Assembly: GCA_004297005.1 (NCBI GenBank)
Contig: SCVA01000011.1
Coordinates: 1 to 64,000, forward strand
Origin: Nevskiaceae bacterium
Lineage (GTDB): Bacteria > Pseudomonadota > Gammaproteobacteria > Nevskiales > Nevskiaceae
Length of the DNA: 64,000 bases
Direction of reading: 5' to 3'
Shown piece by piece: positions 1 to 64,000 of this stretch. The notes beneath the pieces were generated by a model. The model searched no databases. It was not told where the DNA came from and worked only from the letters and a program-made list of their open reading frames with translations. Within the stretch, counting starts at the first letter, position 1, and every line of letters begins with the position of its first letter. The translations under genes were made by a program, and so were the position numbers.

Positions 1-583
1 CGCGACGGTCGAGGCGGTGGCGCGCGAGATCTACATCCCGCTCACCGTCGGTGGCGGCGTGCGCAGCTGCGCCGACGTCAAGTGCCTGCTCGCCGCCGGT
101 GCCGACAAGGTCAGCATCAATACCGCGGCGGTGCAGAACCCCGACTTCGTGCGCGAGGCGGGCGACCGCTACGGCGTGCAATGCATCGTCGTCGCCATCG
201 ACGCCAAGCGGGTGAGCAAGAAGAAGGAGCCGCTGCGCTGGGAGGTGTTCACCCACGGCGGCCGCAAGGCCACCGGCCTCGATGCAGTGGACTGGGCGGC
301 GAAGATGGTGCAGTACGGCGCTGGCGAGCTGCTGGTGACCAGCATGGACCGCGACGGCACCAAGGAAGGCTATGACGTCGAGCTGCTCGCGGCGATCAAC
401 CGCCGGGTCAATGTGCCCGTGATCGCTTCCGGTGGCGTCGGCAGCCTGGAGCATCTCTACCAGGGGCTGGCCGAAGGCCATGCCGATGCGGCGCTGGCCG
501 CCAGCATCTTTCACCACGGTACCTACACCGTTGGCGACGCCAAGAGCTATCTGGCGCAGCGCGGGGTGCGCGTGCGCATGTGA
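1..583 (+). CDS. hisF: Imidazole glycerol phosphate synthase cyclase subunit HisF (5' end outside window)
   Basis: HisF is the cyclase half of IGP synthase. It uses ammonia from HisH to turn PRFAR into imidazole glycerol phosphate and AICAR in histidine biosynthesis. About 193 C-terminal residues of a usual ~255 are present, with the first complete codon at base 2. Visible signatures are [19 protein letters not shown] (the second catalytic Asp of the family) and [12 protein letters not shown] followed by VIASGGVGS, the phosphate-binding beta-strands of the (beta/alpha)8 barrel. The first catalytic Asp lies left of the window. A strong terminator follows, so hisE downstream probably has its own promoter. 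Confidence 0.97.
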
Positions 584-590
584 GCGCCTG

Positions 591-635
591 CCGGCCACAA
601 AAAAAGCCCGCGCTTGCGGGTTTTTTTGTGGCCGG
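591..635. terminator. Bidirectional rho-independent terminator after hisF
   Basis: Long inverted repeat directly after the hisF stop. The arms are CCGGCCACAAAAAAA plus CCCGC and the matching GCGGG plus TTTTTTTGTGGCCGG around a GCTT loop, with one bulged G. A-tract and T-tract on the two sides allow termination in both directions. Confidence 0.85.
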
Positions 636-834
636 ATGCGCGGGGCATCGGGCCGAAGCCTGGTGTCGCCATAGACCGCGCTGGAATCCGGATACACCTC
701 GTAGTGGATATGGGTGGCGCTGCCGGTGGTGGTGGGTATTCCGGCGCTGGCGCGCCGCGCAGACCGGTCTTTGCCCAGGCTTTGCCAGGCGGCTGCGGCG
801 TCGCGCTGACGCACTGTTGCAGCATTCGCTGGGC

Positions 835-840
835 TAAACT
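835..840 (+). promoter_or_regulatory. Possible -10 box of hisE (near-leaderless transcript)
   Basis: TAAACT lies only 6 bases before the hisE ATG. A transcript starting 6-7 bases downstream would have little or no 5' leader. No good -35 hexamer at 16-18 bp is visible (TTGCAG at 817-822 is too close). Weak candidate. Confidence 0.3.
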
Positions 841-846
841 TGCGCG

Positions 847-1176
847 ATGTCCGTACCCGCCAGCCAGATTCTCGAAGCCCTGGATGCGCAACTGCTCGCC
901 CGCAAGGGAGCCGACGCCGCCAGTTCCTATACCGCCAGCCTCTACGCCAAGGGCGTGGACGGCATCGCCAAGAAGCTGGGCGAGGAAGCGGCCGAGACCA
1001 TCATCGCCGCCAAGAACCCCGACGACGCGGCGCTGGTCTACGAGGTGGCGGATCTCTGGTTCCACACCCTGGTGCTGCTCGCGCACCGGGGCCTTTCCTC
1101 CCAGGCGGTGCTGGCCGAGCTGGCGCGCCGCATGGGTACTTCCGGTCACGCGGAAAAAGCCGCGCGCTCGAAGTAG
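847..1176 (+). CDS. hisE: Phosphoribosyl-ATP pyrophosphatase HisE
   Basis: HisE hydrolyses phosphoribosyl-ATP to phosphoribosyl-AMP and PPi, the second step of histidine biosynthesis. The 109-residue length fits a stand-alone all-alpha MazG-like enzyme. The metal-binding signature KKLGEEAAETIIAAK is present at residues ~38-52, followed by the helix with EVADLWFHTLVLL (~63-75). Its place after hisF and immediately before tatABC is a common proteobacterial arrangement. There is no fused HisI domain. A short C-terminal basic tail ends 22 bases before tatA. Confidence 0.95.
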   Translation: MSVPASQILEALDAQLLARKGADAASSYTASLYAKGVDGIAKKLGEEAAETIIAAKNPDDAALVYEVADLWFHTLVLLAHRGLSSQAVLAELARRMGTSGHAEKAARSK

Positions 1177-1198
1177 GTCACTTTTTTAGGAGATACAC

Positions 1199-1420
1199 AT
1201 GGGTTCCTTCTCTCTTTGGCACTGGCTGATCGTGCTGGTGGTGGTGGTGCTGGTGTTCGGCACCAAGAAGCTGCGCGGTGCCGGCGGCGACCTCGGTTCG
1301 GCGGTGAAGAACTTCAAGGACGCGATGCGCGAAGGCGAGACCGAGGCGGCCAAGAAGCCGGAGGCGGTTGCCAGTCAGTCGCAGACCGTGCAGAGCGAAA
1401 CCAAGAAAGACCAGGTCTAG
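1199..1420 (+). CDS. tatA: Twin-arginine translocase subunit TatA
   Basis: TatA oligomerises to form the size-adapting pore of the Tat pathway for folded proteins. The 73-residue protein has a short N-terminal transmembrane helix ([12 protein letters not shown], residues ~10-21), the typical hinge FGTKKLRG, an amphipathic helix with the [12 protein letters not shown] pattern and a charged tail. A clear Shine-Dalgarno sequence TAGGAG sits 6-7 bases before the ATG. It is followed by tatB and tatC. At least two exported enzymes in this window (25.2-26.7 kb and 32.9-34.3 kb) have twin-arginine leaders. Confidence 0.96.
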
Positions 1421-1450
1421 CGGCCCTGCCTCGCGGCCGGCTCTAAGCCC

Positions 1451-1753
1451 ATGTTCGATATCGGTTTCGGCGAGCTGTTCCTGTGCTTCGTGATCGCCCT
1501 GATCGTGCTCGGGCCGGAGCGCCTGCCCAAGGTTGCGCGCAGCGTCGGCCGCTGGACCGGCCAGGCCAAGAGCTATATGCGCAATCTGTCCGCCGAGCTG
1601 GAGCGCGAAACCCAGGCGGCGGACCTAAAGAAAAAGCTCGATGAGGCCAACCGCCTGGCCCGCGAGCAGTTCTCCATGCTGGAGTCGCAGGTGAAGTCCA
1701 CCGCCAACGAGGTCAAGGACGCCGCCACGCCGCCCGGCGACGGCAAGAACTAG
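1451..1753 (+). CDS. tatB: Sec-independent translocase subunit TatB
   Basis: TatB forms the substrate-receptor complex with TatC. The 100-residue protein begins MFDIGFGELF, with the conserved polar Glu at residue 8 in the membrane helix and the LGPERLP hinge (~20-26). A long amphipathic and charged helical region follows, rich in Lys, Glu and Gln. It lies 30 bases after tatA and 3 bases before the tatC ATG, so the three are surely co-transcribed. Confidence 0.95.
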   Translation: MFDIGFGELFLCFVIALIVLGPERLPKVARSVGRWTGQAKSYMRNLSAELERETQAADLKKKLDEANRLAREQFSMLESQVKSTANEVKDAATPPGDGKN

Positions 1754-1756
1754 TCG

Positions 1757-2518
1757 ATGCCGATCATCGACCCCAACGCGTCCGGCGCCGAACAGCCCCT
1801 GCTCCAGCATCTGCTGGAACTGCGCACCCGTTTCCTGCGCGCCATGATCGGCGTGCTGGTGCTGCTGCTGCCGATGATTTTCTTCGCGCGCGAGATCTAC
1901 GCTTTTTTCGCCGCGCCGCTGATGAAGCTGCTGCCGCCCGGCGCGAGCATGATCGCCACCGAGGTGGCCTCGCCCTTCCTGATCCCGTTCAAGCTGGTGG
2001 CGCTGCTGTCCATCGTGCTGGCGATGCCCTGGATTCTCTACCAGGTCTGGGGCTTCGTCGCGCCCGGCCTCTACCGGCACGAGCGCAAGCTGATCGCGCC
2101 GCTGCTGGCCTCTTCCACCTTGCTGTTCTACGCCGGAATCGCCTTCGCCTATTACGTGACCCTGCCGGCGGTGTTCCACTTCATGATCGGCGTCGCGCCC
2201 GAGGGCGTGCAGGTGGCGACCGACATCGGCAAGTACCTGGACTTCATCCTCACCATCTTCATCGCCTTCGGAGTCGCCTTCGAGACCCCGGTGGCGGTAG
2301 TGCTGCTGGTCTGGACCGGCTTCGTCAGCGTCGCCCAGCTCAAGGAGGCGCGCGGCTATGTGCTGGTCGGCATCTTCGTGGCGGCGGCAATCATCACCCC
2401 GCCGGATGTCGCCAGCCAGATCCTGGTGGCGCTGCCCTCCTACCTGTTGTTCGAGCTGGGCATCCTCTGGGCCGGCTGGATCGGCAAGCAGCGCGCCCGC
2501 GACCCGGATCCGGCTTAA
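1757..2518 (+). CDS. tatC: Sec-independent translocase subunit TatC
   Basis: TatC is the six-helix membrane receptor that binds the RR motif of Tat signal peptides. The 253-residue length matches the family. Visible marks are the N-terminal LLQHLLELRTRFLRAM segment, the first periplasmic loop ending in ASPFLIPFKL, YQVWGFVAPGLYRHER (the conserved cytoplasmic loop) and FAYYVTLPAVFHF. A final helix pair is followed by a short Arg/Asp tail. Last gene of the tatABC run; a two-component system starts 37 bases later. Confidence 0.97.
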   Translation: MPIIDPNASGAEQPLLQHLLELRTRFLRAMIGVLVLLLPMIFFAREIYAFFAAPLMKLLPPGASMIATEVASPFLIPFKLVALLSIVLAMPWILYQVWGFVAPGLYRHERKLIAPLLASSTLLFYAGIAFAYYVTLPAVFHFMIGVAPEGVQVATDIGKYLDFILTIFIAFGVAFETPVAVVLLVWTGFVSVAQLKEARGYVLVGIFVAAAIITPPDVASQILVALPSYLLFELGILWAGWIGKQRARDPDPA

Positions 2519-2555
2519 CGGACCTTTGACCTCCGGCTGACGTAGCATTCGTGCC

Positions 2556-3233
2556 ATGCGCATACTCGTCATCGAAGATCATCCCGACCTCGCCGCCAAC
2601 GTCGGCGATCACCTGACGGCCCAGGGCCATGCGGTGGACTTTGCGGCCGACGGCCCCACGGGGCTGCTCCGGGCTCAGGAAGGCGGCGCCGACGTCATCG
2701 TGCTCGACCGCCTGCTGCCGGGCCTGGATGGAGCCGGCCTCTGCCGCCGCCTGCGCAGTCAGGGCGTCAACACGCCGGTGCTGATGCTCACCGCGCTCGA
2801 CGCCGTCGCCGACCGTGTCGATGGCCTCGCCGCCGGTGCGGACGACTACCTGGTCAAGCCGTTCGCGCTGTCCGAGCTGGCAGCCCGCCTGGCGGCGCTG
2901 CACCGACGCGCCAGCGGCACGGTCGCCGAACAGGTGCTGCGGGTGGCGGACCTGGAGTGCGACCCGGGCACCGCCGAAGTGCGCCGCGCCGGCAAGGCGA
3001 TCACCCTCACCCGCGCCGAGCGCCGCCTGCTGGAGGTGCTGCTGCGCCGCTCGCCGCGCCTGGTCACCCGCGCCGAGCTGGAGCGCGCCCTGTGGGGCGA
3101 CGACGCGCCTGACGGCGATGTCCTGCGCGCGCACCTGCACAACCTGCGCGCGGCGGTGGACAAGCCGTTCGCCACCAAGTTGATCCATACCGTGCACGGC
3201 GAAGGTTATCGCCTGGCGGTACTCGACGCCTGA
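2556..3233 (+). CDS. OmpR/PhoB-family response regulator
   Basis: DNA-binding response regulator of 225 residues. The receiver domain (1-115) has the acidic pair E7/D8, phosphoacceptor D51 in VLDRLLPGLDG, T79 and K101 in LVKPF. The C-terminal winged helix (~125-222) contains LTRAERRLLEVLL, the recognition-helix region RAHLHNLRAAVDKP and HTVHGEGYRL. The sensor kinase starts immediately downstream. The stimulus cannot be read from the sequence; the pair resembles the QseB/PmrA/TctD class, and specific naming would be a guess. Confidence 0.93.
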   Translation: MRILVIEDHPDLAANVGDHLTAQGHAVDFAADGPTGLLRAQEGGADVIVLDRLLPGLDGAGLCRRLRSQGVNTPVLMLTALDAVADRVDGLAAGADDYLVKPFALSELAARLAALHRRASGTVAEQVLRVADLECDPGTAEVRRAGKAITLTRAERRLLEVLLRRSPRLVTRAELERALWGDDAPDGDVLRAHLHNLRAAVDKPFATKLIHTVHGEGYRLAVLDA

Positions 3234-3256
3234 AGCCCTTGGTCCTGGCCGCGACG

Positions 3257-4522
3257 ATGGCATCGGCGGCGACAGACAAGGGTACCGGCGGCCACCGCCT
3301 GCGTCGCCGTCTGGCCTCCACGTTGGTGAGCCTGTCGTTGCTCAGTGCGCTGCTGCTCGGGCTCGGCTTTCTGGTGGTGGAACGCTATATCGAACACGCC
3401 ACCCTCAGCGATCTGCTGGAGCGGGAGTTGCGCAGCTTCGTGGGCGCCGGCACGGTACCGGAGCCGAACGAAGTGCTGGGCGAAGCCCTGCGCTACTACC
3501 GGCCGGCGCTGGGTGGGGCGCCGCCGCCGACAGTGGTCTGGGCGCTGGCGCCGGGCCTGCACGCCGACGTCGTCTACGAAGAGCGCCCGCACTACGTGCT
3601 GGTGCGACGTCTCGCCCCCGGCGACACGGCCTACCTCAGCTATAGCGACCGCGCGCTGAGCGCCCGCGAGCAATTGCTCTGGCTGACCCTGCTGGCCGGC
3701 ATGCTCCTAACCGCCTTGCTCGGCTGGTGGCTGTCTGGTCGCCTGGCCCAGCAGACCCTGGCGCCGCTCGACGGCCTGGTCGCCGATCTGCGTGGTCTCG
3801 ACCCCGAGCAGCGCGGCGCGCGGCTGCCGGCGGCTGCGCACGACAGCGAACTGGCGGTGATTACCGAGGCGCTCAACAGCCATATGGCGCGGGTGGATGA
3901 ACTGGTCGAGCGTGAACGTGCCTTTGCCGCCAGCGCCAGCCACGAACTGCGCACGCCGCTGGCGGTGATCCTGGGCGCGGCCGAAATTCTCGACGCCGGC
4001 CAGCCGCCGCCACCGCCGCCGGTGGCGCGCATCCTGCGCTCGGCACGCAGCGCCCTGCAGGATCTCGATGCCCTGCTCTGGCTGTCGCGCACGGACGCCG
4101 TGCCGGTCGCGGAGGCCTTGCCCCTGCACGAGCGCCTGCCGGCCTTGTGCGCCGCCCAGCTCGACATCAGTGCGGTGGACTGGCAGTTACAGCCTTGCAC
4201 GGTGGTGGCGCCGGCCGGCGCGGTGACGGTGATCGTCAGCAACCTGCTGCGCAACTCGCTACGCGCGGTGGCCCAGGCGGGGCGCCAGCAGCCGGGTGCG
4301 GTGCGGGTGCGACTGGACTCTCTAGGCCTGGTGGTCGATGACGACGGCCCCGGCATTCCGCCCGAGGAACTGCCGCAGGTGTTCGCGCCACGCAGCCGCG
4401 GTCGCGATGGCGGCACCGGCATGGGCCTCTACATCGCCGCCACGCTGGCGCAGCGGCTGCGCTGGCGGCTGAGCCTGGAGAATCGCCCCGAGGGCGGCGC
4501 GCGGGCGCGGCTGTCGTTCTGA
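3257..4522 (+). CDS. Membrane sensor histidine kinase
   Basis: Partner of the preceding response regulator. From the ATG chosen here it is 421 residues. A TTG 18 bases upstream (3239) is also in frame and neither has a clear ribosome-binding site. It has TM1 at ~23-43, a short periplasmic sensor region (~44-140), TM2 at ~140-160 and a HAMP-like linker. HisKA contains ASHELRTPLAV with the phosphorylated His at ~229. The ATPase domain has NLLRNSLRAV (N box), DDDGPGIPPEE (G1) and GTGMGLYIA (G2). The small periplasmic domain has no recognisable ligand fold. Confidence 0.92.
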   Translation: MASAATDKGTGGHRLRRRLASTLVSLSLLSALLLGLGFLVVERYIEHATLSDLLERELRSFVGAGTVPEPNEVLGEALRYYRPALGGAPPPTVVWALAPGLHADVVYEERPHYVLVRRLAPGDTAYLSYSDRALSAREQLLWLTLLAGMLLTALLGWWLSGRLAQQTLAPLDGLVADLRGLDPEQRGARLPAAAHDSELAVITEALNSHMARVDELVERERAFAASASHELRTPLAVILGAAEILDAGQPPPPPPVARILRSARSALQDLDALLWLSRTDAVPVAEALPLHERLPALCAAQLDISAVDWQLQPCTVVAPAGAVTVIVSNLLRNSLRAVAQAGRQQPGAVRVRLDSLGLVVDDDGPGIPPEELPQVFAPRSRGRDGGTGMGLYIAATLAQRLRWRLSLENRPEGGARARLSF

Positions 4523-4567
4523 CGGGGCGCGCTGCGCGGGAACTGGCGCCGGCAGTCTGACCGCGCC

Positions 4568-4595
4568 TTGCACGTGCCCGACCGGCGGCTAGACT
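4568..4595 (+). promoter_or_regulatory. Candidate sigma-70 promoter for the DUF1579 gene
   Basis: TTGCAC (4568-4573), 16 bp spacer, TAGACT (4590-4595), placed 27 bases before the ATG at 4622. Each hexamer matches the consensus at 4 of 6 bases. Confidence 0.4.
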
Positions 4596-4621
4596 GAGCT
4601 CCGGTGCCACCGGAGATTCCG

Positions 4622-5080
4622 ATGAAACTGAGCAGCCTGCATCCCCAGTTGCTGGGCGACTGGTCCGGCGAGAAGAGCCTGTGGTTCGATCCCAAGGCGT
4701 CGCCGCATGCGACCTGCTCCTGCACGCTCCAGGTCGCCACCGAGGCAATGGGCAAGTTCCTGACGCTGCGCTACCAGTGGAGCTTCGAAGCTCAGCCGCA
4801 GTCGGGCCTGCTGCTGGTCGGCAACGACAACGCCCAGGACACGGTCAGCGCCGCCTGGGTCGATTCCTTCCACAGCAGTGGTTCGGTGATGCACTGTCGG
4901 GGCGAGGCCCGCGTCAACGGCTTTCTGGTGCTGGGCAGCTATGCCGCGCCGCCGGGACCGGACTGGGGTTGGGATCTCGCGCTTCAGTACCTGCCCGCCG
5001 GCGGCCTGGAGCTGCTGATGCACAACATCCCGCCGGGTGGCAGCCCGGAACTGGCGGTGCGCATCCTCTGGGAGCGCTGA
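4622..5080 (+). CDS. DUF1579-like lipocalin/THAP4-type protein of unknown function
   Basis: About 152 residues from the ATG at 4622, which has GGAG 7 bases upstream. An in-frame GTG at 4604 lacks such a site. The protein begins with LHPQLLGDWSGEKSLWFDP and alternates short beta-strands (e.g. GKFLTLRYQWSFE, SGLLLVGND, VSAAWVDSFHSSGSVMHCRG), as in the beta-barrel proteins grouped as DUF1579. There is no signal peptide. It converges on the WYL regulator, with 10 bases between stops. Function unknown. Confidence 0.75.
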   Translation: MKLSSLHPQLLGDWSGEKSLWFDPKASPHATCSCTLQVATEAMGKFLTLRYQWSFEAQPQSGLLLVGNDNAQDTVSAAWVDSFHSSGSVMHCRGEARVNGFLVLGSYAAPPGPDWGWDLALQYLPAGGLELLMHNIPPGGSPELAVRILWER

Positions 5081-5090
5081 AGCGCTGGGT

Positions 5091-6047
5091 TCAGGTGCCG
5101 GCGTACTGCTGCAGACGCTGGCCCAGCCGCGCCAGGGCGGTGCCCAGCGCTGCCGGTCGCAGCACGCTGAACTCGAACGGCAGGCGCGCCAGTTGCCGCG
5201 CGTACCAGTCGAGATCCTCGGTCTGGCTGCGCAGCCGCACACGGTCTTCGCCTTCCGCCTCCAGTAGGCCGAAGGCGTAGAACAGCTCGCGCTGGGCGCT
5301 GGCGAGGTCGGTGTGCAGACACACCTCGACCACATGCTCGCGCGGCAGGCTGGCGATGGAATCGCGCAGGTAGGCAAGCACGTCGAACGATTCCGGCCGG
5401 CCGAAATAGCTGTCGATGGCGCGCACCGAGCGCACCCGGTCGAGACGGAATGAGCGCAACGCGCGGCGCAGATGGCAGTGGCCGGCGACGTACCAGTGAC
5501 CGGACTGGTAGAGCAGGCCGTAGGGATCGAAGTCGCGCGCGCTGTCGGCCTGCTGAGGTGTGCGGTAGGCCAGGTGCACGCGTTGGCGGCGCTGGGCGGC
5601 GGCGCTCAGCGTAACCAGGACCTGATTGTTGATCGCGACGACGGCCGGCCGGTTCAAGTCGACGGTGATCGTTTCGTCCATGGCGGCAACCCGCTTTCTC
5701 AGCGCCTCCGGCATCACCCGCTCCAGCTTGGCCTGCGCGCTGGCGGCGGCCGGAGCGGCTTCCGCCAGGCCCAGGCCGCGCGCGGCGACCAGGCCCACTG
5801 ACAGCGCCAGCGCTTCGTCGTCGCTGAACATCAGCGGCGGCAGCTTGTAGCCCGGCACCAGCCGGTAGCCGCCGTCGCGGCCCTGCTCGGCGATCAGCGG
5901 GATGCCCAGCTCCTCCAGCTTGGCGATGTAGCGGCGCACCGTGCGCCGGTCCACGCCCAGGCGCTCGGCAAGCTCGGCGCCGCTCAGGCGGCCGCGCGCC
6001 TGCAGCAGTTCCAGGGCGCTGAGCACTCGCAGCGTGGGTCTCGACAT
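5091..6047 (-). CDS. YafY-type transcriptional regulator (HTH_11 + WYL domain)
   Basis: Regulator of 318 residues. The N-terminal winged HTH (LSGAELAERLGVDRRTVRRY, ~20-39, then GRDGGYRL) is followed by a WYL domain (~140-235) that includes YGLLYQSGHWYVAGHC and SFRLDRV. A WCX-like C-terminal domain completes it. WYL domains sense small ligands or nucleic acid. The start at 6047 gives the standard MSRPTLRVL... N-terminus; longer in-frame extensions look non-coding. It is divergent from a small gene at 6174, with an inverted repeat (6069-6087) between them that could be its operator. Confidence 0.88.
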   Translation of the reverse strand: MSRPTLRVLSALELLQARGRLSGAELAERLGVDRRTVRRYIAKLEELGIPLIAEQGRDGGYRLVPGYKLPPLMFSDDEALALSVGLVAARGLGLAEAAPAAASAQAKLERVMPEALRKRVAAMDETITVDLNRPAVVAINNQVLVTLSAAAQRRQRVHLAYRTPQQADSARDFDPYGLLYQSGHWYVAGHCHLRRALRSFRLDRVRSVRAIDSYFGRPESFDVLAYLRDSIASLPREHVVEVCLHTDLASAQRELFYAFGLLEAEGEDRVRLRSQTEDLDWYARQLARLPFEFSVLRPAALGTALARLGQRLQQYAGT

Positions 6048-6068
6048 GGGCGACAGCCTATCTCGAAT

Positions 6069-6087
6069 TAGGGCCGTTTTCGCCCTA
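6069..6087. promoter_or_regulatory. Inverted repeat, candidate operator of the WYL regulator
   Basis: TAGGGC - 7 bases (CGTTTTC) - GCCCTA in the 126-bp gap between the divergent regulator and small gene, 22 bases upstream of the regulator start. The region is AT-richer than its surroundings. Binding is inferred. Confidence 0.35.
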
Positions 6088-6173
6088 GTTAGGACGCAAG
6101 CTCGGCGCCGTGCCCACCAGACAGGAGTCGCCCCATGGTCCGTGTACCGCCCTGTCATTCGAAGGAGTTGATG

Positions 6174-6347
6174 ATGAACGAGTTATTTCTGGCCATGGCG
6201 GAAGAACGCCGTCTGAAAGCGCAACGCGAAGCGCAGTCCCGCGACGGGCACCGGAGCCCAGGCCAGCAGAACACGCTGTCGCCGGACTGGGGGCAGCGCC
6301 TGTTCCAGGTGCTGGGCCATCGGCCGAAGCAAGCGAATCCTCACTGA
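6174..6347 (+). CDS. Small 57-residue protein, unknown
   Basis: Begins MNELFLAMAEERR with GAAGGAG 6 bases upstream of the chosen ATG (another ATG lies 3 bases earlier, too close to that site). The sequence is a short amphipathic N-terminal helix, a Gln/Arg/Ser-rich middle, then LSPDWGQRLFQVLGH near the C-terminus. No family recognised. A good Shine-Dalgarno and its position divergent from a WYL regulator argue that it is real; its size leaves doubt. Confidence 0.5.
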   Translation: MNELFLAMAEERRLKAQREAQSRDGHRSPGQQNTLSPDWGQRLFQVLGHRPKQANPH

Positions 6348-6376
6348 GGTCAGCGCCGACGTCGCTGTCGCGCCGG

Positions 6377-7600
6377 CTAGCCCCGCATCTGCTCGCTCAA
6401 CCGGGTAGGCACACGGTGCGCCGCCAGTGCCCACAGCAGCAGGGCGCAGCCGGCGCCGGAGAGCAGGGTGGCGAGCGCGAACAGCGCCCCGTAGCCGAGC
6501 GCATCGCCAAGCAGGCCGCCGGCCCAGCCGGCCAGGCCGGTGGCGATGACGATGGCGCAGGCTTGCAGCGTGTAGTCGCTGCCGGCGTGGAGCGGATCGC
6601 TGGCGTCCATCATCAGGGTGAACAGCGCCACCGTTGCCATGCCGCCGAGCACATGCTCCAGGGTCACCGCGGTCTTCAGCAGCCACTCGCCGCCGGGGCC
6701 GAGGGCGTGCAGGGCGTAGAGCGCCACCGCCGCGGTCTGCGCCAGACCGCAGTAGAGCAGCGCGCGACGACGGCCCAGGCGGTCGGCGGCCAGGCCGCCG
6801 AGCAGCGCGCCGAGCAGGCCGCCGCCGGAGCCGGCGATGCCAGCCCAGAGGCCGATCGCGGTCTTGCTCCAGCCGGCATCGACCAGATAGGGCTTCACCA
6901 TCGCCGAGGCCATGCTGTCGCCAAACTTGTAGGCCACCAGCCAGAACAGCAGCGCCGCCATGCCCGGCAGCCGTAGCCGTGCCCAGATCGCCGGCAGCGG
7001 ATTGGCGCCGGGCGCGCGCCGCTCCAGCGGCGGCAGCAGGCGCTGCTCGGGGAAGCGCAGCACCGGCCACAGGCTCAAGCCCAGGAAGGCCGCCATCGCC
7101 AGAAAGGCCGCCGCCCAGCCGAGCTGGTCGAGCACGATCATCAGCGCACCGCCGCCCAGCACCATGCCCAGCCGGTAGCCGCCGACCTGCACGGCATTGC
7201 CCAGGCCGCGCTCGCCCGGTCGCAGCAGATGCACCGCCAGGGCGTCGCTGGGCACGTCCTGGGTGGCGGCGAACAGCGCGCAGAGCACGATGGCGATCTT
7301 CAGCCAGAACAGCTTCTGCTCCGCGCTGCCGTCCACCGCCGCCAGCGCCACCGCGGTGAGGATGGTCGCCAGCTGCAGGGGGATGATCCAGTGCTTGCGC
7401 AGGCCGTGGGCGTCCACCCAGGGCGCCCACAGCCACTTCAGCGCCCAGGGCAGGAACAGCAGGCCGGAGAGGCCGATGCGCGACAGCGAGACGCCGTCCT
7501 CGCGCAGCAGCACCGGCAGCGCCTGGGTGAAGAAGCCGAAGGGCAGGCCCTGGCTGAAGTAGAGGGCGAGCAGCAGGGTCCACTTCTGGGGTGGGCTCAT
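6377..7600 (-). CDS. MFS transporter of the AmpG/PAT family
   Basis: 407-residue polytopic protein with about 12 hydrophobic helices. The start LYFSQGLPFGFFTQALPVLL followed by GLSGLLFLPWALKWLWAPWVD, ATQDVPSDALAV and RLGRRRALL matches the AmpG-like acetyl-CoA/muropeptide transporter (PAT) subgroup of the MFS. AmpG proper imports GlcNAc-anhydromuropeptides for cell-wall recycling. This protein is shorter than many AmpGs (~490), so its substrate is uncertain. It follows ppk2 by 18 bases and is probably the last gene of a leftward run. Confidence 0.82.
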   Translation of the reverse strand: MSPPQKWTLLLALYFSQGLPFGFFTQALPVLLREDGVSLSRIGLSGLLFLPWALKWLWAPWVDAHGLRKHWIIPLQLATILTAVALAAVDGSAEQKLFWLKIAIVLCALFAATQDVPSDALAVHLLRPGERGLGNAVQVGGYRLGMVLGGGALMIVLDQLGWAAAFLAMAAFLGLSLWPVLRFPEQRLLPPLERRAPGANPLPAIWARLRLPGMAALLFWLVAYKFGDSMASAMVKPYLVDAGWSKTAIGLWAGIAGSGGGLLGALLGGLAADRLGRRRALLYCGLAQTAAVALYALHALGPGGEWLLKTAVTLEHVLGGMATVALFTLMMDASDPLHAGSDYTLQACAIVIATGLAGWAGGLLGDALGYGALFALATLLSGAGCALLLWALAAHRVPTRLSEQMRG

Positions 7601-7618
7601 CGGGCGCGAGGGCGGGGT

Positions 7619-8503
7619 TCAGGTCTTGCGGGAGAGGCTGCGGCGCATGGCGGTGAAGCGCCGCTTCTCGGTGGCGTCCAGTTCCGGGTAGCGCAGATCC
7701 AGGCCCTTGAGCGTCTGCACCACGATTTCGGCCACCGTCTGCCGCATATAGCTCTTCGAGTCGGCAGGGATCGCATACCAGGGCGCCCACGGCCGGCTGG
7801 TGGCATTGAGCGCGTCCTGGTAGGCGTGCATGTAGGCGTTCCAGTGTTCGCGCTCGGCGACATCACCGCTGTTGAACTTCCAGTTCTTGGCCGGCTCGTC
7901 CAGGCGCGCCAGAAAGCGCTGCCGCTGCTCCTCCTTGCTGATGTGCAGCCAGAACTTGAGGATCACCGTGCCGTTGCGCGCCAGATGCAGTTCGTGGTCG
8001 CGGATCGACTGGTAGCGCTCGGCCCACAGCCGCTTGAGTGGCGGCCTGGGCTGCGGCAGCCGCTGCGCATCGAGGAATTCCGGATGCACGCGCACCGCCA
8101 GCACTTCCTCGTAATAGCTGCGGTTGAACACGCCGATACGGCCACGCTCGGGCAGGGCCAGGGTGGTACGCCAGAGGAAGTCGTGTTCCAGCTCGGTGGT
8201 GCTGGGCTGCTTGAAGCTGGTCACCTGGCAGCCGGCGGGGTCGACGCCGGAGAGCACGGCGCGGATGGTGGAATCCTTGCCGGCGGCGTCCATGGCCTGG
8301 AACACCAGCAGCAGCGAGCGGTGGTCGTGGGCGTAGAGAATGTGCTGGAGCACCGCCAACTCCTCCACCAGCTCCGCCAGCCGCGCCTGCCGTGCCGGTT
8401 TGTCCAGGCCACCTGCAGGTGGCCGGGTCGGCGAGCGGGCTACCTTGAAGCGGCCGTCGTAGGGCACGCGCCAGGGGCTGTCGGGGGCGGTGAAGGCTTT
8501 CAT
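7619..8503 (-). CDS. Polyphosphate kinase 2 family protein
   Basis: 294 residues. PPK2 enzymes transfer phosphate between polyphosphate and nucleoside mono- or diphosphates. The Walker A-like motif QAMDAAGKDS lies at ~69-78, the Walker B / lid region FNRSYYEEVL at ~126-135, and KFWLHISKEEQ and WKFNSGDVAERE follow, as in short PPK2s that act as AMP or ADP phosphotransferases. Direction and nucleotide preference cannot be fixed from motifs alone. It lies between a hemolysin-III gene and an MFS transporter, all on the same strand. Confidence 0.92.
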   Translation of the reverse strand: MKAFTAPDSPWRVPYDGRFKVARSPTRPPAGGLDKPARQARLAELVEELAVLQHILYAHDHRSLLLVFQAMDAAGKDSTIRAVLSGVDPAGCQVTSFKQPSTTELEHDFLWRTTLALPERGRIGVFNRSYYEEVLAVRVHPEFLDAQRLPQPRPPLKRLWAERYQSIRDHELHLARNGTVILKFWLHISKEEQRQRFLARLDEPAKNWKFNSGDVAEREHWNAYMHAYQDALNATSRPWAPWYAIPADSKSYMRQTVAEIVVQTLKGLDLRYPELDATEKRRFTAMRRSLSRKT

Positions 8504-8569
8504 CGTCGGCTGCGGGGAGCGTGGTCGTTGCGGCCAACGCTGGCACGGCGCCGCGCCCGCTGCAAGGCT

Positions 8570-9253
8570 TCAGATCGAGGGGATCACGTAGAGCAGCACC
8601 GCGAAGTAGTGCAGCGCCGAGCCCAACAGGGTGAACAGATGCCAGATCGCGTGGTGGTAGCGCATCTTGGTCTGCAGGTAGAAGCCGACGCCGGCGGTAT
8701 AGGCGCAGCCGCCGGCGATCAAGAGCCACAGGCCCTCGCGCGGCAGGCCTTCGGAAAGGCGCGACATCAATGGCAGCGCACCCCAGCCCAGAGCCAGATA
8801 GATCCACAGCGCGATGCGCTCGTGGGTGTCCGGCGCCAGCATCCGGAAGGCGATGGCGGTGAGCGCCACCGTCCAGGTGGCGATGAACAGGGTCGGGCCA
8901 AGCGGGCCATCGACCACCAGCAGGCAGAATGGCGTGTAGGTGCCGGCGATCAGCACATAGACGAAGGCCTGGTCGATGGCGCGCAGCACGTCCTTGGCGG
9001 TGGGCAGCAGCGACAGCGGCACGCTGTGGTAGATCGCCGAGGCCAGATAGGTGAGCAGCATCGCCATGCCGAACATGCTGCAGGCGACGATGTGCAGGTA
9101 TTCGCCGTACATCGCGGCGCGGGCGGCGAGCACCGCCAGGCCGGCGATCGCCAGCAGCGCACCCAGGCCGTGGCTGACGCTATGGGCGATCTCTTCCGCC
9201 GCCGAGTAGACGGGCGGGGTGCTGAGACGGCGGGTCTGGGGCAGGTCGGCCAT
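8570..9253 (-). CDS. Hemolysin III / YqfA (PAQR) family membrane protein, copy 1
   Basis: 227 residues with seven predicted membrane helices. The family metal-binding pattern is visible: AAEEIAHSVSHGLGA near the N-terminus, SAIYHSVPLS in the middle and YHHAIWHLFTLLGSALHYFAV at the C-terminus. PAQR-like bacterial proteins are linked to membrane homeostasis; hemolytic activity is rarely shown. A second, diverged copy lies 55 bases upstream on the same strand, implying tandem duplication. Confidence 0.9.
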   Translation of the reverse strand: MADLPQTRRLSTPPVYSAAEEIAHSVSHGLGALLAIAGLAVLAARAAMYGEYLHIVACSMFGMAMLLTYLASAIYHSVPLSLLPTAKDVLRAIDQAFVYVLIAGTYTPFCLLVVDGPLGPTLFIATWTVALTAIAFRMLAPDTHERIALWIYLALGWGALPLMSRLSEGLPREGLWLLIAGGCAYTAGVGFYLQTKMRYHHAIWHLFTLLGSALHYFAVLLYVIPSI

Positions 9254-9308
9254 GCGCGGACCCTAGCGCAAGCGCCGGCGCCGATGGGCGCGGGACTACC
9301 AACGGCGC

Positions 9309-10019
9309 TTATCCGCCGCCGACCGCGCCGGAGGGGATCACATAGAACAGCACCGCGAAGTAATGCAGCACGCTGCCGGTGAGCACGAACAGATGCCAGA
9401 TCGCGTGGTGGTAGGGCAGCTTTTCCCAGGCGTAGAACACCACGCCCAGGCTGTAGGAGAGCCCGCCCGCCAGCAGTAGCCAGAGGCCGCCCGCCGGCAG
9501 CGCCGCCAGCAGCGGCTTGATCGCCAGTACCGCGCACCAGCCCATGGCCAGATAGACGCCCAGGGACAGCGCCTCGTAACGGCCGGTGGTGAAGATCTTG
9601 AACACCACGCCGACCGCGGCCAGGCCCCAGGTCAGCGCGAACAGGCTCCAGCCCCAGGGCCCGTGCAGGGTCACCAGGGTGAACGGCGTGTAGGTGCCGG
9701 CGATCAGCAGGTAGATGCAGCAGTGGTCGATCACCCGCAGCACCTGCTTGCTGCGCGGCAGCGGGATGCCATGAAACAGCGCCGAGGCGGTGTACATCAG
9801 GATCAGGGTGGCGCCGAACACGCTGGCGGAGACCACATGCCAGGCGTTGCCGTAGAGCGCCGCCTTGGCCACCAGCACCGTCAGGCCGGCGATGGCGGCG
9901 AAGGCGCCGACGCCGTGGCTGAGCGCGTGGGCGATCTCCTCGCCGAGGCTGTAGATGCTGTCCGGCAGCGTCACCCGGACCCTGGGCGGCCGGGGTGGGG
10001 CAGCATGGTGACGACTCAT
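9309..10019 (-). CDS. Hemolysin III / YqfA (PAQR) family membrane protein, copy 2
   Basis: 236 residues from the ATG at 10019. Same layout as copy 1: LGEEIAHALSHGVGAFAAIAG, ASALFHGIPLP, and YHHAIWHLFVLTGSVLHYFAVLFYVIPSG at the C-terminus (residues not listed in full). The three His clusters of the PAQR metal site are kept. It has an extra Arg/Pro-rich N-terminal stretch. The start is 8 bases after the nfeD stop, so it is read as part of the qmcA-nfeD operon. Confidence 0.88.
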   Translation of the reverse strand: MSRHHAAPPRPPRVRVTLPDSIYSLGEEIAHALSHGVGAFAAIAGLTVLVAKAALYGNAWHVVSASVFGATLILMYTASALFHGIPLPRSKQVLRVIDHCCIYLLIAGTYTPFTLVTLHGPWGWSLFALTWGLAAVGVVFKIFTTGRYEALSLGVYLAMGWCAVLAIKPLLAALPAGGLWLLLAGGLSYSLGVVFYAWEKLPYHHAIWHLFVLTGSVLHYFAVLFYVIPSGAVGGG

Positions 10020-10027
10020 GCCCAGGC

Positions 10028-10459
10028 TCAGGCCGGCTTGACGCGCAGCGTCGTGCCTTCGATGCCGACCACCTTCACCTTGGCGCCGGCCGGCAGGTCG
10101 GGGCCGTGCACGCGCCAGACACTGTCCTCGACGCGCGCCTTGCCGACGCCGTCTTCGATGGCTTCCACCAGCACGAACACCTGGCCGATGTAGCCGCGTC
10201 CGCGCTGGTTGAGGCCGTGCTCCACCACCGCCTTGTCGGCGGGCCGGAAGCGGAACCACAGGCCCACCGCCGCGAACGACAGCACCGCGAACAGCACCAC
10301 CTCCACCTGCCAGTGCAGGCCGGGGATCAGCCAGGCGGCGGCGCCGGTGACGAAGGCGGCGAGACCCAGCCAGAGGCAGAAGGTGCCGGGCAGCAGGATC
10401 TCGGCGATCAGCAGGCCAAAGCCGAGCACCCACCAGTGCCAGAAGACCAGGGCATCCAT
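10028..10459 (-). CDS. NfeD-family membrane protein
   Basis: 143 residues. Two or three N-terminal membrane helices (FWHWWVLGFGLLIAEILLPG, then LWLGLAAFVTGAAAWL and VEVVLFAVLSFAAVGL) precede a small OB-fold soluble domain (~75-143) with GRGYIGQVFVL and GAKVKVVGIEGTTLRV. Short NfeD proteins partner with SPFH/stomatin proteins in membrane-quality-control or raft-like assemblies. The SPFH gene ends 3 bases upstream. The protease domain of long NfeDs is absent. Confidence 0.9.
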   Translation of the reverse strand: MDALVFWHWWVLGFGLLIAEILLPGTFCLWLGLAAFVTGAAAWLIPGLHWQVEVVLFAVLSFAAVGLWFRFRPADKAVVEHGLNQRGRGYIGQVFVLVEAIEDGVGKARVEDSVWRVHGPDLPAGAKVKVVGIEGTTLRVKPA

Positions 10460-10462
10460 GGC

Positions 10463-11416
10463 TCAGGCCTTGGGATTGACGATCTGGCCGGCGTTCTTGG
10501 CCAGGTCGGCGATGCCGCTGATGGAACTGATCACGCCCATCGCCTCCAGCGGCAGGTAGACGGTCTTCTGGTTGGGCGACAGCGCCATTTCCTTGAGCGC
10601 CTCGACGTATTTCTGAGCGATGAAGTAGTTGAGCGCCTGCACATCGCCCTTGCTCACCGCCTCGCTGACCATGATCGTCGCGCGCGCCTCGGCCTGGGCC
10701 TCGCGCTCGCGGGCGTCGGCGTCGCGGTAGGCGGCCTCCTTGCGGCCCTCGGCGTCGAGGATGGCCTGCTGCTGCTCGCCTTCGGCGCGCAGGATCTGCG
10801 ACTGCTTCTCGCCCTCGGCCTTGAGGATCGCCGCCTGGCGGAAGCCTTCGGCTTCGAGGATGTTGGCGCGCTTGTCGCGCTCGGCCTTCATCTGCCGCGC
10901 CATGGAATCGACCAGATCGGCCGGTGGGCGGATGTCTTTGACCTCGATGCGGGTCACCTTGATGCCCCAGGGCGAGGTCGCCTGGTCCACCACCGCCAGC
11001 AGCTTGGTGTTGATGTGATCGCGCTGGCTGAGCAGCTCGTCGAGGTCCATCGAGCCCATCACCGTGCGCAGGTTGGTCTGGGTCAGGTTGAGGATGGCGT
11101 ACTCCAGTTGCTGCACCTCATAGGCGGCCTTCGGCGCGTCCAGCACCTGGTAGAACACCACGCCGTCGACGCCGACCATGGCATTGTCCTTGGTGATGAC
11201 CTCCTGGCTGGGCACGTCCAGCACCTGCTCCATCATCGACAGCCGGCGGCCGACGCGGTCGACATAGGGCACCAGCCAGTGCAGGCCGGGGGTGAAGGTG
11301 GCGCGGTACTTGCCGAAACGCTCGACGGTGTATTCCATGCCCTGAGGCACGGTGACCACGCCCTTGTAGAGCGTGACGGCGGCGAAGATCAGAAATGCGA
11401 TGGCGAAGGCGGACAT
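10463..11416 (-). CDS. SPFH/stomatin-like protein (QmcA/YbbK family)
   Basis: 317 residues. It has an N-terminal membrane anchor (MSAFAIAFLIFAAVTLYKG), an SPFH domain (~25-190: VPQGMEYTVERFGKY, TPGLHWLVPYVDRV, IKVTRIEVKDIRPP), then a long Ala/Glu/Arg coiled coil (~190-260) and a C-terminal VYLPLEAMG segment. These proteins oligomerise into cage-like assemblies around membrane proteases such as FtsH. It pairs with nfeD directly downstream. The ATG at 11416 fits the anchor; upstream in-frame sequence is not protein-like. Confidence 0.93.
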   Translation of the reverse strand: MSAFAIAFLIFAAVTLYKGVVTVPQGMEYTVERFGKYRATFTPGLHWLVPYVDRVGRRLSMMEQVLDVPSQEVITKDNAMVGVDGVVFYQVLDAPKAAYEVQQLEYAILNLTQTNLRTVMGSMDLDELLSQRDHINTKLLAVVDQATSPWGIKVTRIEVKDIRPPADLVDSMARQMKAERDKRANILEAEGFRQAAILKAEGEKQSQILRAEGEQQQAILDAEGRKEAAYRDADAREREAQAEARATIMVSEAVSKGDVQALNYFIAQKYVEALKEMALSPNQKTVYLPLEAMGVISSISGIADLAKNAGQIVNPKA

Positions 11417-11546
11417 GACGGCTCTCAGTTGGAAGCGATACCCAGGACAGCATCCTAGCGTGTCAACCGGATGGCAATCGCCGGACTTGTGTGGGCAGGA
11501 GTGGCGGCGGACGCCCTCCAACCTCTCACCGTCACAGGAGCATCGC

Positions 11547-11984
11547 ATGGACCGCAAACCCGTATTCCATCTGGCGCTGGCCTTAAGTGCCGCGCTGCTG
11601 GCGCCCCTGGCGCAGGCCCAGACCCCGGTCGAGAACCGCGCCGGGCGCATCGACCAGCGCATGGATCAGCGCGGCGAGCGCAAGGAGCAGCATGCCGACC
11701 AGCGCGGCGATACCGTCGACCAGCGCCTGGACCGCCGTGGCGACGCGGTGGAGCAGCACACAGACAACCGTGCCGAGCGCCTGGATGCGCACGGCCACGA
11801 GCAGGCGGCCGCCCAGATCGACCAGCGTGGCGAGCGCTACCAGAGTCGCCTGGACGAAAAGGGCGACCGCGTCGACTCGCGCCTGGACGAGCGCGGCGAG
11901 CGCAAGGAAACCCGGCTGGATGCCAAGGGGGATCGGGTGGTGCAGCGTGCTGACCGTCGTGCCGACCGCCGTCACGGCGATTGA
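11547..11984 (+). CDS. Secreted protein built from 11-residue repeats, unknown function
   Basis: 145 residues with a clear signal peptide (cut near AQA at ~24) and CAGGAG 6 bases before the ATG. From residue 39 to the end it is almost entirely an 11-residue repeat of the type LDxRGDRVDQR. Eight near-regular copies plus a degenerate 8-residue insertion (83-90) and a terminal partial are seen. It is extremely rich in Asp, Arg, Glu and Gln, with no Cys or Trp. Hendecad periodicity suggests an extended right-handed helical or coiled-coil periplasmic rod, or a disordered polyampholyte. No family assigned. The sigma-factor gene follows at once. Confidence 0.75.
   Translation: MDRKPVFHLALALSAALLAPLAQAQTPVENRAGRIDQRMDQRGERKEQHADQRGDTVDQRLDRRGDAVEQHTDNRAERLDAHGHEQAAAQIDQRGERYQSRLDEKGDRVDSRLDERGERKETRLDAKGDRVVQRADRRADRRHGD
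11661..11981 (+). repeat. In-gene tandem repeat, 33-bp unit (11 codons)
   Basis: Protein units by residue: 39-49, 50-60, 61-71, 72-82, (83-90 irregular), 91-101, 102-112, 113-123, 124-134 and 135-145. Most units begin with hydrophobic residue-Asp, then x-Arg/Lys-Gly-Asp/Glu-Arg. The DNA copies are diverged, so this is an old repeat, not a recent slippage array. Confidence 0.8.
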
Positions 11985-11991
11985 CCCGCGG

Positions 11992-12555
11992 GTGAGTGCC
12001 AGCGCGCGGCCGCAGACCTCGACGCTCGCCGGTTTCCTGGCTGGCGTCGAGCGGCGGGCGCTGCGCATCGCCCAGCTCGGTACCGGCGGCGACGCCGACG
12101 AGGCCCTGGACTGCGTGCAGGAGGCGATGATCCAGCTCGCCCGCCATTACGCCGACCACGATCCCGCCGAGTGGCCGCCGCTGTTCTACCGCATCCTCGA
12201 CAACCGCTTGCGCAAGTGGCGTTACAAGCAGTTGCTGCGCGGCCGCTGGCTGGGCCAGCGGCAGTTCGACGACGACGAGGCCGAGGAATCGACGCTGGAG
12301 CGCCTGCCCGGCCCCGAGGCCGAGCGCCCCGAGGCGCTGGTAGCCGGCGCGCAGGTACAGCAGCGGGTACAGCAGGCCTTACAAAGCCTGCCGCACCGGC
12401 AGCGTCAGGCCTTCCTGCTGCGGCATTGGGAGGGGCTTTCCACCAGCGAGACCGCCCAGGCCATGGCCTGCAGCGAGGGCAGCGTCAAAACCCATCTGTC
12501 GCGGGCGATCAGCGCCCTGCAAACCCTGCTGGCGCAGGAAGGACTGCAAGCATGA
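11992..12555 (+). CDS. Sigma-70 family RNA polymerase sigma factor (ECF-like)
   Basis: About 187 residues from a GTG at 11992. The frame is open much further upstream but there it only shadows the repeat gene, and other GTG/CTG starts at 11947-11959 are possible. The sigma-2 region has DEALDCVQEAMIQLARHY and the WPPLFYRILDNRLRKWRY pattern. The sigma-4 HTH has LPHRQRQAFLLRHWEGLSTSETAQ and CSEGSVKTHLSRA. Its stop overlaps the start of a DUF3619-like gene, and a DUF3106 gene follows. The usual sigma / DUF3619 / DUF3106 trio suggests the membrane protein controls the sigma factor. Confidence 0.85.
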   Translation: MSASARPQTSTLAGFLAGVERRALRIAQLGTGGDADEALDCVQEAMIQLARHYADHDPAEWPPLFYRILDNRLRKWRYKQLLRGRWLGQRQFDDDEAEESTLERLPGPEAERPEALVAGAQVQQRVQQALQSLPHRQRQAFLLRHWEGLSTSETAQAMACSEGSVKTHLSRAISALQTLLAQEGLQA

Positions 12556-12920
12556 GCCGCCAAACCGAGCAGCACGAGTCGCCGCCGCCGGGCACCGAAC
12601 CGGTGCTGCGCGCGCTCGACCACTGGCAGGACGAGATCGACCCGGTGCAGCGTGCGCGGCTGGCCGCCGCCCGCCGTCGCGCGCTGGCCGCCGCCGAGGC
12701 GAAGCCCCGGCCGGCCTGGGTCTGGCTGGCGCCGGCACTGGCGACTGGCGTGCTGCTGGCTTTCGGCATCGGCTTCTGGCCGCCGGCGCCGATGCCGAGC
12801 GCGCCGCCGGCGCCCGCCATCGAAGAGTTGGCGGTCGGCCAGCCGACGATGGGTGAGGAGCCTTTGCAGGACGAAGACCTCGAATACCTGCTCTGGCTTG
12901 CCGCCGACGATGCCGCCTGA
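12552..12920 (+). CDS. DUF3619-like single-pass membrane protein (possible anti-sigma partner)
   Basis: 122 residues, start overlapping the sigma stop (ATGA). The cytoplasmic N-terminus contains the short motif DPVQRARLAAARRRALA, followed by one membrane helix (WVWLAPALATGVLLAFGIGF, ~57-76). A Pro/Ala-rich periplasmic stretch ends in the acidic tail LQDEDLEYLLWLAADD. Architecture and coupling to a sigma-factor gene suggest an anti-sigma role, but there is no zinc-binding ZAS motif, so this is inference. Confidence 0.75.
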   Translation: MSRQTEQHESPPPGTEPVLRALDHWQDEIDPVQRARLAAARRRALAAAEAKPRPAWVWLAPALATGVLLAFGIGFWPPAPMPSAPPAPAIEELAVGQPTMGEEPLQDEDLEYLLWLAADDAA

Positions 12921-12927
12921 GGCCGCC

Positions 12928-13380
12928 ATGAAAGCGCTCCTGAATTTCGCTCGCTGCTGGCTGTCCCTGGCCCTGCTGTGCGCCGCTCCGGCGGTCTGGG
13001 CCCAGAACTGGAACGAGCTCAAGCCCGAGCAGCAGCAGGCGCTGTCCGAGTTCGCGGCCGGTTGGGACAGCCTGCCCGCCGATCGTCGCGAGCAACTGCT
13101 AAGTGGCGCCGACCGTTACAACGCTCTGTCCCCCGAACAGCAGGCGCAGCTCAAGGAAGGGCGCGAACGCTGGAAGTCGCTGAGCCCCGAAGAGCGCGAG
13201 CGCCTGCGCGGCTTCGTGCGCGAATTCCGCGAGCTGTCGCCGGAACGCCGCGCCGAGATTCGCGAGCGCTTCCGCGCCGCGCGTCAGTTGCCGGAGGCCG
13301 AGCGCAAGCAGATCCGCGACTGCGCGCGCGGCAAGACCCCGGAAAAGGCCGCCGAATGCCTGCCGGCCGCGAAGAAATGA
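12928..13380 (+). CDS. DUF3106 secreted protein
   Basis: 150 residues with a signal peptide (cut after VWAQ, ~26). The mature part repeats short helical units: LKPEQQQALSEF, LSPEQQAQLKEGRERWKSL, LSPEERERLRGFVREFREL, LSPERRAEIRERFRA. This helical-repeat pattern defines DUF3106. It ends in a Cys-containing segment. Located 8 bases after the DUF3619-like gene and overlapping the next start. The resemblance to CpxP/Spy-like helical periplasmic proteins is my comparison, not established. Confidence 0.85.
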   Translation: MKALLNFARCWLSLALLCAAPAVWAQNWNELKPEQQQALSEFAAGWDSLPADRREQLLSGADRYNALSPEQQAQLKEGRERWKSLSPEERERLRGFVREFRELSPERRAEIRERFRAARQLPEAERKQIRDCARGKTPEKAAECLPAAKK

Positions 13381-14303
13381 GCCGCGCGCCTCTACGGTTC
13401 GCCGTCCTGCTGGGCCTGGGGCTGGCCTGGGCGTCGGGACTCGCGACGGCCCGAGCCGACAGCGGCGAGCGTCAGCATGTGCGGGTGGGCGAGACGCAGC
13501 GCGGCTACCTGATCCGGGTGCCCGCGCCTTTGCCGAGTGGCCCTTTGCCCCTGGTGCTGATGCTGCACGGTGGCGGAGGCAATGCCGACAATGGCGAGCA
13601 GATGAGCGGCTTCACACCCATCGCCCGGCGCGAGGGCTTCATCGTCGTCTACCCGGATGGCAGCGGGCGCTTCGAGGAGCGCCTGCTGAGCTGGAACGCA
13701 GGCCACTGTTGCGCCTACGCGATGGAGCATGGTGCGGACGACGTCGCCTTCATCCGCGCGCTGATCAAGCAGGTTTCGCAGGACTATCCGGTGGACCCGC
13801 GCCGCATCTACGTCACCGGCATGTCCAACGGCGGCATGATGAGTCACCGCCTGGGGCTGGAACTGTCCGACACGGTGGCGGCGATCGCGCCGGTGGTGGG
13901 CACGCTGTTCGGCGACGAGGCGTTGCCGCCGCGACCAGTGTCGGCGCTGATCATCAATGGCGGTGCCGATCGCATCGTGCCGCCCCAGGGCGGTGAGCTG
14001 GGCGGCCGGGTGGCCGGCGCCTCGGACGGCAGGCCGCTGCGGCCGGCCGGCGAGCAGGGCGCTTTCTGGGCACGAGCCGACGGTTGCGAGGCGGCCCCCG
14101 AGGTCCAGGTGCGGGGCGGCGTGCAGCACTGGCGCTACCGCTGCCCGGAGGGGCTGGCGGTGGAGCGCTATCTGATCGAGGACGCCGGTCACGCCTGGCC
14201 CGGGGGCAGCGCCGGTCGCCGCCGCGCCGATCCGCCGAGTCAGGCGCTGAAGGCCAGCGAGACCATCTGGGCCTTCTTCAAGGCGCATCCGAAGGCGCCG
14301 TAG
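13377..14303 (+). CDS. Secreted PHB-depolymerase/LpqC-type alpha/beta hydrolase
   Basis: 308 residues with a signal peptide (ends ATARA, ~27). Alpha/beta-hydrolase marks are LVLMLHGGGGNADNGEQ (oxyanion region, ~60-76), WNAGHCCAYA, the nucleophile elbow TGMSNGGMMSHRL with Ser ~148, an acid region near NGGADRIVPPQGG, and the His in DAGHAWPGG. This matches the esterase_phb / feruloyl esterase / LpqC group acting on short polyester or acyl esters. The start overlaps the DUF3106 stop (ATGA), so it is the last gene of the sigma operon. Confidence 0.88.
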   Translation: MSRAPLRFAVLLGLGLAWASGLATARADSGERQHVRVGETQRGYLIRVPAPLPSGPLPLVLMLHGGGGNADNGEQMSGFTPIARREGFIVVYPDGSGRFEERLLSWNAGHCCAYAMEHGADDVAFIRALIKQVSQDYPVDPRRIYVTGMSNGGMMSHRLGLELSDTVAAIAPVVGTLFGDEALPPRPVSALIINGGADRIVPPQGGELGGRVAGASDGRPLRPAGEQGAFWARADGCEAAPEVQVRGGVQHWRYRCPEGLAVERYLIEDAGHAWPGGSAGRRRADPPSQALKASETIWAFFKAHPKAP

Positions 14304-14312
14304 CGAGCGGAG

Positions 14313-14720
14313 CTAGCGCTGAGCCGCCGCCGCCAGCGCGCGGATGCGTTCCACCATCGAGTAGAAGCCGTTGCGGCGATTGACGGTAATGTTGCTCTCC
14401 AGTCCCAGGCGCCGGAAGCTGCCGGCGATGTCCAGCGCCAGGATTTCCGCCGGCGTCTTGTCGTTGACCAGGGCCATCAGCAGCGCGATCAGGCCCTTCA
14501 CCAGGCTGGAGTCGGAATCGCCGTTGAAGCGCATGCGGCCATCGGCCTGCAGACCGCCCACCAGCCAGACCTGCGACATGCAGCCACGCACCTTGGTCTC
14601 CTCGTTGCGTTCGGTCTCCGCCAGCGCCGGCAGCTTGCGGCCGAGGTCGATGAGGTAGGAGTAGCGCTCCTCCCAGTCGCCCAGCAGCTCGAAGGTTTCC
14701 GCGAGTTCGTCGATGTCCAT
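14313..14720 (-). CDS. sufE: SufE family cysteine desulfuration protein
   Basis: 135 residues. SufE accepts sulfane sulfur from SufS/CsdA for Fe-S cluster assembly. The active-site Cys is in KVRGCMSQVWL (~47, standard position in RGCxSxxW). GDSDSSLVKGLIALLMAL and the C-terminal NRRNGFYSMVERI also match. The start at 14720 gives the expected MDIDEL... N-terminus. Only 6 bases separate the start from an array of five heptanucleotide repeats, leaving a weak GAG as the only ribosome-binding element. Divergent from rph. No sufS or other suf genes nearby. Confidence 0.92.
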   Translation of the reverse strand: MDIDELAETFELLGDWEERYSYLIDLGRKLPALAETERNEETKVRGCMSQVWLVGGLQADGRMRFNGDSDSSLVKGLIALLMALVNDKTPAEILALDIAGSFRRLGLESNITVNRRNGFYSMVERIRALAAAAQR

Positions 14721-14726
14721 AATCTC

Positions 14727-14761
14727 GTGAGGCGTGAGGCGTGAGGCGTGAGGCGTGAGGC
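14727..14761. repeat. Five perfect tandem copies of GTGAGGC
   Basis: Exact 7-bp units at 14727, 14734, 14741, 14748 and 14755, filling most of the sufE-rph intergenic gap. The array lies in the sufE 5' leader or RBS zone on one side and just upstream of a TATACT -10 box for rph on the other. Confidence 0.95.
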
Positions 14762-14768
14762 GGGGCAC

Positions 14769-14774
14769 TATACT
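14769..14774 (+). promoter_or_regulatory. Candidate -10 box (TATACT) of rph
   Basis: TATACT lies 33 bases before the rph ATG. The expected -35 position falls inside the heptanucleotide repeat array, which contains no close match to TTGACA. Confidence 0.45.
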
Positions 14775-14807
14775 CGCGTCCCGCAAAAATCCTGACTGAC
14801 CCTTTCC

Positions 14808-15521
14808 ATGTCCCGCACCTCCGGCCGCACCCCCAGCCAGCTCCGCACCATTCGCCTCGAGCGTCGCTTTACCAAGCATGCCGAAGGCTCGGTGCTGGTC
14901 TGCTTCGGCGACACCCAGGTGTTGTGCACCGCCAGCGTCGAGGAGCGTGGCCCGGCCTGGAAGAAGGACGGCGGCTGGGTCACCGCCGAGTACGGCATGC
15001 TGCCGCGCGCCACCCATACCCGTAACAAGCGCGAGGCGGCCGGCGGCAAGCAGAGCGGCCGCACCCAGGAGATCCAGCGCCTGATCGGCCGCAGCCTGCG
15101 CGCCTGTGTCGATCTCGACGCCCTGCCGGGGCTGACCATCACCATCGACTGCGACGTGCTGCAGGCCGACGGTGGCACCCGAACCGCCGCGATCACCGGC
15201 GGCTATGTCGCGCTGGTGGACGCGATCCGCGCCATGCAGGCCAAGAAGCTGATCAAGAAGGACCCGCTGCACGGCCAGGTGGCGGCGATCAGTGTCGGCA
15301 TCCACAACGGCACGCCGGTGCTCGACCTCGACTACGCCGAGGACAGCGCCTGTGAGTGCGACATGAATGTGGTGATGAACGAGGCCGGCCAGTTCATCGA
15401 GGTTCAGGGCACCGCCGAGGGTCATGCCTTCCGCCGCGAGGAGCTGGATCAGTTGCTCGACCTTGCCACGCTCGGCATCCGTCAGTTGATGGATGCCCAG
15501 CGCGAGGCGCTGGGGCTCTAG
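14808..15521 (+). CDS. rph: Ribonuclease PH
   Basis: Phosphorolytic 3'-5' exoribonuclease that trims tRNA 3' ends, acting as a hexamer of dimers. The 237-residue length is standard. Family marks are [23 protein letters not shown] (in part), [30 protein letters not shown] (phosphate site), [37 protein letters not shown] and the C-terminal VQGTAEG. All catalytic and RNA-binding segments appear intact. Confidence 0.97.
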
Positions 15522-15524
15522 TCC

Positions 15525-16715
15525 TCAAGACTCGGACAGCTCCAGCACCGCGGCGCACTGCCGCCGGTGGCGGTCACTGGCTTCCCAGGCGGCGATCAGC
15601 ACCAGCACCACGGTGGTCGCCAGCGAGAGCCACAGCGGCGCCAGGTGCGAGGCCAGGGGCAGCAGTGCGGCCAGCGCCAGCAAGCCGAGCAGGCAGGACC
15701 AGGGCAGTTGTCCGCCGATAGTCCAGCGGAACAGCAGGCTACCCAGCAGGTACAGCGCCGTGCCACCGAGGATGGCGGCGCTGGCGGCAGCGCTGGCATG
15801 GCCCAGCGGGTGGGCCAGTACCATCTCGTCGGCCACCGCCGTGACCACGATGCCGGCCACCGGCAGCAGGTGGATGTAGGTATAGACCAGCCGCGCCAGC
15901 CGGCCCGGGTCGCGGGCGTGGGCGATGCGGTGGCTGCCGGTTTCCGCGGTGCTGTCGAAATACAGCCACCACATCGCCAGGCTACCCACGAAGCTGGTCA
16001 GGAAGGCGGCCACGGTCACCGCCGACCAGGGCATCTCGGCGAAGGTGGCGCCGGTGACCAGCACCGACTCGCCCAGCGCGACGATGATGAACAGCGCGCA
16101 ACGCTCCGACAGATGCCCGCCCTCGACATCCCAGTCGGTCGATTCCGAGCGGCCCAGCCCCGGCACCCAGAAGCCCAGCGAGGGCGAGGCGTATTCCAGC
16201 GCCAGTCCGAGGCCCCAGAGCAGCAGGCGGGTTTCGCCCTCGGCCAGGCCGCCGGCGATCCAGAAGCCGCCGCCCAGGCTTAGCCAGGCGAGGATGCGCT
16301 GGAAGTTGCGCACCATCCCCGGCCGGCCGCGCACCGCCCACAGGAAGAACAGGCTGCGCCCCACCTGCATGGCCACGTAGGCGAGGGCGAACGCCAGGCC
16401 ACGGGCCTCGAAGGCCTGCGGCAGCGCCGAGGACATCAGCAGGCCCAGGCCCATCAGCACCAATAGCGCCAGGCGCACCGGCAGCTTTTCCGGGTCCAGC
16501 CAGTTGGTGACCCAGGAGGTGAAGATCCACACCCACCACACCGCCAGCATCAGCAGCGCGGTCTGCGCCAGGCCAATCAGGGTCAGATGACCCAGCAGGG
16601 AATGCGAGAGCTGGGTGATGGCGAACACGAACACTAGGTCGAAGAACAGCTCGACGAAGCTGACCTTGCCGTGCTCGTGCGCCTTGCGGACCCGCAGCAA
16701 GCCTTCTGCCGTCAC
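15525..16715 (-). CDS. Low-temperature-requirement protein A (LtrA) family membrane protein
   Basis: 396 residues with 10-12 hydrophobic helices. It opens with VSFVELFFDLVFVFAITQLSH, the LtrA family signature, then LAVWWVWIFTSWVTNWLDP and the GHLSERCALFIIVALGES region. LtrA was named for a low-temperature growth phenotype in Listeria and its biochemical role is unknown. The start overlaps the doxX stop by 4 bases, so the two are co-translated. Confidence 0.9.
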   Translation of the reverse strand: MTAEGLLRVRKAHEHGKVSFVELFFDLVFVFAITQLSHSLLGHLTLIGLAQTALLMLAVWWVWIFTSWVTNWLDPEKLPVRLALLVLMGLGLLMSSALPQAFEARGLAFALAYVAMQVGRSLFFLWAVRGRPGMVRNFQRILAWLSLGGGFWIAGGLAEGETRLLLWGLGLALEYASPSLGFWVPGLGRSESTDWDVEGGHLSERCALFIIVALGESVLVTGATFAEMPWSAVTVAAFLTSFVGSLAMWWLYFDSTAETGSHRIAHARDPGRLARLVYTYIHLLPVAGIVVTAVADEMVLAHPLGHASAAASAAILGGTALYLLGSLLFRWTIGGQLPWSCLLGLLALAALLPLASHLAPLWLSLATTVVLVLIAAWEASDRHRRQCAAVLELSES

Positions 16716-17095
16716 AGCGAGCCCCGCGACAGCCGGCCGCCGCCTTCCACCCAGGACAGCAGCAGCAGGCCGCCGATGGCAGCGAGGTTTTTCAGGAAGT
16801 GCAGCAGTTGCGCGTGCAGCTCCGCGCCCTGATGGCTCCAGAACGGGTGCGAGAGCACCGCGTCGATGGCCAGGAAGGCGGCCATCAGCAGGGCCAGCCA
16901 GCGCACCCGCCAGCCGATGGCGATGGCCAGGCCGGCAGCCAGTTCAAAGGCCGAAAAGCCCAGCGTGCCGAAGCTGTAGACGGCTCCACCACCGTCGATC
17001 AGCCCCAGGCCGGCGAGCAGCCGGGCGGCGCCCAGGCCGATGAAGACGCTGGCGAGCAGCGCGCGTGCGACGACGTAGATGCCATGAGCGGGCAT
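16712..17095 (-). CDS. DoxX-family membrane protein
   Basis: 127 residues and four membrane helices. VVARALLASVFIGLGAARLL, FELAAGLAIAIGWRVRWLAL, DAVLSHPFWSH and LLHFLKNLAAIGGLLLL follow the DoxX/SURF4 pattern. DoxX proteins are quinone-linked or redox-stress-associated membrane proteins, with function often inferred from context. Directly upstream of ltrA, sharing ATGA. Confidence 0.88.
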   Translation of the reverse strand: MPAHGIYVVARALLASVFIGLGAARLLAGLGLIDGGGAVYSFGTLGFSAFELAAGLAIAIGWRVRWLALLMAAFLAIDAVLSHPFWSHQGAELHAQLLHFLKNLAAIGGLLLLSWVEGGGRLSRGSL

Positions 17096-17183
17096 GCGAG
17101 AACTTCCTGTTACGGGGCTGCAAGTCCGCAGTCTTGCAAATGTCGATGTCCCTGCAAAGACAAAGGCACCAGGCCGCTCGTCT

Positions 17184-17747
17184 TTAGTGCCGGTGCCGCT
17201 CCGCGAGCAGCTTGGTGAGCAGTTCGATCTGCTCCTGCTGCTTGGCCAGGATCACGGTCAGATTCTCGTTGCGCAGCGCGTCGAGCTTGTCGTGCAGCGC
17301 CATGATCTCGATCTCTGCCTTGAGATTGACCTCGTAGTCGTGCGCCGCCATCTGCCGGTCCTTGGTCGACTGGCGGTTCTGGCTCATCATGATGATCGGC
17401 GCCTGGATCGCCGCCAGCATCGACAGCACCAGATTGAGGAAGATGAAGGGGTAGGGATCGAACGCTGTCTCGCCGAGCAACTGGGTGTTGACCAGGGTCC
17501 AGCTCATCAGCAGCAGGAAGAACGCGATGATGAAGGTCCAGGAGCCGCCGAAGCGGGCCACGGCGTCGGCCAGGCGCTCGCCAAAGGTGGCCCGCTCGTC
17601 CAGCAGCTTGTTCGGGTCTTCGGACACCGCCAGCCGCTGGCTGGCGTGGCGCAGCGCCTTGCGCTCGGTCTTGCTCAGTTGGTCGCCGCTGCGGCCAAAC
17701 CAGCGGGCGGCGGATTGCAGGTAGTCCTGGGAGGGAACGTGGCTCAT
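17184..17747 (-). CDS. DUF1003 membrane protein
   Basis: 187 residues. After a charged N-terminus, FGERLADAVARFGGSWTFII leads into two membrane helices (~69-92 and ~103-122) separated by TAFDPYPFIFLNLVLSMLAAIQAPIIMMSQNRQ (shown in part), the hallmark of DUF1003. A cytoplasmic coiled coil follows (YEVNLKAEIEIMALHDKLDALR). Some relatives are linked to manganese or acid stress; the role here is unknown. Confidence 0.9.
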   Translation of the reverse strand: MSHVPSQDYLQSAARWFGRSGDQLSKTERKALRHASQRLAVSEDPNKLLDERATFGERLADAVARFGGSWTFIIAFFLLLMSWTLVNTQLLGETAFDPYPFIFLNLVLSMLAAIQAPIIMMSQNRQSTKDRQMAAHDYEVNLKAEIEIMALHDKLDALRNENLTVILAKQQEQIELLTKLLAERHRH

Positions 17748-17841
17748 GAGGGGTCCTGGGTGTTGTCGATGCCGGGCTTGGCGGTCCGTCCGGCGTGGGC
17801 GCCAGTGTAGGGCGCCGTTCGCCCGGCCTCGACTGCTGCGC

Positions 17842-19311
17842 TCAGCGCATCAGCTCCACGGTCAGCGGTTGGGCCAGGATCCACAGCCCGGCGACGGTGA
17901 ACGCCACCATCAGCAGCAGCATCGGTAACTGGCTGAGCAGCGCCAGCCGGCGACCGGGCCAGATTCGCAGCGCAATGCGGTGGGCGACGCAGACGCTCAG
18001 CACGTGGCCGAACAGGATCAGCCCCACCTGGGTATGCCAGACCGTGCCCATGGCCGGCAGGATCGGCGCGCGCAGCAGTTGCGCGCTGCCGAACAGGTTC
18101 CAGCCCCAGCCGAAGGGGTCGGAGCACAGGCTCACGATCTTCAGGCCCTGGGTAAGCAATAGGGTCGAGTAATGGGTGGCGTGGTAGACCAGCGCGATCG
18201 GCAGCAGGCTGTAGCCGAAGTCCAGCGCCAGTTCCCGAAGCGGTCGCGGGCTGCGGGTGAGTTGCTTGGCCAGCCAGAGACAGGCCAGGTAGGCCGCGAG
18301 GTAGAGAAAGGGCGAGATCAGCAGCCAGAACAGCTCCCAGCGGATGTACCAGGGGCGCAGCAGTTCCAGGGCGCTGATCGGTGGGCGGCCCACCAGCGCG
18401 GTGAGCCAGCCGGTGGTGTCGCGCCAGAACAGCCAGACCCACCACTGTGTCGCACGCAGTCCGTCGAAGGCGGTGGTGGACAGCATGGCCAGCGCGAAGG
18501 CGACCGTGCTCAGGCTGTTGGGGCGCTCGCGTAGCAGGCCGCTGAACGGCCTGCGCAGGCGCAACCGGCCGCGCCCGGCCGCAGTTTCGGCGGGGCGGTA
18601 GTCCAAAGGGGCCATCAGCGCGATCAGCCGCAGGAACACCGAGAACAGCTCGCAGTGCCGGAACCAGGCGCCGGCACCGACCAGCCAGACGCCGAACAGG
18701 TTGAGTGCGGAGTAGGCGAGAAGCATCTGGGCCAGCGAGGGCGGCTTGCTGTGACCGAACAGCTCTAGGCCGATGAAGACCAGGTAGAGAGCCAGCGCTG
18801 GCCAATCGCCCCAGGCCTCGCGGTAGCTCAGCCGTCCCTGCGCATAGCCGCTCCAGGCGCGCGACAGCAGTCCGGTGAGCACGCGCCAGGGATTGAGCGC
18901 GGCGTAGACGTTGCCGACCAGCGCGCTCAGATAGGTGCCGCCGAGCACGAACACGACCCAGAAGAAGGTCATGCTGAAATTGCGGTAGGGGTCGCGGTTG
19001 CCGGCGAGGCCGGTGGCGATGCACAGCAGCAGTAGGCCGAGGCTGAGTGCGGCCAGCAGTGGGCGGGCGCGATGCAGCCAGCGGCCCAGGGGCTGCCCGC
19101 CGAGATCGCGGTTGCCGCCTTCACGCGTCGCCGCCGGCGCGGTGGCGAAGTAGGCGGCCAGCAGGAAGGACAGCAGCAGCGCCGCCGACGCCGCCCAGGC
19201 ATAGAGCCAGAACGGCACCGGCAGGTTGTAGAGCCGGCCGAATCCGTGCGCGAGGGCCGGCAGCGGCGCCAGCAGGGTCGCCAAGCCCGCGAGCTGCCGC
19301 AGTGTCCTCAC
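17842..19311 (-). CDS. Large polytopic membrane protein, FedB-like (fenitrothion-hydrolase component family)
   Basis: 489 residues: cleavable signal (ends ALAHG) and about 12 membrane helices. The opening AHGFGRLYNLPVPFWLYAW, the NPWRVLTG loop and LCSDPFGWGWNLFG resemble proteins annotated as fenitrothion hydrolase / FedB; this match is from memory, not a search. True biochemical activity is doubtful because the family lacks a known hydrolase fold. Conserved His residues (YHATHYSTLL, WHTQVGLILFGH) suggest metal or heme handling. It lies 25 bases after the M19-like lipoprotein gene and is probably co-transcribed with it. Confidence 0.6.
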   Translation of the reverse strand: MRTLRQLAGLATLLAPLPALAHGFGRLYNLPVPFWLYAWAASAALLLSFLLAAYFATAPAATREGGNRDLGGQPLGRWLHRARPLLAALSLGLLLLCIATGLAGNRDPYRNFSMTFFWVVFVLGGTYLSALVGNVYAALNPWRVLTGLLSRAWSGYAQGRLSYREAWGDWPALALYLVFIGLELFGHSKPPSLAQMLLAYSALNLFGVWLVGAGAWFRHCELFSVFLRLIALMAPLDYRPAETAAGRGRLRLRRPFSGLLRERPNSLSTVAFALAMLSTTAFDGLRATQWWVWLFWRDTTGWLTALVGRPPISALELLRPWYIRWELFWLLISPFLYLAAYLACLWLAKQLTRSPRPLRELALDFGYSLLPIALVYHATHYSTLLLTQGLKIVSLCSDPFGWGWNLFGSAQLLRAPILPAMGTVWHTQVGLILFGHVLSVCVAHRIALRIWPGRRLALLSQLPMLLLMVAFTVAGLWILAQPLTVELMR

Positions 19312-19336
19312 GCCAGGGCCAGGTGGGTGATCGGGT

Positions 19337-21550
19337 TTACGGCGTCGGCAGCTTCTGCGCGTCGGCCGAGGCCTTCACGGTCTGTTCCCAGAGCTGCAGG
19401 AAGGCTTCCGCCGAGTTGTAGAGCGCGCTGGTGGTCTCCTCGCCGCCCTCGATGCGGGCTTCCTCCACGAAGTCGGCGACCAGGCCGTAGTTGGACATGC
19501 CCTCCTCGTCCATGCTCCAGGTCTTGCCGTCGGGGATCGACAACTGCTGGACGGTGAGCGGCTTGATGCCGGCGGCGGCGTACTGCGGACCCCAGCCCGG
19601 GCCCTGGAACAGGGTGAAGGGATAGTGCACCGGCTCGCTGCCGGCGCCTCGGGAGACGGCCAGATTGCGCAGGCCGTTGGCGTCGGCGCCATAGCCCACC
19701 GACAGCGGTCGCTTGGTCCCGGAGGCCTGCCAGATCGGCTTGACCTTCTGCACGAAGTCGGCGAACTCCTTGCCGTTGGGCAGGGCCGGATAAATGATGC
19801 CGCCCTGGCGGAAGATCTGCTCGGCCTGGGCATTGCTGATGCCGCCGTGGCCGCCGTGGCCGGAGATCATCGGGTAGGCCGGGGTGGTCAGCGCGCCCTG
19901 GTCGAGCATGTACTGCTTGCTCTTGATCTCGGCGTGGTCGATGTCGAGGATGAAGCCCTTCTTCATGATCTTGTCGATGGCGTACTTGCCGAGATCGGTC
20001 ACGGTGCGGGCATTGCACTGGCGGCCCGGCCCATAGATCGGCAGCACGCCGCCGGTGGTGGCGATCAGCAACTGGGTGACCGGGTCGTTGAACTGGGTGA
20101 GCGTGGCGGTTTCCAGCACCGCGCCGGCGTTATAGAAGTAGGTCGGGCCTTCGCCGCCGTTCTCGCAGGGGTAGGTCTTCCAGAAGCCCAGGGTGTTGGT
20201 GAAGCCGACGTAGTTCAGGATCGAGCTGAAGATGCCGGTGCCGCCCAGCGCGCTATCGACATCGTGGTAAGGGAACACCTGGCGCACGCCCAGATCCCAG
20301 ACCTCGTCGATCTCGCGGTCGATGTCCTCCTTGGTGCAGTCGCTGGTCTCGCCGATGCCGGGCAGGAACTGCACGCGGCAATGGAAGATGTTGGCGAACT
20401 CCAGGCCCGGAATCACCGCCAGCTTGCCGTCGCCGACCACCTGCCGCGCCTCGCTGGGATCCTTGACGATGCGGAACCAGCCCTTGCCGGGGCCGCCTTC
20501 CTGGGCGTCGACGTACTTCTCGATGTCGTAGAGGTACTCGACCTGGCGGGTGCCGACATCCATGTCGACGCAGGCCGCGGTCTTGTCGCCGAAGGTCAGC
20601 TTGGCGATGTTGCACAGTGCCTCGATGGTGGTGCCGTGCACGGTCATCGTGCGCAGGCCGGCCTTGTAGGCCCGCTCCACCCACTTGTAGTACATCTGCT
20701 GGTGCAACTGCGAGTCGTTCTTCGGCCAGTCGATGAAGGTCGGCCAGCCGACGGTGTCGTGGGTCTGGGTGGGATCGGCATCGAGGATGATGTTCTCGGC
20801 GCTGAGGATGCCCTCGGGGCCGTGCATGGCGATGCAGTTCTTGAGTGCCTCGGGCGCGCCGAAGCGGTCCACCGCGTGGCCGTACATCACGCCGCCGGCC
20901 GAGGGGCCGCGGTCGCCGCTGCCGTCGGACATGTCCGAGCCCATCGCCATGTGCGCGTGTACTTCGGCGAAACCCAGCACCGGTTTGCCGGGCGCCGGGC
21001 CGGTGAAGGTCGGGCCATCGATGCCGACCGGCATCTCCGGGTACTCGGTGCAGCCCTGCGCCGGCTCGAAGCTGAGCGTCGCCGGCGTCGTGCCCAGACC
21101 CAGCGTGCCGTCGGCGGTCACGATCAGGCTCTGGTCCAGCGTCGTCGCGGTATACCGCCCTTCGCTGCCGTCCAGGCTCCAGTCGGAGCCATCGGACGGA
21201 CTGGCCGCGGCGCTCACCGCCGACGGGCTGAAGGCCGAGCTGCCGCCGGTCATCAGTGTCTTGTCAGCGGTATAGAACAGATAGCGGCCCAGGCCGGCGG
21301 GCTTCATGTAGAAGCGCTCGGCGGCGCTGGCGTCCTGGCCGTTGGCGAGGAAACTGGAGCCGCTGCGCACCGCATATCGGCCATCGGCCTTCATCACGAA
21401 ACAGCGGTTGGCGAGGTCGTAGCGCGTCGCCACCGGGCCGTTGGGGACGACCGGCGGGCTGACCGCTGGCGGCTCCGACGAACTGCATCCGGCCAGGATG
21501 CCTGCCACCAGGAGCGAGCTCAGACGGACTTCGGGTGAAACTCGGCGCAC
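19337..21550 (-). CDS. Metallohydrolase lipoprotein (M19 dipeptidase / amidohydrolase-like), paralog A
   Basis: 737 residues. Lipoprotein signal with lipobox ILAGC. An N-terminal beta-rich region (~40-170, FVMKADGRYAVRSG, FYMKPAGLGRYLFYT) looks like a beta-trefoil. A TIM-barrel-like hydrolase region follows, with FAEVHAHMAM (HxH metal ligands), MTVHGTTIEALC, EEGGPGKGWFRIV-type loop (DAQEGGPGKGWFRIV), DIDHAEIKS and SGHGGHGGIS. This metal-ligand order resembles membrane dipeptidase/amidohydrolase folds. Substrate unknown. A full-length paralog lies at 28158-30350 on the opposite strand; the two bracket MltF and the phosphoesterase trio. Confidence 0.75.
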   Translation of the reverse strand: MRRVSPEVRLSSLLVAGILAGCSSSEPPAVSPPVVPNGPVATRYDLANRCFVMKADGRYAVRSGSSFLANGQDASAAERFYMKPAGLGRYLFYTADKTLMTGGSSAFSPSAVSAAASPSDGSDWSLDGSEGRYTATTLDQSLIVTADGTLGLGTTPATLSFEPAQGCTEYPEMPVGIDGPTFTGPAPGKPVLGFAEVHAHMAMGSDMSDGSGDRGPSAGGVMYGHAVDRFGAPEALKNCIAMHGPEGILSAENIILDADPTQTHDTVGWPTFIDWPKNDSQLHQQMYYKWVERAYKAGLRTMTVHGTTIEALCNIAKLTFGDKTAACVDMDVGTRQVEYLYDIEKYVDAQEGGPGKGWFRIVKDPSEARQVVGDGKLAVIPGLEFANIFHCRVQFLPGIGETSDCTKEDIDREIDEVWDLGVRQVFPYHDVDSALGGTGIFSSILNYVGFTNTLGFWKTYPCENGGEGPTYFYNAGAVLETATLTQFNDPVTQLLIATTGGVLPIYGPGRQCNARTVTDLGKYAIDKIMKKGFILDIDHAEIKSKQYMLDQGALTTPAYPMISGHGGHGGISNAQAEQIFRQGGIIYPALPNGKEFADFVQKVKPIWQASGTKRPLSVGYGADANGLRNLAVSRGAGSEPVHYPFTLFQGPGWGPQYAAAGIKPLTVQQLSIPDGKTWSMDEEGMSNYGLVADFVEEARIEGGEETTSALYNSAEAFLQLWEQTVKASADAQKLPTP

Positions 21551-21589
21551 GGGCTGTCCTCCCTGGACGTACTTGGTGAGCTGGACTGA

Positions 21590-21607
21590 CTGTCACCTTA
21601 CGGTAAC
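21590..21607 (+). promoter_or_regulatory. Weak PHO-box-like sequence
   Basis: CTGTCAC-CTTA-CGGTAAC resembles the PhoB box (two 7-mers close to CTGTCAT/C with a 4-bp spacer); the second half has two mismatches. It is 40 bases upstream of paralog A but oriented away from it, which weakens the case. Confidence 0.25.
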
Positions 21608-21707
21608 GAAAGGTCCAAACCGCGCGAAGTGGTGAAATTGGCTCTGCGCCCGTCCCCGTCGGCCCGTGACCGGTAGCGGGCTCGGAAAAGCCCGATGGCA
21701 AGCCCCC

Positions 21708-23288
21708 TCAGCTCGCCGGCACCGGCTCGGGCGCGGTGGCGGCCTCGGCAGGGCCCGTCGTCGGTGCTGGCTCTTCGGTGACGGCGCTGGCCGGGATGGA
21801 TTCGAGCGCGGGTGCTTCCAGGGGCTCCGGCAGCAACTCGTCCGAGGCCGGCAGCGCCTCGGCGACGCGTAGCTTCTGTTCCAGGCGCAATGGCGGCGGC
21901 GGCAGCACCGGTGCGCCGGAAGTGAGCCAACTGATGATGTCGTAGTAGGCGCGCACGTTGGTCACGAAGTCCACAGCCTCGCGGCCCCGCGTGTAGCCGT
22001 ACTTGGTCTGCTGATACCAACGCGGCCGCGACAGCAACGGGAAGACATCGCGGACGTCCAGCCAATGGGTGGAGTCGCCGCCGCGCTGGGAGGTCAGCTC
22101 GCGCGCGTCGAGCAGGTGCCCCAGGCCCTGGTTGTAGGCGGCCAGCGCCATCCAGCTACGGTCGGGTTCCGGCACCTCCTCGGGGATGCCGCGCAGGATG
22201 TCGGCCAGTACCCTTGCGCCGCCCTCGATGCTTTGCTCCGGGTCTTCGCGATTGGCGACCTTGTAGCGGCTGGCGGTGTCGTTGGTGAGCATCATCACTC
22301 CACGGACGCCGGTGCGGCTTTCGGCGCTGCTGTCCCAGTGCGACTCCTGGTAGCCGATGGCGGCGAGCAGCCGCCAGTCGAGGCCGTGACGGTCGGCCGA
22401 CTGCTCGAAATAGCCGCGCAGCCGCGGCAGACGACTGCGCATGTGGTTGGCTATCTGCACCGAGCTGAAGTAGTCCACCTCTTCCACGTGGCCGTAGTAG
22501 CGGTCGTGCAGGCGCGCCAGATTGCGGGGCGGCAGACGCGCGAGGTAATCCTGCGCGGCATCGTAGAGCGAGGTATCGCGGCCGGGCGCGAAGGCAAAGG
22601 CGATGTCCTCGGCGTTGCCGACATCGAAAGCCACCCGCAGGCGCGGGTAGTAGCGCTGGTTGATCGCCACCAGCGCCGAGCTGGCGATGGTGTAGTCCAA
22701 CTCGCCGCTGGCGACCTGGAACAGGAGATCCTCGGAGTCATAGGCGGTGGTCGCTTCCCACTTCAGTTGCGGAAAGCTGCGCGCCAGCGCCCGCAGCCGG
22801 GCGACGTGGTTACCGCCTTCGGAGACCAGCAGGCGGCCATTCAGCTCGCCCAGCGACTTCGGGCGCGGACTGCCGATGCGGTACACCAGTTGTGGCACCA
22901 CCTGATCGATGGGGGAGGAAAAGCGCGCCCGGTCGCGGCGCTCGGAATTGACCGTGAGTCCGGCCGCCGCCAGATGCGCGCGGCCCTCCAGCACTGCCTG
23001 CAGGGCGTCGGCCGGGCTGTTGCTGAAGCTGATCTGGGCACTCACCCCCAGACTCTTGGCCAGGCCCTGCGCCAGCTCGCATTCGTAGCCGATCAGGCCG
23101 TTGGGGCCGCTGTAGCAACTGGTGCGGCTGTAGGTGGAGGCAATCTTCAGCACGCCCTCCTCGCGGATCTTCTCCAGCAGCGGCGGGCGCAGATCCGAGC
23201 AGGTGGTCAGCGTCGCCAGCGCCACGCAGCCGTACAGCGCCGCGGGCAGGCGGCTACGCAGGCGGGAGCGGACGGATACGGCGGGCAT
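21708..23288 (-). CDS. mltF: Membrane-bound lytic murein transglycosylase F
   Basis: 526 residues from the ATG at 23288. It has a lipobox-like TLTTC (Cys30). A periplasmic solute-binding (SBP_bac_3-like) domain spans ~35-265 (EEGVLKIAS, GLIGYECELAQGLAKSLG, ISFSNSPADALQAVLEGRA). An SLT domain follows with the catalytic Glu in IGYQESHWD, then GVRGVMMLTNDTASRY and AAYNQGLGHLLDAR. MltF cleaves peptidoglycan glycan strands with 1,6-anhydromuramic products. The ~60-residue C-terminal tail is Pro/Glu/Ala-rich and unusual in length. A longer in-frame start would run antisense through the tRNA and is rejected. Confidence 0.93.
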   Translation of the reverse strand: MPAVSVRSRLRSRLPAALYGCVALATLTTCSDLRPPLLEKIREEGVLKIASTYSRTSCYSGPNGLIGYECELAQGLAKSLGVSAQISFSNSPADALQAVLEGRAHLAAAGLTVNSERRDRARFSSPIDQVVPQLVYRIGSPRPKSLGELNGRLLVSEGGNHVARLRALARSFPQLKWEATTAYDSEDLLFQVASGELDYTIASSALVAINQRYYPRLRVAFDVGNAEDIAFAFAPGRDTSLYDAAQDYLARLPPRNLARLHDRYYGHVEEVDYFSSVQIANHMRSRLPRLRGYFEQSADRHGLDWRLLAAIGYQESHWDSSAESRTGVRGVMMLTNDTASRYKVANREDPEQSIEGGARVLADILRGIPEEVPEPDRSWMALAAYNQGLGHLLDARELTSQRGGDSTHWLDVRDVFPLLSRPRWYQQTKYGYTRGREAVDFVTNVRAYYDIISWLTSGAPVLPPPPLRLEQKLRVAEALPASDELLPEPLEAPALESIPASAVTEEPAPTTGPAEAATAPEPVPAS

Positions 23289-23418
23289 GGTCGGGGTTCG
23301 CTGCTCTGGTTGAGGCGGGCGGCGGCGTGCAACTCCTCGGGTCGCCACCGTATCACAGCCACTTGGAACGTCTGGACGGTCGCCCTCGCCGACGGCTTCG
23401 GCTAAAATGCGCGCCACT

Positions 23419-23511
23419 GGACGGGTACCGAAGCGGTCATAACGGCGCTGACTCGAAATCAGATGGTGGGGGCGACCCTGCACGGGGGTTCGAATCCCTC
23501 CTCGTCCGCCA
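23419..23511 (+). tRNA. tRNA-Ser (anticodon CGA)
   Basis: 93 nt including the encoded CCA. Acceptor GGACGGG pairs with CTCGTCC, with G as discriminator. Anticodon stem CTGA/TCAG encloses a loop with CGA at 23454-23456, reading UCG. It has the long variable arm typical of serine tRNAs. T-stem GGGGG/CCCTC encloses TTCGAAT. TAAAAT at 23404-23409 is a plausible -10 element. Confidence 0.95.
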
Positions 23512-23521
23512 AGTCAAACAC

Positions 23522-23547
23522 AACGCCCTCGCAAGAGGGCGTTTTGC
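23522..23547 (+). terminator. Terminator after tRNA-Ser
   Basis: AACGCCCTC-GCAA-GAGGGCGTT hairpin followed by T-rich sequence, 10 bases after the tRNA end. It also lies just beyond the convergent GST stop. Confidence 0.8.
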
Positions 23548-23569
23548 TTTGTCCGGGGACTGAACTTGC

Positions 23570-24268
23570 TCAGCCCGGAATGCTCAATCCACGCTGCACC
23601 GCCGGCCGTGCCAGGAAGGCTTCCAGCACCCGCAGCACGTTCGGATAGTTCTGGATCTGCACCAGCTCGCCGGCGCCGTAGAAGCCGATCAGGTTGCGCA
23701 CCCAGGGGAAGCTGGCGATGTCGGCGATGCTGTAGTCCTTGCCGAGCAGCCAGTCGCGGCCATCGAGCTGCCGCTCCAGCACAGTCAGCAGCCGCTGGGA
23801 CTCGGCCACATAACGGTCGCGCGGGCGCTTGTCCTCGTAGTCCTTGCCGGCGAATTTATGGAAGAAGCCGAGCTGCCCGAACATCGGGCCGATGCCGCCC
23901 ATCTGGAACATCAGCCACTGGATCGCCTCGTAACGCTTGGCCGGGTCGGCGGGGAGGAAGGCGCCAGCCTTGTCGGCGAGGTAGAGCAGGATCGCGCCGG
24001 ACTCGAACAGCGCCAGCGGCTGCCCGCCCGGCCCCTGCGGGTCGAGAATGGCCGGGATTTTGTTGTTGGGATTGAGTGAGAGGAATTCCGGCGAGAGCTG
24101 GTCGTTGCTGGCGAAGTCGACCTTGTGCGCCTCGTAGGGCAGGCCGGTTTCCTCCAGCAGGATCGAGACCTTCACGCCATTGGGCGTGGGCAGCGAGTAG
24201 AGCTGGATGCGGTCCGGGTACAGGGCCGGCCACTTGCGGGTGATGGGGTAGGACGAGAGATCAGTCAT
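23570..24268 (-). CDS. Glutathione S-transferase family protein (nu-class, YghU/YfcG-like)
   Basis: 232 residues. The N-terminal thioredoxin-like domain carries LYSLPTPNGVKVSILLEETG, where the TxNGxK pattern replaces a catalytic Tyr or Ser and is typical of YfcG/YghU disulfide-bond oxidoreductases using two GSH. NPNNKIPAI and LFESGAILLYLADK are the GSH-binding segments. The all-alpha C-domain has SIADIASFPWVRN. Cytoplasmic. Stand-alone gene converging on the tRNA. Confidence 0.92.
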   Translation of the reverse strand: MTDLSSYPITRKWPALYPDRIQLYSLPTPNGVKVSILLEETGLPYEAHKVDFASNDQLSPEFLSLNPNNKIPAILDPQGPGGQPLALFESGAILLYLADKAGAFLPADPAKRYEAIQWLMFQMGGIGPMFGQLGFFHKFAGKDYEDKRPRDRYVAESQRLLTVLERQLDGRDWLLGKDYSIADIASFPWVRNLIGFYGAGELVQIQNYPNVLRVLEAFLARPAVQRGLSIPG

Positions 24269-24316
24269 GGCGGGAGCGCTTGCGGATGCGCACAGCTTGC
24301 CATGCGCAGGACTGCG

Positions 24317-25195
24317 CTAGCGCTGCAAGGGATCGTTGGCGAGCAGGAAGGCGCGCAGTCCGGGCAGGTCGTCGGTGTTGATGTGGTCCTGATCGGCGGT
24401 GATGAACTCGCGCCAGAGGTTGTCGCGAGCGCTGCCCGGCTCATCCGGCACGTTGTACAACCTCACGCGACGGCCGGCGGCATGTGCTCGGGAAATGCTG
24501 TCACGAAGCTTGGCCTGCTGGTCGGCGGGCATCGCACCATTGCCGTCCCAGCCGAACTCGGTGGTCCAGCTATCGCTGATCAGCGGCATGAAGCTGGCCG
24601 GCTCGCTGCTATCGAGATCGTCGAAACGGCCGTCGTAGAAGCAGTAACGGCTACCGGCGGCGAGCATGGCGTCCTTCGGCCGGTTGCCGGAGAGGATGGC
24701 GGTGACCGCACCGGGGATGACCACGCCGTTCTCGTAGCGGGTGAAGAGATCGCCGTACTTCGCCAGCTCCGCCTCGATCGCCTGCCAAGTGGACTCGGCG
24801 CTGGTCTTGGCGTCAATCAGCAGGCTGAAGGGCGCACAGTCGGGTTGGATGCAGCCGCCGTTGGCTTGCGCGCGCGCCTTCAGTGGCTCGAGGTAGAGCG
24901 CGGCCAAGGTACGGTCCAGGCGGATGTCCTGCGGATCGTGGGCGACATAGAGCCCGCCGAGGCCCAGCAGCGGCAGGGTGTAGACATCGGCCTCGACGCT
25001 GGCGAAGCCCTGCTCTAGGGCGTCCAGCAGCGGACGTTCGTGCTCGTAGTCGTTGTGCGCATGGGCGCGGCGCAGGGACTTCTCCGTCGCCGTCGGCGGC
25101 TCGGTCGGAGTCGGCAGCGCGTCCGGCGGCAGGCTTTCGGCGCAGGCCGCGAGCCACAAGGCCGCCAGCAGCGGCAGTCGGTGCCAACTAGGCAT
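24317..25195 (-). CDS. AIM6-like PI-PLC/GDPD-superfamily phosphodiesterase lipoprotein
   Basis: About 292 residues from the ATG at 25195, with lipobox LWLAAC. The opening AHAHNDYEHERPLLDALEQG followed by FASVEADVY and YVAHD is the signature of the PI-PLC-like phosphodiesterases grouped with yeast AIM6, which belong to the GDPD/PLC TIM-barrel superfamily. DAKTSAEST and RLYNVPDEP fit later strands. It probably hydrolyses phosphodiesters at the cell surface. The start overlaps the preceding phosphatase gene by 8 bases, so the genes are translationally coupled. Confidence 0.82.
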   Translation of the reverse strand: MPSWHRLPLLAALWLAACAESLPPDALPTPTEPPTATEKSLRRAHAHNDYEHERPLLDALEQGFASVEADVYTLPLLGLGGLYVAHDPQDIRLDRTLAALYLEPLKARAQANGGCIQPDCAPFSLLIDAKTSAESTWQAIEAELAKYGDLFTRYENGVVIPGAVTAILSGNRPKDAMLAAGSRYCFYDGRFDDLDSSEPASFMPLISDSWTTEFGWDGNGAMPADQQAKLRDSISRAHAAGRRVRLYNVPDEPGSARDNLWREFITADQDHINTDDLPGLRAFLLANDPLQR

Positions 25196-26675
25196 GATCG
25201 AGCGCGGCGCAGTGCGCACGCTTCAGGCGGTTGGCGACCTGGGTGCGTCGGGCCAGCAGATCAAAGTTGCCGTCGATGGGCCTGCCCAGTGCGGCGACCG
25301 AGCGCACCGGCTGCACCGCCTGGTTGGCGGCCAGCAGGCTGCGACGCGGGATGCTGAACGTATCCGCCACCGCGGTGGCGCCGCTGAGTGGATCGACCGC
25401 CCAGGTGGTGGCCTTGATCTCGCTGCGGCTCACCGTGTACTCGACGAACACATGCGTGTCTTGCAGCGCCGCCGCGCTCCAGCCGGACTGCGGCAGCAGC
25501 ACGTAGAAGCTCTTGCCGCCGGTGCCGGCGGTGACCTGGGTGTAGCCGAGCGGATTGGGCAGGCCGAAGCTCATTGGCTTGCTGCGCTGGTAGATGTGGT
25601 CGTGGCCCACCGCCAGCAGATCGACGCCGTAGCGCACGAAGATGTTTTCCTGCAGCAGCACCAGGGTGAAGTTGGCCGGGTTGCGACCCTCGTTGTCGGT
25701 CCAGAGGGTGAAGTGCTGGGAGACGATGATGAAGTCGATCTCGCCGGCCGCGCGGCGCAGCGCCGCCTGTGCGAGGTCGGCTTCCAGAAAGGCCAGCTCG
25801 CTCACCAGCGTGCCGTCGGTGGCGAAGCAGCCGCCGGTGGAAATCACGAAGTGGCAGCGGCCGAGATCGAAGCTGTAGAAGGTGCCGTCCGGGCTCTGCG
25901 TCGAGCTCGGGCAGGCGAAGCGGTTGCGGTAGGTCTGGCCGTTGTTGTCCTCTTCCTCGTGATTGCCGGGCGCGGTCATCAGGATGCCGCTGGCGGCGTA
26001 GTCGGCCTCGATGGCGTTCACATAGTCGTCCCACAGCGGCTGCTCGCCGTTGGCGTAGGAAATATCGCCGGCGAGCAGGGCGAAGTCCGGCTGCCGCGCG
26101 GCGACGGCGCGCAGCACCGCGCTGGAACTGGCGCCGATGCCGTGGTCGCCGAAGTGGCAGAAGCGGAACTCCTCGCCGGCCGGCGTCGGCCGCACCACCC
26201 GCACCGGGCTCCAGCCCTCCTCCGAGCCAACGCGATAGCGCATCGGCAGCGCCGGGTTGAGGCCGCTGGCGGTGGCCTTGTGGGTAAAGCTGGCGACGCC
26301 GGGCGTGGCGGTGGTGGCCGCTTCGGCGCGGCCGGGGAAGGGCGCGCCGGCGATCTCCGCCGCGCTCATGCCCTCGCTTACCGGGCCGAACTCGATATAG
26401 CTGCGCGGCGCGTCCTCGCCGTCGGTGAACCAGGTGGCAGTGCGGCTGCGCAGCGGGTCGCTGGTCCAGGACAGATGCCTGCCGCGCGGCGCGAACTTGG
26501 CGGCGGGCGGGGTGACCGGCGGCGTCACCGGTGGCTCCGGCGTGGTCGGCGGTGCGCCGCGCTCGCTGGCGCCGCAGCCGCCCAGCCAGGCCGGCAGCAG
26601 CAGTGCGCCGCCGCCATAGACACCGTGCTGCAGAAAGCGGCGGCGGCGCAGGTCGGGGGGTGGGGATTGGGTCAT
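25188..26675 (-). CDS. Tat-exported purple-acid-phosphatase-like metallophosphoesterase
   Basis: 495 residues. Twin-arginine leader RRRRFLQHGVYGGGALLLP, a possible lipid-anchor Cys, then a Pro/Thr linker. A fibronectin-like N-domain (WTSDPLRSRTATWF) precedes the two-metal phosphoesterase core: HFGDHGIG, AGDISYANG, APGNHEEED, SQHFTLW and VGHDHIYQRS supply the expected Asp, Asn and His ligands. It likely removes phosphate from organic esters outside the inner membrane. Sits between the GDPD gene (overlap ATGA) and the AIM6-like gene. Confidence 0.88.
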   Translation of the reverse strand: MTQSPPPDLRRRRFLQHGVYGGGALLLPAWLGGCGASERGAPPTTPEPPVTPPVTPPAAKFAPRGRHLSWTSDPLRSRTATWFTDGEDAPRSYIEFGPVSEGMSAAEIAGAPFPGRAEAATTATPGVASFTHKATASGLNPALPMRYRVGSEEGWSPVRVVRPTPAGEEFRFCHFGDHGIGASSSAVLRAVAARQPDFALLAGDISYANGEQPLWDDYVNAIEADYAASGILMTAPGNHEEEDNNGQTYRNRFACPSSTQSPDGTFYSFDLGRCHFVISTGGCFATDGTLVSELAFLEADLAQAALRRAAGEIDFIIVSQHFTLWTDNEGRNPANFTLVLLQENIFVRYGVDLLAVGHDHIYQRSKPMSFGLPNPLGYTQVTAGTGGKSFYVLLPQSGWSAAALQDTHVFVEYTVSRSEIKATTWAVDPLSGATAVADTFSIPRRSLLAANQAVQPVRSVAALGRPIDGNFDLLARRTQVANRLKRAHCAALDHA

Positions 26676-27904
26676 GGCAGGGTCCGGCGCCGCAACGCGG
26701 CGATGAGCAGGTAGAGCAGGCTGGCGAGCAGCGGCAGGCTGCCGCCTTCGGTGTGGGTTGGCGCGGCGGCCGGTGGCGGCGTGTCGAGCTGGTTGTATTG
26801 CGCCGCCTCGGCGCTGGCATCGCCGGCGAAGCGCACCACGTAGTCCTGTTCCGCGCCTGGCAGGCTGATGCAGCCGTAGCGGTTGCTGAGCGCCTCGCCC
26901 GGATCGCGGCCATCGCGTCGGCTGTAGCTCAGCGTCTTGCGCGGCAGGCCCAGGCCGTTTTCGGCGTTGCTGAGGCAGATGCTGTTGCTGCCGGCCCCGG
27001 CCGCGCTGCCCGGCGCCAGCTTCACCGCCAGCGGCGCCTTGAGCAGTGCGCGGATCACGTCGGGCTGATTGGACTGCGCGCCATCGGCGCCCATCGCCAG
27101 GCCGCGCAGAAATTCCGCCGCCTCGTATTCGTGGCCGTCGTCGTAGCTGTGCGGCAGCACGTAGGAGCAGCCGTCGTGGACGGCGGCGATCAGCTCCGGC
27201 GTGAACTTGTCCATCGCCGAGCCGTAGATGATCGAGCGGCCGGTTTCGTCGTAGGCGGTCTGCGCGTCGGGGTTGTCGTCGATGTTGTAGATCACCCGCA
27301 GCTCGGGGTAGAGCAGTTGCGACAGGCTGACGGTGAAACCGCTCATGTTGAAGTAGCTGCGCTGCATCAGGCCGTAGTCCTGCACCTTCTGGAAGAAGCC
27401 CAGGTAGTTCTTCACGAACTTGATGTCGAACTCGATGCCGCGCTGGCTGTCGCGGGCGAGCGCCAGGATGTCGTCCAGACGCGGCACCGGCGAGGGGTCG
27501 TACTCGCTGCCTATCCAGGGCTCGAAGTTGGCGGCGTTGAGCGCGTCGATCTGGCTGGAGAGCATCGTCGAGATATTGCCGCTGCCGCCGGTGGTGCGGG
27601 CAACGTCGTCGTCGTGCATGGAATAGAGCACGCCATCCAGCGATTCGCGCACGTCGATCTCGACAAAGTCCATGCCGTAGGCGAAAGCGTGGCGATAGGC
27701 CCAGAGCGTGTTCTCCGGCGCCAGGTTCACGCCGCCGCGGTGCGCCGAGATCAGCGGCGGCCGGCGGCCGATGTCGGGCGTGCCGGCGCTGGTCCAGCGC
27801 GCGGTTTCGGCGGTCTGCTCACAAGGGGCGTCGGCGCGGGGCAGATCGGCGGCCGGGCAGGGCAGGGCGCACAGGGCCAAAAGCAGGCAGAGCGGGCGGA
27901 GCAT
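26672..27904 (-). CDS. Glycerophosphodiester phosphodiesterase with GlyGly-CTERM-like tail
   Basis: 410 residues with a signal peptide (ends CPAAD). The GDPD domain (~50-330) has SAHRGGVNLAPENTLWAY (catalytic His and Glu region), DFVEIDVRESLDGVLYSMHDD and GIEFDIKF. It releases glycerol-3-phosphate from phospholipid head groups. The C-terminus is a Thr/Glu-Gly-Gly-Ser linker, one hydrophobic helix (LPLLASLLYLLIAAL) and RRR, matching the GlyGly-CTERM/rhombosortase sorting-signal layout. First gene of the coupled phosphoesterase trio, divergent from paralog B of the M19-like lipoproteins. Confidence 0.9.
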   Translation of the reverse strand: MLRPLCLLLALCALPCPAADLPRADAPCEQTAETARWTSAGTPDIGRRPPLISAHRGGVNLAPENTLWAYRHAFAYGMDFVEIDVRESLDGVLYSMHDDDVARTTGGSGNISTMLSSQIDALNAANFEPWIGSEYDPSPVPRLDDILALARDSQRGIEFDIKFVKNYLGFFQKVQDYGLMQRSYFNMSGFTVSLSQLLYPELRVIYNIDDNPDAQTAYDETGRSIIYGSAMDKFTPELIAAVHDGCSYVLPHSYDDGHEYEAAEFLRGLAMGADGAQSNQPDVIRALLKAPLAVKLAPGSAAGAGSNSICLSNAENGLGLPRKTLSYSRRDGRDPGEALSNRYGCISLPGAEQDYVVRFAGDASAEAAQYNQLDTPPPAAAPTHTEGGSLPLLASLLYLLIAALRRRTLP

Positions 27905-28157
27905 GGTGAGCGGTCAGGACAAAGCGCAATTCCCAAACCTACGGAATCGCGATGACGATCCGATGATGTCAGTTCGGGACGGAGGCTCAGCCGAGCGGTT
28001 CCCGAGATTCGACCCGAGGCGTCGGGCACCGACGAGCCGCGAGCAGCTACTTGTTACACAACGTCGCAAATCGCAGCGATTTTTACTATCGGATGACAAT
28101 TTGAAGTCAACCTAGCATCGGGCGACGGCCAAGGACGGGCCGTCCTCTGGGAGAACG
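27905..28157. promoter_or_regulatory. Divergent intergenic control region with two palindromes
   Basis: 253-bp gap between gdpd (leftward) and metallohydrolase paralog B (rightward), AT-richer than its flanks. It holds AAATCGC-A-GCGATTT (28068-28082) and GACGGCC-N7-GGCCGTC (28124-28144), the latter 13 bases before the paralog B start. TACTAT at 28084-28089 could be a -10 box. No ORF with a credible start is seen. Confidence 0.45.
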
Positions 28158-30350
28158 ATGATGCGTGAACAGGGACCGTTGTCGGCCTGGCTCTGGCTTG
28201 GTGCAGTGCTGCTGCTGGCGGCTTGCGGCTCGTCGGATGAGTCGCTGTCGCCGACGCCACCGTCTCCGGTCCCCAAGACCCGCTACGACATGGCCAACGG
28301 CTGCTACGCCCTGCAGGCCGTGGCGAACGCCGGCTATGCCCTGCGCGAAGAGTCCGGGGCCTATTCCTGCGCGGCCGGTGACGCCGCCGAGGCCACGCGG
28401 TTCTTCATGAAGCCCACCGCGCTCGGCAAGTATCTGTTCTACGCCGAGGACCGCAGCATGCTGGCGCTGGCAGGTGGCGGCACCGAGGTCGGTAGCGTCC
28501 TCGCTCCCGGGGCGGCCGCGGACTGGACCGTCGATCTCGACCCGGATGGCGACTACAGCGTCTATTCGGAGTCGGCCGGCCGCTATCTGGCCTTGAACGA
28601 CGCCGACGGCCGGCTGGTGCTGGCGACCGAACCGGGCAAGTTCCAGTTCGTGCCCACTGAGGGCTGCATGGCCTTTCCCGAGATTTCCGTCGATGCCGAG
28701 GGCGAACCGTTCAAGGGTCGCGGCGTCGAGCAGCCGGTGCTGGGCTTCGCCGAGGTGCATGCCCATATCAGCGCCACCAGCTTCCTGGGCGGCGCGCATT
28801 ACGGAACGCCCTTCCACAAGTACGGAGTCACCGAGGCGATGGGCAATTGCCGGGTCCAGCACGGCCCGGCCGGCATACTCGACCTGATCGGCAACCTCTA
28901 TGGCGGCAACCCCCTGGCCACGCACGACACTCAGGGATGGCCGACCTTCGTCGACTGGCCGGCGCGCGACTCCCTGCTGCACGAGGGCATGTACTACAAG
29001 TGGGTGGAGCGCGCCTACCTCGCCGGCATGCGCCTGATGGTGAACGACTTGGTCGAGAATCAGGTGCTGTGCAGCCTGCAATCGGTGATCAACACCGCCA
29101 ACGCGCTCAATATCGATGTCGCCGAGATCCTGCGGGGTGTGGTCGATCTGGTGGTCCCGCCCTACTGCAACGAGATGAACAGCGCCATCGGCCAGATCAG
29201 CTTCATGCACGAGTTGCAGGACTACATCGACGCCCAGGAAGGCGGCCCGGGCAAGGGCTGGTTCCGCATAGTCACCACGCCGAGAGAGGCCCGGCAGGTG
29301 ATCAACGATGGCAAGCTGGCCGTGGTGTTGGGCATCGAGATTTCGCACCTGTTCAACTGCCGGGTGATGCAGCCGGGCGGCCTGTTCGAGGTGGCGGCCT
29401 GTGACGAGGCGCAGATCGACGCCGAGATGGACCGACTCTACGAGCTGGGAGTCCGGCAGATGTTTCCGATTCACGAGTTCGACAATGCCTTCGGCGGCAA
29501 CGGCATCTTCGATGGCCTGATCCTCAATGTCGGCAACTTCCTCGACACTGGCAGCTTCTGGCAGACCTATACCTGTCCGGATCAGCCCTACTTCTTCCAG
29601 GCCGGCGCCGAAATGACCACCGCGCTGCTGCCGGCACCGCTGGATCCGCTCACCGAACTGCTCACCCAGATCACTCAGGGCCTGGTGCCACTGTATCCCC
29701 AGGGCCACCAGTGCAACGCCCGCTGGATGACGCCGCTGGGCCGCTACGCCTTTGACCGGATGATGGACAAGAAGATCATGATTGAGGTCGATCACCTGGA
29801 ACTGGAAATGAAGACCCAGTTGCTCGACATGGCCGGGTCCAGGACCCCGGCCTATCCCTTGCTGTCCACCCACGGTGGTCAGGGTGGCATCAGCATGGAG
29901 CAGGCCAGGCGCCTACTCGCCGGGGGCGGTCTGCTCTATCCCAACAAGGGCAACGGCATTCAGTTCACCGAGCAGCTGAACCTTCTGCGCAGTGTGGCTA
30001 GCGAAGGCAAACTGTTCGCCATGGGCTATGGCGCCGACATGAACGGCCTCGCCAACCAGTCGGCGCCGCGCGGCGCGGCGGCGGAACCGGTGCGCTATCC
30101 CTACACCCTGTTCCGGGGCCCCGGCTGGGGTGCGCAGTTCGCGGCGGTACAGCCCATCGTCTTCCAGCAGTCGGCGGTTCCGGAAGGGGATCGGCTGTTC
30201 GACATCAATGCCGAGGGCCTGGCGCACTACGGCCTGATCGCGGATTGGATCGAGGAGGTGCGTCTGGAGGGCGGCGAGCAGGCGATCACTGATCTCTACA
30301 ACTCCGCCGAGCTCTACCTGCAGACCTGGGAACGCACGCTCAACCGATGA
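28158..30350 (+). CDS. Metallohydrolase lipoprotein (M19 dipeptidase / amidohydrolase-like), paralog B
   Basis: 730 residues, lipobox LLLAAC, with GGGAG upstream of a double ATG. It is collinear with paralog A: beta-rich N-domain (ANGCYALQAVANAGYALREE, RFFMKPTALGKYLFYAED), then FAEVHAHISA, DAQEGGPGKGWFRIV, a diverged EVDHLELEMK, STHGGQGGIS and GYGADMNGL. Overall roughly half of aligned positions look identical by eye. Substrate unknown. Likely exposed at the envelope and co-transcribed with the downstream GH31 gene, although a large inverted repeat lies between them. Confidence 0.75.
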   Translation: MMREQGPLSAWLWLGAVLLLAACGSSDESLSPTPPSPVPKTRYDMANGCYALQAVANAGYALREESGAYSCAAGDAAEATRFFMKPTALGKYLFYAEDRSMLALAGGGTEVGSVLAPGAAADWTVDLDPDGDYSVYSESAGRYLALNDADGRLVLATEPGKFQFVPTEGCMAFPEISVDAEGEPFKGRGVEQPVLGFAEVHAHISATSFLGGAHYGTPFHKYGVTEAMGNCRVQHGPAGILDLIGNLYGGNPLATHDTQGWPTFVDWPARDSLLHEGMYYKWVERAYLAGMRLMVNDLVENQVLCSLQSVINTANALNIDVAEILRGVVDLVVPPYCNEMNSAIGQISFMHELQDYIDAQEGGPGKGWFRIVTTPREARQVINDGKLAVVLGIEISHLFNCRVMQPGGLFEVAACDEAQIDAEMDRLYELGVRQMFPIHEFDNAFGGNGIFDGLILNVGNFLDTGSFWQTYTCPDQPYFFQAGAEMTTALLPAPLDPLTELLTQITQGLVPLYPQGHQCNARWMTPLGRYAFDRMMDKKIMIEVDHLELEMKTQLLDMAGSRTPAYPLLSTHGGQGGISMEQARRLLAGGGLLYPNKGNGIQFTEQLNLLRSVASEGKLFAMGYGADMNGLANQSAPRGAAAEPVRYPYTLFRGPGWGAQFAAVQPIVFQQSAVPEGDRLFDINAEGLAHYGLIADWIEEVRLEGGEQAITDLYNSAELYLQTWERTLNR

Positions 30351-30380
30351 GGCCGGGTGCGGTCCTGCCGGCTGGCGCTG

Positions 30381-30413
30381 CTGTCAATCGACCGCAACCT
30401 GCGGTCGTTACAG
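30381..30413. promoter_or_regulatory. Inverted repeat between paralog B and the GH31 gene
   Basis: CGACCGC-AACCT-GCGGTCG core (30389-30407), extended by outer CTGT (30381-30384) and ACAG (30410-30413). No T-tract follows, so it looks more like an operator or RNA structure than a simple terminator. Confidence 0.4.
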
Positions 30414-30440
30414 TGCGCGATCCTGATTCTCGCCCGCCCC

Positions 30441-32900
30441 ATGTCGAGCCCGTCGTCGTCCCGCCGAGTGCGGCTGTCCTGCCCCTTTCTGTCGCTGCTT
30501 CTGCTCGTGGCCTGCGGCCCGCGCGCGATGACACCAGCGACCGAGCCGGAACCGCCGGAGCCCGCGCAGCACTATCGGCTGGAACTGGAACTGCAGGGCC
30601 AAGGGCGCGTGGTCTCGCAGCCGCCCGGCCTGGATTGCCCCGGCCGCTGCGATCTGGAGCTGCCCGCCGGCAGTTCCCTGAGCCTGAGCGCAACCCCTGC
30701 CCACGAGTTCTCCTTCGCCGGTTTTGGTGGCGACTGCCAGGGCGAGAGCTGCACGCTGCGCATGGATCGCGACCGACAAGTGCAGGCGCGCTTCGAGGCC
30801 CTGCCGCCGGCGCTGGTGCTGAATGAGACCGACAGCGAGCTGAGCGCCAGCGATCCGCTCACGGGCGCGGTGTTCGTCATCGCCAGGCAGACCGGCCACT
30901 ACCGCATCCAGCGCGGCGAGCGGGTGCTGGAGTCGGTCGGCAGCGGTCTGGCCCTGCCGCTGAATCTCGACTACTACGGTTGCAACGATGTGCAGGACGG
31001 CATCGACCGCTGCTATCCGGGCCTGGTCGATGTCAGCTACCAGCCGCTGGCCTATCGCAGGGCCGCCGGGTGGCAGGCGGCGAGCGGCGCCAGCCTGCGC
31101 GAGGCCGGTCGCCGCGAGCTTTGGTTGGATCTCGCGACCAGCGACGGCGCCGGCGCCGAGTTGCGCGTCGGCTTTGCCGAGGACGGCGCCCTGGAGCTCG
31201 ACTACCGACCCAAGGCCACGGACGTGCAAGCGGTGGCCGATGCCTGGGCGGCCGGCACCAGCACCGGCTACTACGGCGCCGGTCAGCGATTCGGTCGGTT
31301 CAATCTGCGCGGCTTGTCGGTGCCCTTGTGGATCAGCCACGGCCTGGGCTCGGACCGCTCGCTGCTCTCCACCAACGAGGTTGCCGCGCCGTTCTTCTGG
31401 AGCAGCGCCGGCTGGGGGTTGTGGAGCGCGCAGGACGAGCGCGGCGAGTTCAACTTCGCCAATCCCCTGGAACGCGCCGACGCGGTGCAGGTGATGCGCG
31501 AGGCGGCGACGCTGCATCACGTCTTCTATCTCGGCACGCCGCAGGAAATCCTGACTGCGCACACGGCGCGCGCCGGTCGCCCGCAATGGCGGCCAGCGGC
31601 GTGGATGTGGCGGCCGATGATCTGGCAGGACGAGGACACCAGCAGCGAGTCGGTGCAGGCGCTGATCGAGGGCATGGCCAGCCGCGACATTCCGCTGGGC
31701 GCGGTCTGGCTCGACAACCCCTGGGACGCCGGGCGCGCCAGCTTCGAGTTTTCCTCCGAGCGCTTCCCCGACCCGGCGGCGCTGATCGCGGCGGTACACG
31801 CGGCCGGCGTGAAGCTGATGGTCTGGCTCTCGCCCTATGTCGGTGGCGCGGCCGAGACCTACGCCCGCGAACGCGGCTGGGTGGTCAGCGGCACCCGCGA
31901 GGATGGCAACGATGCCACCTATTTCCCGTCGCGCGGCATCGACCCGGCGCTGGACTTCACCCATCCCGAAGCCTTCGCCTGGTGGCGCGATGGTCTGCGC
32001 GGACTGATCGCGCGCGGCGTTGATGGCGTCAAGCTCGACCGTTGCGAAGAAGATCTTTCCGACACCTCGGTCTGGGCCAACGGCCTGCCCAACCGCGCCA
32101 ACCACAATCCCTATTGCGTGCTCTACCAGCGCGCTGCCTGGGAGGCCTTCGCGGCCGAGCAGCCGGCGAACGCCGAGGGGGTGAGCGACTACGCCCTGCT
32201 GGCGCGCGGCGGCTGGACCGGCTCGGCGCGCTACACCGGCCATTGGGCGGCGGACAATCTGAGCCTGCCGGGTCTGCTCGGCCTGGGCCAGGCGCTCAAC
32301 TCGCTGCTGTCGCTCTCCGCCAGCGGCTTCCCTTGGAACGGCGCCGACATCGGCGGCTATGTCGGCCTGCGCCAGGACCTGGGCGAGGGCGCCGCCGGCA
32401 ATCCGCTGCTGCTGCCCACCCCCAATCTCTACATCCGCTGGACGCAGCTGGGCGCGCTCTCGCCGGTGATGCAGAGCGCCATCCCGCCCTGGTGGGTGTC
32501 GGAGGCGGCCATCGACAACTATCGCCGCTACGCCACGCTGCACGACCGGCTGGCGCCGCTCACCGCCGAGCTGGCGCGGCTGAGTATTGAGCAGGGCATC
32601 CCCATCGTGCGGCCCATGGCCTATGCCTACCCGGACGACGCGCTGGCGCGCGCCGCCGAAGATCAATATCTCTACGGCCCTGATCTGCTGGTGGCGCCGA
32701 TCACCGGTGAGCTGGTCGATCTCGGCCTCGCCATCCGCACGGTCTACCTGCCGGCGGGCCGCTGGCGGCACTTCTGGAACGGCATCGAGTTTGACGGTCC
32801 GCGCGTGGTGCCGGTGGTGGCGGCACTGGACGAGCTGCCGCTGTTCGTGCGCGTCGGCGCCAGTCTGCCGCCGGGTGTGTCGGCCGCCGAGCTGCCCTGA
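30441..32900 (+). CDS. Glycoside hydrolase family 31 lipoprotein with N-terminal InlB-type repeat domain
   Basis: 819 residues from the ATG at 30441, lipobox LLLVAC. Residues ~45-120 form a disulfide-rich repeat (GQGRVVSQPPGLDCPGRC, FAGFGGDCQGESC) like the divergent InlB B-repeat in surface proteins. The GH31 catalytic barrel follows: MIWQDEDTSSESVQALIEGM, IPLGAVWLDNPWD, the nucleophile Asp in GVDGVKLDRCEED, the acid/base region ARYTGHWAADN and FPWNGADIGGY. GH31 members are alpha-glucosidases, xylosidases, sulfoquinovosidases and relatives; the substrate is not clear. Its place amid phosphatases suggests action on a glycolipid or glycan. Confidence 0.88.
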   Translation: MSSPSSSRRVRLSCPFLSLLLLVACGPRAMTPATEPEPPEPAQHYRLELELQGQGRVVSQPPGLDCPGRCDLELPAGSSLSLSATPAHEFSFAGFGGDCQGESCTLRMDRDRQVQARFEALPPALVLNETDSELSASDPLTGAVFVIARQTGHYRIQRGERVLESVGSGLALPLNLDYYGCNDVQDGIDRCYPGLVDVSYQPLAYRRAAGWQAASGASLREAGRRELWLDLATSDGAGAELRVGFAEDGALELDYRPKATDVQAVADAWAAGTSTGYYGAGQRFGRFNLRGLSVPLWISHGLGSDRSLLSTNEVAAPFFWSSAGWGLWSAQDERGEFNFANPLERADAVQVMREAATLHHVFYLGTPQEILTAHTARAGRPQWRPAAWMWRPMIWQDEDTSSESVQALIEGMASRDIPLGAVWLDNPWDAGRASFEFSSERFPDPAALIAAVHAAGVKLMVWLSPYVGGAAETYARERGWVVSGTREDGNDATYFPSRGIDPALDFTHPEAFAWWRDGLRGLIARGVDGVKLDRCEEDLSDTSVWANGLPNRANHNPYCVLYQRAAWEAFAAEQPANAEGVSDYALLARGGWTGSARYTGHWAADNLSLPGLLGLGQALNSLLSLSASGFPWNGADIGGYVGLRQDLGEGAAGNPLLLPTPNLYIRWTQLGALSPVMQSAIPPWWVSEAAIDNYRRYATLHDRLAPLTAELARLSIEQGIPIVRPMAYAYPDDALARAAEDQYLYGPDLLVAPITGELVDLGLAIRTVYLPAGRWRHFWNGIEFDGPRVVPVVAALDELPLFVRVGASLPPGVSAAELP

Positions 32901-32930
32901 GCTTTCTGTTGTTTTGAATCGGAGATTGTC

Positions 32931-34283
32931 ATGAGTGTCGTCACCAACTTCCGCAAGGCCCAACCCCTGCTGCGTCGCGCGCTGTCGCGCCGCGAGATCC
33001 TGCGCCGGGGCTTTCTCGGCCTGGGCCTGGTCGGCGTCGGCGGCGCGCTCACCGCCTGCACCGGTTCCTCGGAAGCGCCGGCCGTCGATGATCCAGTGGT
33101 GCCGCCGCCGACACCGGTACGCGGCCGCCTGGTGGTGCCGCCGCTGGCAGAGACGCCGGACGAGAACGGCCTGCTGATCCCGCAGGGCTTCAAGAGCCGC
33201 GTCATCGCCCAGGCCAACCGGCCGGTCGGCGACACCGGCTTCGTCTGGCACAGCGATCCCGACGCCGGCGCGGTGTTTCCCGCCGACGACGGCGGCTGGG
33301 TCTATGTCTCCAATCGCGAGTTCCTGTTCGGCGGCGTCAACGCCATCCGCTTCGACCAGGACGGCGCCATCGTCGATGCCTACAACATTCTCTCGGGCGT
33401 ACTCAGCCGTCTGAACTGCGGCGGCGGCGTCACGCCCTGGGGTACCTGGTTGTCCGGCGAGGAGACCGACATCGGCTACATCTGGGAATGCGATCCCTAC
33501 AACAAGAACGGGGTGACGGCGGCGCGCCGCATCGACGGCTGCGGCACCTTCACCCACGAGGCGGCGGCGGTGGACCCGGCCAGCAATACCTTCTACCTCA
33601 CCGAGGACATGGGCGACGGTTGCTTCTACCGCTTCATCCCCGACGAGCCGAATGTCGGAGGCCGGCCCGGCACCAGCGGCAAGCTGCAAGCGCTGAAGGT
33701 GGCGGTGAGCCAGGAGGAGCTGAGCGCCGAAGGCGCACGCGGCCCCTGGCCGGTGAGCTGGCTGGACGTGCCCAATCCGAATCCGCTGCAACTGCCGGAA
33801 CTGCCCGCCGAGCTGCAGCCGCAGACGCCGACGCGCGTGCAGACCGAGGCCAGCCACTTCAACGGCGGCGAGGGCATCTGGTGTCAGAACGGCGTGGTGT
33901 ACTTCACCAGCAAGGGCGACCGCCGAGTGTGGGCGCACGACCTCGGCAAGCAGACACTGGAAGTGATCTACGACGACTTCTTCTTCGCGCCGACTCCGAT
34001 CCTGGATTCGGTGGACAACATCGTGATGACGCCGGGCGGCGACATCGTGGTGGTGGAAGACAAGGAAGAAGCCAACCAGCAGGCGGTGGCGATCCAGCCC
34101 GACGGCAGCCTGGCGGTGCTGGTGCAACTGGTGGGGCAGGATGGCTCGGAGGTCACCGGCCCGGCGTTCTCGCCCGATGGCCGCTACTTCTACTTCAGCA
34201 GCCAGCGCGGACCGAACGCTGGTGGCGTCACCGGCTTCGCCGGCATCACCTATTGCGTCGAGGGGCCCTGGTTCACGCCCTGA
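32931..34283 (+). CDS. PhoX-like (DUF839) Tat-exported phosphatase
   Basis: 450 residues. Tat leader SRREILRRGFLGLGLVGVGG followed by a lipobox-like LTACTG. A beta-propeller of the DUF839/PhoX type follows: WVYVSNREFLFGG, LNCGGGVTPWGTWLSGEET, THEAAAVDPASNTFYLTEDM, GEGIWCQNGVVYFTSKGDR and the end SPDGRYFYFSSQRG. The TPWGTW/SGEE and ED clusters match the Ca/Fe ligand loops of PhoX alkaline phosphatases. It is shorter than classical PhoX (~600), so activity is likely but unproven. RBS GGAG lies 6 bases upstream. Confidence 0.85.
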   Translation: MSVVTNFRKAQPLLRRALSRREILRRGFLGLGLVGVGGALTACTGSSEAPAVDDPVVPPPTPVRGRLVVPPLAETPDENGLLIPQGFKSRVIAQANRPVGDTGFVWHSDPDAGAVFPADDGGWVYVSNREFLFGGVNAIRFDQDGAIVDAYNILSGVLSRLNCGGGVTPWGTWLSGEETDIGYIWECDPYNKNGVTAARRIDGCGTFTHEAAAVDPASNTFYLTEDMGDGCFYRFIPDEPNVGGRPGTSGKLQALKVAVSQEELSAEGARGPWPVSWLDVPNPNPLQLPELPAELQPQTPTRVQTEASHFNGGEGIWCQNGVVYFTSKGDRRVWAHDLGKQTLEVIYDDFFFAPTPILDSVDNIVMTPGGDIVVVEDKEEANQQAVAIQPDGSLAVLVQLVGQDGSEVTGPAFSPDGRYFYFSSQRGPNAGGVTGFAGITYCVEGPWFTP

Positions 34284-34331
34284 GCGCGGCCCGCACTGCG
34301 CTTTCTAGGGCCGCCCCAGCGATCGCGCAAC

Positions 34332-34356
34332 AAAAAGGCCCGGGACGCCCCGGGCC
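34332..34356 (-). terminator. Terminator of the SdiA-regulated-like lipoprotein gene
   Basis: GGCCCGGG-ACGC-CCCGGGCC hairpin (34337-34356) with an A-run on its left, which reads as a U-tract for leftward transcripts. It lies between two convergent genes. Confidence 0.75.
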
Positions 34357-34376
34357 CGAGGTGCTGCGGCCTGGAC

Positions 34377-37118
34377 TCAGGGGAACAGGCTGTTGTTGGT
34401 GAGCGGGAAGGCGGTGCTGTCGCCGGTGGCATAGTTGGCGGCGTCTTTCACCCTGGCCGCGAAGGCATTGAGGTCGCTGCGGTCCAGTGAGCCCGAGTAG
34501 CGCGCGTTGTCGGTGGCGAAGCTGATCGAGGCGCCGGCCGTGCTCAGCTCGGCCGGAATCTCCCCGGCTGCGCCGCCGCTGGCATTGATCGCCGCGAGGA
34601 AGCGCTCCACCGTCACCGCCACGCCGTCGGTCGTGCCCTGGAAGGCGTACACGGTTTCCGCCGAGGTGCTCAGGCCGCCGCCGGTGCCGACGGCGCTGCC
34701 CTTGTCGAACAGCGGCGGATTGGCGTCGGTCTGCACGGTGACGATGGTGCCGGCCGGGTAGGCGACATCGGCGGTCCACAGGTAGGCGGCCTCGTTGGCC
34801 GGGAACTGCGGCGTCGCCGCCGAGTTGTAGTCCTTGTCGGTGAAGCCGATCTGGGTACCGGCGCTGATGTCCTTCAACAGCACGAAGGCAAAGGCATCGG
34901 TGGCGTCGGCGTTGATCGCCATGAACAGCAGATCGCCGGCGTTCAGCACTGTTGCGGTGGTCGGCGTCGGATACAGGCTGTTGTTGGTGAGCGGAAAGGC
35001 CGTGCTGTCGCTGCCCGAGTAGTTGGCGGTGTCACGGATGTGCGCCGCGAATACCGCCAGATCGCTGCGGTCCAGCGAGCCGACGTAGAGGTTGTTGTCG
35101 AGCGTGAAGCTGAGAACGGCGTTGGCGGCGGTCAGCGCCGCCGGAATCTCGCCGGCTGCGCCGCCGATGCTCATCGCCGCCAGGAAGCGTTCGGCGCTGA
35201 CCGTCGTGCCATCGGTCGTGCCCTGGAAAGCGTAGATGGTCTCGGCCGAAGTGCTCAGGCCGCCAGTGCTGCCCACGGCGCTGCCCCGGTCGAACAGCGG
35301 CGCGCTGCCGGCCGGCTGCGCGGTGATGATGGTGCCGGCCGGGTAGGCAACGTCGGCGGTCCACAGATAGGCCGCCTCGTTGCCCGGGAACTGCGGTGTC
35401 GCCGCCGAGTTGTAGTCCTTGTCGGTGAAGCCGATCTGGGTGCCGGCGCTGATGTCCTTCAGCAGCACAAAGGCAAAGGCATCAGTCTCGTCGGCATTGC
35501 CACCCATGAACAGCAGATCGCCGGCTTGCAGCACGGTCGGCGGCGGCGCCACCGTGAAGTTGAGGCTGCTGGCGTCGTTGAGACCGGCGTAGTTGTTGAG
35601 CGAGCGGTCGCGCAGCACGCCGGGGCCGATCTGCAGGCTGTAGGCGCCACCGGAGAGCAGCGGGCTGCTCGGGGTGATGGTGACGGTGCTGCCACTGATC
35701 ACGACCTGCGCGTCGCCGACTGGAATCGTGCGGATGTCGCCCTCGCTGCTGATGACGATATTGCCGGTGCCGGCGCGCATAGCCTCGCTGAAGTTGAGGA
35801 TGATCTGGCTGCCGCTGACGTTGGTGGCGTTGTCCGCCGGCATGCTGCTGACCAGAGTCGGGGCGTTGTTGTCTGCGTCGCCGTGCGCGGTGAAGCACAG
35901 CATCATGGTGTCGCTGACCGCGGGCGAACTGTTGCCATCGGCGTCGCGCAACAGGCCGGCCGGGAAAGTGATGCTGTAGACCACGCCAGGCAGCAGATCC
36001 TCGCTGGGGTCGATGCGCAGGCTGCTGCCGCTGATGCGGACCTGCGTGGCGTCACCGATGGCGATGCTGCGCACATCGGCACCGCCGGTGAGCGTGATGT
36101 TGCCGCTGCCGGCGACTACATCCTTGTTGAAGCCCAGATAGAAGTTGCTGCCGATACCCACCGAGCTGGCGCTGGTGGTCGGCTCGTAGATCGCCATGCC
36201 GGGAACGCCGGTGCCGCCGGCATTCTCGCCGGTGACGTAGAGGGCGCGGCCGCTGTCCATCACCAGGCCCTCGTTCTGCGCGGCGATGCCGACGTCGAGG
36301 CTGCCGATGACACTGCCGCTGCGGCTCAGCTGCACGATCTTGCCGGCGGGACCGCTGACGATCAGCAACTCGCCGGCATCAGCGGCGGTCGTGGCCAGCA
36401 GGTTGGAGAGCGCGAACACGTCGGAGTACACCGACAGTCCGCTCAGCGCCGGGTCGAACAGATTGGTCGGGTTCTCGGTGGTCGGCGAGCCATTGCTGGC
36501 GGTCAGCGCGGTGAAGTCGACGGTGGTCTGGAAGATGCCCTGCGGGCTGGCTTCCTTGACCGCCAGATAGCCGCCGGTCTGAGGGTCGAAGCTCAGGCCC
36601 TCGATGCCGATGTTGCCGACCGTGGTGCCCAGCTTCACGGTCTTGACCTCGGCCGAGCCGGCCGCCAGGGTGGTGCCGGCGGTGTAGCTGAAGCGGCTGA
36701 ACTGGCGCAGGCGCTCTTCCACCAGCACGAACTGGCCGCCGCCGATATAGGTGAGGCCCTCGGTGTCCTCGAAGCCGCTCAGCGCCATGGTGTCGAGCTG
36801 AACGCCAGTCTTGCTGACCTGCACGATGCCGGTGCCCTCGTCGCCCATCACGAACAGGCTGTTGCGGTCCTTGTCGTAGGCGATGGCCGAGACTTCCAGG
36901 GCGAGCTCGTTGCTGGCCTCGGAACTGGCCGGCACCGGCAGGTTGAAGTAGCCGGTCTGCCGGTAGTTGGCGATCTCGATGGTTTTGCCGGGTGCGGTGA
37001 AGCTCAGCGTCGGTGTGCCCAGGCCGACTGCCGCGGCGGGATCGTCGCTGCAGGCCGACAGCAGGCTGCTCAACAGCAGGGGAGACAGAATGAAAGGCAG
37101 CGCTGGCAGCAGGCGCAT
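34377..37118 (-). CDS. Large lipoprotein: SdiA-regulated propeller + two Ig-like domains + two tandem C-terminal repeats
   Basis: 913 residues, lipobox LLSAC. Residues ~45-300 match the SdiA-regulated (YjiK-type) beta-propeller: NELALEVSAIAYDKDRNSLF, GFEDTEGLTYIGGGQFVLVEER, IGIEGLSFDP, AAQNEGLVMDSG. Two Big_5/SbsA-type Ig modules follow (~305-520: FNKDVVAGSGNITL, NFSEAMRAGTGNIV). The C-terminal ~390 residues are two nearly identical ~190-residue units beginning AGDLLFM..NADxTDAFAFVLLKDI. Similar modules occur in extracellular nucleases and other secreted proteins. It may be a surface adhesin or binding protein linked to the adjacent PhoX and propeller lipoprotein. Confidence 0.8.
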   Translation of the reverse strand: MRLLPALPFILSPLLLSSLLSACSDDPAAAVGLGTPTLSFTAPGKTIEIANYRQTGYFNLPVPASSEASNELALEVSAIAYDKDRNSLFVMGDEGTGIVQVSKTGVQLDTMALSGFEDTEGLTYIGGGQFVLVEERLRQFSRFSYTAGTTLAAGSAEVKTVKLGTTVGNIGIEGLSFDPQTGGYLAVKEASPQGIFQTTVDFTALTASNGSPTTENPTNLFDPALSGLSVYSDVFALSNLLATTAADAGELLIVSGPAGKIVQLSRSGSVIGSLDVGIAAQNEGLVMDSGRALYVTGENAGGTGVPGMAIYEPTTSASSVGIGSNFYLGFNKDVVAGSGNITLTGGADVRSIAIGDATQVRISGSSLRIDPSEDLLPGVVYSITFPAGLLRDADGNSSPAVSDTMMLCFTAHGDADNNAPTLVSSMPADNATNVSGSQIILNFSEAMRAGTGNIVISSEGDIRTIPVGDAQVVISGSTVTITPSSPLLSGGAYSLQIGPGVLRDRSLNNYAGLNDASSLNFTVAPPPTVLQAGDLLFMGGNADETDAFAFVLLKDISAGTQIGFTDKDYNSAATPQFPGNEAAYLWTADVAYPAGTIITAQPAGSAPLFDRGSAVGSTGGLSTSAETIYAFQGTTDGTTVSAERFLAAMSIGGAAGEIPAALTAANAVLSFTLDNNLYVGSLDRSDLAVFAAHIRDTANYSGSDSTAFPLTNNSLYPTPTTATVLNAGDLLFMAINADATDAFAFVLLKDISAGTQIGFTDKDYNSAATPQFPANEAAYLWTADVAYPAGTIVTVQTDANPPLFDKGSAVGTGGGLSTSAETVYAFQGTTDGVAVTVERFLAAINASGGAAGEIPAELSTAGASISFATDNARYSGSLDRSDLNAFAARVKDAANYATGDSTAFPLTNNSLFP
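34380..35537 (-). repeat. In-frame tandem duplication (two ~575-585-bp units)
   Basis: Units about 34951-35537 (residues ~528-722) and 34380-34950 (~723-913). They share long near-identical DNA stretches, for example around 34810-34900 and 35400-35490, including the coding for FTDKDYNSAATPQFP, EAAYLWTADVAYPAGTI, LSTSAET and STAFPLTNNSL. High nucleotide identity points to a fairly recent duplication or conversion. Confidence 0.85.
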
Positions 37119-37218
37119 CGGCGGATTCCTGAAGAGGGTCGGGAATCCCGATCATTCCGGAGCGATGTTTCAGGCCGGTTAATGGACGCCTGGCCTAAGG
37201 GCCTGTCACCGCCCTGCT

Positions 37219-38178
37219 TCAGGGATGCAGGCGCGCCAGCGGCATGGGCACACTTTCGCTGCTGATGTAGAGGCTGTCGCGCTGACCGAGCGCGAAGCTG
37301 CCGGCCTCGATCTGCGGATAGTCCGGCAGGTCGAAGCTGCGGGGTGGGCGGGCAAAGGCTACAGCCCAGGTTTCGCCTTTGGCGCGGTCCCAGAAGTAGC
37401 CGTTGACCAGGCTGCCGACATAGGCGCGGCTCAGGCTGTCGTCGAAGTCCATCGCCGTGGTCCAGTTGTAGGACTCGACATTGCCGGCGTAGTCGGCCGG
37501 CGCGCGGGGGATGTTGATGGCGCCGAGGTTCTCCATGATCGCCGGCAGCGCGAGCGGTAGGGGGCTCGCCAGCGGGAAGCGGTACAGCGTCGGTTGGTCA
37601 TCGCGCTTTGAGAGCACATAGGCCATGTTCTCCTCGCCATCGACTGCCAGCGATTCGGCATCGCGTGGGCCGTTGGGGTAGGCGACGGTGTAGACGGTGG
37701 CCGTGGCGCTGAGCGCCTGCGGCGTCGCGGAAGGAATCAGCTCCGGCTCCTCGATGCGATAGAAATTCAGCACCGGCCGGAAGGCGCTGTTGTCGCCCAT
37801 GTCGCCGATCAGCAGGTAGGCCTTGCCGTTCTGCGTGTAGCTGGCGAGATCCTCCCAGTCGAGATTGAGCAAGGCGCCCTGGATGCTGAGCGTCGCCAAC
37901 AGCTTGCCGCTGCTGCTGATCGCGTACAGCTCGGTGGCGCCGCCGCTGTCGTTGAGCGTCCAGAGCACGTCGTCGCGTCGCTGCGAGCGGGCGAGGCCGC
38001 TGGACTCGTTGACCACCTCGCTGTCGAGCCGGTATTCGACCAGAGCCGGTTCCGATGCTGTCGGGTCCGGGAAAGGCTCGGCCTGGCCGGAGTCGCCGCA
38101 GGCGGCCAGCCAGCTCAGCGGCAGCAGGATGCAGGCCCGAAAAAGTCGGCGGAGAGAGGCGGTGTCAGAGAGCGGCAT
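37219..38178 (-). CDS. Beta-propeller lipoprotein, unknown function
   Basis: 319 residues, lipobox SWLAAC. Repeated propeller-type strands are visible: NESSGLARSQRRDDVLWTLN, DSGGATELYAISSSGKLL, LDWEDLASYTQNGKAYLLIG, DMGDNSAFRP, PNGPRDAESLAVDGEENMAY and a final SLYISSE. The DWEDLAS and GPRDAESLA motifs recall phytase-like or esterase-like propellers that bind Ca2+. It lies 100 bases upstream of the SdiA-regulated-like lipoprotein on the same strand. Activity unknown. Confidence 0.7.
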   Translation of the reverse strand: MPLSDTASLRRLFRACILLPLSWLAACGDSGQAEPFPDPTASEPALVEYRLDSEVVNESSGLARSQRRDDVLWTLNDSGGATELYAISSSGKLLATLSIQGALLNLDWEDLASYTQNGKAYLLIGDMGDNSAFRPVLNFYRIEEPELIPSATPQALSATATVYTVAYPNGPRDAESLAVDGEENMAYVLSKRDDQPTLYRFPLASPLPLALPAIMENLGAINIPRAPADYAGNVESYNWTTAMDFDDSLSRAYVGSLVNGYFWDRAKGETWAVAFARPPRSFDLPDYPQIEAGSFALGQRDSLYISSESVPMPLARLHP

Positions 38179-38276
38179 GGCTGGGTGTGGAACGGGGAGG
38201 GAATCCCCAATCCACGCAGCCTAGCGACGGCAGTTTACGAAGCCGTGATGGTCGGCTCAGGTCGAGCGCGGGCCGC

Positions 38277-38744
38277 TCATTCCAGCGCCAGGATCGCCTG
38301 CCAGTGCTCCGGCCGCACCGGCATCACCGACAGCCGGTTGCCGCGCGCGATCACCGCCAGGCCCTGCAACTGCTTCTCGTGCTGGCGCAGGGTTTCCAGC
38401 GTGATCGGGCGCTTCAGGTGGCGTTGGTAGCGCACGTCCACCAAGAGCCAGCGCGGCTCCTCCGGCTTGGAGCCCGGGTCGTAATGGTGGTGCTTGGGGT
38501 CGAACTGCGTGGGGTCCGGATACGCGGTGCTGGCGATCTCGGCCAGGCCGTAGATGCCCGGCACCTCGCAGTTGGAGTGATAGAACAACACGCCGTCGCC
38601 GACCTGCATCTGGTCGCGCATGAAATTGCGCGCCTGGTAGTTGCGCACGCCGTCCCAGGGCTCGGTCTTTTTCGGCCGCTTCTTCAGATCGTCGATGGAG
38701 AAGGATTCGGGCTCGGACTTCATCAGCCAAAAGCGCTGGGGCAT
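38277..38744 (-). CDS. EVE domain-containing protein
   Basis: 155 residues. EVE domains bind modified bases in nucleic acids. FWLMKSEPESFSIDDL, WDGVRNYQARNFMRDQMQVG, VLFYHSNCEVPGIYGLAEI, HYDPGSKPEEPRWLLVDV and IARGNRLSVMPV are standard for the stand-alone (thymocyte nuclear protein 1-like) group. The start at 38744 gives MPQRFWLMKSEP. Located 13 bases after the 5-FCL gene on the same strand, the conserved order seen in many gammaproteobacteria. Confidence 0.93.
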   Translation of the reverse strand: MPQRFWLMKSEPESFSIDDLKKRPKKTEPWDGVRNYQARNFMRDQMQVGDGVLFYHSNCEVPGIYGLAEIASTAYPDPTQFDPKHHHYDPGSKPEEPRWLLVDVRYQRHLKRPITLETLRQHEKQLQGLAVIARGNRLSVMPVRPEHWQAILALE

Positions 38745-38757
38745 GGGGTGCTCGGAT

Positions 38758-39354
38758 TCAGGGGTGGCGGTGATGGAAGCGTTGCAGGCCGCGCTCGCTG
38801 AGCACGCCGTGCAGCGGGTGATCGTGAGGCTCGTGGGGCAGGGCATCGACCTGCTGGCAGGCGTAGGCGAGCCCGATGCGCAGCGGGCGGCGGGTGCCAC
38901 GCAGGCGGGAAAGGGCGCGGTCGTAGTAGCCGCCGCCCTGACCCAGCCGCCGGCCCTGAGCGTCGTAGCCCAAGAGTGGTAGCAGGATCAGCCCGATACG
39001 TCGCAGTGGCAGGCTGTGACCGCTGCGCGGCTGCGGCATGCCGTGCGGGTGCCATTCCAGGTTTGCCTTGCCCAGGCGCAGGAAGCGCAGGCGGCTGCCG
39101 CGCGCGACCTTCGGTACATAGAGGGCGACGCCGCGCGCCGCCAGTGCCTGGCGCAGGGGTGCGGTGTCGATCTCCGAGGCCATCGGCAGATACAGCGCCA
39201 CGCTGCGGGCCTGCTTCAGCGCGCGTAGGCGCAGGTAGTGACGAGCCAGTCGGCGCGCGGCCCGGCGGCGTTCGGATGCCGGAATGGCGCGGCGGCGGGC
39301 GCGCAACTCGGCGCGCAGGCGACTCTTGATTTCGGTGGGCGCTGAGGCACTCAT
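38758..39354 (-). CDS. 5-formyltetrahydrofolate cyclo-ligase
   Basis: 198 residues; the YgfA/MTHFS enzyme converts 5-formyl-THF to 5,10-methenyl-THF with ATP. Features are the basic N-terminal helix (LRAELRARRRAIPASERRRA), VALYLPMASEIDT, VPKVARGSRLRF, LLGYDAQGRRLGQGGGYYDR (the nucleotide and substrate loop) and RIGLAYACQ. It sits immediately downstream of 6S RNA, as in E. coli ssrS-ygfA, where both are read from the ssrS transcript. A short frame (39351-39479) overlaps its start by ATGA. Confidence 0.94.
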   Translation of the reverse strand: MSASAPTEIKSRLRAELRARRRAIPASERRRAARRLARHYLRLRALKQARSVALYLPMASEIDTAPLRQALAARGVALYVPKVARGSRLRFLRLGKANLEWHPHGMPQPRSGHSLPLRRIGLILLPLLGYDAQGRRLGQGGGYYDRALSRLRGTRRPLRIGLAYACQQVDALPHEPHDHPLHGVLSERGLQRFHHRHP

Positions 39355-39487
39355 GAAGTGGAGAGCCTGTTTCGGAAGGCGCCAGGCCCGATTGGCAATC
39401 CGGGATTCTTGGCTGCCATCGCACCGACCATGGAGCCGGTGGCCAGAAAAAGTGTGTCTCCCGCCTGTGCCGTAGCCATCGTCACTG

Positions 39488-39640
39488 ACCTTGAGACGAA
39501 CGTCTCAAGTGGGCACCGCGCCGGCCTTTGGGCTTCCCACTGCAAGGTGGGCCTGCACGCCAGAACCAGGTAAGGCTCCCGGGGTTTTGCAATTAGGCTC
39601 AAGGGGTTTGGACGGAGCCGTCGAACACCGCAGGAGACAC
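39488..39640 (-). ncRNA. ssrS: 6S RNA
   Basis: Identified by locus and sequence: it lies between zapA and the 5-FCL gene, on their strand. Read leftward, the RNA begins near GTGTCTCCTGCGGTGTTCG and contains CCTTGAGCC in the first half. Its 3' half has CCCACCTTGCAGTGGGAAGCC and ends near a CTTGAGAC-GTTC-GTCTCAAG hairpin (39490-39509). The 5' GUCUC can also pair with the first GAGAC. 6S RNA binds sigma-70 RNA polymerase as an open-promoter mimic. A -10-like TAGAAT lies at 39647-39652. Exact ends are estimated. Confidence 0.8.
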
Positions 39641-39689
39641 GCCGGCATTCTACACCGGCTCGTGGCGCCGGTCGGCGCGACAAAAAAAC

Positions 39690-40010
39690 CTACTCCGCGT
39701 CGTTGAGGGTGCTGTCGATGTCGTGACCAAACTGGCGCAGGCGCTCCAGCGCCTGGCTGTCGGGAGTGACGACATTGGCATCGCCCTGCAAGGCCAGCAG
39801 CTCGCGGGTGAGGTTGAGCGCCGCCATCACCGCGATCTTCTCCGCGCCCAGTGCTCGGCCCCGCTTCTTGATGGCGTTCATCCGCTCGTTGAGCATCTCG
39901 GCGGAAGTGACCAGGGCCTCGTGCTCGTTGGGTGCGCACTGCACCGCGTACTCGCGGCCCATGATCTTGACGGTGACGGTCAGCACATCGGGTTTGGCGG
40001 CCGGCTTCAT
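39690..40010 (-). CDS. zapA: Cell division protein ZapA
   Basis: 106 residues; ZapA tetramers bundle FtsZ filaments at the Z ring. The N-terminal beta-hairpin domain has VTVKIMGREYAVQCAPNEHEAL, then SAEMLNERMNAIKKRG and GAEKIAVMAALNLTRELL, ending in a C-terminal coiled coil. Its start overlaps the stop of the upstream TIGR02449 gene (ATGA), and 6S RNA follows. Confidence 0.95.
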   Translation of the reverse strand: MKPAAKPDVLTVTVKIMGREYAVQCAPNEHEALVTSAEMLNERMNAIKKRGRALGAEKIAVMAALNLTRELLALQGDANVVTPDSQALERLRQFGHDIDSTLNDAE

Positions 40011-40201
40011 GAGGCGGATTCTCCCTCCATCAGCCGCAACCGTTCGACCACGCCCTCGATGCGGCGCTTCAGCTCGGCGTTGAGCGCCAGCAGACGATCA
40101 CGCTCCTGTAAGGCGCGCTTCTTCTCCAGCCGCTCCTGCCGGTAGGCGGCGGTCAGTCGGCTGATGCGGGCTTCGAGCTGGTCGAGTTCGGTGTGCAACA
40201 T
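40007..40201 (-). CDS. TIGR02449-family ZapB-like coiled-coil protein
   Basis: 64 residues, almost wholly coiled coil (LDQLEARISRLTAAYRQE, LQERDRLLALNAELKRRI). The TIGR02449 family sits upstream of zapA in many gammaproteobacteria and resembles ZapB, a Z-ring partner of ZapA. The 4-base overlap with zapA supports coupled translation. Confidence 0.88.
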   Translation of the reverse strand: MLHTELDQLEARISRLTAAYRQERLEKKRALQERDRLLALNAELKRRIEGVVERLRLMEGESAS

Positions 40202-40235
40202 GGGGCAAGTATACGGCCGAGGGCGGCGCCAACAG

Positions 40236-40268
40236 AAAGCCCCGCCGGCGCGCGGGCACCGGCGGGGC
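40236..40268 (-). terminator. Terminator of the DegQ-type protease gene
   Basis: Perfect 10-bp stem GCCCCGCCGG / CCGGCGGGGC (40239-40248, 40259-40268) with a 10-base loop. Leftward it is followed by TTTCTGTT. Confidence 0.75.
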
Positions 40269-40288
40269 TGATGGTCCCGGCGAAGGGC

Positions 40289-41704
40289 TTACTGGACGAT
40301 CAGGAACAGCGCACTGTCACCGCGGCGCAGATGTAGCAGCAACTCGTCCTTGCCGGCGGTGAGCTTGGTGAAATCTTCCATGCTGTTCACCGGGCGGCGG
40401 TTGACGCCGATGATGACATCGCCCTGACGCAGGCCGGTGCGGGCGGCCGGCGAACGCGGGTCGATCTTGGCGACCACGACGCCGCGGATGTCGCCCTCGA
40501 CATTGCTCTCGTCGGTGGGTGCGAACGTTGCGCCTTGCAGCTTGGGGTTGACCGCAGCGCCGGGCGCGGCCTGCTCGCTGTCCTTGCCGATCGCGACGGT
40601 GACGGTGCGCGGCTTGCCCTCGCGGAGGATGTCGAGCTGGACCTTTTCGCCCACCCGCAGCAGGCCGATGACCGTGCGCAGCTGGTTGAAGTCGGTGATC
40701 TCGCGGCCGTTGGCCTTGAGGATGATGTCCTCGACTTTCAGGCCGGCGCGGGCGGCCGGGCCGTCCGGCACCACCCGCGACACCACCACGCCGCGGGCAT
40801 TGCTGAGGCCGAAGGACTTGGCCAGTTCCGGCGTCAGATCCTGACCCTGCACACCGATGCGGCCGCGGGTGACGCTGCCGGTTTCGATCAGCTGGTTCAT
40901 CACGCTCTTGGCGAGATTGACCGGGATCGCGAAGCCGATGCCGATGTTGCCGCCGCTGCGGGAGAGTATCTGGCTGGGCACGCCAACCAGTTCGCCGCGC
41001 AGGTTGATCAGCGCGCCACCGGAGTTGCCGGGGTTGATCGAGGCGTCGGTCTGGATGAAGTCCTGGATGCCGTCGCCGGTGGCGCGGCCGAGGCCGGAGA
41101 CGATGCCGGTGGTGGCAGTCTGGCGCAGGCCGAAGGGCGAGCCGATGGCGACCACGAAGTCGCCGACCTGCAGGCCGTCGGAATTGCCCAGGCTCAAGGC
41201 CTTGAGGCGCTCGGCCTTGATCTGGATGACCGCGAGGTCGGTGTCGGCATCCTTACCGATCAGCTTGGCGGCGAACTCGCGGTCGTCGGACAGCCGCACC
41301 TTGATCTCGTCGGCGTCGGCGACCACGTGGTTGTTGGTGAGGATGTAGCCCTTGGCGGCATCGACGATGGTGCCCGAGCCCAGGCTCTGCGCCTGCCGCT
41401 GCTGCGGCTGGTCGGGGATGCCGAAGAAGCGCCGGAAATTGGGGTCGTCCATCATCGGGCCGAAGGGGTTCTGCACTTCGACCTTGCTGGTCACCGAGAT
41501 GTTGACCACCGCCGGCATCACCTCGCGCAGCATCGGCGCCAGCGAGGGCAGGCCGCCGGTGCTGGGGGCGGCGATCATCGGCGCCGGCAGGTCGGCATGT
41601 GCCGGCTGTGGAGCCGTGGTCGACAGCGAGAGAACGGCGGCGGTCACGCCAAAGCCGACCGCAGCGGCGGCCAGGCTGGATTTGAGCAGGGAATTGCGAG
41701 ACAT
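40289..41704 (-). CDS. Do/DegQ-family periplasmic serine protease
   Basis: 471 residues with an N-terminal export signal (hydrophobic ~9-29, ending AHA). The trypsin-like domain has the triad His126 (TNNHVVAD), Asp156 (DADTDLAVI) and Ser228 (NPGNSGGAL). Two PDZ domains follow (~270-360: GRIGVQGQDLTPELAKSFGL; ~385-470: RGVVVAKIDPRSPAARTGLR). It acts as protease and chaperone in periplasmic protein quality control. The N-terminal FGPMMDDPNFRRFFG loop matches DegQ/MucD proteins. No adjacent sigma-E genes in the window. Confidence 0.95.
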   Translation of the reverse strand: MSRNSLLKSSLAAAAVGFGVTAAVLSLSTTAPQPAHADLPAPMIAAPSTGGLPSLAPMLREVMPAVVNISVTSKVEVQNPFGPMMDDPNFRRFFGIPDQPQQRQAQSLGSGTIVDAAKGYILTNNHVVADADEIKVRLSDDREFAAKLIGKDADTDLAVIQIKAERLKALSLGNSDGLQVGDFVVAIGSPFGLRQTATTGIVSGLGRATGDGIQDFIQTDASINPGNSGGALINLRGELVGVPSQILSRSGGNIGIGFAIPVNLAKSVMNQLIETGSVTRGRIGVQGQDLTPELAKSFGLSNARGVVVSRVVPDGPAARAGLKVEDIILKANGREITDFNQLRTVIGLLRVGEKVQLDILREGKPRTVTVAIGKDSEQAAPGAAVNPKLQGATFAPTDESNVEGDIRGVVVAKIDPRSPAARTGLRQGDVIIGVNRRPVNSMEDFTKLTAGKDELLLHLRRGDSALFLIVQ

Positions 41705-41791
41705 CTTCAGGTGTCCTGGTCGAAAAGTCGCAAGTGCGACAGCGCGACAGACCGCGCCGCCGGTCCGCAGTTCAATGGCGGCGACAGCAAG

Positions 41792-42424
41792 CTATTTCAA
41801 GCGGATGTCGGGATTGGTGGCGTAGCGGCCGGTCAGGCTGGCCTGCGCCAGCACATGGCCTTCGATCGCCTTGCGGAAATCGGCCAGGTTGTAGCGCTCC
41901 GGCAACTGTAGCTGGGCGTCGAGGGCGTAGACGGTGAAGACGTACTGGTGCGGCAGGCTGTCGTTGAACGGCGGGCAGGGGCCGTCGTAGCCCAGGTAGG
42001 GGCCTTCCATGTCCTTGTCGCCGGCAAACCAACCGGTGTAATCGTTGAGGCCCTGATGGCAGCCATCCGGCCCGTCGGGAATGCGCTTGCCGCCAGGGAT
42101 CACCGCCTTGGAGCAGGCGCCCTCGGCGAGTTGAGTGACGCTCGCCGGGATATTGACCGCCAGCCAGTGCACGAACTCGCCGCGCGGGTACTTGGTAGGG
42201 ATGATGCTGCCGGGGGTGTTGACGTAGTCGGGCTTGGTGGCCGGCGCGGTGGGGTCGATGCAACTGAGCGCGAAGCTCCGCGTGCCGTCGGGGATGCCAC
42301 GCCAGCTCAATTCCGGCGAGAGATTCTGCGACAGTCGCAGATAGGTCTTGGGATCCTTGACGCAGAAGGCGCAGCGGCCGGGGATCACATCGCCGTCTTC
42401 GAAGCTGTCGCTGGTCAGTTTCAT
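41792..42424 (-). CDS. YbhB/YbcL (PEBP/Raf-kinase-inhibitor-like) protein
   Basis: 210 residues. The phosphatidylethanolamine-binding-protein fold is shown by NLSPELSWRGIPDGTRSFAL, CIDPTAP, EFVHWLAVNIPA, PYLGYDGPCPPFNDSLPHQYVF (shown in part) and VYALDAQL. The DPxxP and GxxP/H ligand-pocket motifs are present. It is larger than E. coli YbhB (158) because of an inserted segment with Cys residues (CAFCVKDPKTYLRL and CHQGLNDYTGWFAGD). No signal peptide. Ligand unknown. Confidence 0.9.
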   Translation of the reverse strand: MKLTSDSFEDGDVIPGRCAFCVKDPKTYLRLSQNLSPELSWRGIPDGTRSFALSCIDPTAPATKPDYVNTPGSIIPTKYPRGEFVHWLAVNIPASVTQLAEGACSKAVIPGGKRIPDGPDGCHQGLNDYTGWFAGDKDMEGPYLGYDGPCPPFNDSLPHQYVFTVYALDAQLQLPERYNLADFRKAIEGHVLAQASLTGRYATNPDIRLK

Positions 42425-42467
42425 GGGGCGCCGAGGGCGTCTTGCCGGTAGTTATTGGTGTAGGTCA

Positions 42468-43508
42468 TTACAGCATGAAGGAGCGGGGGCTCGGCAATCC
42501 CTCGCTCAGGGCTTGGCCGCGCAATGCACCGCCGAGGCGCAGCAGACTCAGGTGTAGACGCTCGGTCAGCGGCTTCTTGCGGCGGTAGCGGACCGCGTAG
42601 AGGTCGGCGCTGTCGGCATGGTCCAGCAAGTAGTCGTCGCTGGTGCGCAGCTGGTCGACCAGATTCAGCGACAGTGCCCGGGAGCCGAACCAGTGCTCGC
42701 CGGTGGCGGCCAGCTCGATCGGCACCTGCGGGCGATGCTCGCTGACAAACTGCTTGAACAGCAGGTGGGTGTCTTCCAGTTCCTCCTTGAATTTCGCGCG
42801 GGCGGCGTCGGTGTTCTCGCCCAGCAGCGTCAGGGTGCGCTTGTACTCGCCAGCGGTATGCAGTTCGATGTCGACGTCATGCTTCTTCAGCAGGCGGTGG
42901 ACATTCGGAATCTGAGCGACAACTCCGATCGAGCCGACCACCGCGAAAGGCGCGGCGAGGATGCGGTCGGCGACGCAGGCCATCAGGTAGCCGCCGCTGG
43001 CCGCCACCTTGTCCACCGCGACCGTCAGGGGAAATCCCCGGTCGCGCAGGCGCTTGAGTTGGCTGGCCGCCAGGCCGTAGGCGTGCACCAGGCCGCCTTC
43101 GCTTTCCAGGCGCAGCAAGACCTCGTCTTCCTTGCGCAGCAGTTGCAGCAGCGCGGTAATTTCCTCGCGCAACTCGGTGACCGCGCCAGCGTGCAGGTCG
43201 CCGTGAAAGTCCAGCACAAACAAGCGCTTGCGGGATTCCTTTGAGGCCGCCTTGCGGCGCGCCTTGTCCTCCTGCTTGCGTCGCTTGCGCTCGGCCTTGA
43301 GGCCGGCCTCGTCGAGCACTTGCTCGGAAAGGCTTTCCCGCAAATGCCGGTAGCGCTCGTTGAGTGGTTCCACCTCCAGTTTCTCGGATTCATGGTGGCG
43401 CGCTTCTCGCATAGCATTAGCCAGTCCGCCGATTAAAAGGCCGACAGCGAGAAACAAGGTTATTGTCTTGGCCAGGAAGAGGCCGTATTCCAGAATGAAT
43501 TCTTGCAC
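42468..43508 (-). CDS. sohB: SohB-type inner-membrane serine protease (S49 family)
   Basis: 346 residues from the GTG at 43508, which gives VQEFILEYGLFLAKTITLF like other SohBs; longer in-frame starts are possible. One membrane helix is followed by a charged linker (RKRRKQEDKARRKAASKES). The S49 domain has LDFHGDLHAGAV, LRLESEGGLVHAYG, the nucleophile Ser in VAASGGYLMACVAD and AAPFAVVGSIGVV, with the catalytic Lys downstream in AGEYKRTLTLLGENT. Divergent from the ompA gene across an AT-rich promoter gap. Confidence 0.92.
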   Translation of the reverse strand: MQEFILEYGLFLAKTITLFLAVGLLIGGLANAMREARHHESEKLEVEPLNERYRHLRESLSEQVLDEAGLKAERKRRKQEDKARRKAASKESRKRLFVLDFHGDLHAGAVTELREEITALLQLLRKEDEVLLRLESEGGLVHAYGLAASQLKRLRDRGFPLTVAVDKVAASGGYLMACVADRILAAPFAVVGSIGVVAQIPNVHRLLKKHDVDIELHTAGEYKRTLTLLGENTDAARAKFKEELEDTHLLFKQFVSEHRPQVPIELAATGEHWFGSRALSLNLVDQLRTSDDYLLDHADSADLYAVRYRRKKPLTERLHLSLLRLGGALRGQALSEGLPSPRSFML

Positions 43509-43582
43509 TTGGACGCCTGGTGAGAGGGGGAGTCGGAGCAATTTATGTGCCCAGACCCATTTATCCCGCAAAATGAAGTGAC

Positions 43583-43588
43583 TATAAT
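43583..43588 (+). promoter_or_regulatory. Consensus -10 box (TATAAT) upstream of the OmpA-family gene
   Basis: Perfect TATAAT, 58 bases before the ompA ATG, in a short AT-rich stretch between sohB and ompA. TTTATC about 18 bp upstream is a weak -35. A perfect -10 fits an abundant outer-membrane protein. Confidence 0.5.
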
Positions 43589-43646
43589 TTTATTGCGCTG
43601 CACATCGTTTCGTTATCCTCAGTTAGGACTTGGAGTCTTAAACAAC

Positions 43647-44723
43647 ATGAAGAACATTACACGCGCCGCGATTGCGGCCACGCTCGTCGGGCTGGCGCTG
43701 CCGCTGCACGCGGAAGAGCTTCTCGACAAGCGCCCCTACCTGTCGCCGATGTTTGCGTACACCTTCCAGGACGAGGACCGCAATTCCGAGCACGGTCTCG
43801 GTTTCGCCATCTCTGGCGGCAAGGTGCTCAACAAGTACTGGAACGTCGAACTCGGCGCTCTCTACCAGAAGTACAAGGCCCAGACCGGCGGCGCCGAGTG
43901 GCGCGACGTCGGAGTGACGCTGGACGGTCTGTTCTTCTACTCGCGTAGCCGCGCCTTCTCGCCCTACTTCGGCATCGGCGCTGGCGTGCAGCGCACCGAC
44001 ATCACCGGCACTGGCCTGAGCGATACCGAGCCGCTGGTTAATGCCGGCCTTGGTTTCTTCAAGTATTTCACCGTGGCGGATCACGACGTCGCCTTCCGCA
44101 CCGACCTGCGCTATCGCTGGACCGGTCTGGACGACATCAAGAACGCGACTGGCATCGACAGCCTGTCCGAGCCGGTCCTGAAGGTCGGTTTCGCGGTGCC
44201 GCTGGGTGCCAAGCCGGTTGCCATTGCTGAAGCGGCCCCGACCAAGCCAGTCACGAAAATCATCGACAGCGACGGCGACGGCGTGCCGGACGACAAGGAC
44301 CGCTGCCCGGGCAGCGCCAAGGGCGCCCCGGTGGATGCCTACGGCTGCACCAAGGAGCAGTTGGCGGCCGGTTCCGAGCGCCAGTTCGACGACGTGCTGT
44401 TCGCCTTCGACAAGTCCGACCTGACGCCGGAAGGCGTGGCGATCCTCGACAACGCCGCTCAGGTGGTCACCTCTGGCGAGTACAAGAGCCTGCGCATCAA
44501 CGTTTCCGGTCACACCGACTGGGTGGGCTCCGAGGGCTACAACCAGGCGCTGTCCGAGCGCCGCGCCAATGCCGTGAAGGCCTATCTGGTCAAGAAGGGC
44601 GTGGACGCCAGCCGCATCCGCACCTTCGCCTACGGTGAGAGCCAGCCGGTGGCCGACAATGCCACCGACGAAGGCCGCGCCAAGAACCGTCGCGCCGAAG
44701 TCCGCACTACTGCCGGCGAATAA
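43647..44723 (+). CDS. OmpA-family outer-membrane porin with TSP3 linker and peptidoglycan-binding domain
   Basis: 358 residues. Signal peptide (ends LHAEE), N-terminal eight-strand beta-barrel (~25-190, alternating aromatic strands such as PYLSPMFAYTFQDED and GLDDIKNATGI), then a calcium-binding thrombospondin type 3 repeat (DSDGDGVPDDKDRCPGS). The OmpA C-domain has DVLFAFDKSDLTPEG, VSGHTDWVGSEGYNQALSERR with the peptidoglycan-contact Asp and Arg, and a closing NRRAEV. It tethers outer membrane to cell wall. Followed by a strong terminator, so monocistronic. Confidence 0.93.
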   Translation: MKNITRAAIAATLVGLALPLHAEELLDKRPYLSPMFAYTFQDEDRNSEHGLGFAISGGKVLNKYWNVELGALYQKYKAQTGGAEWRDVGVTLDGLFFYSRSRAFSPYFGIGAGVQRTDITGTGLSDTEPLVNAGLGFFKYFTVADHDVAFRTDLRYRWTGLDDIKNATGIDSLSEPVLKVGFAVPLGAKPVAIAEAAPTKPVTKIIDSDGDGVPDDKDRCPGSAKGAPVDAYGCTKEQLAAGSERQFDDVLFAFDKSDLTPEGVAILDNAAQVVTSGEYKSLRINVSGHTDWVGSEGYNQALSERRANAVKAYLVKKGVDASRIRTFAYGESQPVADNATDEGRAKNRRAEVRTTAGE

Positions 44724-44748
44724 GTCGCAGCTGTTCGGTAGTGAAAGA

Positions 44749-44773
44749 CCCCCGCTACGGCGGGGGTTTTTTT
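44749..44773 (+). terminator. Strong rho-independent terminator after the OmpA-family gene
   Basis: CCCCCGC-TACG-GCGGGGG stem-loop directly followed by seven T residues. Confidence 0.9.
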
Positions 44774-44855
44774 ATGCACGCCAGCCTTTGGCTGGAATGC
44801 ATCGTGTAAATTTGTGACAAATGCCGATCGCACTCTGCGCTTTGCCCTGGGGACC

Positions 44856-45902
44856 ATGATCGAACGCGCCCGCTGGTTTCTGAGCCTGTTGCTGCTGAGC
44901 GCGGCCGCGCAGGCGGCCTTGCCGCCCTTGATCGTCGATGGCGATGGCGATGGCGTTTCCGACGAAGTCGATGATTGCCCATACACCCCGCCCGGCATCC
45001 AGATGAACGAGCGGGGTTGCCCCCTGCACGCCGACGATGGTGATGCCGACGGGGTTGCCGATCCCCAGGACGATTGCCCCTATACCCCGCCCGACGCGGT
45101 GGTGGATGCCCAGGGCTGTGCACTCGATGCCGATTTTGACGGCATCGCCAACGGCATCGACCGTTGTCTCAACACCGCGCTGGGAGCCTTGGTCGATGAG
45201 CGCGGTTGCGCCGTCGGGCAGGTGCCGGCGGCCTTGCTCAGCGTCCGACCGGCCCCGCCGCCGCTCACCGCGCCTCCGCCATCGGTTCCGGTGCCAGCGC
45301 CGGCCGCCGTTGTCACCAAGCCGGCCAAGCAGGTCACACCGCAAGGCGAGAGCTTGCAGGCAACACCCGAGCCGCTGGTGCCGCTTACACCTCTCGCACC
45401 CCTGGGCATTTCCGGGGGCGCGGTATCGGCATCTATACCCGCCGCGCCGGCGCTGCCGGTGGTTGCCGCGACTCAGCCGCCGCCGCAAGCGCGAGCTTCG
45501 GCGGACTTGCAGGCGGCACTGCTGGCTGAGGAGCAGTCTCGGGACGCCAGGCTTGCCGGCGCGCCGGCCGTGCCGCTGCCCGAGTCAATATCGGAGTCCC
45601 TGGTCTTTGCCGTGCGCAGCGCCGAGCTGTCGCCGGCTGCAGCCAGAAAGCTGGAGGCCCTGGCACCCGCACTCAAGGCGCTGGCAACCCGTAGCGCGAG
45701 CGCTCACGTCAGTGTGGCCGCCTACGCCGATCAAGGCGAAGGGACCAAGGCCAGCCGCTACGCCATACGGCGTTCCGAGCTGGTGCGCGCCTGGTTGCTG
45801 GCGCACGGGGTTCCAGCGGAGCGGATTCGCACCAGCATCCGGGTACTGGATAGCGGCGAGGCCGCCGGCAACCGCCGGGTGGATATCCGTACCGCCGACT
45901 AG
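44856..45902 (+). CDS. Second OmpA-domain protein with three TSP3 repeats and degenerate peptidoglycan-binding site
   Basis: 348 residues from the ATG at 44856 (CTGGGGA upstream). Signal peptide (ends AQAALP), then three TSP3-type calcium repeats (DGDGDGVSDEVDDCPYTPPG, DDGDADGVADPQDDCPYTP, DADFDGIANGIDRC). A ~100-residue Pro/Ala linker follows, then an OmpA-like C-domain with LVFAVRSAELSPAAARKLEAL, AYADQGEGTKASRYAIRRSE and NRRVDIR. The usual GHTD reads AYAD and the conserved Asn is missing, so peptidoglycan binding may be altered. No beta-barrel. Convergent with hemH, overlapping by 4 bases. Confidence 0.85.
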   Translation: MIERARWFLSLLLLSAAAQAALPPLIVDGDGDGVSDEVDDCPYTPPGIQMNERGCPLHADDGDADGVADPQDDCPYTPPDAVVDAQGCALDADFDGIANGIDRCLNTALGALVDERGCAVGQVPAALLSVRPAPPPLTAPPPSVPVPAPAAVVTKPAKQVTPQGESLQATPEPLVPLTPLAPLGISGGAVSASIPAAPALPVVAATQPPPQARASADLQAALLAEEQSRDARLAGAPAVPLPESISESLVFAVRSAELSPAAARKLEALAPALKALATRSASAHVSVAAYADQGEGTKASRYAIRRSELVRAWLLAHGVPAERIRTSIRVLDSGEAAGNRRVDIRTAD

Positions 45903-46972
45903 GCCTGCGCGCTTCCTTGGTCGCCCCGGGGCTCGCCTTCGATCGTCGGTGTGGCGAGGCTGTCCACCGGCAGCCAGTCTTTCAGCTGATCGCCGACCAG
46001 GCCGGCCAACGCGTCGAGATGTCCTGCGCTGGCGTTGAGCGCCGGGATGTAACGTAGTTCGCCACCCAGCCCGGCGAACAGGGCGTGATACTCCTCGGCG
46101 ATCTCCTCCAGAGTCTCCAGGCAGTCGGCGGCAAAGCCCGGTGCGATCACGTCCAGGGTCTTGATGCCGCGCTGCGCCAGTTGCCGCAGCTGCTCGTCGG
46201 TGTAGGGCTTTAGCCATTCCTCGCGGCCAAAGCGCGACTGGAAGCTCAGGCTCCAGTCGCCCTCGGCCAGGCCCAGTGCTGCGGCCAGCAGGCGTCCGGT
46301 CTTCTTGCATTCGCAGTAATAGGGGTCGCCAAGCGCGAAGTAGCGACGCGGAATGCCATGGAAACTGAGCAGCAGGTGCTCGCCCTGGCCCGCCTGTCGC
46401 CAGTGCGCGCGCACGCTGTCGGCGAGGGCGGCGATGTAGCCCGGATCGTCGTGGTAGTGGTTGATGGTTCGCAGCTCCGGCAGCCAGCGGCGCAGCTTGA
46501 GGGCATCGAACACCGCGTCCAGGGCGGAGGCGGTGGTGCTGGCGGAATATTGGGGAAAGAGCGGCAGCACCAGCACCCGGCGCACGCCTTGTTGCTCCAA
46601 TTCGGCGAGGGCGGTCTGCACGGAAGGCTGGCCATAACGCATTGCCAGCACCACGGGCACCTTCCGCCCCAGCAGGCGTTCAAGGCGCACGGCCACTCCG
46701 GTCGCCTGCTGGCGGCCGATGGCTAGCAGCGGGGCGCCCTCCGGGCTCCAGATCGCGGCGTAGCGCGCCGCCAGCTTTTTGGGGCGCGTGCGCAGGATGA
46801 TGCCGTTGAGGATCGGCCACCACAGCCAGGGTTCGAGATCGACCACGCGGTCGTCGGACAGGAACTCGCGCAGATAGCGGCGGATCGCCTCCGGCGTCGG
46901 TGCATCCGGCGTACCCAGATTGATCAGCAGGACGCCAGCCTGCGCGGGCTGAAGGTGGGCGGCGATATCCAT
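45899..46972 (-). CDS. hemH: Ferrochelatase
   Basis: 357 residues; inserts Fe2+ into protoporphyrin IX, the last heme step. GVLLINLGTPDAPTPEAIRRYLREFL, MRYGQPSV, VLPLFPQYSASTTASALD, LLLSFHGIPRRYFALGDPYYCECKKT (metal-site His, shown in part), SFQSRFGREEWLKPYTDE and the catalytic Glu region TLEEIAEEY are all present. The C-terminus is slightly longer than in E. coli. Probably single-gene, with a palindrome-rich gap upstream. Confidence 0.96.
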   Translation of the reverse strand: MDIAAHLQPAQAGVLLINLGTPDAPTPEAIRRYLREFLSDDRVVDLEPWLWWPILNGIILRTRPKKLAARYAAIWSPEGAPLLAIGRQQATGVAVRLERLLGRKVPVVLAMRYGQPSVQTALAELEQQGVRRVLVLPLFPQYSASTTASALDAVFDALKLRRWLPELRTINHYHDDPGYIAALADSVRAHWRQAGQGEHLLLSFHGIPRRYFALGDPYYCECKKTGRLLAAALGLAEGDWSLSFQSRFGREEWLKPYTDEQLRQLAQRGIKTLDVIAPGFAADCLETLEEIAEEYHALFAGLGGELRYIPALNASAGHLDALAGLVGDQLKDWLPVDSLATPTIEGEPRGDQGSAQA

Positions 46973-47091
46973 GGGCGGGATTGTGTGGTCTAGGCAGGCA
47001 CTACGCCATGCCTGGACTCATGGACGCTTCCCACTCCTGGGAGAGCCCCAGCGCTGTCTGCCTGCGCAGGCAGCGCCGTGTCCGGCCGGCC

Positions 47092-48501
47092 CTACTGCCC
47101 CGCCAGCTTGCTGTGCCGGCGCGAGTAGAGGAAGTAGACCACGAGGCCGACCGCCATCCAGATTGCAAAGGCAGTCCAGGTCGCGAGCGGTAGGCTCACC
47201 ATCAGCCAGCCGCAAAAACCCATGCCCAGCACCGGAATCAGCGGCACCATCGGCACCTTGAAGGGACGCGCCATGTCGGGCCGGGTCTTACGCAGCGCGA
47301 TGACGCTTGCGCAGACTAGGAAGAAAGCGCCGAGGGTGCCGAGGTTGACCAGTTCCGCGACTTTGCCGATCGGAAAGAAGCCGGAGATCAGCGCGATCAG
47401 CACGCCACTGCCCAGAATCAACTTGACCGGGGTCTGGGTCTTGGGATGCACCGTGGCCATGCCGGCCGGCAGCAGGCCATCGCGGCTCATGGCCAGCACC
47501 ACGCGTGTAAGGCCGTAGTAGAGCACTAGCATCACGGTGGTGATGCCGAAGATCGCGCCGGTGGCTATCACGCCCTGCGCCCAGCTGATGCCTAGGCTGC
47601 CCATCGCCGCGGCGACGGGCGCCTTGATGTCGATCTGTGCGTAGGGAACCACGCCGGTGAGGATGCCGGAGACGATGATGTACAGCACGGTGCAGATCGC
47701 CAGCGAGGCGAGGATGCCAATTGGCAGATCGCGCTGCGGATTCACAGCCTCTTCCCCAGCGGTGGAGACGGCGTCGAAGCCGATGTAAGCGAAGAAGATC
47801 AGTGCCGCTGCCGTGGTCACGCCGAGAAAGCCGAAGTGGCCGACGCCGTTGGCGTCCACCGTCCTCTCGGGGATGAAGGGCACCCAGTTATCTGGGTCGA
47901 CATGCGGGCCGGCGATAGCGATGAAAGCTAGGATCGTCGCCAGCTTGACCATCACCATCACGCCATTGAAGCGTGCCGATTCCTTTACTCCCCAGCACAG
48001 CAGGGAGGCCAGGGTCATGACGATGACCATGGCCGGAACATTGGCCACCGCGCCCGGGACTTCACCGGGCGCCGAGGTGAACTCGACCGGCAACTGGATA
48101 TGGAAAAAGCCTTCAAGAATCTTGTTCAGATAACCTGACCAGCCGATGGATACGGTCGCAGTGGCGACGCTGTATTCCAGGATCAGCATCCAGCCGATGA
48201 TCCAGGCGATGAACTCGCCGATTCCGGCATAGGCATAGCCGTACGCGCTGCCGCTGCCGCCGATGGCACTCGACAGTTCGGCATAGCAGAGCGCCGCGAA
48301 GCCGCAGGCCAGACCCGAGATCACGAAGGAAAGCATGATCGCCGGGCCGGCATGCTGGGCAGCCGCAACGCCGGTCAGCACGAAGATGCCGGTACCGATG
48401 ATGCAGCCGATACCCAGCAGGGTTAGATCCCAGGCCGTCAGGCAGCGCTTCAGGCCGTGGCTGGCGTTGGGGTCGATGGGTTTGGTACGAAACAGGCTCA
48501 T
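47092..48501 (-). CDS. APC-family cationic-amino-acid-type permease
   Basis: 469 residues and 12 or more membrane helices. GLKRCLTAWDLTLLGIGCIIGTGIFVLTG (shown in part) carries the G(I/V)G unwound-helix substrate motif of APC transporters. GSGSAYGYAYAGIGEFIAWIIGW and FFAYIGFDAVSTAGEEAVNPQRDLPIGI match the YfnA/CAT group of bacterial amino-acid permeases. Proton-coupled uptake is expected; the specific amino acid is unknown. Stand-alone gene. Confidence 0.92.
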   Translation of the reverse strand: MSLFRTKPIDPNASHGLKRCLTAWDLTLLGIGCIIGTGIFVLTGVAAAQHAGPAIMLSFVISGLACGFAALCYAELSSAIGGSGSAYGYAYAGIGEFIAWIIGWMLILEYSVATATVSIGWSGYLNKILEGFFHIQLPVEFTSAPGEVPGAVANVPAMVIVMTLASLLCWGVKESARFNGVMVMVKLATILAFIAIAGPHVDPDNWVPFIPERTVDANGVGHFGFLGVTTAAALIFFAYIGFDAVSTAGEEAVNPQRDLPIGILASLAICTVLYIIVSGILTGVVPYAQIDIKAPVAAAMGSLGISWAQGVIATGAIFGITTVMLVLYYGLTRVVLAMSRDGLLPAGMATVHPKTQTPVKLILGSGVLIALISGFFPIGKVAELVNLGTLGAFFLVCASVIALRKTRPDMARPFKVPMVPLIPVLGMGFCGWLMVSLPLATWTAFAIWMAVGLVVYFLYSRRHSKLAGQ

Positions 48502-48618
48502 GCTTGGTGGGTCCCTGAAATGGTTCTGCCGCTTGACGCCAGAAGTATGCCGGATGGCCGTTTGCGCGGTGCTCTCAGGGGAATTTCCCAGGCAGGAGGC
48601 GAGGGAACCGTCTTGGGC

Positions 48619-48990
48619 TCACAGGCTGGTGGGCAAGGGCAGACCCTGGGACTTGAGGAAACTCAGCTTGTCCCAGTACCCCCGCTGGAAGGCAATGAGG
48701 CCATCGCGGACCTGGAAGAAGCCGCAACCCCGCAAACCCAGCGGATCCCGCCATTCGAGGATCGCCCATTCGCCGTCCTCGAATAGGTTTTCGACCAGGC
48801 AGACCATCCTGGCGGCCTTGAAGCCATCGTTGAACATCGCGCGGATGGCCTCTCTGCCCAGTACTGGCGCCTCCGCGACCTGATGATTGACCGCGTCCGG
48901 GTGCTAGAGGGCCGCGAGTGCGGCCGGGTCGGCGGCATTGAAGGCGGCCACCCAGTCCATGACCAGCTCGCGTGGTCGCGACACCGACAT
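48619..48990 (-). pseudogene. NTF2/SnoaL-like protein gene interrupted by an in-frame amber codon
   Basis: From the ATG at 48990 the frame reads MSVSRPRELVMDWVAAFN, AADPAALAAL, then TAG (48904-48906), then HPDAVNHQVAEAPVLG, REAIRAMFNDGFKAARMVCL, VENLFEDGEWAILEWRDPLG and on to the stop at 48619, about 123 codons. Only the TAG, where a Tyr (TAC/TAT) is expected in AALYHPD, breaks an otherwise typical SnoaL-like polyketide-cyclase/NTF2 fold. The rest is unfrayed, so it is a very recent nonsense mutation, a sequencing error or a recoded stop. An internal ATG at 48837 could give a truncated 72-residue product. Confidence 0.8.
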
Positions 48991-49074
48991 ACGCAGCCTC
49001 CGGAGGAAGCTTGGAGAGGCGCAAAGGTTACGTCGGCCCGGTGGCGCGGGCGAGCTGGCCGGTCGCCGGCAAAA

Positions 49075-49106
49075 GAAAACCCGCTCCGACCGATGCCGGA
49101 GCGGGT
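49075..49106 (-). terminator. Terminator after the thiolase gene
   Basis: ACCCGCTCCG / CGGAGCGGGT 10-bp stem (49079-49088, 49097-49106). Read leftward it is followed by TTTTCTTTT. Confidence 0.8.
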
Positions 49107-49131
49107 GTCTGTCAACGCGCGTGCAGGCGTC

Positions 49132-50418
49132 TTAGCGTTCGACGATGGCGGTGACGCCCAGGCCACCGGCCGCGCAGATCGAGATCAAGCCGCGGCCGCC
49201 CTTGTTTTCGTCGATGATCTTCGCCAGCGCGGCGAGGATGCGGCCGCCGGTCGCGGCGAAGGGGTGGCCGGCCGCCAGGGAGCCGCCCTTGACGTTGAGC
49301 TTGCTGCGGTCGATGGAACCCAGCGCGCCGGGCAGGCCGAGCACGTTCTTGCAGTAGTCCTCGCTCTCCCAGGCCTTGAGGGTGCACAGCACCTGGGCAG
49401 CGAAGGCCTCGTGGATCTCGTAGAAGTCGAAGTCCTGCAGCTTGATGCCGGCTCGCGCCAGCATCTGCGGCACCGCGTAGGCGGGGGCGATCAGCAGGCC
49501 TTCCTTGCCCGGGCCGGCGAAGTCCACCGCCGAGGTCTGGGCCTGGGTCAGGTAGGCCAGCGGCTTGACGCCGCGCGCTTTGCACCAGTCCTCGCTGGCC
49601 AGCAGCACGGCGGAAGCGCCGTCGGTCAACGGAGTGGAGTTGCCGGCGGTCAAGGTGCCCTGGCCACTCTTCTTGTCGTAGGCGGGGCTCAGGCTGGCGA
49701 GCTTCTCGATGGTGGTGTCGCCACGCAGGTTGTTGTCGCGGGTCAGGCCACCAAACGGAACGATCAGATCGTCGTTGAAGCCGGCGTCATAGGCGGCGGC
49801 GGCCTTCTTGTGGCTCTCGTAGGCGAGCTGGTCCTGGTCCTGGCGGGAGATCTTCCACTCCTTCGCCATCAGTTCGCAGTGCTGGCCCATGCTCATGCGC
49901 GTGCGCGGTTCGCCGTTGTTGGGCGTGGCCGGGGCCAGCATGTACGGGCGGAACTTGGCCAGGGCCGCCAGCTTCTGGCCGGTGGTCTTGGCGCGGTTGG
50001 CGTCGAGCAGGATCTTGCGCAGCTTGTCGTTGACGGCGATGGGCGCGTCCGAGGTGGTGTCGGTGCCGCCGGCGATGCCGGATTCAATCTGGCCCAGGGC
50101 GATCTTGTTGGCGATGTTGATCGCGCCCTGCAGGCCGGTGCCGCAGGCCATCTGCAGGTCATAGGCCGGGGTGTGGGCGGAGAGGCCCGAGGACAGCACC
50201 GATTCGCGGCAGAGGTTGAAGTCGCGCGAGTGCTTGAGCACCGCGCCAGCGGCCACTTCGCCGATCTGCTCGCCATGCAACTGGAACTTGTCGACCACGC
50301 CCTTGAAGGCGGCGGTCAGCATTTCCTGGTTGGACTTGTGCGAGTAGGGCCCGTTGCTGCGGGCGAAGGGGATGCGGCTGCCGCCGACGATGGCGACTTT
50401 GCGGCCGTAGGGTTTCAT
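49132..50418 (-). CDS. FadI-type acetyl-CoA acyltransferase (thiolase)
   Basis: 428 residues. Thiolases cleave 3-ketoacyl-CoA in beta-oxidation or condense acetyl-CoA. The nucleophilic Cys92 is in LQMACGTGLQGAINIA, the His of HEAFAAQVL, GHPFAATGGRILAAL and the second catalytic Cys in SICAAGGLG are all present. Length and the N-terminal GGSRIPFARSNGPY fit the FadI/trifunctional-type thiolases. The partner hydratase-dehydrogenase (FadJ) is not adjacent. Divergent from groES. Confidence 0.93.
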   Translation of the reverse strand: MKPYGRKVAIVGGSRIPFARSNGPYSHKSNQEMLTAAFKGVVDKFQLHGEQIGEVAAGAVLKHSRDFNLCRESVLSSGLSAHTPAYDLQMACGTGLQGAINIANKIALGQIESGIAGGTDTTSDAPIAVNDKLRKILLDANRAKTTGQKLAALAKFRPYMLAPATPNNGEPRTRMSMGQHCELMAKEWKISRQDQDQLAYESHKKAAAAYDAGFNDDLIVPFGGLTRDNNLRGDTTIEKLASLSPAYDKKSGQGTLTAGNSTPLTDGASAVLLASEDWCKARGVKPLAYLTQAQTSAVDFAGPGKEGLLIAPAYAVPQMLARAGIKLQDFDFYEIHEAFAAQVLCTLKAWESEDYCKNVLGLPGALGSIDRSKLNVKGGSLAAGHPFAATGGRILAALAKIIDENKGGRGLISICAAGGLGVTAIVER

Positions 50419-50561
50419 TTCTCAGGAATCTCCAGGCTGGTGAGCGAGGTGGGTTTTATTGCGGTGCGGCATTTTAGCGGCGCTGTCGGCTCTTAAGACT
50501 TGGCCGCAGGCGCGCGGGGTGCTGGCGGTCCGGCCGCCACGAAAATATTGCCGCTACCCCC

Positions 50562-50590
50562 TTGATCGCCGGCGGGCTGCCCTCAACAAT
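50562..50590 (+). promoter_or_regulatory. Candidate sigma-70 promoter of groESL
   Basis: TTGATC (50562-50567), 17-bp spacer, AACAAT (50585-50590), each 4 of 6 to consensus, with the last T shared with the CIRCE operator. Optimal spacing and the repressor position downstream support it. Confidence 0.5.
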
Positions 50591-50616
50591 TAGCAGCCTT
50601 CGCGGGAGAGTGCTAA
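50590..50616 (+). promoter_or_regulatory. CIRCE operator (HrcA binding site)
   Basis: TTAGCAGCC - 9 bases - GAGTGCTAA. The right arm is a perfect CIRCE half-site; the left differs from TTAGCACTC at two positions. It lies directly after the candidate -10 box, 86 bases before groES, so HrcA would block initiation when not heat-stressed. Confidence 0.85.
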
Positions 50617-50702
50617 CAGCGGGGTGGCCCAATGGGGCCACACAACAGCGATGCACGCTCGCGGGTTCAACCCAAGTTACTGAAAAACCTACAGGAGTAC
50701 CT

Positions 50703-50993
50703 ATGAATCTGCGTCCCCTGCACGATCGCGTGATCGTCAAGCGTCTGGAAGAAGAGAAGAAGTCCGCCGGCGGCATCATCATCCCCGACCAGGCCGCCGA
50801 GAAGCCCGTCCGTGGCGAAGTCATCGCCGTCGGCCCCGGCAAGAAGGACGACAACGGCAAGAACATCGCCCTCGACGTGAAGGCCGGCGACGTCGTCCTG
50901 TTCGGCAAGTACTCGGGCTCGGAAGTGAAGGTTGAAGGCCAGGACTACCTGGTCATGCGCGAAGACGACATCGTCGCCGTTTTCACCAAGTAA
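50703..50993 (+). CDS. groES: Co-chaperonin GroES
   Basis: 96 residues; the heptameric lid of the GroEL chamber. [29 protein letters not shown] (shown in part) includes the mobile loop, followed by [32 protein letters not shown] and DDIVAVF. RBS CAGGAG is upstream. Co-transcribed with groEL, whose ATG is 31 bases downstream. Codon use is more biased toward C-ending preferred codons than in neighbours, as expected for high expression. Confidence 0.98.
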
Positions 50994-51012
50994 TACCCCT
51001 ATCCAGCATTAA

Positions 51013-52665
<1,653 letters not shown>

Positions 52666-52672
52666 AACCCGT

Positions 52673-52696
52673 TATCCCGGCGCTGGCGCCGGGATA
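52673..52696 (+). other. Hairpin just after groEL (no T-tract)
   Basis: TATCCCGGCGC-TG-GCGCCGGGATA perfect 11-bp arms 7 bases after the groEL stop. No T-run follows, so it may stabilise the mRNA 3' end or mark processing rather than terminate. Confidence 0.55.
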
Positions 52697-52766
52697 GCTT
52701 GTCGGATTCAAGCCGACGCCCTTGGGCGCGGCTTAATCCGCCAGGGAAGTCTCTCGCAGTATCGAA

Positions 52767-52798
52767 ACCCCGGACGGGAAACTGTCCGGGGTTTTTTG
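52767..52798 (+). terminator. Rho-independent terminator of the groESL operon
   Basis: ACCCCGGAC - GGGAAACT - GTCCGGGGT stem-loop followed by TTTTTT. Confidence 0.85.
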
Positions 52799-52866
52799 TT
52801 GCTCCTCGTGGCGCGGGGATGCACGCGGAATGCGTCGGGGTTCCGGCCGCTGTTCCGCCGTCCATA

Positions 52867-55587
52867 ATGGCCGGGATGAGCGAATCGATCCCTGACTACG
52901 GGCCCTTCGTTGCCAGTGTGCTGGCGCGCACGGGCATGGACGCCACCCAGATCGCCGCGGAGCCAGCGCAGCGTCCCGACCCGGCGGCCGCCGACGTGGG
53001 TGCCGAACTGCGCCGCGCGCGCAGCCGGGAATGGGCACGCATCGCGCTGCGTGATCGCCTGGGCCTCGCCGGCCTGGACGAAACCCTGAGCGATCTTTCG
53101 GCCTTTGCCGACGCTGCCTGCGAGCTGGCCCTGCGCGCCGCCGCCGCCGTTCTGGCGCCGCGCTTTGGAACGCCGCGCGACGAACAGGGCCAGCCGGCGC
53201 GGGCCGTAGTGCTGGGCATGGGCAAGCTGGGTGGACGCGAGCTGAATTTCTCCAGCGACATTGACCTGATCGTCGCCTATACCGCCACCGGCGAGACCGA
53301 TGGCCCGAAGCGGCTCAGCAATGGCGAGTACTTCGTCAAGCTGGTGCAGGAGCTGGTGCGCCTGCTTTCCGAGCGCACCGCCGAGGGCTTCGTGTTTCGC
53401 GTTGACCTGATGCTGCGGCCGTTCGGCAGCGCCGCGCCGGTGGCGATCCCGGTGGCGGCAATGGAGGACTACTACCAGAACCACGGCCGCGACTGGGAGC
53501 GCTACGCCCTGATCAAGGCGCGGCCGGTGGCTGGCGACCTGGCCGCCGGCGAGGCCCTGCTGGCGCGGCTGACGCCGTTCATCTACCGCCGCTATCTGGA
53601 TTTCGACGCCCTGGCCGGACTGCGCGAACTCAAGCGCAAGATCGCCGCCGACGCCGCCGCGCGCGGACTGGCCGCCGATGATCTGAAGGTGGGCGACGGC
53701 GGCATCCGCGAATGCGAGTTCATCGTCCAGAGCTTCCAGCTGGTGCGCGGCGGACAGGACGCCCGCCTGCGCGGCCGCGAGTGGCGGCCGATGCTGCGCC
53801 GGCTCGCCGAGCTGGGCCATCTGCCCGCCGCCGCGGCGGCCGATCTCGATGCCGCCTACCTGTTACTGCGCCGCGCCGAGAACGCGGTGCAGGCGCGCAA
53901 TGACGACCAGACCCATGCCCTGCCGGAGGCGCCAGAACAGCGCACCTGGCTGGCGCTGGCTCTGGGCTACCCCGACTGGCCGGCGCTGGACACCGAACTG
54001 CGCGCCGCCCGCCTGCGGGTCAGCCAGCTGTTCGCCGAGCTGTTCGCCGAGCCCGAGGCAGTGCCGCAGAAACCGGCGGCGCAGGCCGCCGCCGCCCTCT
54101 GGCGCGATGCCGACGAGGCGGCGCTGGCGGAGCTGGCGGCGGCCGGTTTCCGCGAGCCCGATGCCGCCCTGCTACAGGCGGTGCGCGCGCTGCGCGAGCA
54201 CCCGCGCCTGCGTTCGGTATCAGAAGCCACCCAGCAGAAGCTGGCGCAGCTGCTGCCGCTCTTGGCCGAGGACGCCCTCGTCGTCGCCGGCTCCGAGCAG
54301 TCGCCCTCGCTGGCGCTGCAGCGGGCGCTGGAGGTGGTCAGCGCGGTGCTCGGCCGCAGCACCTATCTGACCCTGTTGCGGGAATCGCCGGGCGCGCGTC
54401 TGAACCTGCTGCGCCTGTGCGCCGCCAGTCCCTGGATCGCCGCCACCCTGGCGCGCCATCCGGTCTTGCTCGACCAGCTGCTGGACAGCCGCAGCCTCTA
54501 TGCGCCGCCCGACCGCACGCAGCTGCGCGAGGGCCTGCTGCCGCGCATGGCGGCGCTGCCGCTGGGCGACATCGAGGCGGCGATGGACCTGCTGCGCCGC
54601 TACGTGCAGGAGACCACCCTGCGCATCGCCGCCGCCGAGGTGGTGCAGGCGCTGCCGCTGGTGAAGGTCAGCGACCGCCTGACCTGGCTCGCCGAGGCGG
54701 TGGTGGAAGCCGCTGTGGCCGACGCCGAGCGCGAGATGCGTGCCAGCTACGGCCACCCGCGCCGCGCCGACGGCTCTCCGGCCGGCTTCTCGGTGATCGG
54801 TTACGGCAAGCTCGGTGCTCTGGAGATGAGCTATGGCTCCGACCTCGACCTGGTGTTCATGCACGACGCCGAACCGGCCGACGCCGATACCGTCGGCGGC
54901 ACCAAGCCGCTGCCGCAATCGACCTGGATGGGACGTCTGGCGCAGCGGGTGGTGCACCGGCTCACCACCCAGACCCATCTTGGCCGTGCCTATGAGGTGG
55001 ACATGGAGTTGCGTCCCAACGGCGGCTCCGGCCTGCCGGTGGTCACGCTCGCCGCCTTTGCCGACTACCAGGCGCACAAGGCCTGGACCTGGGAGCATCA
55101 GGCCTTGAGCCGCGCCCGCCACATCGCCGGCACGCCGGCGCTGGGCGAGGCCTTCGAGCGGGTGCGGCGGGAGACCCTGACGCGGGCACGCGATGGCGCC
55201 CTGTTGCGCCAGGAGATCGCCGGCATGCGCGCCAAGATGCGCGCCCATCTCGACAAGCCCAAGCCCGGACGCTGGGACGTGAAGCAGGGCCTGGGCGGGC
55301 TCATTGACGTCGAGTTCATCGTCCAGTGCTGGGTGCTGGACGCCGCTGCCGCGCATCCGGCGGTGATCGAATACCCCGATGTCTGGCGCCAGCTCGACGC
55401 CCTGGTCGCCGCCGGCCTGGTGGAACGTGAGGAGGCCGATGCCCTGCTCGCGGCCCAGCGCGCCTACCGTGCCTGGCTGCACGCGCGCCTGCTCCGGGGC
55501 GAATCGGCCGATGCCAGCGAGACCGATTTCGCCGACGAACGCGCGCGGGTGCAGGTCTGCTGGCAGCGGGTGTTCGGCGAGCTCTAG
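52867..55587 (+). CDS. glnE: Bifunctional glutamine synthetase adenylyltransferase/deadenylylase
   Basis: About 906 residues from the ATG at 52867 (an ATG at 52876 is equally possible). GlnE adds or removes AMP on glutamine synthetase in response to PII and glutamine. Two nucleotidyltransferase domains are visible: GMGKLGGRELNFSSDIDLIV (deadenylylase half, ~115-135) and GYGKLGALEMSYGSDLDLVF (adenylylase half, ~640-660), each with the GSDxD/SSDxD metal pair, each followed by a regulatory helical domain (GGIRECEFIVQSFQL; GGLIDVEFIVQCWVL). Slightly shorter than E. coli GlnE (946). Stop overlaps the convergent GT4 stop. Confidence 0.96.
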   Translation: MAGMSESIPDYGPFVASVLARTGMDATQIAAEPAQRPDPAAADVGAELRRARSREWARIALRDRLGLAGLDETLSDLSAFADAACELALRAAAAVLAPRFGTPRDEQGQPARAVVLGMGKLGGRELNFSSDIDLIVAYTATGETDGPKRLSNGEYFVKLVQELVRLLSERTAEGFVFRVDLMLRPFGSAAPVAIPVAAMEDYYQNHGRDWERYALIKARPVAGDLAAGEALLARLTPFIYRRYLDFDALAGLRELKRKIAADAAARGLAADDLKVGDGGIRECEFIVQSFQLVRGGQDARLRGREWRPMLRRLAELGHLPAAAAADLDAAYLLLRRAENAVQARNDDQTHALPEAPEQRTWLALALGYPDWPALDTELRAARLRVSQLFAELFAEPEAVPQKPAAQAAAALWRDADEAALAELAAAGFREPDAALLQAVRALREHPRLRSVSEATQQKLAQLLPLLAEDALVVAGSEQSPSLALQRALEVVSAVLGRSTYLTLLRESPGARLNLLRLCAASPWIAATLARHPVLLDQLLDSRSLYAPPDRTQLREGLLPRMAALPLGDIEAAMDLLRRYVQETTLRIAAAEVVQALPLVKVSDRLTWLAEAVVEAAVADAEREMRASYGHPRRADGSPAGFSVIGYGKLGALEMSYGSDLDLVFMHDAEPADADTVGGTKPLPQSTWMGRLAQRVVHRLTTQTHLGRAYEVDMELRPNGGSGLPVVTLAAFADYQAHKAWTWEHQALSRARHIAGTPALGEAFERVRRETLTRARDGALLRQEIAGMRAKMRAHLDKPKPGRWDVKQGLGGLIDVEFIVQCWVLDAAAAHPAVIEYPDVWRQLDALVAAGLVEREEADALLAAQRAYRAWLHARLLRGESADASETDFADERARVQVCWQRVFGEL

Positions 55588-56696
55588 AGGCTGTTCGCCA
55601 ATTGCGCCAGCCGGTCGGCGAAGCGTGCTGCCGGGTTGCTCGGCATCAGCAGGCGGGCGCGCTCGGCGGCGGCGCGACCCATCGCCGGCCAGCGCTCCCG
55701 TTCGCCCAGCGCGCGACGCAGGCACAGGGCCAATTGGTGGCCGCTGGCAGCCGGTGCGATGTAGCCGCTGACTCCGTCCTCCACCAGCTCGGCGTTGCCG
55801 CCGACGTCGGTGCAGAGTACCGGCCGGCCACTGAGCATGGCCTCGACGATGACCAGGGGCAGGCCCTCGTAACGCGAGGGCAGCACTAGCAACTGGTGCT
55901 GGCGCCAGATTTCGGCGATGTCGCTGACCTGGCCGCGCAAGCGCACCCAAGGCAGTTGGTAGTAGCCGAGCAGGTGTTCGACATAGGCCTGGTGCGCGCC
56001 CTCGCCAAACAACGACACTTCCGCGCCCAGAGGCTCGGCCAGGGCACGTACGCCGGGCTCGGCCAGGGCTTCGAGCAGGAGGTCATGGCCCTTCACCGGA
56101 TGCTGCAGGCGCGCTACGCAGGCCAGCCGGGGTGCGGCGGTTTCCGGCCAGGGCAGCTCGCCGTCCCAGGGCACGAGATAGGGGTTGCGCACCGTCTCGG
56201 CACGTGGGATCGGCCAGGCAAGCATGCGTGCCGCCTGACGCTCGGTGGCCTGCGATACGAAGAAACTGGCCACCGCGCCGTCGAATACCCGCGCGACCCG
56301 TTCCATCTGTGCCTCGGTCAGCCGCCAGTCGTTGGCGACATGCACCAGCGGCGCGTAGCGCCAGCCGCGCTGGCGCAGCAGCTCCATCCACTCGAAGCCG
56401 ACCAGGTAATGGCCCTGCGAGACCACCACCAGTTGCGGCTGCAGGGCGTCCAGCGCCTGGAACACCTGCGCCACCGCCGCTTCCCGGCTGGGCTGGAAGG
56501 CGCACAGCGGCACACCGGCCTCGGCCAGGGTCTGCAAGCGCGGCGGTCGTTGCGGCAAAGCCTGCGAGGCAGCCAGCACCGGCCAGCCACGCCGGTGCAG
56601 TTCCAGCGCGGTCGCCGCCCACAGCTCCTCGCTGCCGCCCCAGGCGATGCCGCCCAGGGAGCTGATGAAGGCAATGCGGGGTGCGGGCTGTGGCAT
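55584..56696 (-). CDS. Glycosyltransferase family 4 protein
   Basis: 370 residues, GT-B fold. The N-terminal domain opens with IAFISSLGGIAWGGSEELWAA. The C-domain has ACVARLQHPVKGHDLLLEAL, VSLFGEGAH and the donor-binding LVLPSRYEGLPLVIVEAMLSGRPVL (shown in part) with the E-x7-E motif, then DVGGNAELVEDGVSGYIAP. A retaining transferase using a nucleotide-sugar donor, probably for O-antigen, LPS core or exopolysaccharide. First gene of the glycan cluster at the right of the window, next to rfbB. Confidence 0.92.
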   Translation of the reverse strand: MPQPAPRIAFISSLGGIAWGGSEELWAATALELHRRGWPVLAASQALPQRPPRLQTLAEAGVPLCAFQPSREAAVAQVFQALDALQPQLVVVSQGHYLVGFEWMELLRQRGWRYAPLVHVANDWRLTEAQMERVARVFDGAVASFFVSQATERQAARMLAWPIPRAETVRNPYLVPWDGELPWPETAAPRLACVARLQHPVKGHDLLLEALAEPGVRALAEPLGAEVSLFGEGAHQAYVEHLLGYYQLPWVRLRGQVSDIAEIWRQHQLLVLPSRYEGLPLVIVEAMLSGRPVLCTDVGGNAELVEDGVSGYIAPAASGHQLALCLRRALGERERWPAMGRAAAERARLLMPSNPAARFADRLAQLANSL

Positions 56697-56756
56697 CCGG
56701 GGCGGGTCGGGCGGTCGGGGTGGCTGATCTTGCCACGGCGCCGGTGACAGCTTTGG

Positions 56757-57815
56757 TTATCCGGGGCCGGGTGATGGCAGGCCGAGCCGCTCGCGCCGGT
56801 ACGCGCCCTGCACGCGCTCGCACCAGTCGCGGTGCTCCAGGTACCAGAGCACGGTCTTGCGCAGGCCGCTGTCGAAGCTCTCCTGCGGGCGCCAGCCCAG
56901 CTCACGCTCGATCTTGCCGGCGTCGAGGGCGTAGCGGCTGTCGTGGCCAGGGCGGTCGGGCACGAAGGCGATCAGCCGCGCGTGCGGCGCGCCCTGCGGA
57001 TGCAGTTCGTCGAGCAGGGCGCAGAGGTGGTGCACCACCTCGAGGTTGCGCCGCTCGTTGCCGCCGCCGACGTTGTACTGCTCGCCGGGTTGGCCGCGCT
57101 CCAGGATCAGCCGCAGCGCCCGCGCGTGGTCATCGACATAGAGCCAGTCGCGGACGTGCTCGCCACGTCCGTAGACCGGCAGCGGCTGGCCGGCGAGGGC
57201 GTTGAGGATCATCAGCGGGATGAGCTTTTCCGGAAACTGGTAGGGCCCGTAGTTGTTCGAGCAATTGCTCAGCAGTACCGGCAGGCCATAGCTGTGCTGC
57301 CAGGCGCGCAGCAGATGGTCGGCACCGGCCTTGCTGGCCGAGTAGGGCGAGGTCGGCGCGTAGGGGCTGTCCTCGCGGAAGCGGCCGGTGGCGCCCAGCG
57401 AGCCGTACACCTCGTCAGTGGAAACCTGGTGGAAGCGGAAGGCGGCCGCGCGTGCCGCCGGCAGGCCGCGCCAGTAGCGCAGCGACTCCTGCAACAGCCG
57501 GTAGCTGCCGACCAGATTGGTCTGCACGAAGGCCTCGGGGTCGTCGAGCGAGCGATCGACATGGGTTTCCGCTGCGAGGTGCAGCACTGCATCTGGCGCG
57601 TGCTCGCGGAACACCGCGCGCACCGCCTCGGCGTCGCCGATGTCGGCCTGCACGAAGGCGTAGCGCGGGTGCCCGGCAGCACCCGGCAGCGAGTCCAGAT
57701 GGCCGGCGTAGCTCAGCTTGTCGAGGTTCACCACGCGATGCGGGCTCTCCGCCAGGAGCTGGCGGATCAGGGCCGAGCCGATGAAGCCGGCGCCACCGGT
57801 GACGAGGATGTTCAT
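56757..57815 (-). CDS. rfbB: dTDP-glucose 4,6-dehydratase
   Basis: 352 residues. Converts dTDP-D-glucose to dTDP-4-keto-6-deoxyglucose, the branch point to dTDP-rhamnose and other deoxysugars. Rossmann motif [49 protein letters not shown], catalytic [33 protein letters not shown] and [20 protein letters not shown] are all present. rfbA, rfbC and rfbD are not in the window, so the pathway must be completed elsewhere. Confidence 0.96.
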
Positions 57816-57937
57816 CCGTTGCTGGAGCTGTGAATTGCTGTGGCCGCGGTGCGCGGCGCGACCATTATGGTCAGGCGCGGCGGCCGGGTGCAGCGCCGCC
57901 GCTTGCGCGCCGCCGCCGGCATCCGCACCATCCGCCC

Positions 57938-58786
57938 ATGTCCGAGCCCCTGAAGCCGCGCGCGCCGCGCCGCCATACCCTGTCTGTCTGCCTGATCTGC
58001 AAGAACGAGGCAGACCGCATCGAGCCCTGCCTGCAATCGGTGGCCGGCTGGGCCGACGAGCTGATCGTCTTCGATTCCGGCTCCACCGACGGCACCGTGG
58101 AGATCGTCCGCCGCTATACCGACCAGCTGTGGATCACCGACTGGCCCGGCTATGGCCCGCAGCGCCAGCGCAGCCTGGAGGCGGCGCGCGGCGAGTACGT
58201 GTTCACCATCGACGCCGACGAGCGGGTGACGCCGGAGCTGCGCGCGCAGATCGACGCCGAGCTGGCCAAGGAGACCGTGCCCTGCGCGGTCTACCGCATG
58301 CCCTGGGGGCCGATCTTCTTCGGCAAGCGCCTGCGTTTCGGCGGCCGCTACGCCAGCCCGCAGGCACGGCTGTTTCGCCGCGAGGGCGCGGAGTTCCCGA
58401 TGGCGCAGGTACACGAGACGCTGAAGTTCCCGCCCGGCCCGGTCGGGCGCCTGAGCGGCCGGCTCGACCACGACAGCTACCGCGACTACCGGCACATGGT
58501 CGACAAGCACACGCAGTACGCCTGGCTCTTGGCGCAGGAAAAGCTGGCGCGCGGCAAGCGCACCTTCCTGCTCGCCGGGCCGCTGCGTTTCGTCTGGGAG
58601 TTCATCCTGCAATACCTGATCCGCGGTCTGGTGCTGGATGGCCGCCGCGGCTTCCTGCTGGCGGTGCTGCTCAGCCAGTACGCCTACCACAAGTACGCGG
58701 CGCTCTATACCTTGCAGCTTTCGGGTGCGAAGCCTGATCCGAAGTTCGCGCCAGAGAACCGCCAGCGGCGGGTCGGCGGCCCTTGA
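57938..58786 (+). CDS. Glycosyltransferase family 2 (WaaE/KdtX-like)
   Basis: 282 residues. [39 protein letters not shown], NQARNxG-like [27 protein letters not shown] and a Yxx[19 protein letters not shown] tail match the LPS inner-core transferases of the WaaE/KdtX type (glucosyl or galactosyl to heptose). The DADER is the DxD-type metal site. C-terminal helices ([14 protein letters not shown]) are amphipathic and membrane-associating. Its stop overlaps the next start. Confidence 0.9.
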
Positions 58787-59706
58787 GCGCGGCGCTGAAC
58801 ACGGCGGTCGCGCTGTTTCTGTTCAAGCGCCCCGAGGAAACCGCCCGCGTCTTTGCCGAGATCGCCCGCGCCAAACCGCCGGTGCTGCTGCTGATCGCCG
58901 ACGCGCCGCGCCCGGACCGCCCCGGCGAGGCCGAGCTCTGTGCCCAGGCGCGGGCGGTGGTCGAGCAGGTGGACTGGCCCTGTACCGTCAAGCGCAACTA
59001 CGCCGAGCACAACCTCGGTTGCCAGCGGCGCCTGCACAGCGGGCTAGATTGGGTGTTCAGCGAATGCGAGCAGGCCATCATCCTGGAAGACGACTGCCTG
59101 CCGCACCCGGACTTCTTCCGTTTCTGCGAGGCGATGCTGAGCCGCTACCGCGACGACACGCGGATCGGCCACATCGGTGGCAGCAATCTGCAGTTCGGAA
59201 GCCGGCGCGGGCCGGAGAGCTATTACTACTCGCGCTACAACCACGTCTGGGGTTGGGCTTCCTGGCGCCGCGCCTGGGCGCAGTACGACGTGAGCCTGCG
59301 CCAGTGGCCGGCGCTGCGCGACGGCGGCTGGCTGCGCGACCTGCTCGGCGATACCGAGCTGGTGCTGAGCTGGAGCAAGATCTTCGACGATGTGCACGCC
59401 GGCAAGGTCGACACCTGGGACTACCAGTGGACCTACTGCTGCTGGACCCAGAACCAGCTGGCGGTGCTGCCGGCGGTGAACCTGATCAGCAACATCGGCT
59501 ACGGCGCCGGCGCCACCCATACCCAGACCGCCGGCCCTTATGCCGAGCTGCCCCTGCAGGCGCTGGATGCGGAGCTGGTGCATCCGCGCTGGATGATCCG
59601 CGACGACCGGGCCGACCAGTTCACCGAGCGCAAGCACGGCTACCGCCCGCGCACGCTGCGCAAGGCCTGGAGCCGGCGCCTGCGCCGCTGGCTGCGGGGA
59701 GGCTAA
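58783..59706 (+). CDS. Glycosyltransferase, HlpA-like (GT-A fold)
   Basis: 307 residues from a TTG that overlaps the preceding TGA. VALFLFKRPEETARVFAEIA, LLIADAPRPD, NYAEHNLGCQRRLHSGLDWVF, the metal site IILEDDCLPHPDFFRF and VWGWASWRRAW match proteins labelled hemolytic protein HlpA-like glycosyltransferases, found in polysaccharide clusters. Acceptor unknown. Translational coupling to the WaaE-like gene suggests sequential action on one glycan. Confidence 0.8.
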   Translation: MSAALNTAVALFLFKRPEETARVFAEIARAKPPVLLLIADAPRPDRPGEAELCAQARAVVEQVDWPCTVKRNYAEHNLGCQRRLHSGLDWVFSECEQAIILEDDCLPHPDFFRFCEAMLSRYRDDTRIGHIGGSNLQFGSRRGPESYYYSRYNHVWGWASWRRAWAQYDVSLRQWPALRDGGWLRDLLGDTELVLSWSKIFDDVHAGKVDTWDYQWTYCCWTQNQLAVLPAVNLISNIGYGAGATHTQTAGPYAELPLQALDAELVHPRWMIRDDRADQFTERKHGYRPRTLRKAWSRRLRRWLRGG

Positions 59707-59741
59707 GAAAACCTTACGGTTGCGTCACAACAGGAGATCCG

Positions 59742-60158
59742 ATGAAACGCCTTGTCCTCGCCGCAACACTCTTGCTGGTTTCTTTCGCGTCGTCCGGGGC
59801 GGAACCCACACCCGACTCCATCAGCTCACAGTTCTTCGACGGGCTGGTCAAAGGCGATAGTGAAAAGGCCATCGACGGCCTCTTTGGTTTGAATCCGCTT
59901 TTCAAAGACAAGCGGCAGCAGATACAGCTCGTGAAGACGCAGCTGGCCGGTGCCATCCAGATCTATGGGCCGGCCAGCGCTGCTGAGTTGGTGCTGAAGG
60001 AAGACCTAAGCCCTTCCCTGCAGCGCCGGGTTTACATCACCAAACACGATCTCCATCCGCTGAGCTGGGAGATGTACTTCTACAAGGCCAAGTCCGGCTG
60101 GCTGCCAGATCAGCTGCTTTTCGTCGATCAGTATCAAGTGCTGGGATCGAAGAAGTAG
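59742..60158 (+). CDS. Small secreted protein, unknown
   Basis: 138 residues with a signal peptide (ends SSGAEP, ~21) and CAGGAGA 7 bases before the ATG. The mature region reads ISSQFFDGLVKGDSEKAIDG, LFGLNPLFKDKRQQIQLV and RRVYITKHDLHPLSWEMYFY, an alpha+beta layout resembling small NTF2-like or DUF4019-type periplasmic proteins, without a firm family. It is clearly less GC-rich than its neighbours, with more A/T at third codon positions, possibly acquired separately. Confidence 0.75.
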   Translation: MKRLVLAATLLLVSFASSGAEPTPDSISSQFFDGLVKGDSEKAIDGLFGLNPLFKDKRQQIQLVKTQLAGAIQIYGPASAAELVLKEDLSPSLQRRVYITKHDLHPLSWEMYFYKAKSGWLPDQLLFVDQYQVLGSKK

Positions 60159-60249
60159 GGTCCGACAACGCATTCCCCAGGGGCCGTCGGGCGCCGATCT
60201 CTGCCAGCGCTCGCGGACGCCCCGAGGTCGACCGCAGGAAGTTCTGCGC

Positions 60250-61233
60250 TTAGCCCTTGGATTTACGGAACAGGATGCGCCCCAGCGTATCGACAGTGGC
60301 ATTGATGCCCCAGGCGCCGGGCGTCCTTGCCGCCCGGCGCAGCAGCTCGCCAGCGCGTTGCAGGCGCGGGCGCTGGTGATCCAGTTGCAGTTCCTCCAGC
60401 GTCTGGCGCCAGGCCAGTGCCGCCAAGGCGTCACGGGCGTCGCCGTGCAGGCTGGCGGCTTCCGGCAGGCGCAGCAGCTTTTCCAGCAACTGCACATGCT
60501 CCTGGCCGAACTTCTCGGCCTGGCTCAGCGATTTCGAGGCGCCGTGCAGGCGGAAGTAGGCGAGCACCGCCTCGCTGTAGCACACCCGCGGATAGCGCAG
60601 GCAGTAGCGGATCAAAAGGTCGAGGTCGAAGCGGTAGTGCAGGCTGGCGTCGATACCGATTTCGCGCAGCGCGGCGGTGCGGTACCAGATGCCGGGCTGG
60701 TGCCAGCGGGTGCGCGATTCCACCGGCAGGCGCACGAACTCGCGGGCGGTGAAACCACGGCTGAGGCGCAGGCGGTCGAGCCGCTCGGCGTAGAAGTTCT
60801 GGGTGCGGCCGGCGATCAGATCGGCGTCGGCGAGGCGCGCCACTTCCCACAGCGCGCCGGGGGCCAGCAGGTCGTCGGAATTGATCCAGTTGAACCACTC
60901 GCCCTGCGCCCTAGCCAGACCCTTGACGATGGCATCGACCTGGCCACGATCCGGCTCCGACACCCAGCCGCTCAGCCAGGGTTCGTAGTAGCGAAGGATT
61001 TCCACCGAGGCGTCGCGGCTACCGCCGTCGATCACGTAGTAGTCGAGCGCCGGATAACCCTGTTCCAGCACCGAGCGGATGGTGGTCTCCAGGAACTCGG
61101 CCTGGTTGTAGGAGGGCGTGACCACGGTGATGCGCGGCAGCTCGCCCTGCGCGCTGGCGACCGGTGGCGGGCGAGCGCTCGGCCAGGCGGGCGGCAGGCG
61201 CAGGGGAGCAAGCGGAGGTGGGAGTGGCTTCAT
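60250..61233 (-). CDS. Glycosyltransferase family 2 protein
   Basis: 327 residues from the ATG at 61233. ITVVTPSYNQAEFLETTIRSVLEQGYP, YVIDGGSRDASVEIL, WVSEPDRGQVDAIVKGL and EWFNWINSDDLLAPGAL (metal-site SDD) are classic for GT2 enzymes of the WfgS/EpsE type. The Pro-rich first 35 residues are unusual. Its start overlaps the upstream gene stop (ATGA). Adds one sugar in the surface-glycan pathway; donor unknown. Confidence 0.92.
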   Translation of the reverse strand: MKPLPPPLAPLRLPPAWPSARPPPVASAQGELPRITVVTPSYNQAEFLETTIRSVLEQGYPALDYYVIDGGSRDASVEILRYYEPWLSGWVSEPDRGQVDAIVKGLARAQGEWFNWINSDDLLAPGALWEVARLADADLIAGRTQNFYAERLDRLRLSRGFTAREFVRLPVESRTRWHQPGIWYRTAALREIGIDASLHYRFDLDLLIRYCLRYPRVCYSEAVLAYFRLHGASKSLSQAEKFGQEHVQLLEKLLRLPEAASLHGDARDALAALAWRQTLEELQLDHQRPRLQRAGELLRRAARTPGAWGINATVDTLGRILFRKSKG

Positions 61234-62198
61234 ACGCCCATTGTCGCAGCCAGTCGCCACCAAAGCGCGCTCCGGCCTGCCGGCGGCCGGCGCACAAAGT
61301 CGATGATCTGCTGCCCTTGTGCGGCCCAGCGTTCGGCCCCGGCCAGGCAGTCGCGCCGGGCCTGCGCGCCCCAGTCACGCCAGCCGGAGAGATCCAGCGG
61401 CCGTGGCTGCTCGGGGTCGTAGAGCGCGCCGTTTTCGCCGGTGCGCAGATATTCGTTCATGGTCGGCCGGTCGGGCGCGATCACGCCCTGACCGAGCGCC
61501 ATGGCTTCCAGGGTCGCCATGCCGATGCCCTCCAGCGGGCGTGGCGCGAAGAACAGGTCGCAGCCGGCCAGCAGCGCCCGATAGTCCTCGCGCGGCAGCC
61601 AGCCCTCGACCAGTTCGATGCGATAGCGCCGGATGTCGTCCGCGCTGGGACGCGCCGCCTGCCGGCCGGGGTCGGGCGAGAGTCGCAGCACCACGCTGTC
61701 CACCGCCTGCTCGCCCAGCAACTGCTTGAGCAGCGGCCATTGCAGATACCCGCGATCCCAGAGAAAGACGCGCGGCGCCGCGCGCTCCTGGCGTGGCGGT
61801 GGCTCGGGGACCTTGGGCCAGAACTGCACCGCCAGCGAGTCCTGGCCACGGCTCTCGAATACCCGGTGCGCTTCCTGGCAGAAGTTTACGAACTTGAGCG
61901 CGCTGCCACGGAGCTGGCGCACCCGGCTGGCGTCGTAGCGCAGATCGTCGCGCATCGGCACCCAGGTGACATTGGGGTGGCCGAGCGCCCGCAGCAGGCG
62001 CGGCTTGGGCTGGATCTGGAAGAACACCAGGGCCGCACTGGGCGTCTGCTGCAGCCGTTCCAGCAGGGCAGCCTCGCCGAGGTCGTGGTGCAGCACCACG
62101 GGTTCTAGCTCGGCGAACAGGTCCAGGAAGAAGCGGCTGCTCGCGGTCTGCTGGTGGTAGGCGTGATCGACGATGACCAGGGGCGTGGTGCGAGGCAT
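61230..62198 (-). CDS. Glycosyltransferase-like protein (GT-B type)
   Basis: 322 residues. It starts TTPLVIVDHAYHQQTASSRF and ends in a recognisable GT-B C-domain: RIELVEGWLPREDYRALLAG, CDLFFAPRPLEGIGMATLEA, MALGQGVIAPDRPTMNEYLR, TGENGALYDPEQPRPL. The EGxG and Gx7GENG pieces resemble the donor site of GT4 enzymes. The N-domain is diverged. Coupled by 4 bases to the downstream GT2 gene. Divergent from the gene at 62280 across 81 bases. Confidence 0.78.
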   Translation of the reverse strand: MPRTTPLVIVDHAYHQQTASSRFFLDLFAELEPVVLHHDLGEAALLERLQQTPSAALVFFQIQPKPRLLRALGHPNVTWVPMRDDLRYDASRVRQLRGSALKFVNFCQEAHRVFESRGQDSLAVQFWPKVPEPPPRQERAAPRVFLWDRGYLQWPLLKQLLGEQAVDSVVLRLSPDPGRQAARPSADDIRRYRIELVEGWLPREDYRALLAGCDLFFAPRPLEGIGMATLEAMALGQGVIAPDRPTMNEYLRTGENGALYDPEQPRPLDLSGWRDWGAQARRDCLAGAERWAAQGQQIIDFVRRPPAGRSALWWRLAATMGV

Positions 62199-62279
62199 CG
62201 CGGTTGAGTTTTCGAGCCGGCGGCAGTGCGCGAAGTATATCCTTCGGCCCATCCACGACCGCCCTAGGCCCAGCCCGCC

Positions 62280-63209
62280 GTGACCGCCGCCGCAGCACCC
62301 CGCATCGCCCTGCTCACTCCTACCTACCGTGGCGATCTGGAGCGCTTCGCCATGCTGCGCGAGGCGCTGGAGGCCTGGGGCTGTGAATGGCCGCATTACG
62401 CGGTGGTGCAGACCGAGGATCTGCCGCTGTTCCGGCAGCGCCTGGGTGCAGGCCGCGTGCACTGGCTGACCAGCGCCGAGGTATTGCCGGCCGAGGTGGA
62501 AGCCGCGCGTCGGCGTCTGAGCGCCATGCCCGAACGCCTGCGCCGGTTCCGGCGCAGCCTGCAGAAGCGCTTCGGCTGGTTTCCGGACGCCAGTTGCGAC
62601 GGCTGGCACACCCAGCAATTGGTGAAGCTGGCGCTGCCGGCGCGCGCCGAGCACGACGCCTACCTGGTGCTGGACTCTGACCTGGTGCCGACCGCGCCGC
62701 TGCGCGCCGAGCACTACTGGCGGGACGGCCGCGCAGCGCTGATGGCCGAGGACAACCCCACCTTCCGGCACTGGGCCGATGCCGCCGCCGAGGTGCTGGG
62801 GCTGCCGGCCGAGACCGTGCGCGGCAGCAATTTCGTCGCCCATCCTTTCGTGTTCGAGCCCCACGCCGTGCGTGGCCTGCACGCCCATCTGGAGGCTCGG
62901 CACCACAAGCCCTGGTGGCGGGCGCTGCTGGACCTCAAGCCCGGCGATCTGTCGGAATTCAGCGTCTACGGCGCCTATGTGCGCTGGGTCGCCGCCGGCG
63001 CCCACCATTACGAGGTGGCGGCCAATGCCCGCACCCGTTGGGTCTTGTCGGCGGAGGACAGCGGGGCGGTGCGCGCCGCCATCGACGGCGCCTTCAGCGA
63101 GCCCGACACCGACTTCCTGGTGCTGCAGGCCAGCCGCCGCTGGCCGATCGAACCCTATGTGCCGGCGATCCGCGCCGCGCTGCGGCGGGCGGTGGCGGCG
63201 CGTCGGTAG
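62280..63209 (+). CDS. DUF6492-like putative glycosyltransferase
   Basis: 309 residues from a GTG. IALLTPTYRGDLERFAMLRE at the start, WHTQQLVKLALPARAEHDAY, LVLDSDLVPTAPL (DSD metal-type site), GSNFVAHPFVFEP and LSEFSVYGAYVRW match small GT-A proteins of the DUF6492 type in polysaccharide loci. Function inferred from fold and context. Its last 55 bases overlap the 3' end of the convergent gene at 63155. Confidence 0.72.
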   Translation: MTAAAAPRIALLTPTYRGDLERFAMLREALEAWGCEWPHYAVVQTEDLPLFRQRLGAGRVHWLTSAEVLPAEVEAARRRLSAMPERLRRFRRSLQKRFGWFPDASCDGWHTQQLVKLALPARAEHDAYLVLDSDLVPTAPLRAEHYWRDGRAALMAEDNPTFRHWADAAAEVLGLPAETVRGSNFVAHPFVFEPHAVRGLHAHLEARHHKPWWRALLDLKPGDLSEFSVYGAYVRWVAAGAHHYEVAANARTRWVLSAEDSGAVRAAIDGAFSEPDTDFLVLQASRRWPIEPYVPAIRAALRRAVAARR

Positions 63210-64000
63210 CGGCTGGACAGGAAGTGCCGCCAGAGCGCGATCCGGTGCTCCAGCTGCTTGTTCCAGGGCAGGTCAGCCTGCCGGACGAGGGCCGAGTAGT
63301 GGCGCAGCTCCTCCAGGCTGGGCTGCGGCCGCGTTCTGAACTCACACTTGGCATGGCGTAGGGCTTCCCCCCGGCGTTGCAGAGTGAGGCCGCTGCGTTC
63401 CTGGTAGATCGCCAGCAGGTTTTGCGTCCGCAGCCAGTGCAGGAAATTTTGGTAATCCGAACTGGATTCGCCCAGCCAGGCGTTGCTGCCGTGCGCCCGA
63501 TACCTCACCAGGGGTTCGGCCAAGTGGTACTTGTAGGCGCCCAGAATATCGCTGCCTAGTATCAGGCAGTCGTCCGCGCGACTGCGCCATTGTGGGTGCA
63601 TGTCTTCAGGGAGCCGCAGCACCTCCAGCGCGAGGTGCCGGCGAATGGACAGGGCCGAGGTGGGGCTGCCTTGCCATTGATGTCGATAGGCGCCAAGTAG
63701 ACGCGAATAGCCGATGGCGCGCGAAGTCGCAGGAGGGCGAATCGGGCCTTGTCTCTGTCCGAAGTAGGACAGGTCTGCGTACACGAAATCGACTTCGGGG
63801 TAGCCCTGATAAATCTCCGTGAGTCTATGCAGGTAACCGGCCTCGAACAGATCATCGGCATCCAGGAAGGCAATGATGTCGCCCCGGGCGCGGGAAACCC
63901 CGACATGAAAGGCGGCAAGCTGGCCTTTGTTCGGCTGCGTGATCAACTGAAGGCCGGGCGTGCCCAGATAGCGGTCGCCTACATAGCTGGAGGTGCCGTC
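63155..64000 (-). CDS. Glycosyltransferase family 2 protein (5' end outside window)
   Basis: About 281 C-terminal residues; the frame stays open to the right edge (DGTSSYVGDRYLGTPGLQ upstream of the first internal start). LITQPNKGQLAAFHVGVSRA, RGDIIAFLDADDLFEAGYLH (metal-site DADD), VDFVYADLSYFG and DCLILGSDILGAYKYHLAEP are typical of the GT2 catalytic domain. The C-terminal ~100 residues are helical and basic. Only the first ~70 residues with the nucleotide-binding strand are missing. Confidence 0.9.
   Translation of the reverse strand, partial: DGTSSYVGDRYLGTPGLQLITQPNKGQLAAFHVGVSRARGDIIAFLDADDLFEAGYLHRLTEIYQGYPEVDFVYADLSYFGQRQGPIRPPATSRAIGYSRLLGAYRHQWQGSPTSALSIRRHLALEVLRLPEDMHPQWRSRADDCLILGSDILGAYKYHLAEPLVRYRAHGSNAWLGESSSDYQNFLHWLRTQNLLAIYQERSGLTLQRRGEALRHAKCEFRTRPQPSLEELRHYSALVRQADLPWNKQLEHRIALWRHFLSSRYRRAATARRSAARIAGT

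Follow-up and report, generated by a model that had tools for sequence, protein, structure and literature searches.

An exported hendecad-repeat protein with a predicted hairpin fold, probably belonging to the core regulon of a PRK09047-type ECF sigma factor

The window (64,000 nt, positions 1 to 64,000 of contig SCVA01000011.1, GenBank assembly GCA_004297005.1) belongs to a Stagnimonas-like genome of the Nevskiaceae and carries, at the head of a sigma-factor operon, a gene for an exported protein made of 11-residue (hendecad) repeats. With confidence somewhat better than even, this protein is read as an antiparallel hendecad hairpin that is the core, and usually the first, target of the adjacent PRK09047-type ECF sigma factor and that serves as a structural or protective element of the cell envelope. 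The sequence supports the repeat, the selection acting on it, the matched lengths of its two arms, the predicted fold, the promoter, and the co-occurrence of promoter and sigma factor. The features are collected in Table 1.

Table 1. Features of the hairpin gene, its promoter and its operon (window positions)
Feature	Position	Strand	Details
-35-like element GTCAAC	11462..11467	+	perfect; 52 of the 65 family genes have this hexamer upstream
Probable -10 element ACTTGT	11485..11490	+	spacing 17; Stagnimonas-specific variant of CGTTnT
Secreted hendecad-hairpin protein	11547..11984	+	ORF of 145 aa
Signal peptide, residues 1-24	11547..11618	+	by inspection: charged n-region, hydrophobic core, AQA before residue 25
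N-arm, hendecads	11619..11789	+	predicted helix, residues 27-81 (AF2 models)
Hairpin turn HGH, residues 82-84	11790..11798	+	G83 invariant
C-arm, hendecads, more basic than N-arm	11799..11978	+	predicted helix, residues 85-144 (AF2)
ECF sigma factor, PRK09047 type	11992..12555	+	NF006550, 200.5 bits (cut-off 173); GTG start
DUF3619-like single-TM protein, putative anti-sigma factor	12552..12920	+	PF12279, 21.8 bits, just below the cut-off of 22.2
DUF3106 secreted helical protein	12928..13380	+	PF11304, 98.6 bits (cut-off 24.3)

The mature protein consists of about ten units of the form L-D-x-R-G-D-R-I-D-x-R and follows a signal-peptide-like N-terminus, recognized by eye, with LAQA up to residue 24 and QTPVEN after it; the equivalent region is present in nearly all homologues. 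When the mature part is compared with itself at increasing offsets, residue identity peaks at lag 11 (0.345) and lag 22 (0.323), while the maxima of shuffled sequences average 0.16, have a 99.9th percentile of 0.229 and reach the observed value in none of 5000 cases, so that the 11-residue period of a hendecad coiled coil stands above chance. An exported, strongly charged hendecad protein of no known family had been proposed in a preliminary description of this DNA, and that portrait is borne out: the open reading frame spans exactly 11547-11984 on the plus strand, its period lies far above chance, and its best Pfam match, Apolipoprotein, reaches 21 bits where 90 are required. The same description had the 11-mer array running through nearly the whole protein, which holds for the repeat but not for its continuity, as the conserved break AHGHEQAA (with G83) interrupts the array after four to five units and resets its register. 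Tandem Repeats Finder detects no 33-bp array within the gene at the DNA level; the repeat is therefore maintained at the protein level, and a DNA-level repeat artefact is ruled out. Moreover, dN/dS is 0.20 (NG86) against the 89% identical homologue of Stagnimonas aquatica, with 13, 6 and 27 substitutions at the three codon positions, and it ranges from 0.035 to 0.5 in the remaining pairs of relatives, apart from one very close pair whose five substitutions are uninformative. A ratio near 1 among relatives had been named in advance as the result that would overturn the gene; the values obtained indicate a conserved frame and a genuine protein-coding gene under purifying selection. Most other frames give dN/dS near or above 1, and an antisense or other-frame ORF was rejected as the real gene; the 0.31 of anti frame 1 probably mirrors the sense signal.

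The break also bears on the fold. In the family it takes the form AxAxGHExxA, dividing the array into two arms, and a motif A-x-x-A-x-x-x-G-[HNRK]-x-x-x-A-x-x-L lies near the middle of nearly every single array, with two breaks in some internally doubled proteins (L043, L054, L068). AlphaFold2 (AF2) predicts two helices joined at residues 82-84, and a model made with 25 mature sequences has pLDDT 87 and pTM 0.58. The lengths of the arms provide an independent test of the predicted hairpin: N-arm and C-arm lengths, which rely on estimated cleavage sites, correlate with r=0.80 in 41 non-redundant relatives and with r=0.76 when phylogenetic contrasts are used, and the sign is the same in 21 of 23 large contrasts; the arms of the L046/L047 pair change in opposite directions, counter to the matching. 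The net positive charge is higher in the C-arm in 40 of the 41 relatives, largely through Arg/Lys at repeat positions 3 and 10, and glycine occupies one core position in nearly every unit. A hendecad wheel built on computed residue frequencies would place L1, G5 and I8 in a core stripe, flanked on one side by D2/D6/D9 and on the other by R4/R7/R11. Structural neighbours found by Foldseek and VIA-align are mostly two-helix antiparallel coiled coils, with scores that show the arrangement only; Foldseek returns no match at E<=0.001, and no PDB relative was found by sequence.

The preliminary description had pictured a single straight rod, which in its fuller form is a parallel homo-oligomer with one continuous helix per chain. 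Hendecads do favour straight helices, and the Arg and Asp stripes flanking the core would, from the wheel geometry, pair favourably in a parallel dimer; the AlphaFold prediction that the description had called for returns helices, though as a helical hairpin and not as a straight rod, and the conserved central break with its loss of register and the matched arms speak against the rod as well. The conserved break, the AF2 models and the matched arms therefore replace the rod, by now quite improbable, with an antiparallel hairpin.

A homologue search limited to one genome per species and one conserved peptide pattern, whose counts are a lower bound, gave 65 loci, 64 of which were analysed, many of them in metagenome-assembled genomes. 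The relatives span the Gammaproteobacteria (Nevskiales, Xanthomonadales, Woeseiaceae, Cellvibrionales-type), the Betaproteobacteria (Gallionellaceae, Rhodocyclaceae, Methylophilaceae), the Deltaproteobacteria (several delta-type lineages), Mariprofundus, the Nitrospinota (Nitrospinaceae), and the Myxococcota. Neither the window protein nor 25 relatives match a Pfam or NCBIfam family at its cut-off. Specifically, Apolipoprotein A1/A4/E (PF01442) scores 20.8 bits with the whole protein and 21.2 with its mature part against a gathering cut-off of 90, Phasin (PF05597) scores 12.1 bits against 28.8, and no LEA family, including LEA group 3/LEA_4, is hit at E<=1 by the window protein or at E<=0.001 by the 25 relatives. 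These matches bear on an alternative in which the protein is an LEA-like or apolipoprotein-like amphipathic 11-mer, disordered when hydrated, that gains its fold when dried or when bound to a lipid surface and so protects membranes. The 11-residue helical period and the high charge fit such a protein, the highest-scoring Pfam models, though below cut-off, are Apolipoprotein (in 23 of the 25 members) and Phasin (in 9 of 25), and a second sigma operon in the same genome, with the same promoter, is led by an exported Ala-rich low-complexity protein. Nevertheless, the alternative is judged unlikely: the scores fall far under the curated cut-offs, the conserved turn and matched arm lengths favour a defined folded hairpin, and the core glycine within a narrow hydrophobic stripe (L, G, I) would suit coiled-coil packing better than lipid insertion.

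Most hairpin genes are preceded by an ECF-type promoter, TGTCAACC-N15-(G)CGTTnT, and 46 of 64 upstream regions contain its exact form GTCAAC-N16-CGTT, vs 5 copies in the remaining 1.11 Mb, both strands considered. The probable -10 of the window departs from the family consensus and the promoter may be weaker than elsewhere, although (A/G)CTTGT stands at the equal position in both other Stagnimonas species having the hairpin gene; a search with the Stagnimonas variant GTCAACC-N16-RCTTG gave 12 matches vs 15 for its control and is not above control. At five betaproteobacterial loci (L036, L039, L045, L056, L062), TGTCGTC-N16-CGTT replaces TGTCAAC with equal spacing, which suggests an altered -35 specificity of their sigma factor. 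Across 25 genomes, TGTCAACC-N15-CGTT has 31 matches against 3 for the reversed control; most precede a hairpin gene or a sigma gene, and the others precede exported proteins, including two DUF3106-like helical proteins and lipoproteins. Within the window's own genome the pattern is found 9 times against 14 for the reversed control, a count not above chance; 8 of these 9 matches have the exact spacing and offer a lead to a regulon of exported proteins. Four of the exact-spacing matches (L130, L134, L135, L137) precede genes for secreted proteins, exported subtilisin-like proteases among them.

The ownership of this promoter was addressed at 17 loci that lack an adjacent sigma gene, by searching the whole genomes for PRK09047. 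Where the regex-defined promoter is present, PRK09047 is encoded elsewhere in the genome in 10 of 10 cases, and where it is absent, in none of 6 (L050, L055, L065, L075, L076, L096); at the remaining locus (L053), whose genome carries the sigma factor, a one-mismatch promoter, GTAAAC-N16-CGTT, was spotted on second inspection. The co-occurrence at these non-adjacent loci is significant without L053 (Fisher p=1.2e-4) and with L053 counted against it (p=5.7e-4). Furthermore, at L111, L116, L117, L122, L123, L176, L177 and L168 the same promoter immediately precedes the sigma gene, and no hairpin gene intervenes. From these observations and the 25-genome count, the promoter is most plausibly one through which the PRK09047-type sigma factor drives its own expression, the hairpin gene being its most conserved other target; given the co-occurrence, the hairpin is probably a core target.

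The gene order agrees with this reading. In the window, the sigma gene begins 7 nt past the hairpin stop codon, with DUF3619 and DUF3106 after it, an order that recurs among the relatives. The sigma gene is the next same-strand gene within 1 kb in 41 of the 58 loci that have at least 600 nt of downstream sequence, and the median hairpin-sigma gap is 63 nt in 43 linked loci; DUF3619 HMM positions in this survey are unreliable where stop-to-stop ORFs overlap. An anti-sigma role of the DUF3619 protein would follow from its position. The gene had been described as leading a sigma-factor cluster, a statement that can now be extended to a conserved regulon member with an ECF-type promoter of its own. 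That conserved first place would also suit a protein that serves the sigma circuit as a sensor or signal, reporting the state of the envelope as a partner of DUF3619 in the periplasm, rather than as an effector. Conversely, in a phylum sample the hairpin gene lies upstream at only 3 of about 25 PRK09047 loci; most PRK09047 operons thus lack it, indicating that it is optional and that the circuit does not need it, and in some genomes the gene stands apart from the sigma gene, behind the promoter like any other target. The independence of the circuit favours an effector and leaves the sensor role with little probability. A few hairpin genes reside in genomes without a PRK09047 sigma.

Some further observations concern the surroundings. 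The own genome holds the second PRK09047 operon mentioned above (G000:C34:67310-68481; L120, L132), whose promoter is the canonical GTCAAC-N16-CGTT and whose first gene encodes another exported protein, Ala-rich and of low complexity; sigma, DUF3619-like and DUF3106-like genes follow. Directly 3' of the operon in the window, an exported PHB-depolymerase-type esterase is encoded at 13377-14303 (NF050058, 180.8 bits, above cut-off), and a similar secreted esterase lies behind a promoter-variant match at G000:C60 (L190). On the minus strand, a divergent pair read from sequence, by appearance an SPFH/QmcA-type membrane protein (10463-11417) and its NfeD-type partner (10028-10459), has its intergenic region in common with the hairpin promoter, and beyond it are tandem genes for hemolysin-III-like membrane proteins (8570-9253 and about 9309-9970), also read from sequence.

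The following chain of events can be proposed. An envelope signal would release the sigma factor from its anti-sigma partner, probably the membrane protein DUF3619, and, starting at TGTCAACC-N15-CGTT, the freed sigma factor would directly transcribe the operon that encodes it. Two of the products, the hairpin and the helical, secreted DUF3106 protein, would then reach the periplasm or the outside, where the rigid, densely charged hairpin would most likely be abundant and give the envelope structure or protection. Its biochemical role is probably envelope-protective or scaffolding because of export, predicted rigidity, charge, and gene neighbourhood. A bolder extension, which we regard as a long shot, is that exported hairpins, through their one acidic and one basic flank, pack laterally and build up a charged lattice or rod at the envelope or within the matrix. 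Such an assembly would be an extracytoplasmic counterpart of the stacking of PspA/ESCRT-type hairpins, deployed by a dedicated ECF sigma factor that is conserved from Xanthomonadales to Nitrospinota. What is new and of use here is a module of sigma factor, promoter and hairpin: in several phyla it ties a protein family that has no name to a precisely defined promoter and to a widespread stress-response sigma factor of the ECF class, and the hairpin gives the impression of being a central, so far undescribed component of a response of the cell envelope. The promoter sequence makes the PRK09047 sigma regulon searchable in thousands of genomes, and the matched-arm rule offers protein designers a ready-made set of hairpin lengths.

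Several known systems resemble parts of this module. ECF modules composed of sigma factor, anti-sigma factor, and Spy/CpxP-like protein likewise bring together a sigma factor, a single-TM protein, and a helical protein that is secreted, apparently as a unit that regulates itself; in contrast, neither the TGTCAACC-N15-CGTT promoter nor the hairpin gene was found described in the literature searched, which returned no papers on DUF3106/DUF3619, PRK09047, TGTCAACC or the repeat sequence. The Bdr repeat proteins of Borrelia align over their charged repeat stretch with 35-41% identity (tblastn with the relative L036, E about 1e-6; none of the records reaches 80% query coverage), but they are encoded by spirochaete plasmid genes and the match is confined to the repeats; the common charged repeat is probably convergent; the Bdr plasmid records (H1-H15) are the only plasmid-encoded matches to L036. 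PspA/Vipp1/ESCRT-III proteins and CHMP4B share a predicted long antiparallel two-helix hairpin, with similarities (Z 8.0 and below; for PspA/ESCRT-III, rmsd 7.0 over 120 residues and Foldseek E 1.2) at the background level of helical models, whereas the present family is exported, has no further helices, and bears no sequence relation to them. LEA group 3 proteins and the 11-mers of apolipoproteins and synucleins are also charged, amphipathic, helical 11-residue repeats, from which the hairpin family differs by its signal peptide, conserved turn, and sigma-regulated operon, with no match at cut-off. Lastly, hendecad (11/3) coiled coils share the 11-residue period, L/I and small residues at positions a, e and h, and, as far as predicted, near-straight helices, while the hairpin family is set apart by two matched arms per chain, a conserved turn, and an extreme Arg/Asp content.

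Follow-up and report, generated by a model that had tools for sequence, protein, structure and literature searches.

The window analysed here, a stretch of 64,000 nucleotides from a Nevskiaceae bacterium, harbors three consecutive minus-strand genes for different predicted phosphoesterases. These encode a GDPD of 410 aa (26672..27904), in which a Sec signal is followed by a GDPD TIM barrel, a small beta-rich stretch and a GlyGly-CTERM-like tail, a purple acid phosphatase-like protein (PAP) of 495 aa (25188..26675), and an AIM6-like lipoprotein of 292 aa (24317..25195). The initial annotation described the genes as joined by stop-start overlaps, and its coordinates and overlaps were exact. GDPD and PAP share the four bases ATGA (26672..26675, minus strand), and PAP and AIM6 overlap by eight bases, ATGCCTAG (25188..25195, minus strand), provided that the ATG at 25195 is the AIM6 start; a start at the GTG at 25219 would extend the overlap to 32 bases. 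Overlap per se is not rare, because three of 18 codirectional gene pairs near the locus (hand-made list) overlap, two of these three within the cassette. The ATGA overlap is conserved in this genome (G000) and in the congeners G003 and G004, and the eight-base overlap in G000, G002, G003 and G004, with a different stop codon in G002. PAP identity among the sister species that keep the overlaps goes down to 63%, and on this sequence comparison the conservation exceeds chance. Synthesis in a fixed ratio, as had also been suggested, is unsupported, because in relatives the modules are dispersed, missing or differently paired: G002 has PAP and AIM6 without GDPD, the AIM6 gene of G004 is decayed into three fragments beside an intact GDPD and PAP, and outside the genus PAP and AIM6 relatives are on separate contigs or at megabase distances in all eight genomes that encode both. 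A glutathione S-transferase gene (23570..24268, minus strand; PF02798, 54 bits) lies 48 bp downstream of the cassette and is also found downstream in G003 and G004. It may be part of the cassette transcript, and a functional relation is not obvious.

Two of the products exceed the curated cut-offs of their enzyme families. GDPD matches PF03009 at 77.2 bits (cut-off 23.6), the alignment covering only model positions 1-112 of 244. Its AF2 model (pLDDT 82) has a full barrel, with 1zcc as top Foldseek match (E 7e-18, TMt 0.86). The catalytic residues H55, E82, D84, H97, D160 and K162 are intact, and H55, R56, E82, D84 and H97 are invariant in seven aligned rows. For PAP, an N-terminal and a metallophosphatase domain were recognised (PF16656, 38.5 bits against 30; PF00149, 42.2 against 21.5), and in the PDB it matches purple acid phosphatases (best E 9e-19). 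Seven residues, D177, D204, Y207, N238, H321, H358 and H360, are invariant in 15 rows; they correspond to the metal-ligand motifs of purple acid phosphatases.

The third product is the AIM6-like protein. The label AIM6-like stems from the initial annotation, and an AIM6 model was among the matches of no search. A PDB sequence search returned no homologue at E <=1, nothing was found in PHROGs, and hhalign against GDPD profiles gave no match (probability 3%). The Pfam GDPD_2 score of the window protein, 20.9, is below the cut-off of 27, and an Amycolatopsis relative reaches 39.1. The AF2 model (pLDDT 86.6) has the GDPD 1vd6 as top Foldseek match (best E 8e-6) and the PI-PLC 5fyp as top VIA match (Z 16.9, rmsd 3.3 A, 218 aligned), with GDPDs at Z of about 14-16. 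Residues H45, H47, E68, D70, H86, D128 and K130 are invariant in 13 of 13 rows. Thus, the TIM barrel and the set of two His, Glu and Asp are common to this protein and the PI-PLC/GDPD superfamily (5fyp, 3h4w, 1vd6), whereas the AIM6-like proteins form a family of their own without a PDB sequence relative. This resemblance of the modelled fold makes the AIM6-like protein a predicted second phosphodiesterase of the superfamily, besides GDPD. In all three proteins the catalytic residues, as judged from aligned relatives, are intact.

Three export modes had been proposed, namely Sec with a C-terminal anchor, Tat, and lipoprotein. Signal peptides and lipoboxes were assigned by visual inspection. 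A Sec lipobox is present in the AIM6-like protein, with A17-C18 unchanged across all 13 rows, and PAP has a Tat motif (RRRFLQ), in line with the proposal. The N-terminus of PAP also contains a lipobox, the Cys34 of which is retained by 90% or more of 15 rows, and these motifs together mark PAP as a Tat lipoprotein, more than merely a Tat substrate. The C-terminal anchor of GDPD, for its part, is probably a processed GlyGly-CTERM sorting signal, as suggested by the match of the tail (26675..26746, minus strand) to TIGR03501. Scanned alone, the tail scores 18.4 and 16.5 bits against 15.5, and it is not listed in full-length or six-frame searches. The tails of G003 (16.2 bits) and G004 (18.1 bits) also match when scanned alone; that of G003 passes two MYXO-CTERM models as well, and that of the G067 GDPD gives no TIGR03501 match. 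The genome encodes a rhombosortase (123.2 bits against 84) and GspD (558.7 bits against 351), the sole T2SS component checked. The available excerpt on VesB (PMC6219818) describes surface anchoring by GlyGly-CTERM, rhombosortase and T2SS, in which rhombosortase substrates carry a glycerophosphoethanolamine-containing anchor. The GG-hydrophobic-Arg tail, the rhombosortase and GspD of this genome resemble that system, but the cargo here is a GDPD and its processing is only predicted. With PAP a putative Tat lipoprotein and the GDPD anchor GlyGly-CTERM-like, all three proteins are predicted to be envelope-anchored.

Upstream of the operon a candidate Pho-box array of three half-sites with 11-bp spacing was found on the minus strand (28082..28110; array score 12.4), using a matrix built from 58 phoB/pstS upstream regions (about 57 expected sites), from which the two loci belonging to this genus had been excluded. 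It is significant relative to Markov-shuffled versions of the 253-bp region (p=0.002), and among the 127,966 box positions of the window it holds the third and fourth best. A further Pho-box-like site on the GDPD strand (27952..27969, minus strand; 7.8 bits) is weak alone. The four sites of at least 10 bits in the whole window are not above shuffles (0 to 8 in 20 shuffles), and therefore the case for Pho boxes rests on position and recurrence. An array of three half-sites precedes the operon in four of four congeners (p = 0.002, 0.002, 0.005 and 0.001), and arrays also precede AIM6 in G034, G011 and the close relatives G064 and G070 (p 0.001-0.008). At p <=0.01 there was none upstream of AIM6 or the leader gene in G059 (0.044), G069 (0.084), G048, G030, G060 and G067, the last of which has a single Pho box (p 0.001), nor upstream in Kribbella and Amycolatopsis. 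PhoB itself is encoded in the genome (348.5 bits against 296.2). No sigma-70 pattern was detected in 23500-28300, which is uninformative for a PhoB promoter, and Rfam at gathering scores gave only tRNA in 19000-38500. The same island contains a PhoX-family phosphatase gene (32931..34283, plus strand; PF05787, 110 bits against 24), and in three of the four congeners (G002, G003, G004) PhoX lies next to GDPD or PAP in divergent orientation.

The least expected result is the recurrent association of the AIM6-like family with GDPD, through adjacent genes and through fusions. Relatives of the AIM6-like protein are encoded in at least 571 stretches of the genome collection; in a sample of 369 genomes of the class, G000 and G060 alone gave strong matches, and two further matches were weak. 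Actinomycetota account for 70 of the 80 loci among the matches listed. Similarity to the window proteins identified GDPD at four of these 80 loci, a relative of the 37219 lipoprotein (see below) at one and GH31 at two. With a GDPD profile built here, GDPD was found at eight of the 80 (L165, L166, L167, L177, L203, L206, L222, L231) and not at the other 72, some of which are short stretches of DNA. For the actinobacterial loci listed the count is six of 70, with none in the examined DNA at 64. The domains are fused as AIM6::GDPD in Sinimarinibacterium, where the fusion lipoprotein (L084) keeps them paired without a GlyGly-CTERM-like tail, and as GDPD::AIM6 in Kribbella and Nocardioides. Another PAP adjoins AIM6 in G064 and G070, and in G064 (L087), which belongs to another family, AIM6, GDPD, the different PAP, a gene for GDPD fused to a 37219-like domain and PhoX lie within 8 kb.

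Organic phosphate is growth-limiting in many soils and waters, and much of it stems from phospholipids. We consider it likely that the cassette is a PhoB-controlled operon that scavenges phosphate from organic phosphate esters. Under phosphate starvation, PhoB would bind the 11-bp repeat array and drive a single transcript across the three overlapping genes, the overlaps favouring co-expression without setting a fixed ratio. GDPD would be exported by Sec and reach the outer surface through rhombosortase cleavage and type II secretion, whereas sequence motifs suggest export as lipoproteins by Tat for PAP and by Sec for the AIM6-like protein. Potentially, GDPD releases glycerol-3-phosphate from glycerophosphodiesters (GPC, GPE, GPI and similar), the AIM6-like protein cuts a related headgroup diester as a second metal-dependent phosphodiesterase, and PAP and the nearby PhoX strip phosphate from monoesters for uptake as Pi. 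Stepwise release by a phosphodiesterase and a phosphatase, as initially suggested, is thus retained as joint extracytoplasmic action, consistent with the intact residues, predicted folds, Pho boxes, nearby PhoX and a precedent in Pseudomonas, and amended in two respects: the ratio is not fixed, and the set comprises two predicted diesterases and one phosphatase, since diesterase activity is predicted for the AIM6-like protein, too. In that precedent, as far as the excerpt of PMC5438359 goes, extracellular GlpQ, a secreted GDPD, makes G3P, from which PhoBR-dependent secreted phosphatases including PhoX free Pi extracellularly. A diesterase/phosphatase operon is not mentioned in that excerpt, whereas here the genes of GDPD, a PAP-type lipoprotein and the AIM6-like diesterase overlap. 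Flavobacterium PUS clusters, according to the available part of PMC8115612, likewise join phosphodiesterases, phosphomonoesterases and lipoproteins under low phosphate, but with SusCD-type or TonB-dependent outer-membrane transporters, of which there are none among the neighbours scanned here. The strategy is thus already known, and one of its enzymes, the AIM6-like protein, comes from an unstudied family. The literature searched contained no earlier functional proposal for this family and nothing relevant on AIM6. The locus defines specific enzymes that can be tested together and, through gene context, suggests a function for a secreted family that is still uncharacterised.

It is tempting to speculate that the AIM6-like protein is a PI-PLC-like diesterase that works in tandem with GDPD on the same phospholipid-derived substrates, a link close enough for at least two fusions of opposite order (Gammaproteobacteria and Actinomycetota), and that Nevskiaceae place this pair under PhoB control and expose it on the envelope together with PAP and PhoX; we hold this proposal tentatively, as one that could well be wrong. 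A somewhat doubtful alternative is that the protein acts on another diester, such as a glycan-linked or cyclic phosphate, instead of phospholipid headgroups, or is non-catalytic, and travels as a passenger of the operon. Its decay in G004 while GDPD and PAP stayed intact, the lack of a GDPD near 64 of the 70 listed actinobacterial loci and of a PDB sequence homologue, and structural matches that span PI-PLC, GDPD and PLD-type enzymes and so do not fix the substrate would all fit this alternative. The invariance of the His, Glu, Asp, His, Asp-x-Lys set in 13 of 13 rows and the GDPD fusions in two orders argue against it.

The whole set might also turn over or remodel the cell's own or anchored phospholipids, for instance the glycerophosphoethanolamine-containing anchor of rhombosortase substrates, instead of foraging on outside organophosphates. 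The enzymes are predicted to be anchored, GDPD substrates resemble the anchor in the VesB excerpt (PMC6219818), and marine bacteria remodel lipids under phosphorus deficiency according to the available part of PMC4796936. We regard such a role as improbable, since PAP and PhoX would complete Pi release and the Sinimarinibacterium fusion pairs the domains without a sorting tail. The Pho box is compatible with either reading. Finally, the genes might be independent and packed by accident, without a joint function. Overlaps are not rare around this locus and ATGA arises easily, but the conserved overlaps, the re-clustering of the same set of functions with a different PAP in another family and the domain fusions render this highly improbable.

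Beyond the cassette, a divergent lipoprotein gene that shares the Pho-box region (28158..30350, plus strand) is weakly peptidase M19-like (PF01244, 13.8 bits, below the cut-off of 26). M19-like genes were considered as a Pho family: five of 18 upstream regions had p<0.05 (a further locus with too short an upstream region was left out) against four of 53 window genes, and these four include GDPD, the M19-like gene next to it and the other M19-like gene. They are multi-copy and lie mostly elsewhere in the genomes, and were therefore excluded from the cassette. The lipoprotein gene at 37219..38178 (minus strand; PF13449, 13.2 bits, below the cut-off of 27.6) has relatives fused to a GDPD domain (PF03009) beside AIM6, at 14072-15823 of L087 and 7224-9227 of L089. 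The gene of an SdiA-regulated and Big_5 lipoprotein (34377..37118, minus strand; PF06977, 108.7 bits) has a counterpart that adjoins the cassette in G003, with 81% identity over 723 aa.

Checked against the sequence, the initial annotation holds exactly for all three genes, for the strand on which they lie and for the two overlaps: the GDPD gene (26672-27904, minus strand) shares an ATGA with the PAP-like gene (25188-26675, minus strand), which overlaps the AIM6-like gene (24317-25195, minus strand) by 8 bases. The window covers positions 1-64000 of one contig in a genome of 3.57 Mb. The stepwise release of phosphate proposed for the products is likely and would be under PhoB control, but the proposed synthesis in a fixed ratio is unsupported, as the locus of the congener G002 lacks GDPD, the AIM6-like gene of the congener G004 is decayed, and PAP and AIM6 relatives are non-adjacent in all eight genomes outside the genus that have both.

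The GDPD protein is assigned by Pfam PF03009, and its catalytic set is complete in the alignment of relatives. Its AlphaFold2 model (7 rows, pLDDT 82) matches GDPD 1zcc most closely in Foldseek and runs from a barrel to a terminal helix; between them a beta-rich stretch is predicted at about residues 294-370 (window about 26795-27025). In the PAP-like protein both purple acid phosphatase domains are above cut-off, PDB purple acid phosphatases are the top relatives, and seven of seven metal ligands are kept. A PDB search found no sequence relative of the AIM6-like protein, which also scores under the Pfam GDPD_2 cut-off. Its structure model (13 rows, pLDDT 86.6, pTM 0.83) matched GDPD 1vd6 (Foldseek E 8e-6) and, in structure comparison, PI-PLC 5fyp (Z 16.9) and 3h4w (Z 16.4) as well as numerous GDPDs (Z about 14-16). 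H45, H47, E68, D70, H86, D128 and K130 are invariant in 13/13 rows, and hhalign against GDPDs, at 3% probability only, placed E68-x-D70 on E82-x-D84 and D128-x-K130 on D160-x-K162.

AIM6 and GDPD genes are also paired elsewhere. Among 13 AIM6 loci of the order (window, L078, L079, L081-L090), GDPD lies within 5 kb at eight (window, L078, L083, L084, L087-L090); the window's genome has just three GDPD matches overall. Among the best 80 AIM6 loci in named genomes, GDPD was found at 8 and not at 72. Among these eight, an AIM6::GDPD fusion occurs in Sinimarinibacterium (L166, same genome as L084) and GDPD::AIM6 fusions in three Kribbella and in Nocardioides ungokensis, while two Amycolatopsis carry GDPD immediately upstream of AIM6. 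In these five fusions the GDPD part is PF03009 and the AIM6 part is above cut-off for PF13653, which may also score the GDPD part. In a tree of 56 of 89 rows, all 13 rows from Nevskiales cluster together with support of 100/99, and the fusions from actinobacteria fall in the other part; together with the opposite domain order, this separation implies at least two fusion events.

PhoB is encoded in the genome and above cut-off in 88 of 100 relatives. Training on 58 phoB/pstS upstream regions of relatives, with the two from the window's genus left out, gave a Pho-box matrix that converged on CTGTCAY-NNNN-CTGTCAT (about 57 expected sites). When 17 regions were tested for arrays of three half-sites, nine had arrays with p <=0.01. 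The region upstream of the putative operon was positive in the window's genome (G000) and in the congeners G002, G003 and G004, and the region upstream of AIM6 in the relatives G034, G011, G064 and G070 (G064 and G070 being closely related); the ninth precedes the window gene 19337-21550. The regions from G059 (0.044), G069 (0.084), G048, G030, G060, Kribbella and Amycolatopsis did not reach this level, and G067 (L089) has a single Pho box only (p 0.001). Across the whole window, site counts showed no excess over shuffles; the case for Pho boxes therefore rests on position and recurrence. The window's top match (21590-21607, 17.2 bits, array p 0.001) lies upstream of a second M19-like lipoprotein gene (19337-21550), which belongs to a family with four strong matches in the window's genome; the runner-up is at 14380-14397 (13.1 bits).

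In G003 the order is GST, AIM6, PAP, GDPD, divergent PhoX (81% identity over 386 aa), SdiA/Big_5 and a relative of the window lipoprotein 37219-38178. G004 (L080) has this lipoprotein relative, divergent PhoX, intact GDPD and PAP, AIM6 in three fragments (about 11655-12064) and GST; G002 has the lipoprotein relative, divergent PhoX, PAP, AIM6 and a second PhoX. Only in the window's genome, among these four congeners, do M19-like and GH31 genes (28158-32900) separate GDPD from PhoX. No AIM6 or PAP match was found in G001, of the same genus (87% complete). In family f4, G064 (L087) holds AIM6, GDPD, a different 781-aa PAP, a GDPD fused to a relative of the 37219-38178 lipoprotein (14072-15823) and PhoX inside 8 kb; in G067 such a fusion gene (L089, 7224-9227) shares an ATGA overlap with AIM6. 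These fusions suggest that the 37219-38178 lipoprotein is also part of organophosphate use. Among 146 relatives (E 0.001), AIM6 was found in 14 (one decayed), PAP-type in 36 and GDPD-type in 114. The arrangements are shuffled across relatives, so function, not gene order, is kept.

In Pseudomonas, according to excerpts of PMC5438359, the stepwise route has been demonstrated, with GlpQ serving growth on GPC and PhoBR-dependent phosphatases acting on G3P; low-phosphate clusters combining di- and monoesterases are already described for Flavobacterium in excerpts of PMC8115612. The putative operon is therefore a variant on a known strategy. Its make-up and the AIM6-GDPD pairing look new, neither having been found in the available parts of the open-licence literature searched.

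Three export modes had been proposed. The AIM6-like product remains a predicted Sec lipoprotein; the PAP-like product is more than a Tat substrate, its twin-arginine motif and lipobox Cys34 pointing to a Tat lipoprotein. GDPD has a Sec signal and a GG-hydrophobic-Arg tail. For G000, G003 and G004 the tail, scanned by itself, clears the cut-off of the GlyGly-CTERM model; the window's tail was not listed with the full protein or in a six-frame genome search. Two MYXO-CTERM models also match the G003 tail above cut-off, and the tail from G067 passed none of the tail models. GspD and a rhombosortase are encoded in the genome; for the latter, 0/14 control genomes reach cut-off. In Vibrio cholerae, excerpts of PMC6219818 describe a rhombosortase/T2SS system that puts VesB on the surface with a glycerophosphoethanolamine-containing modification.
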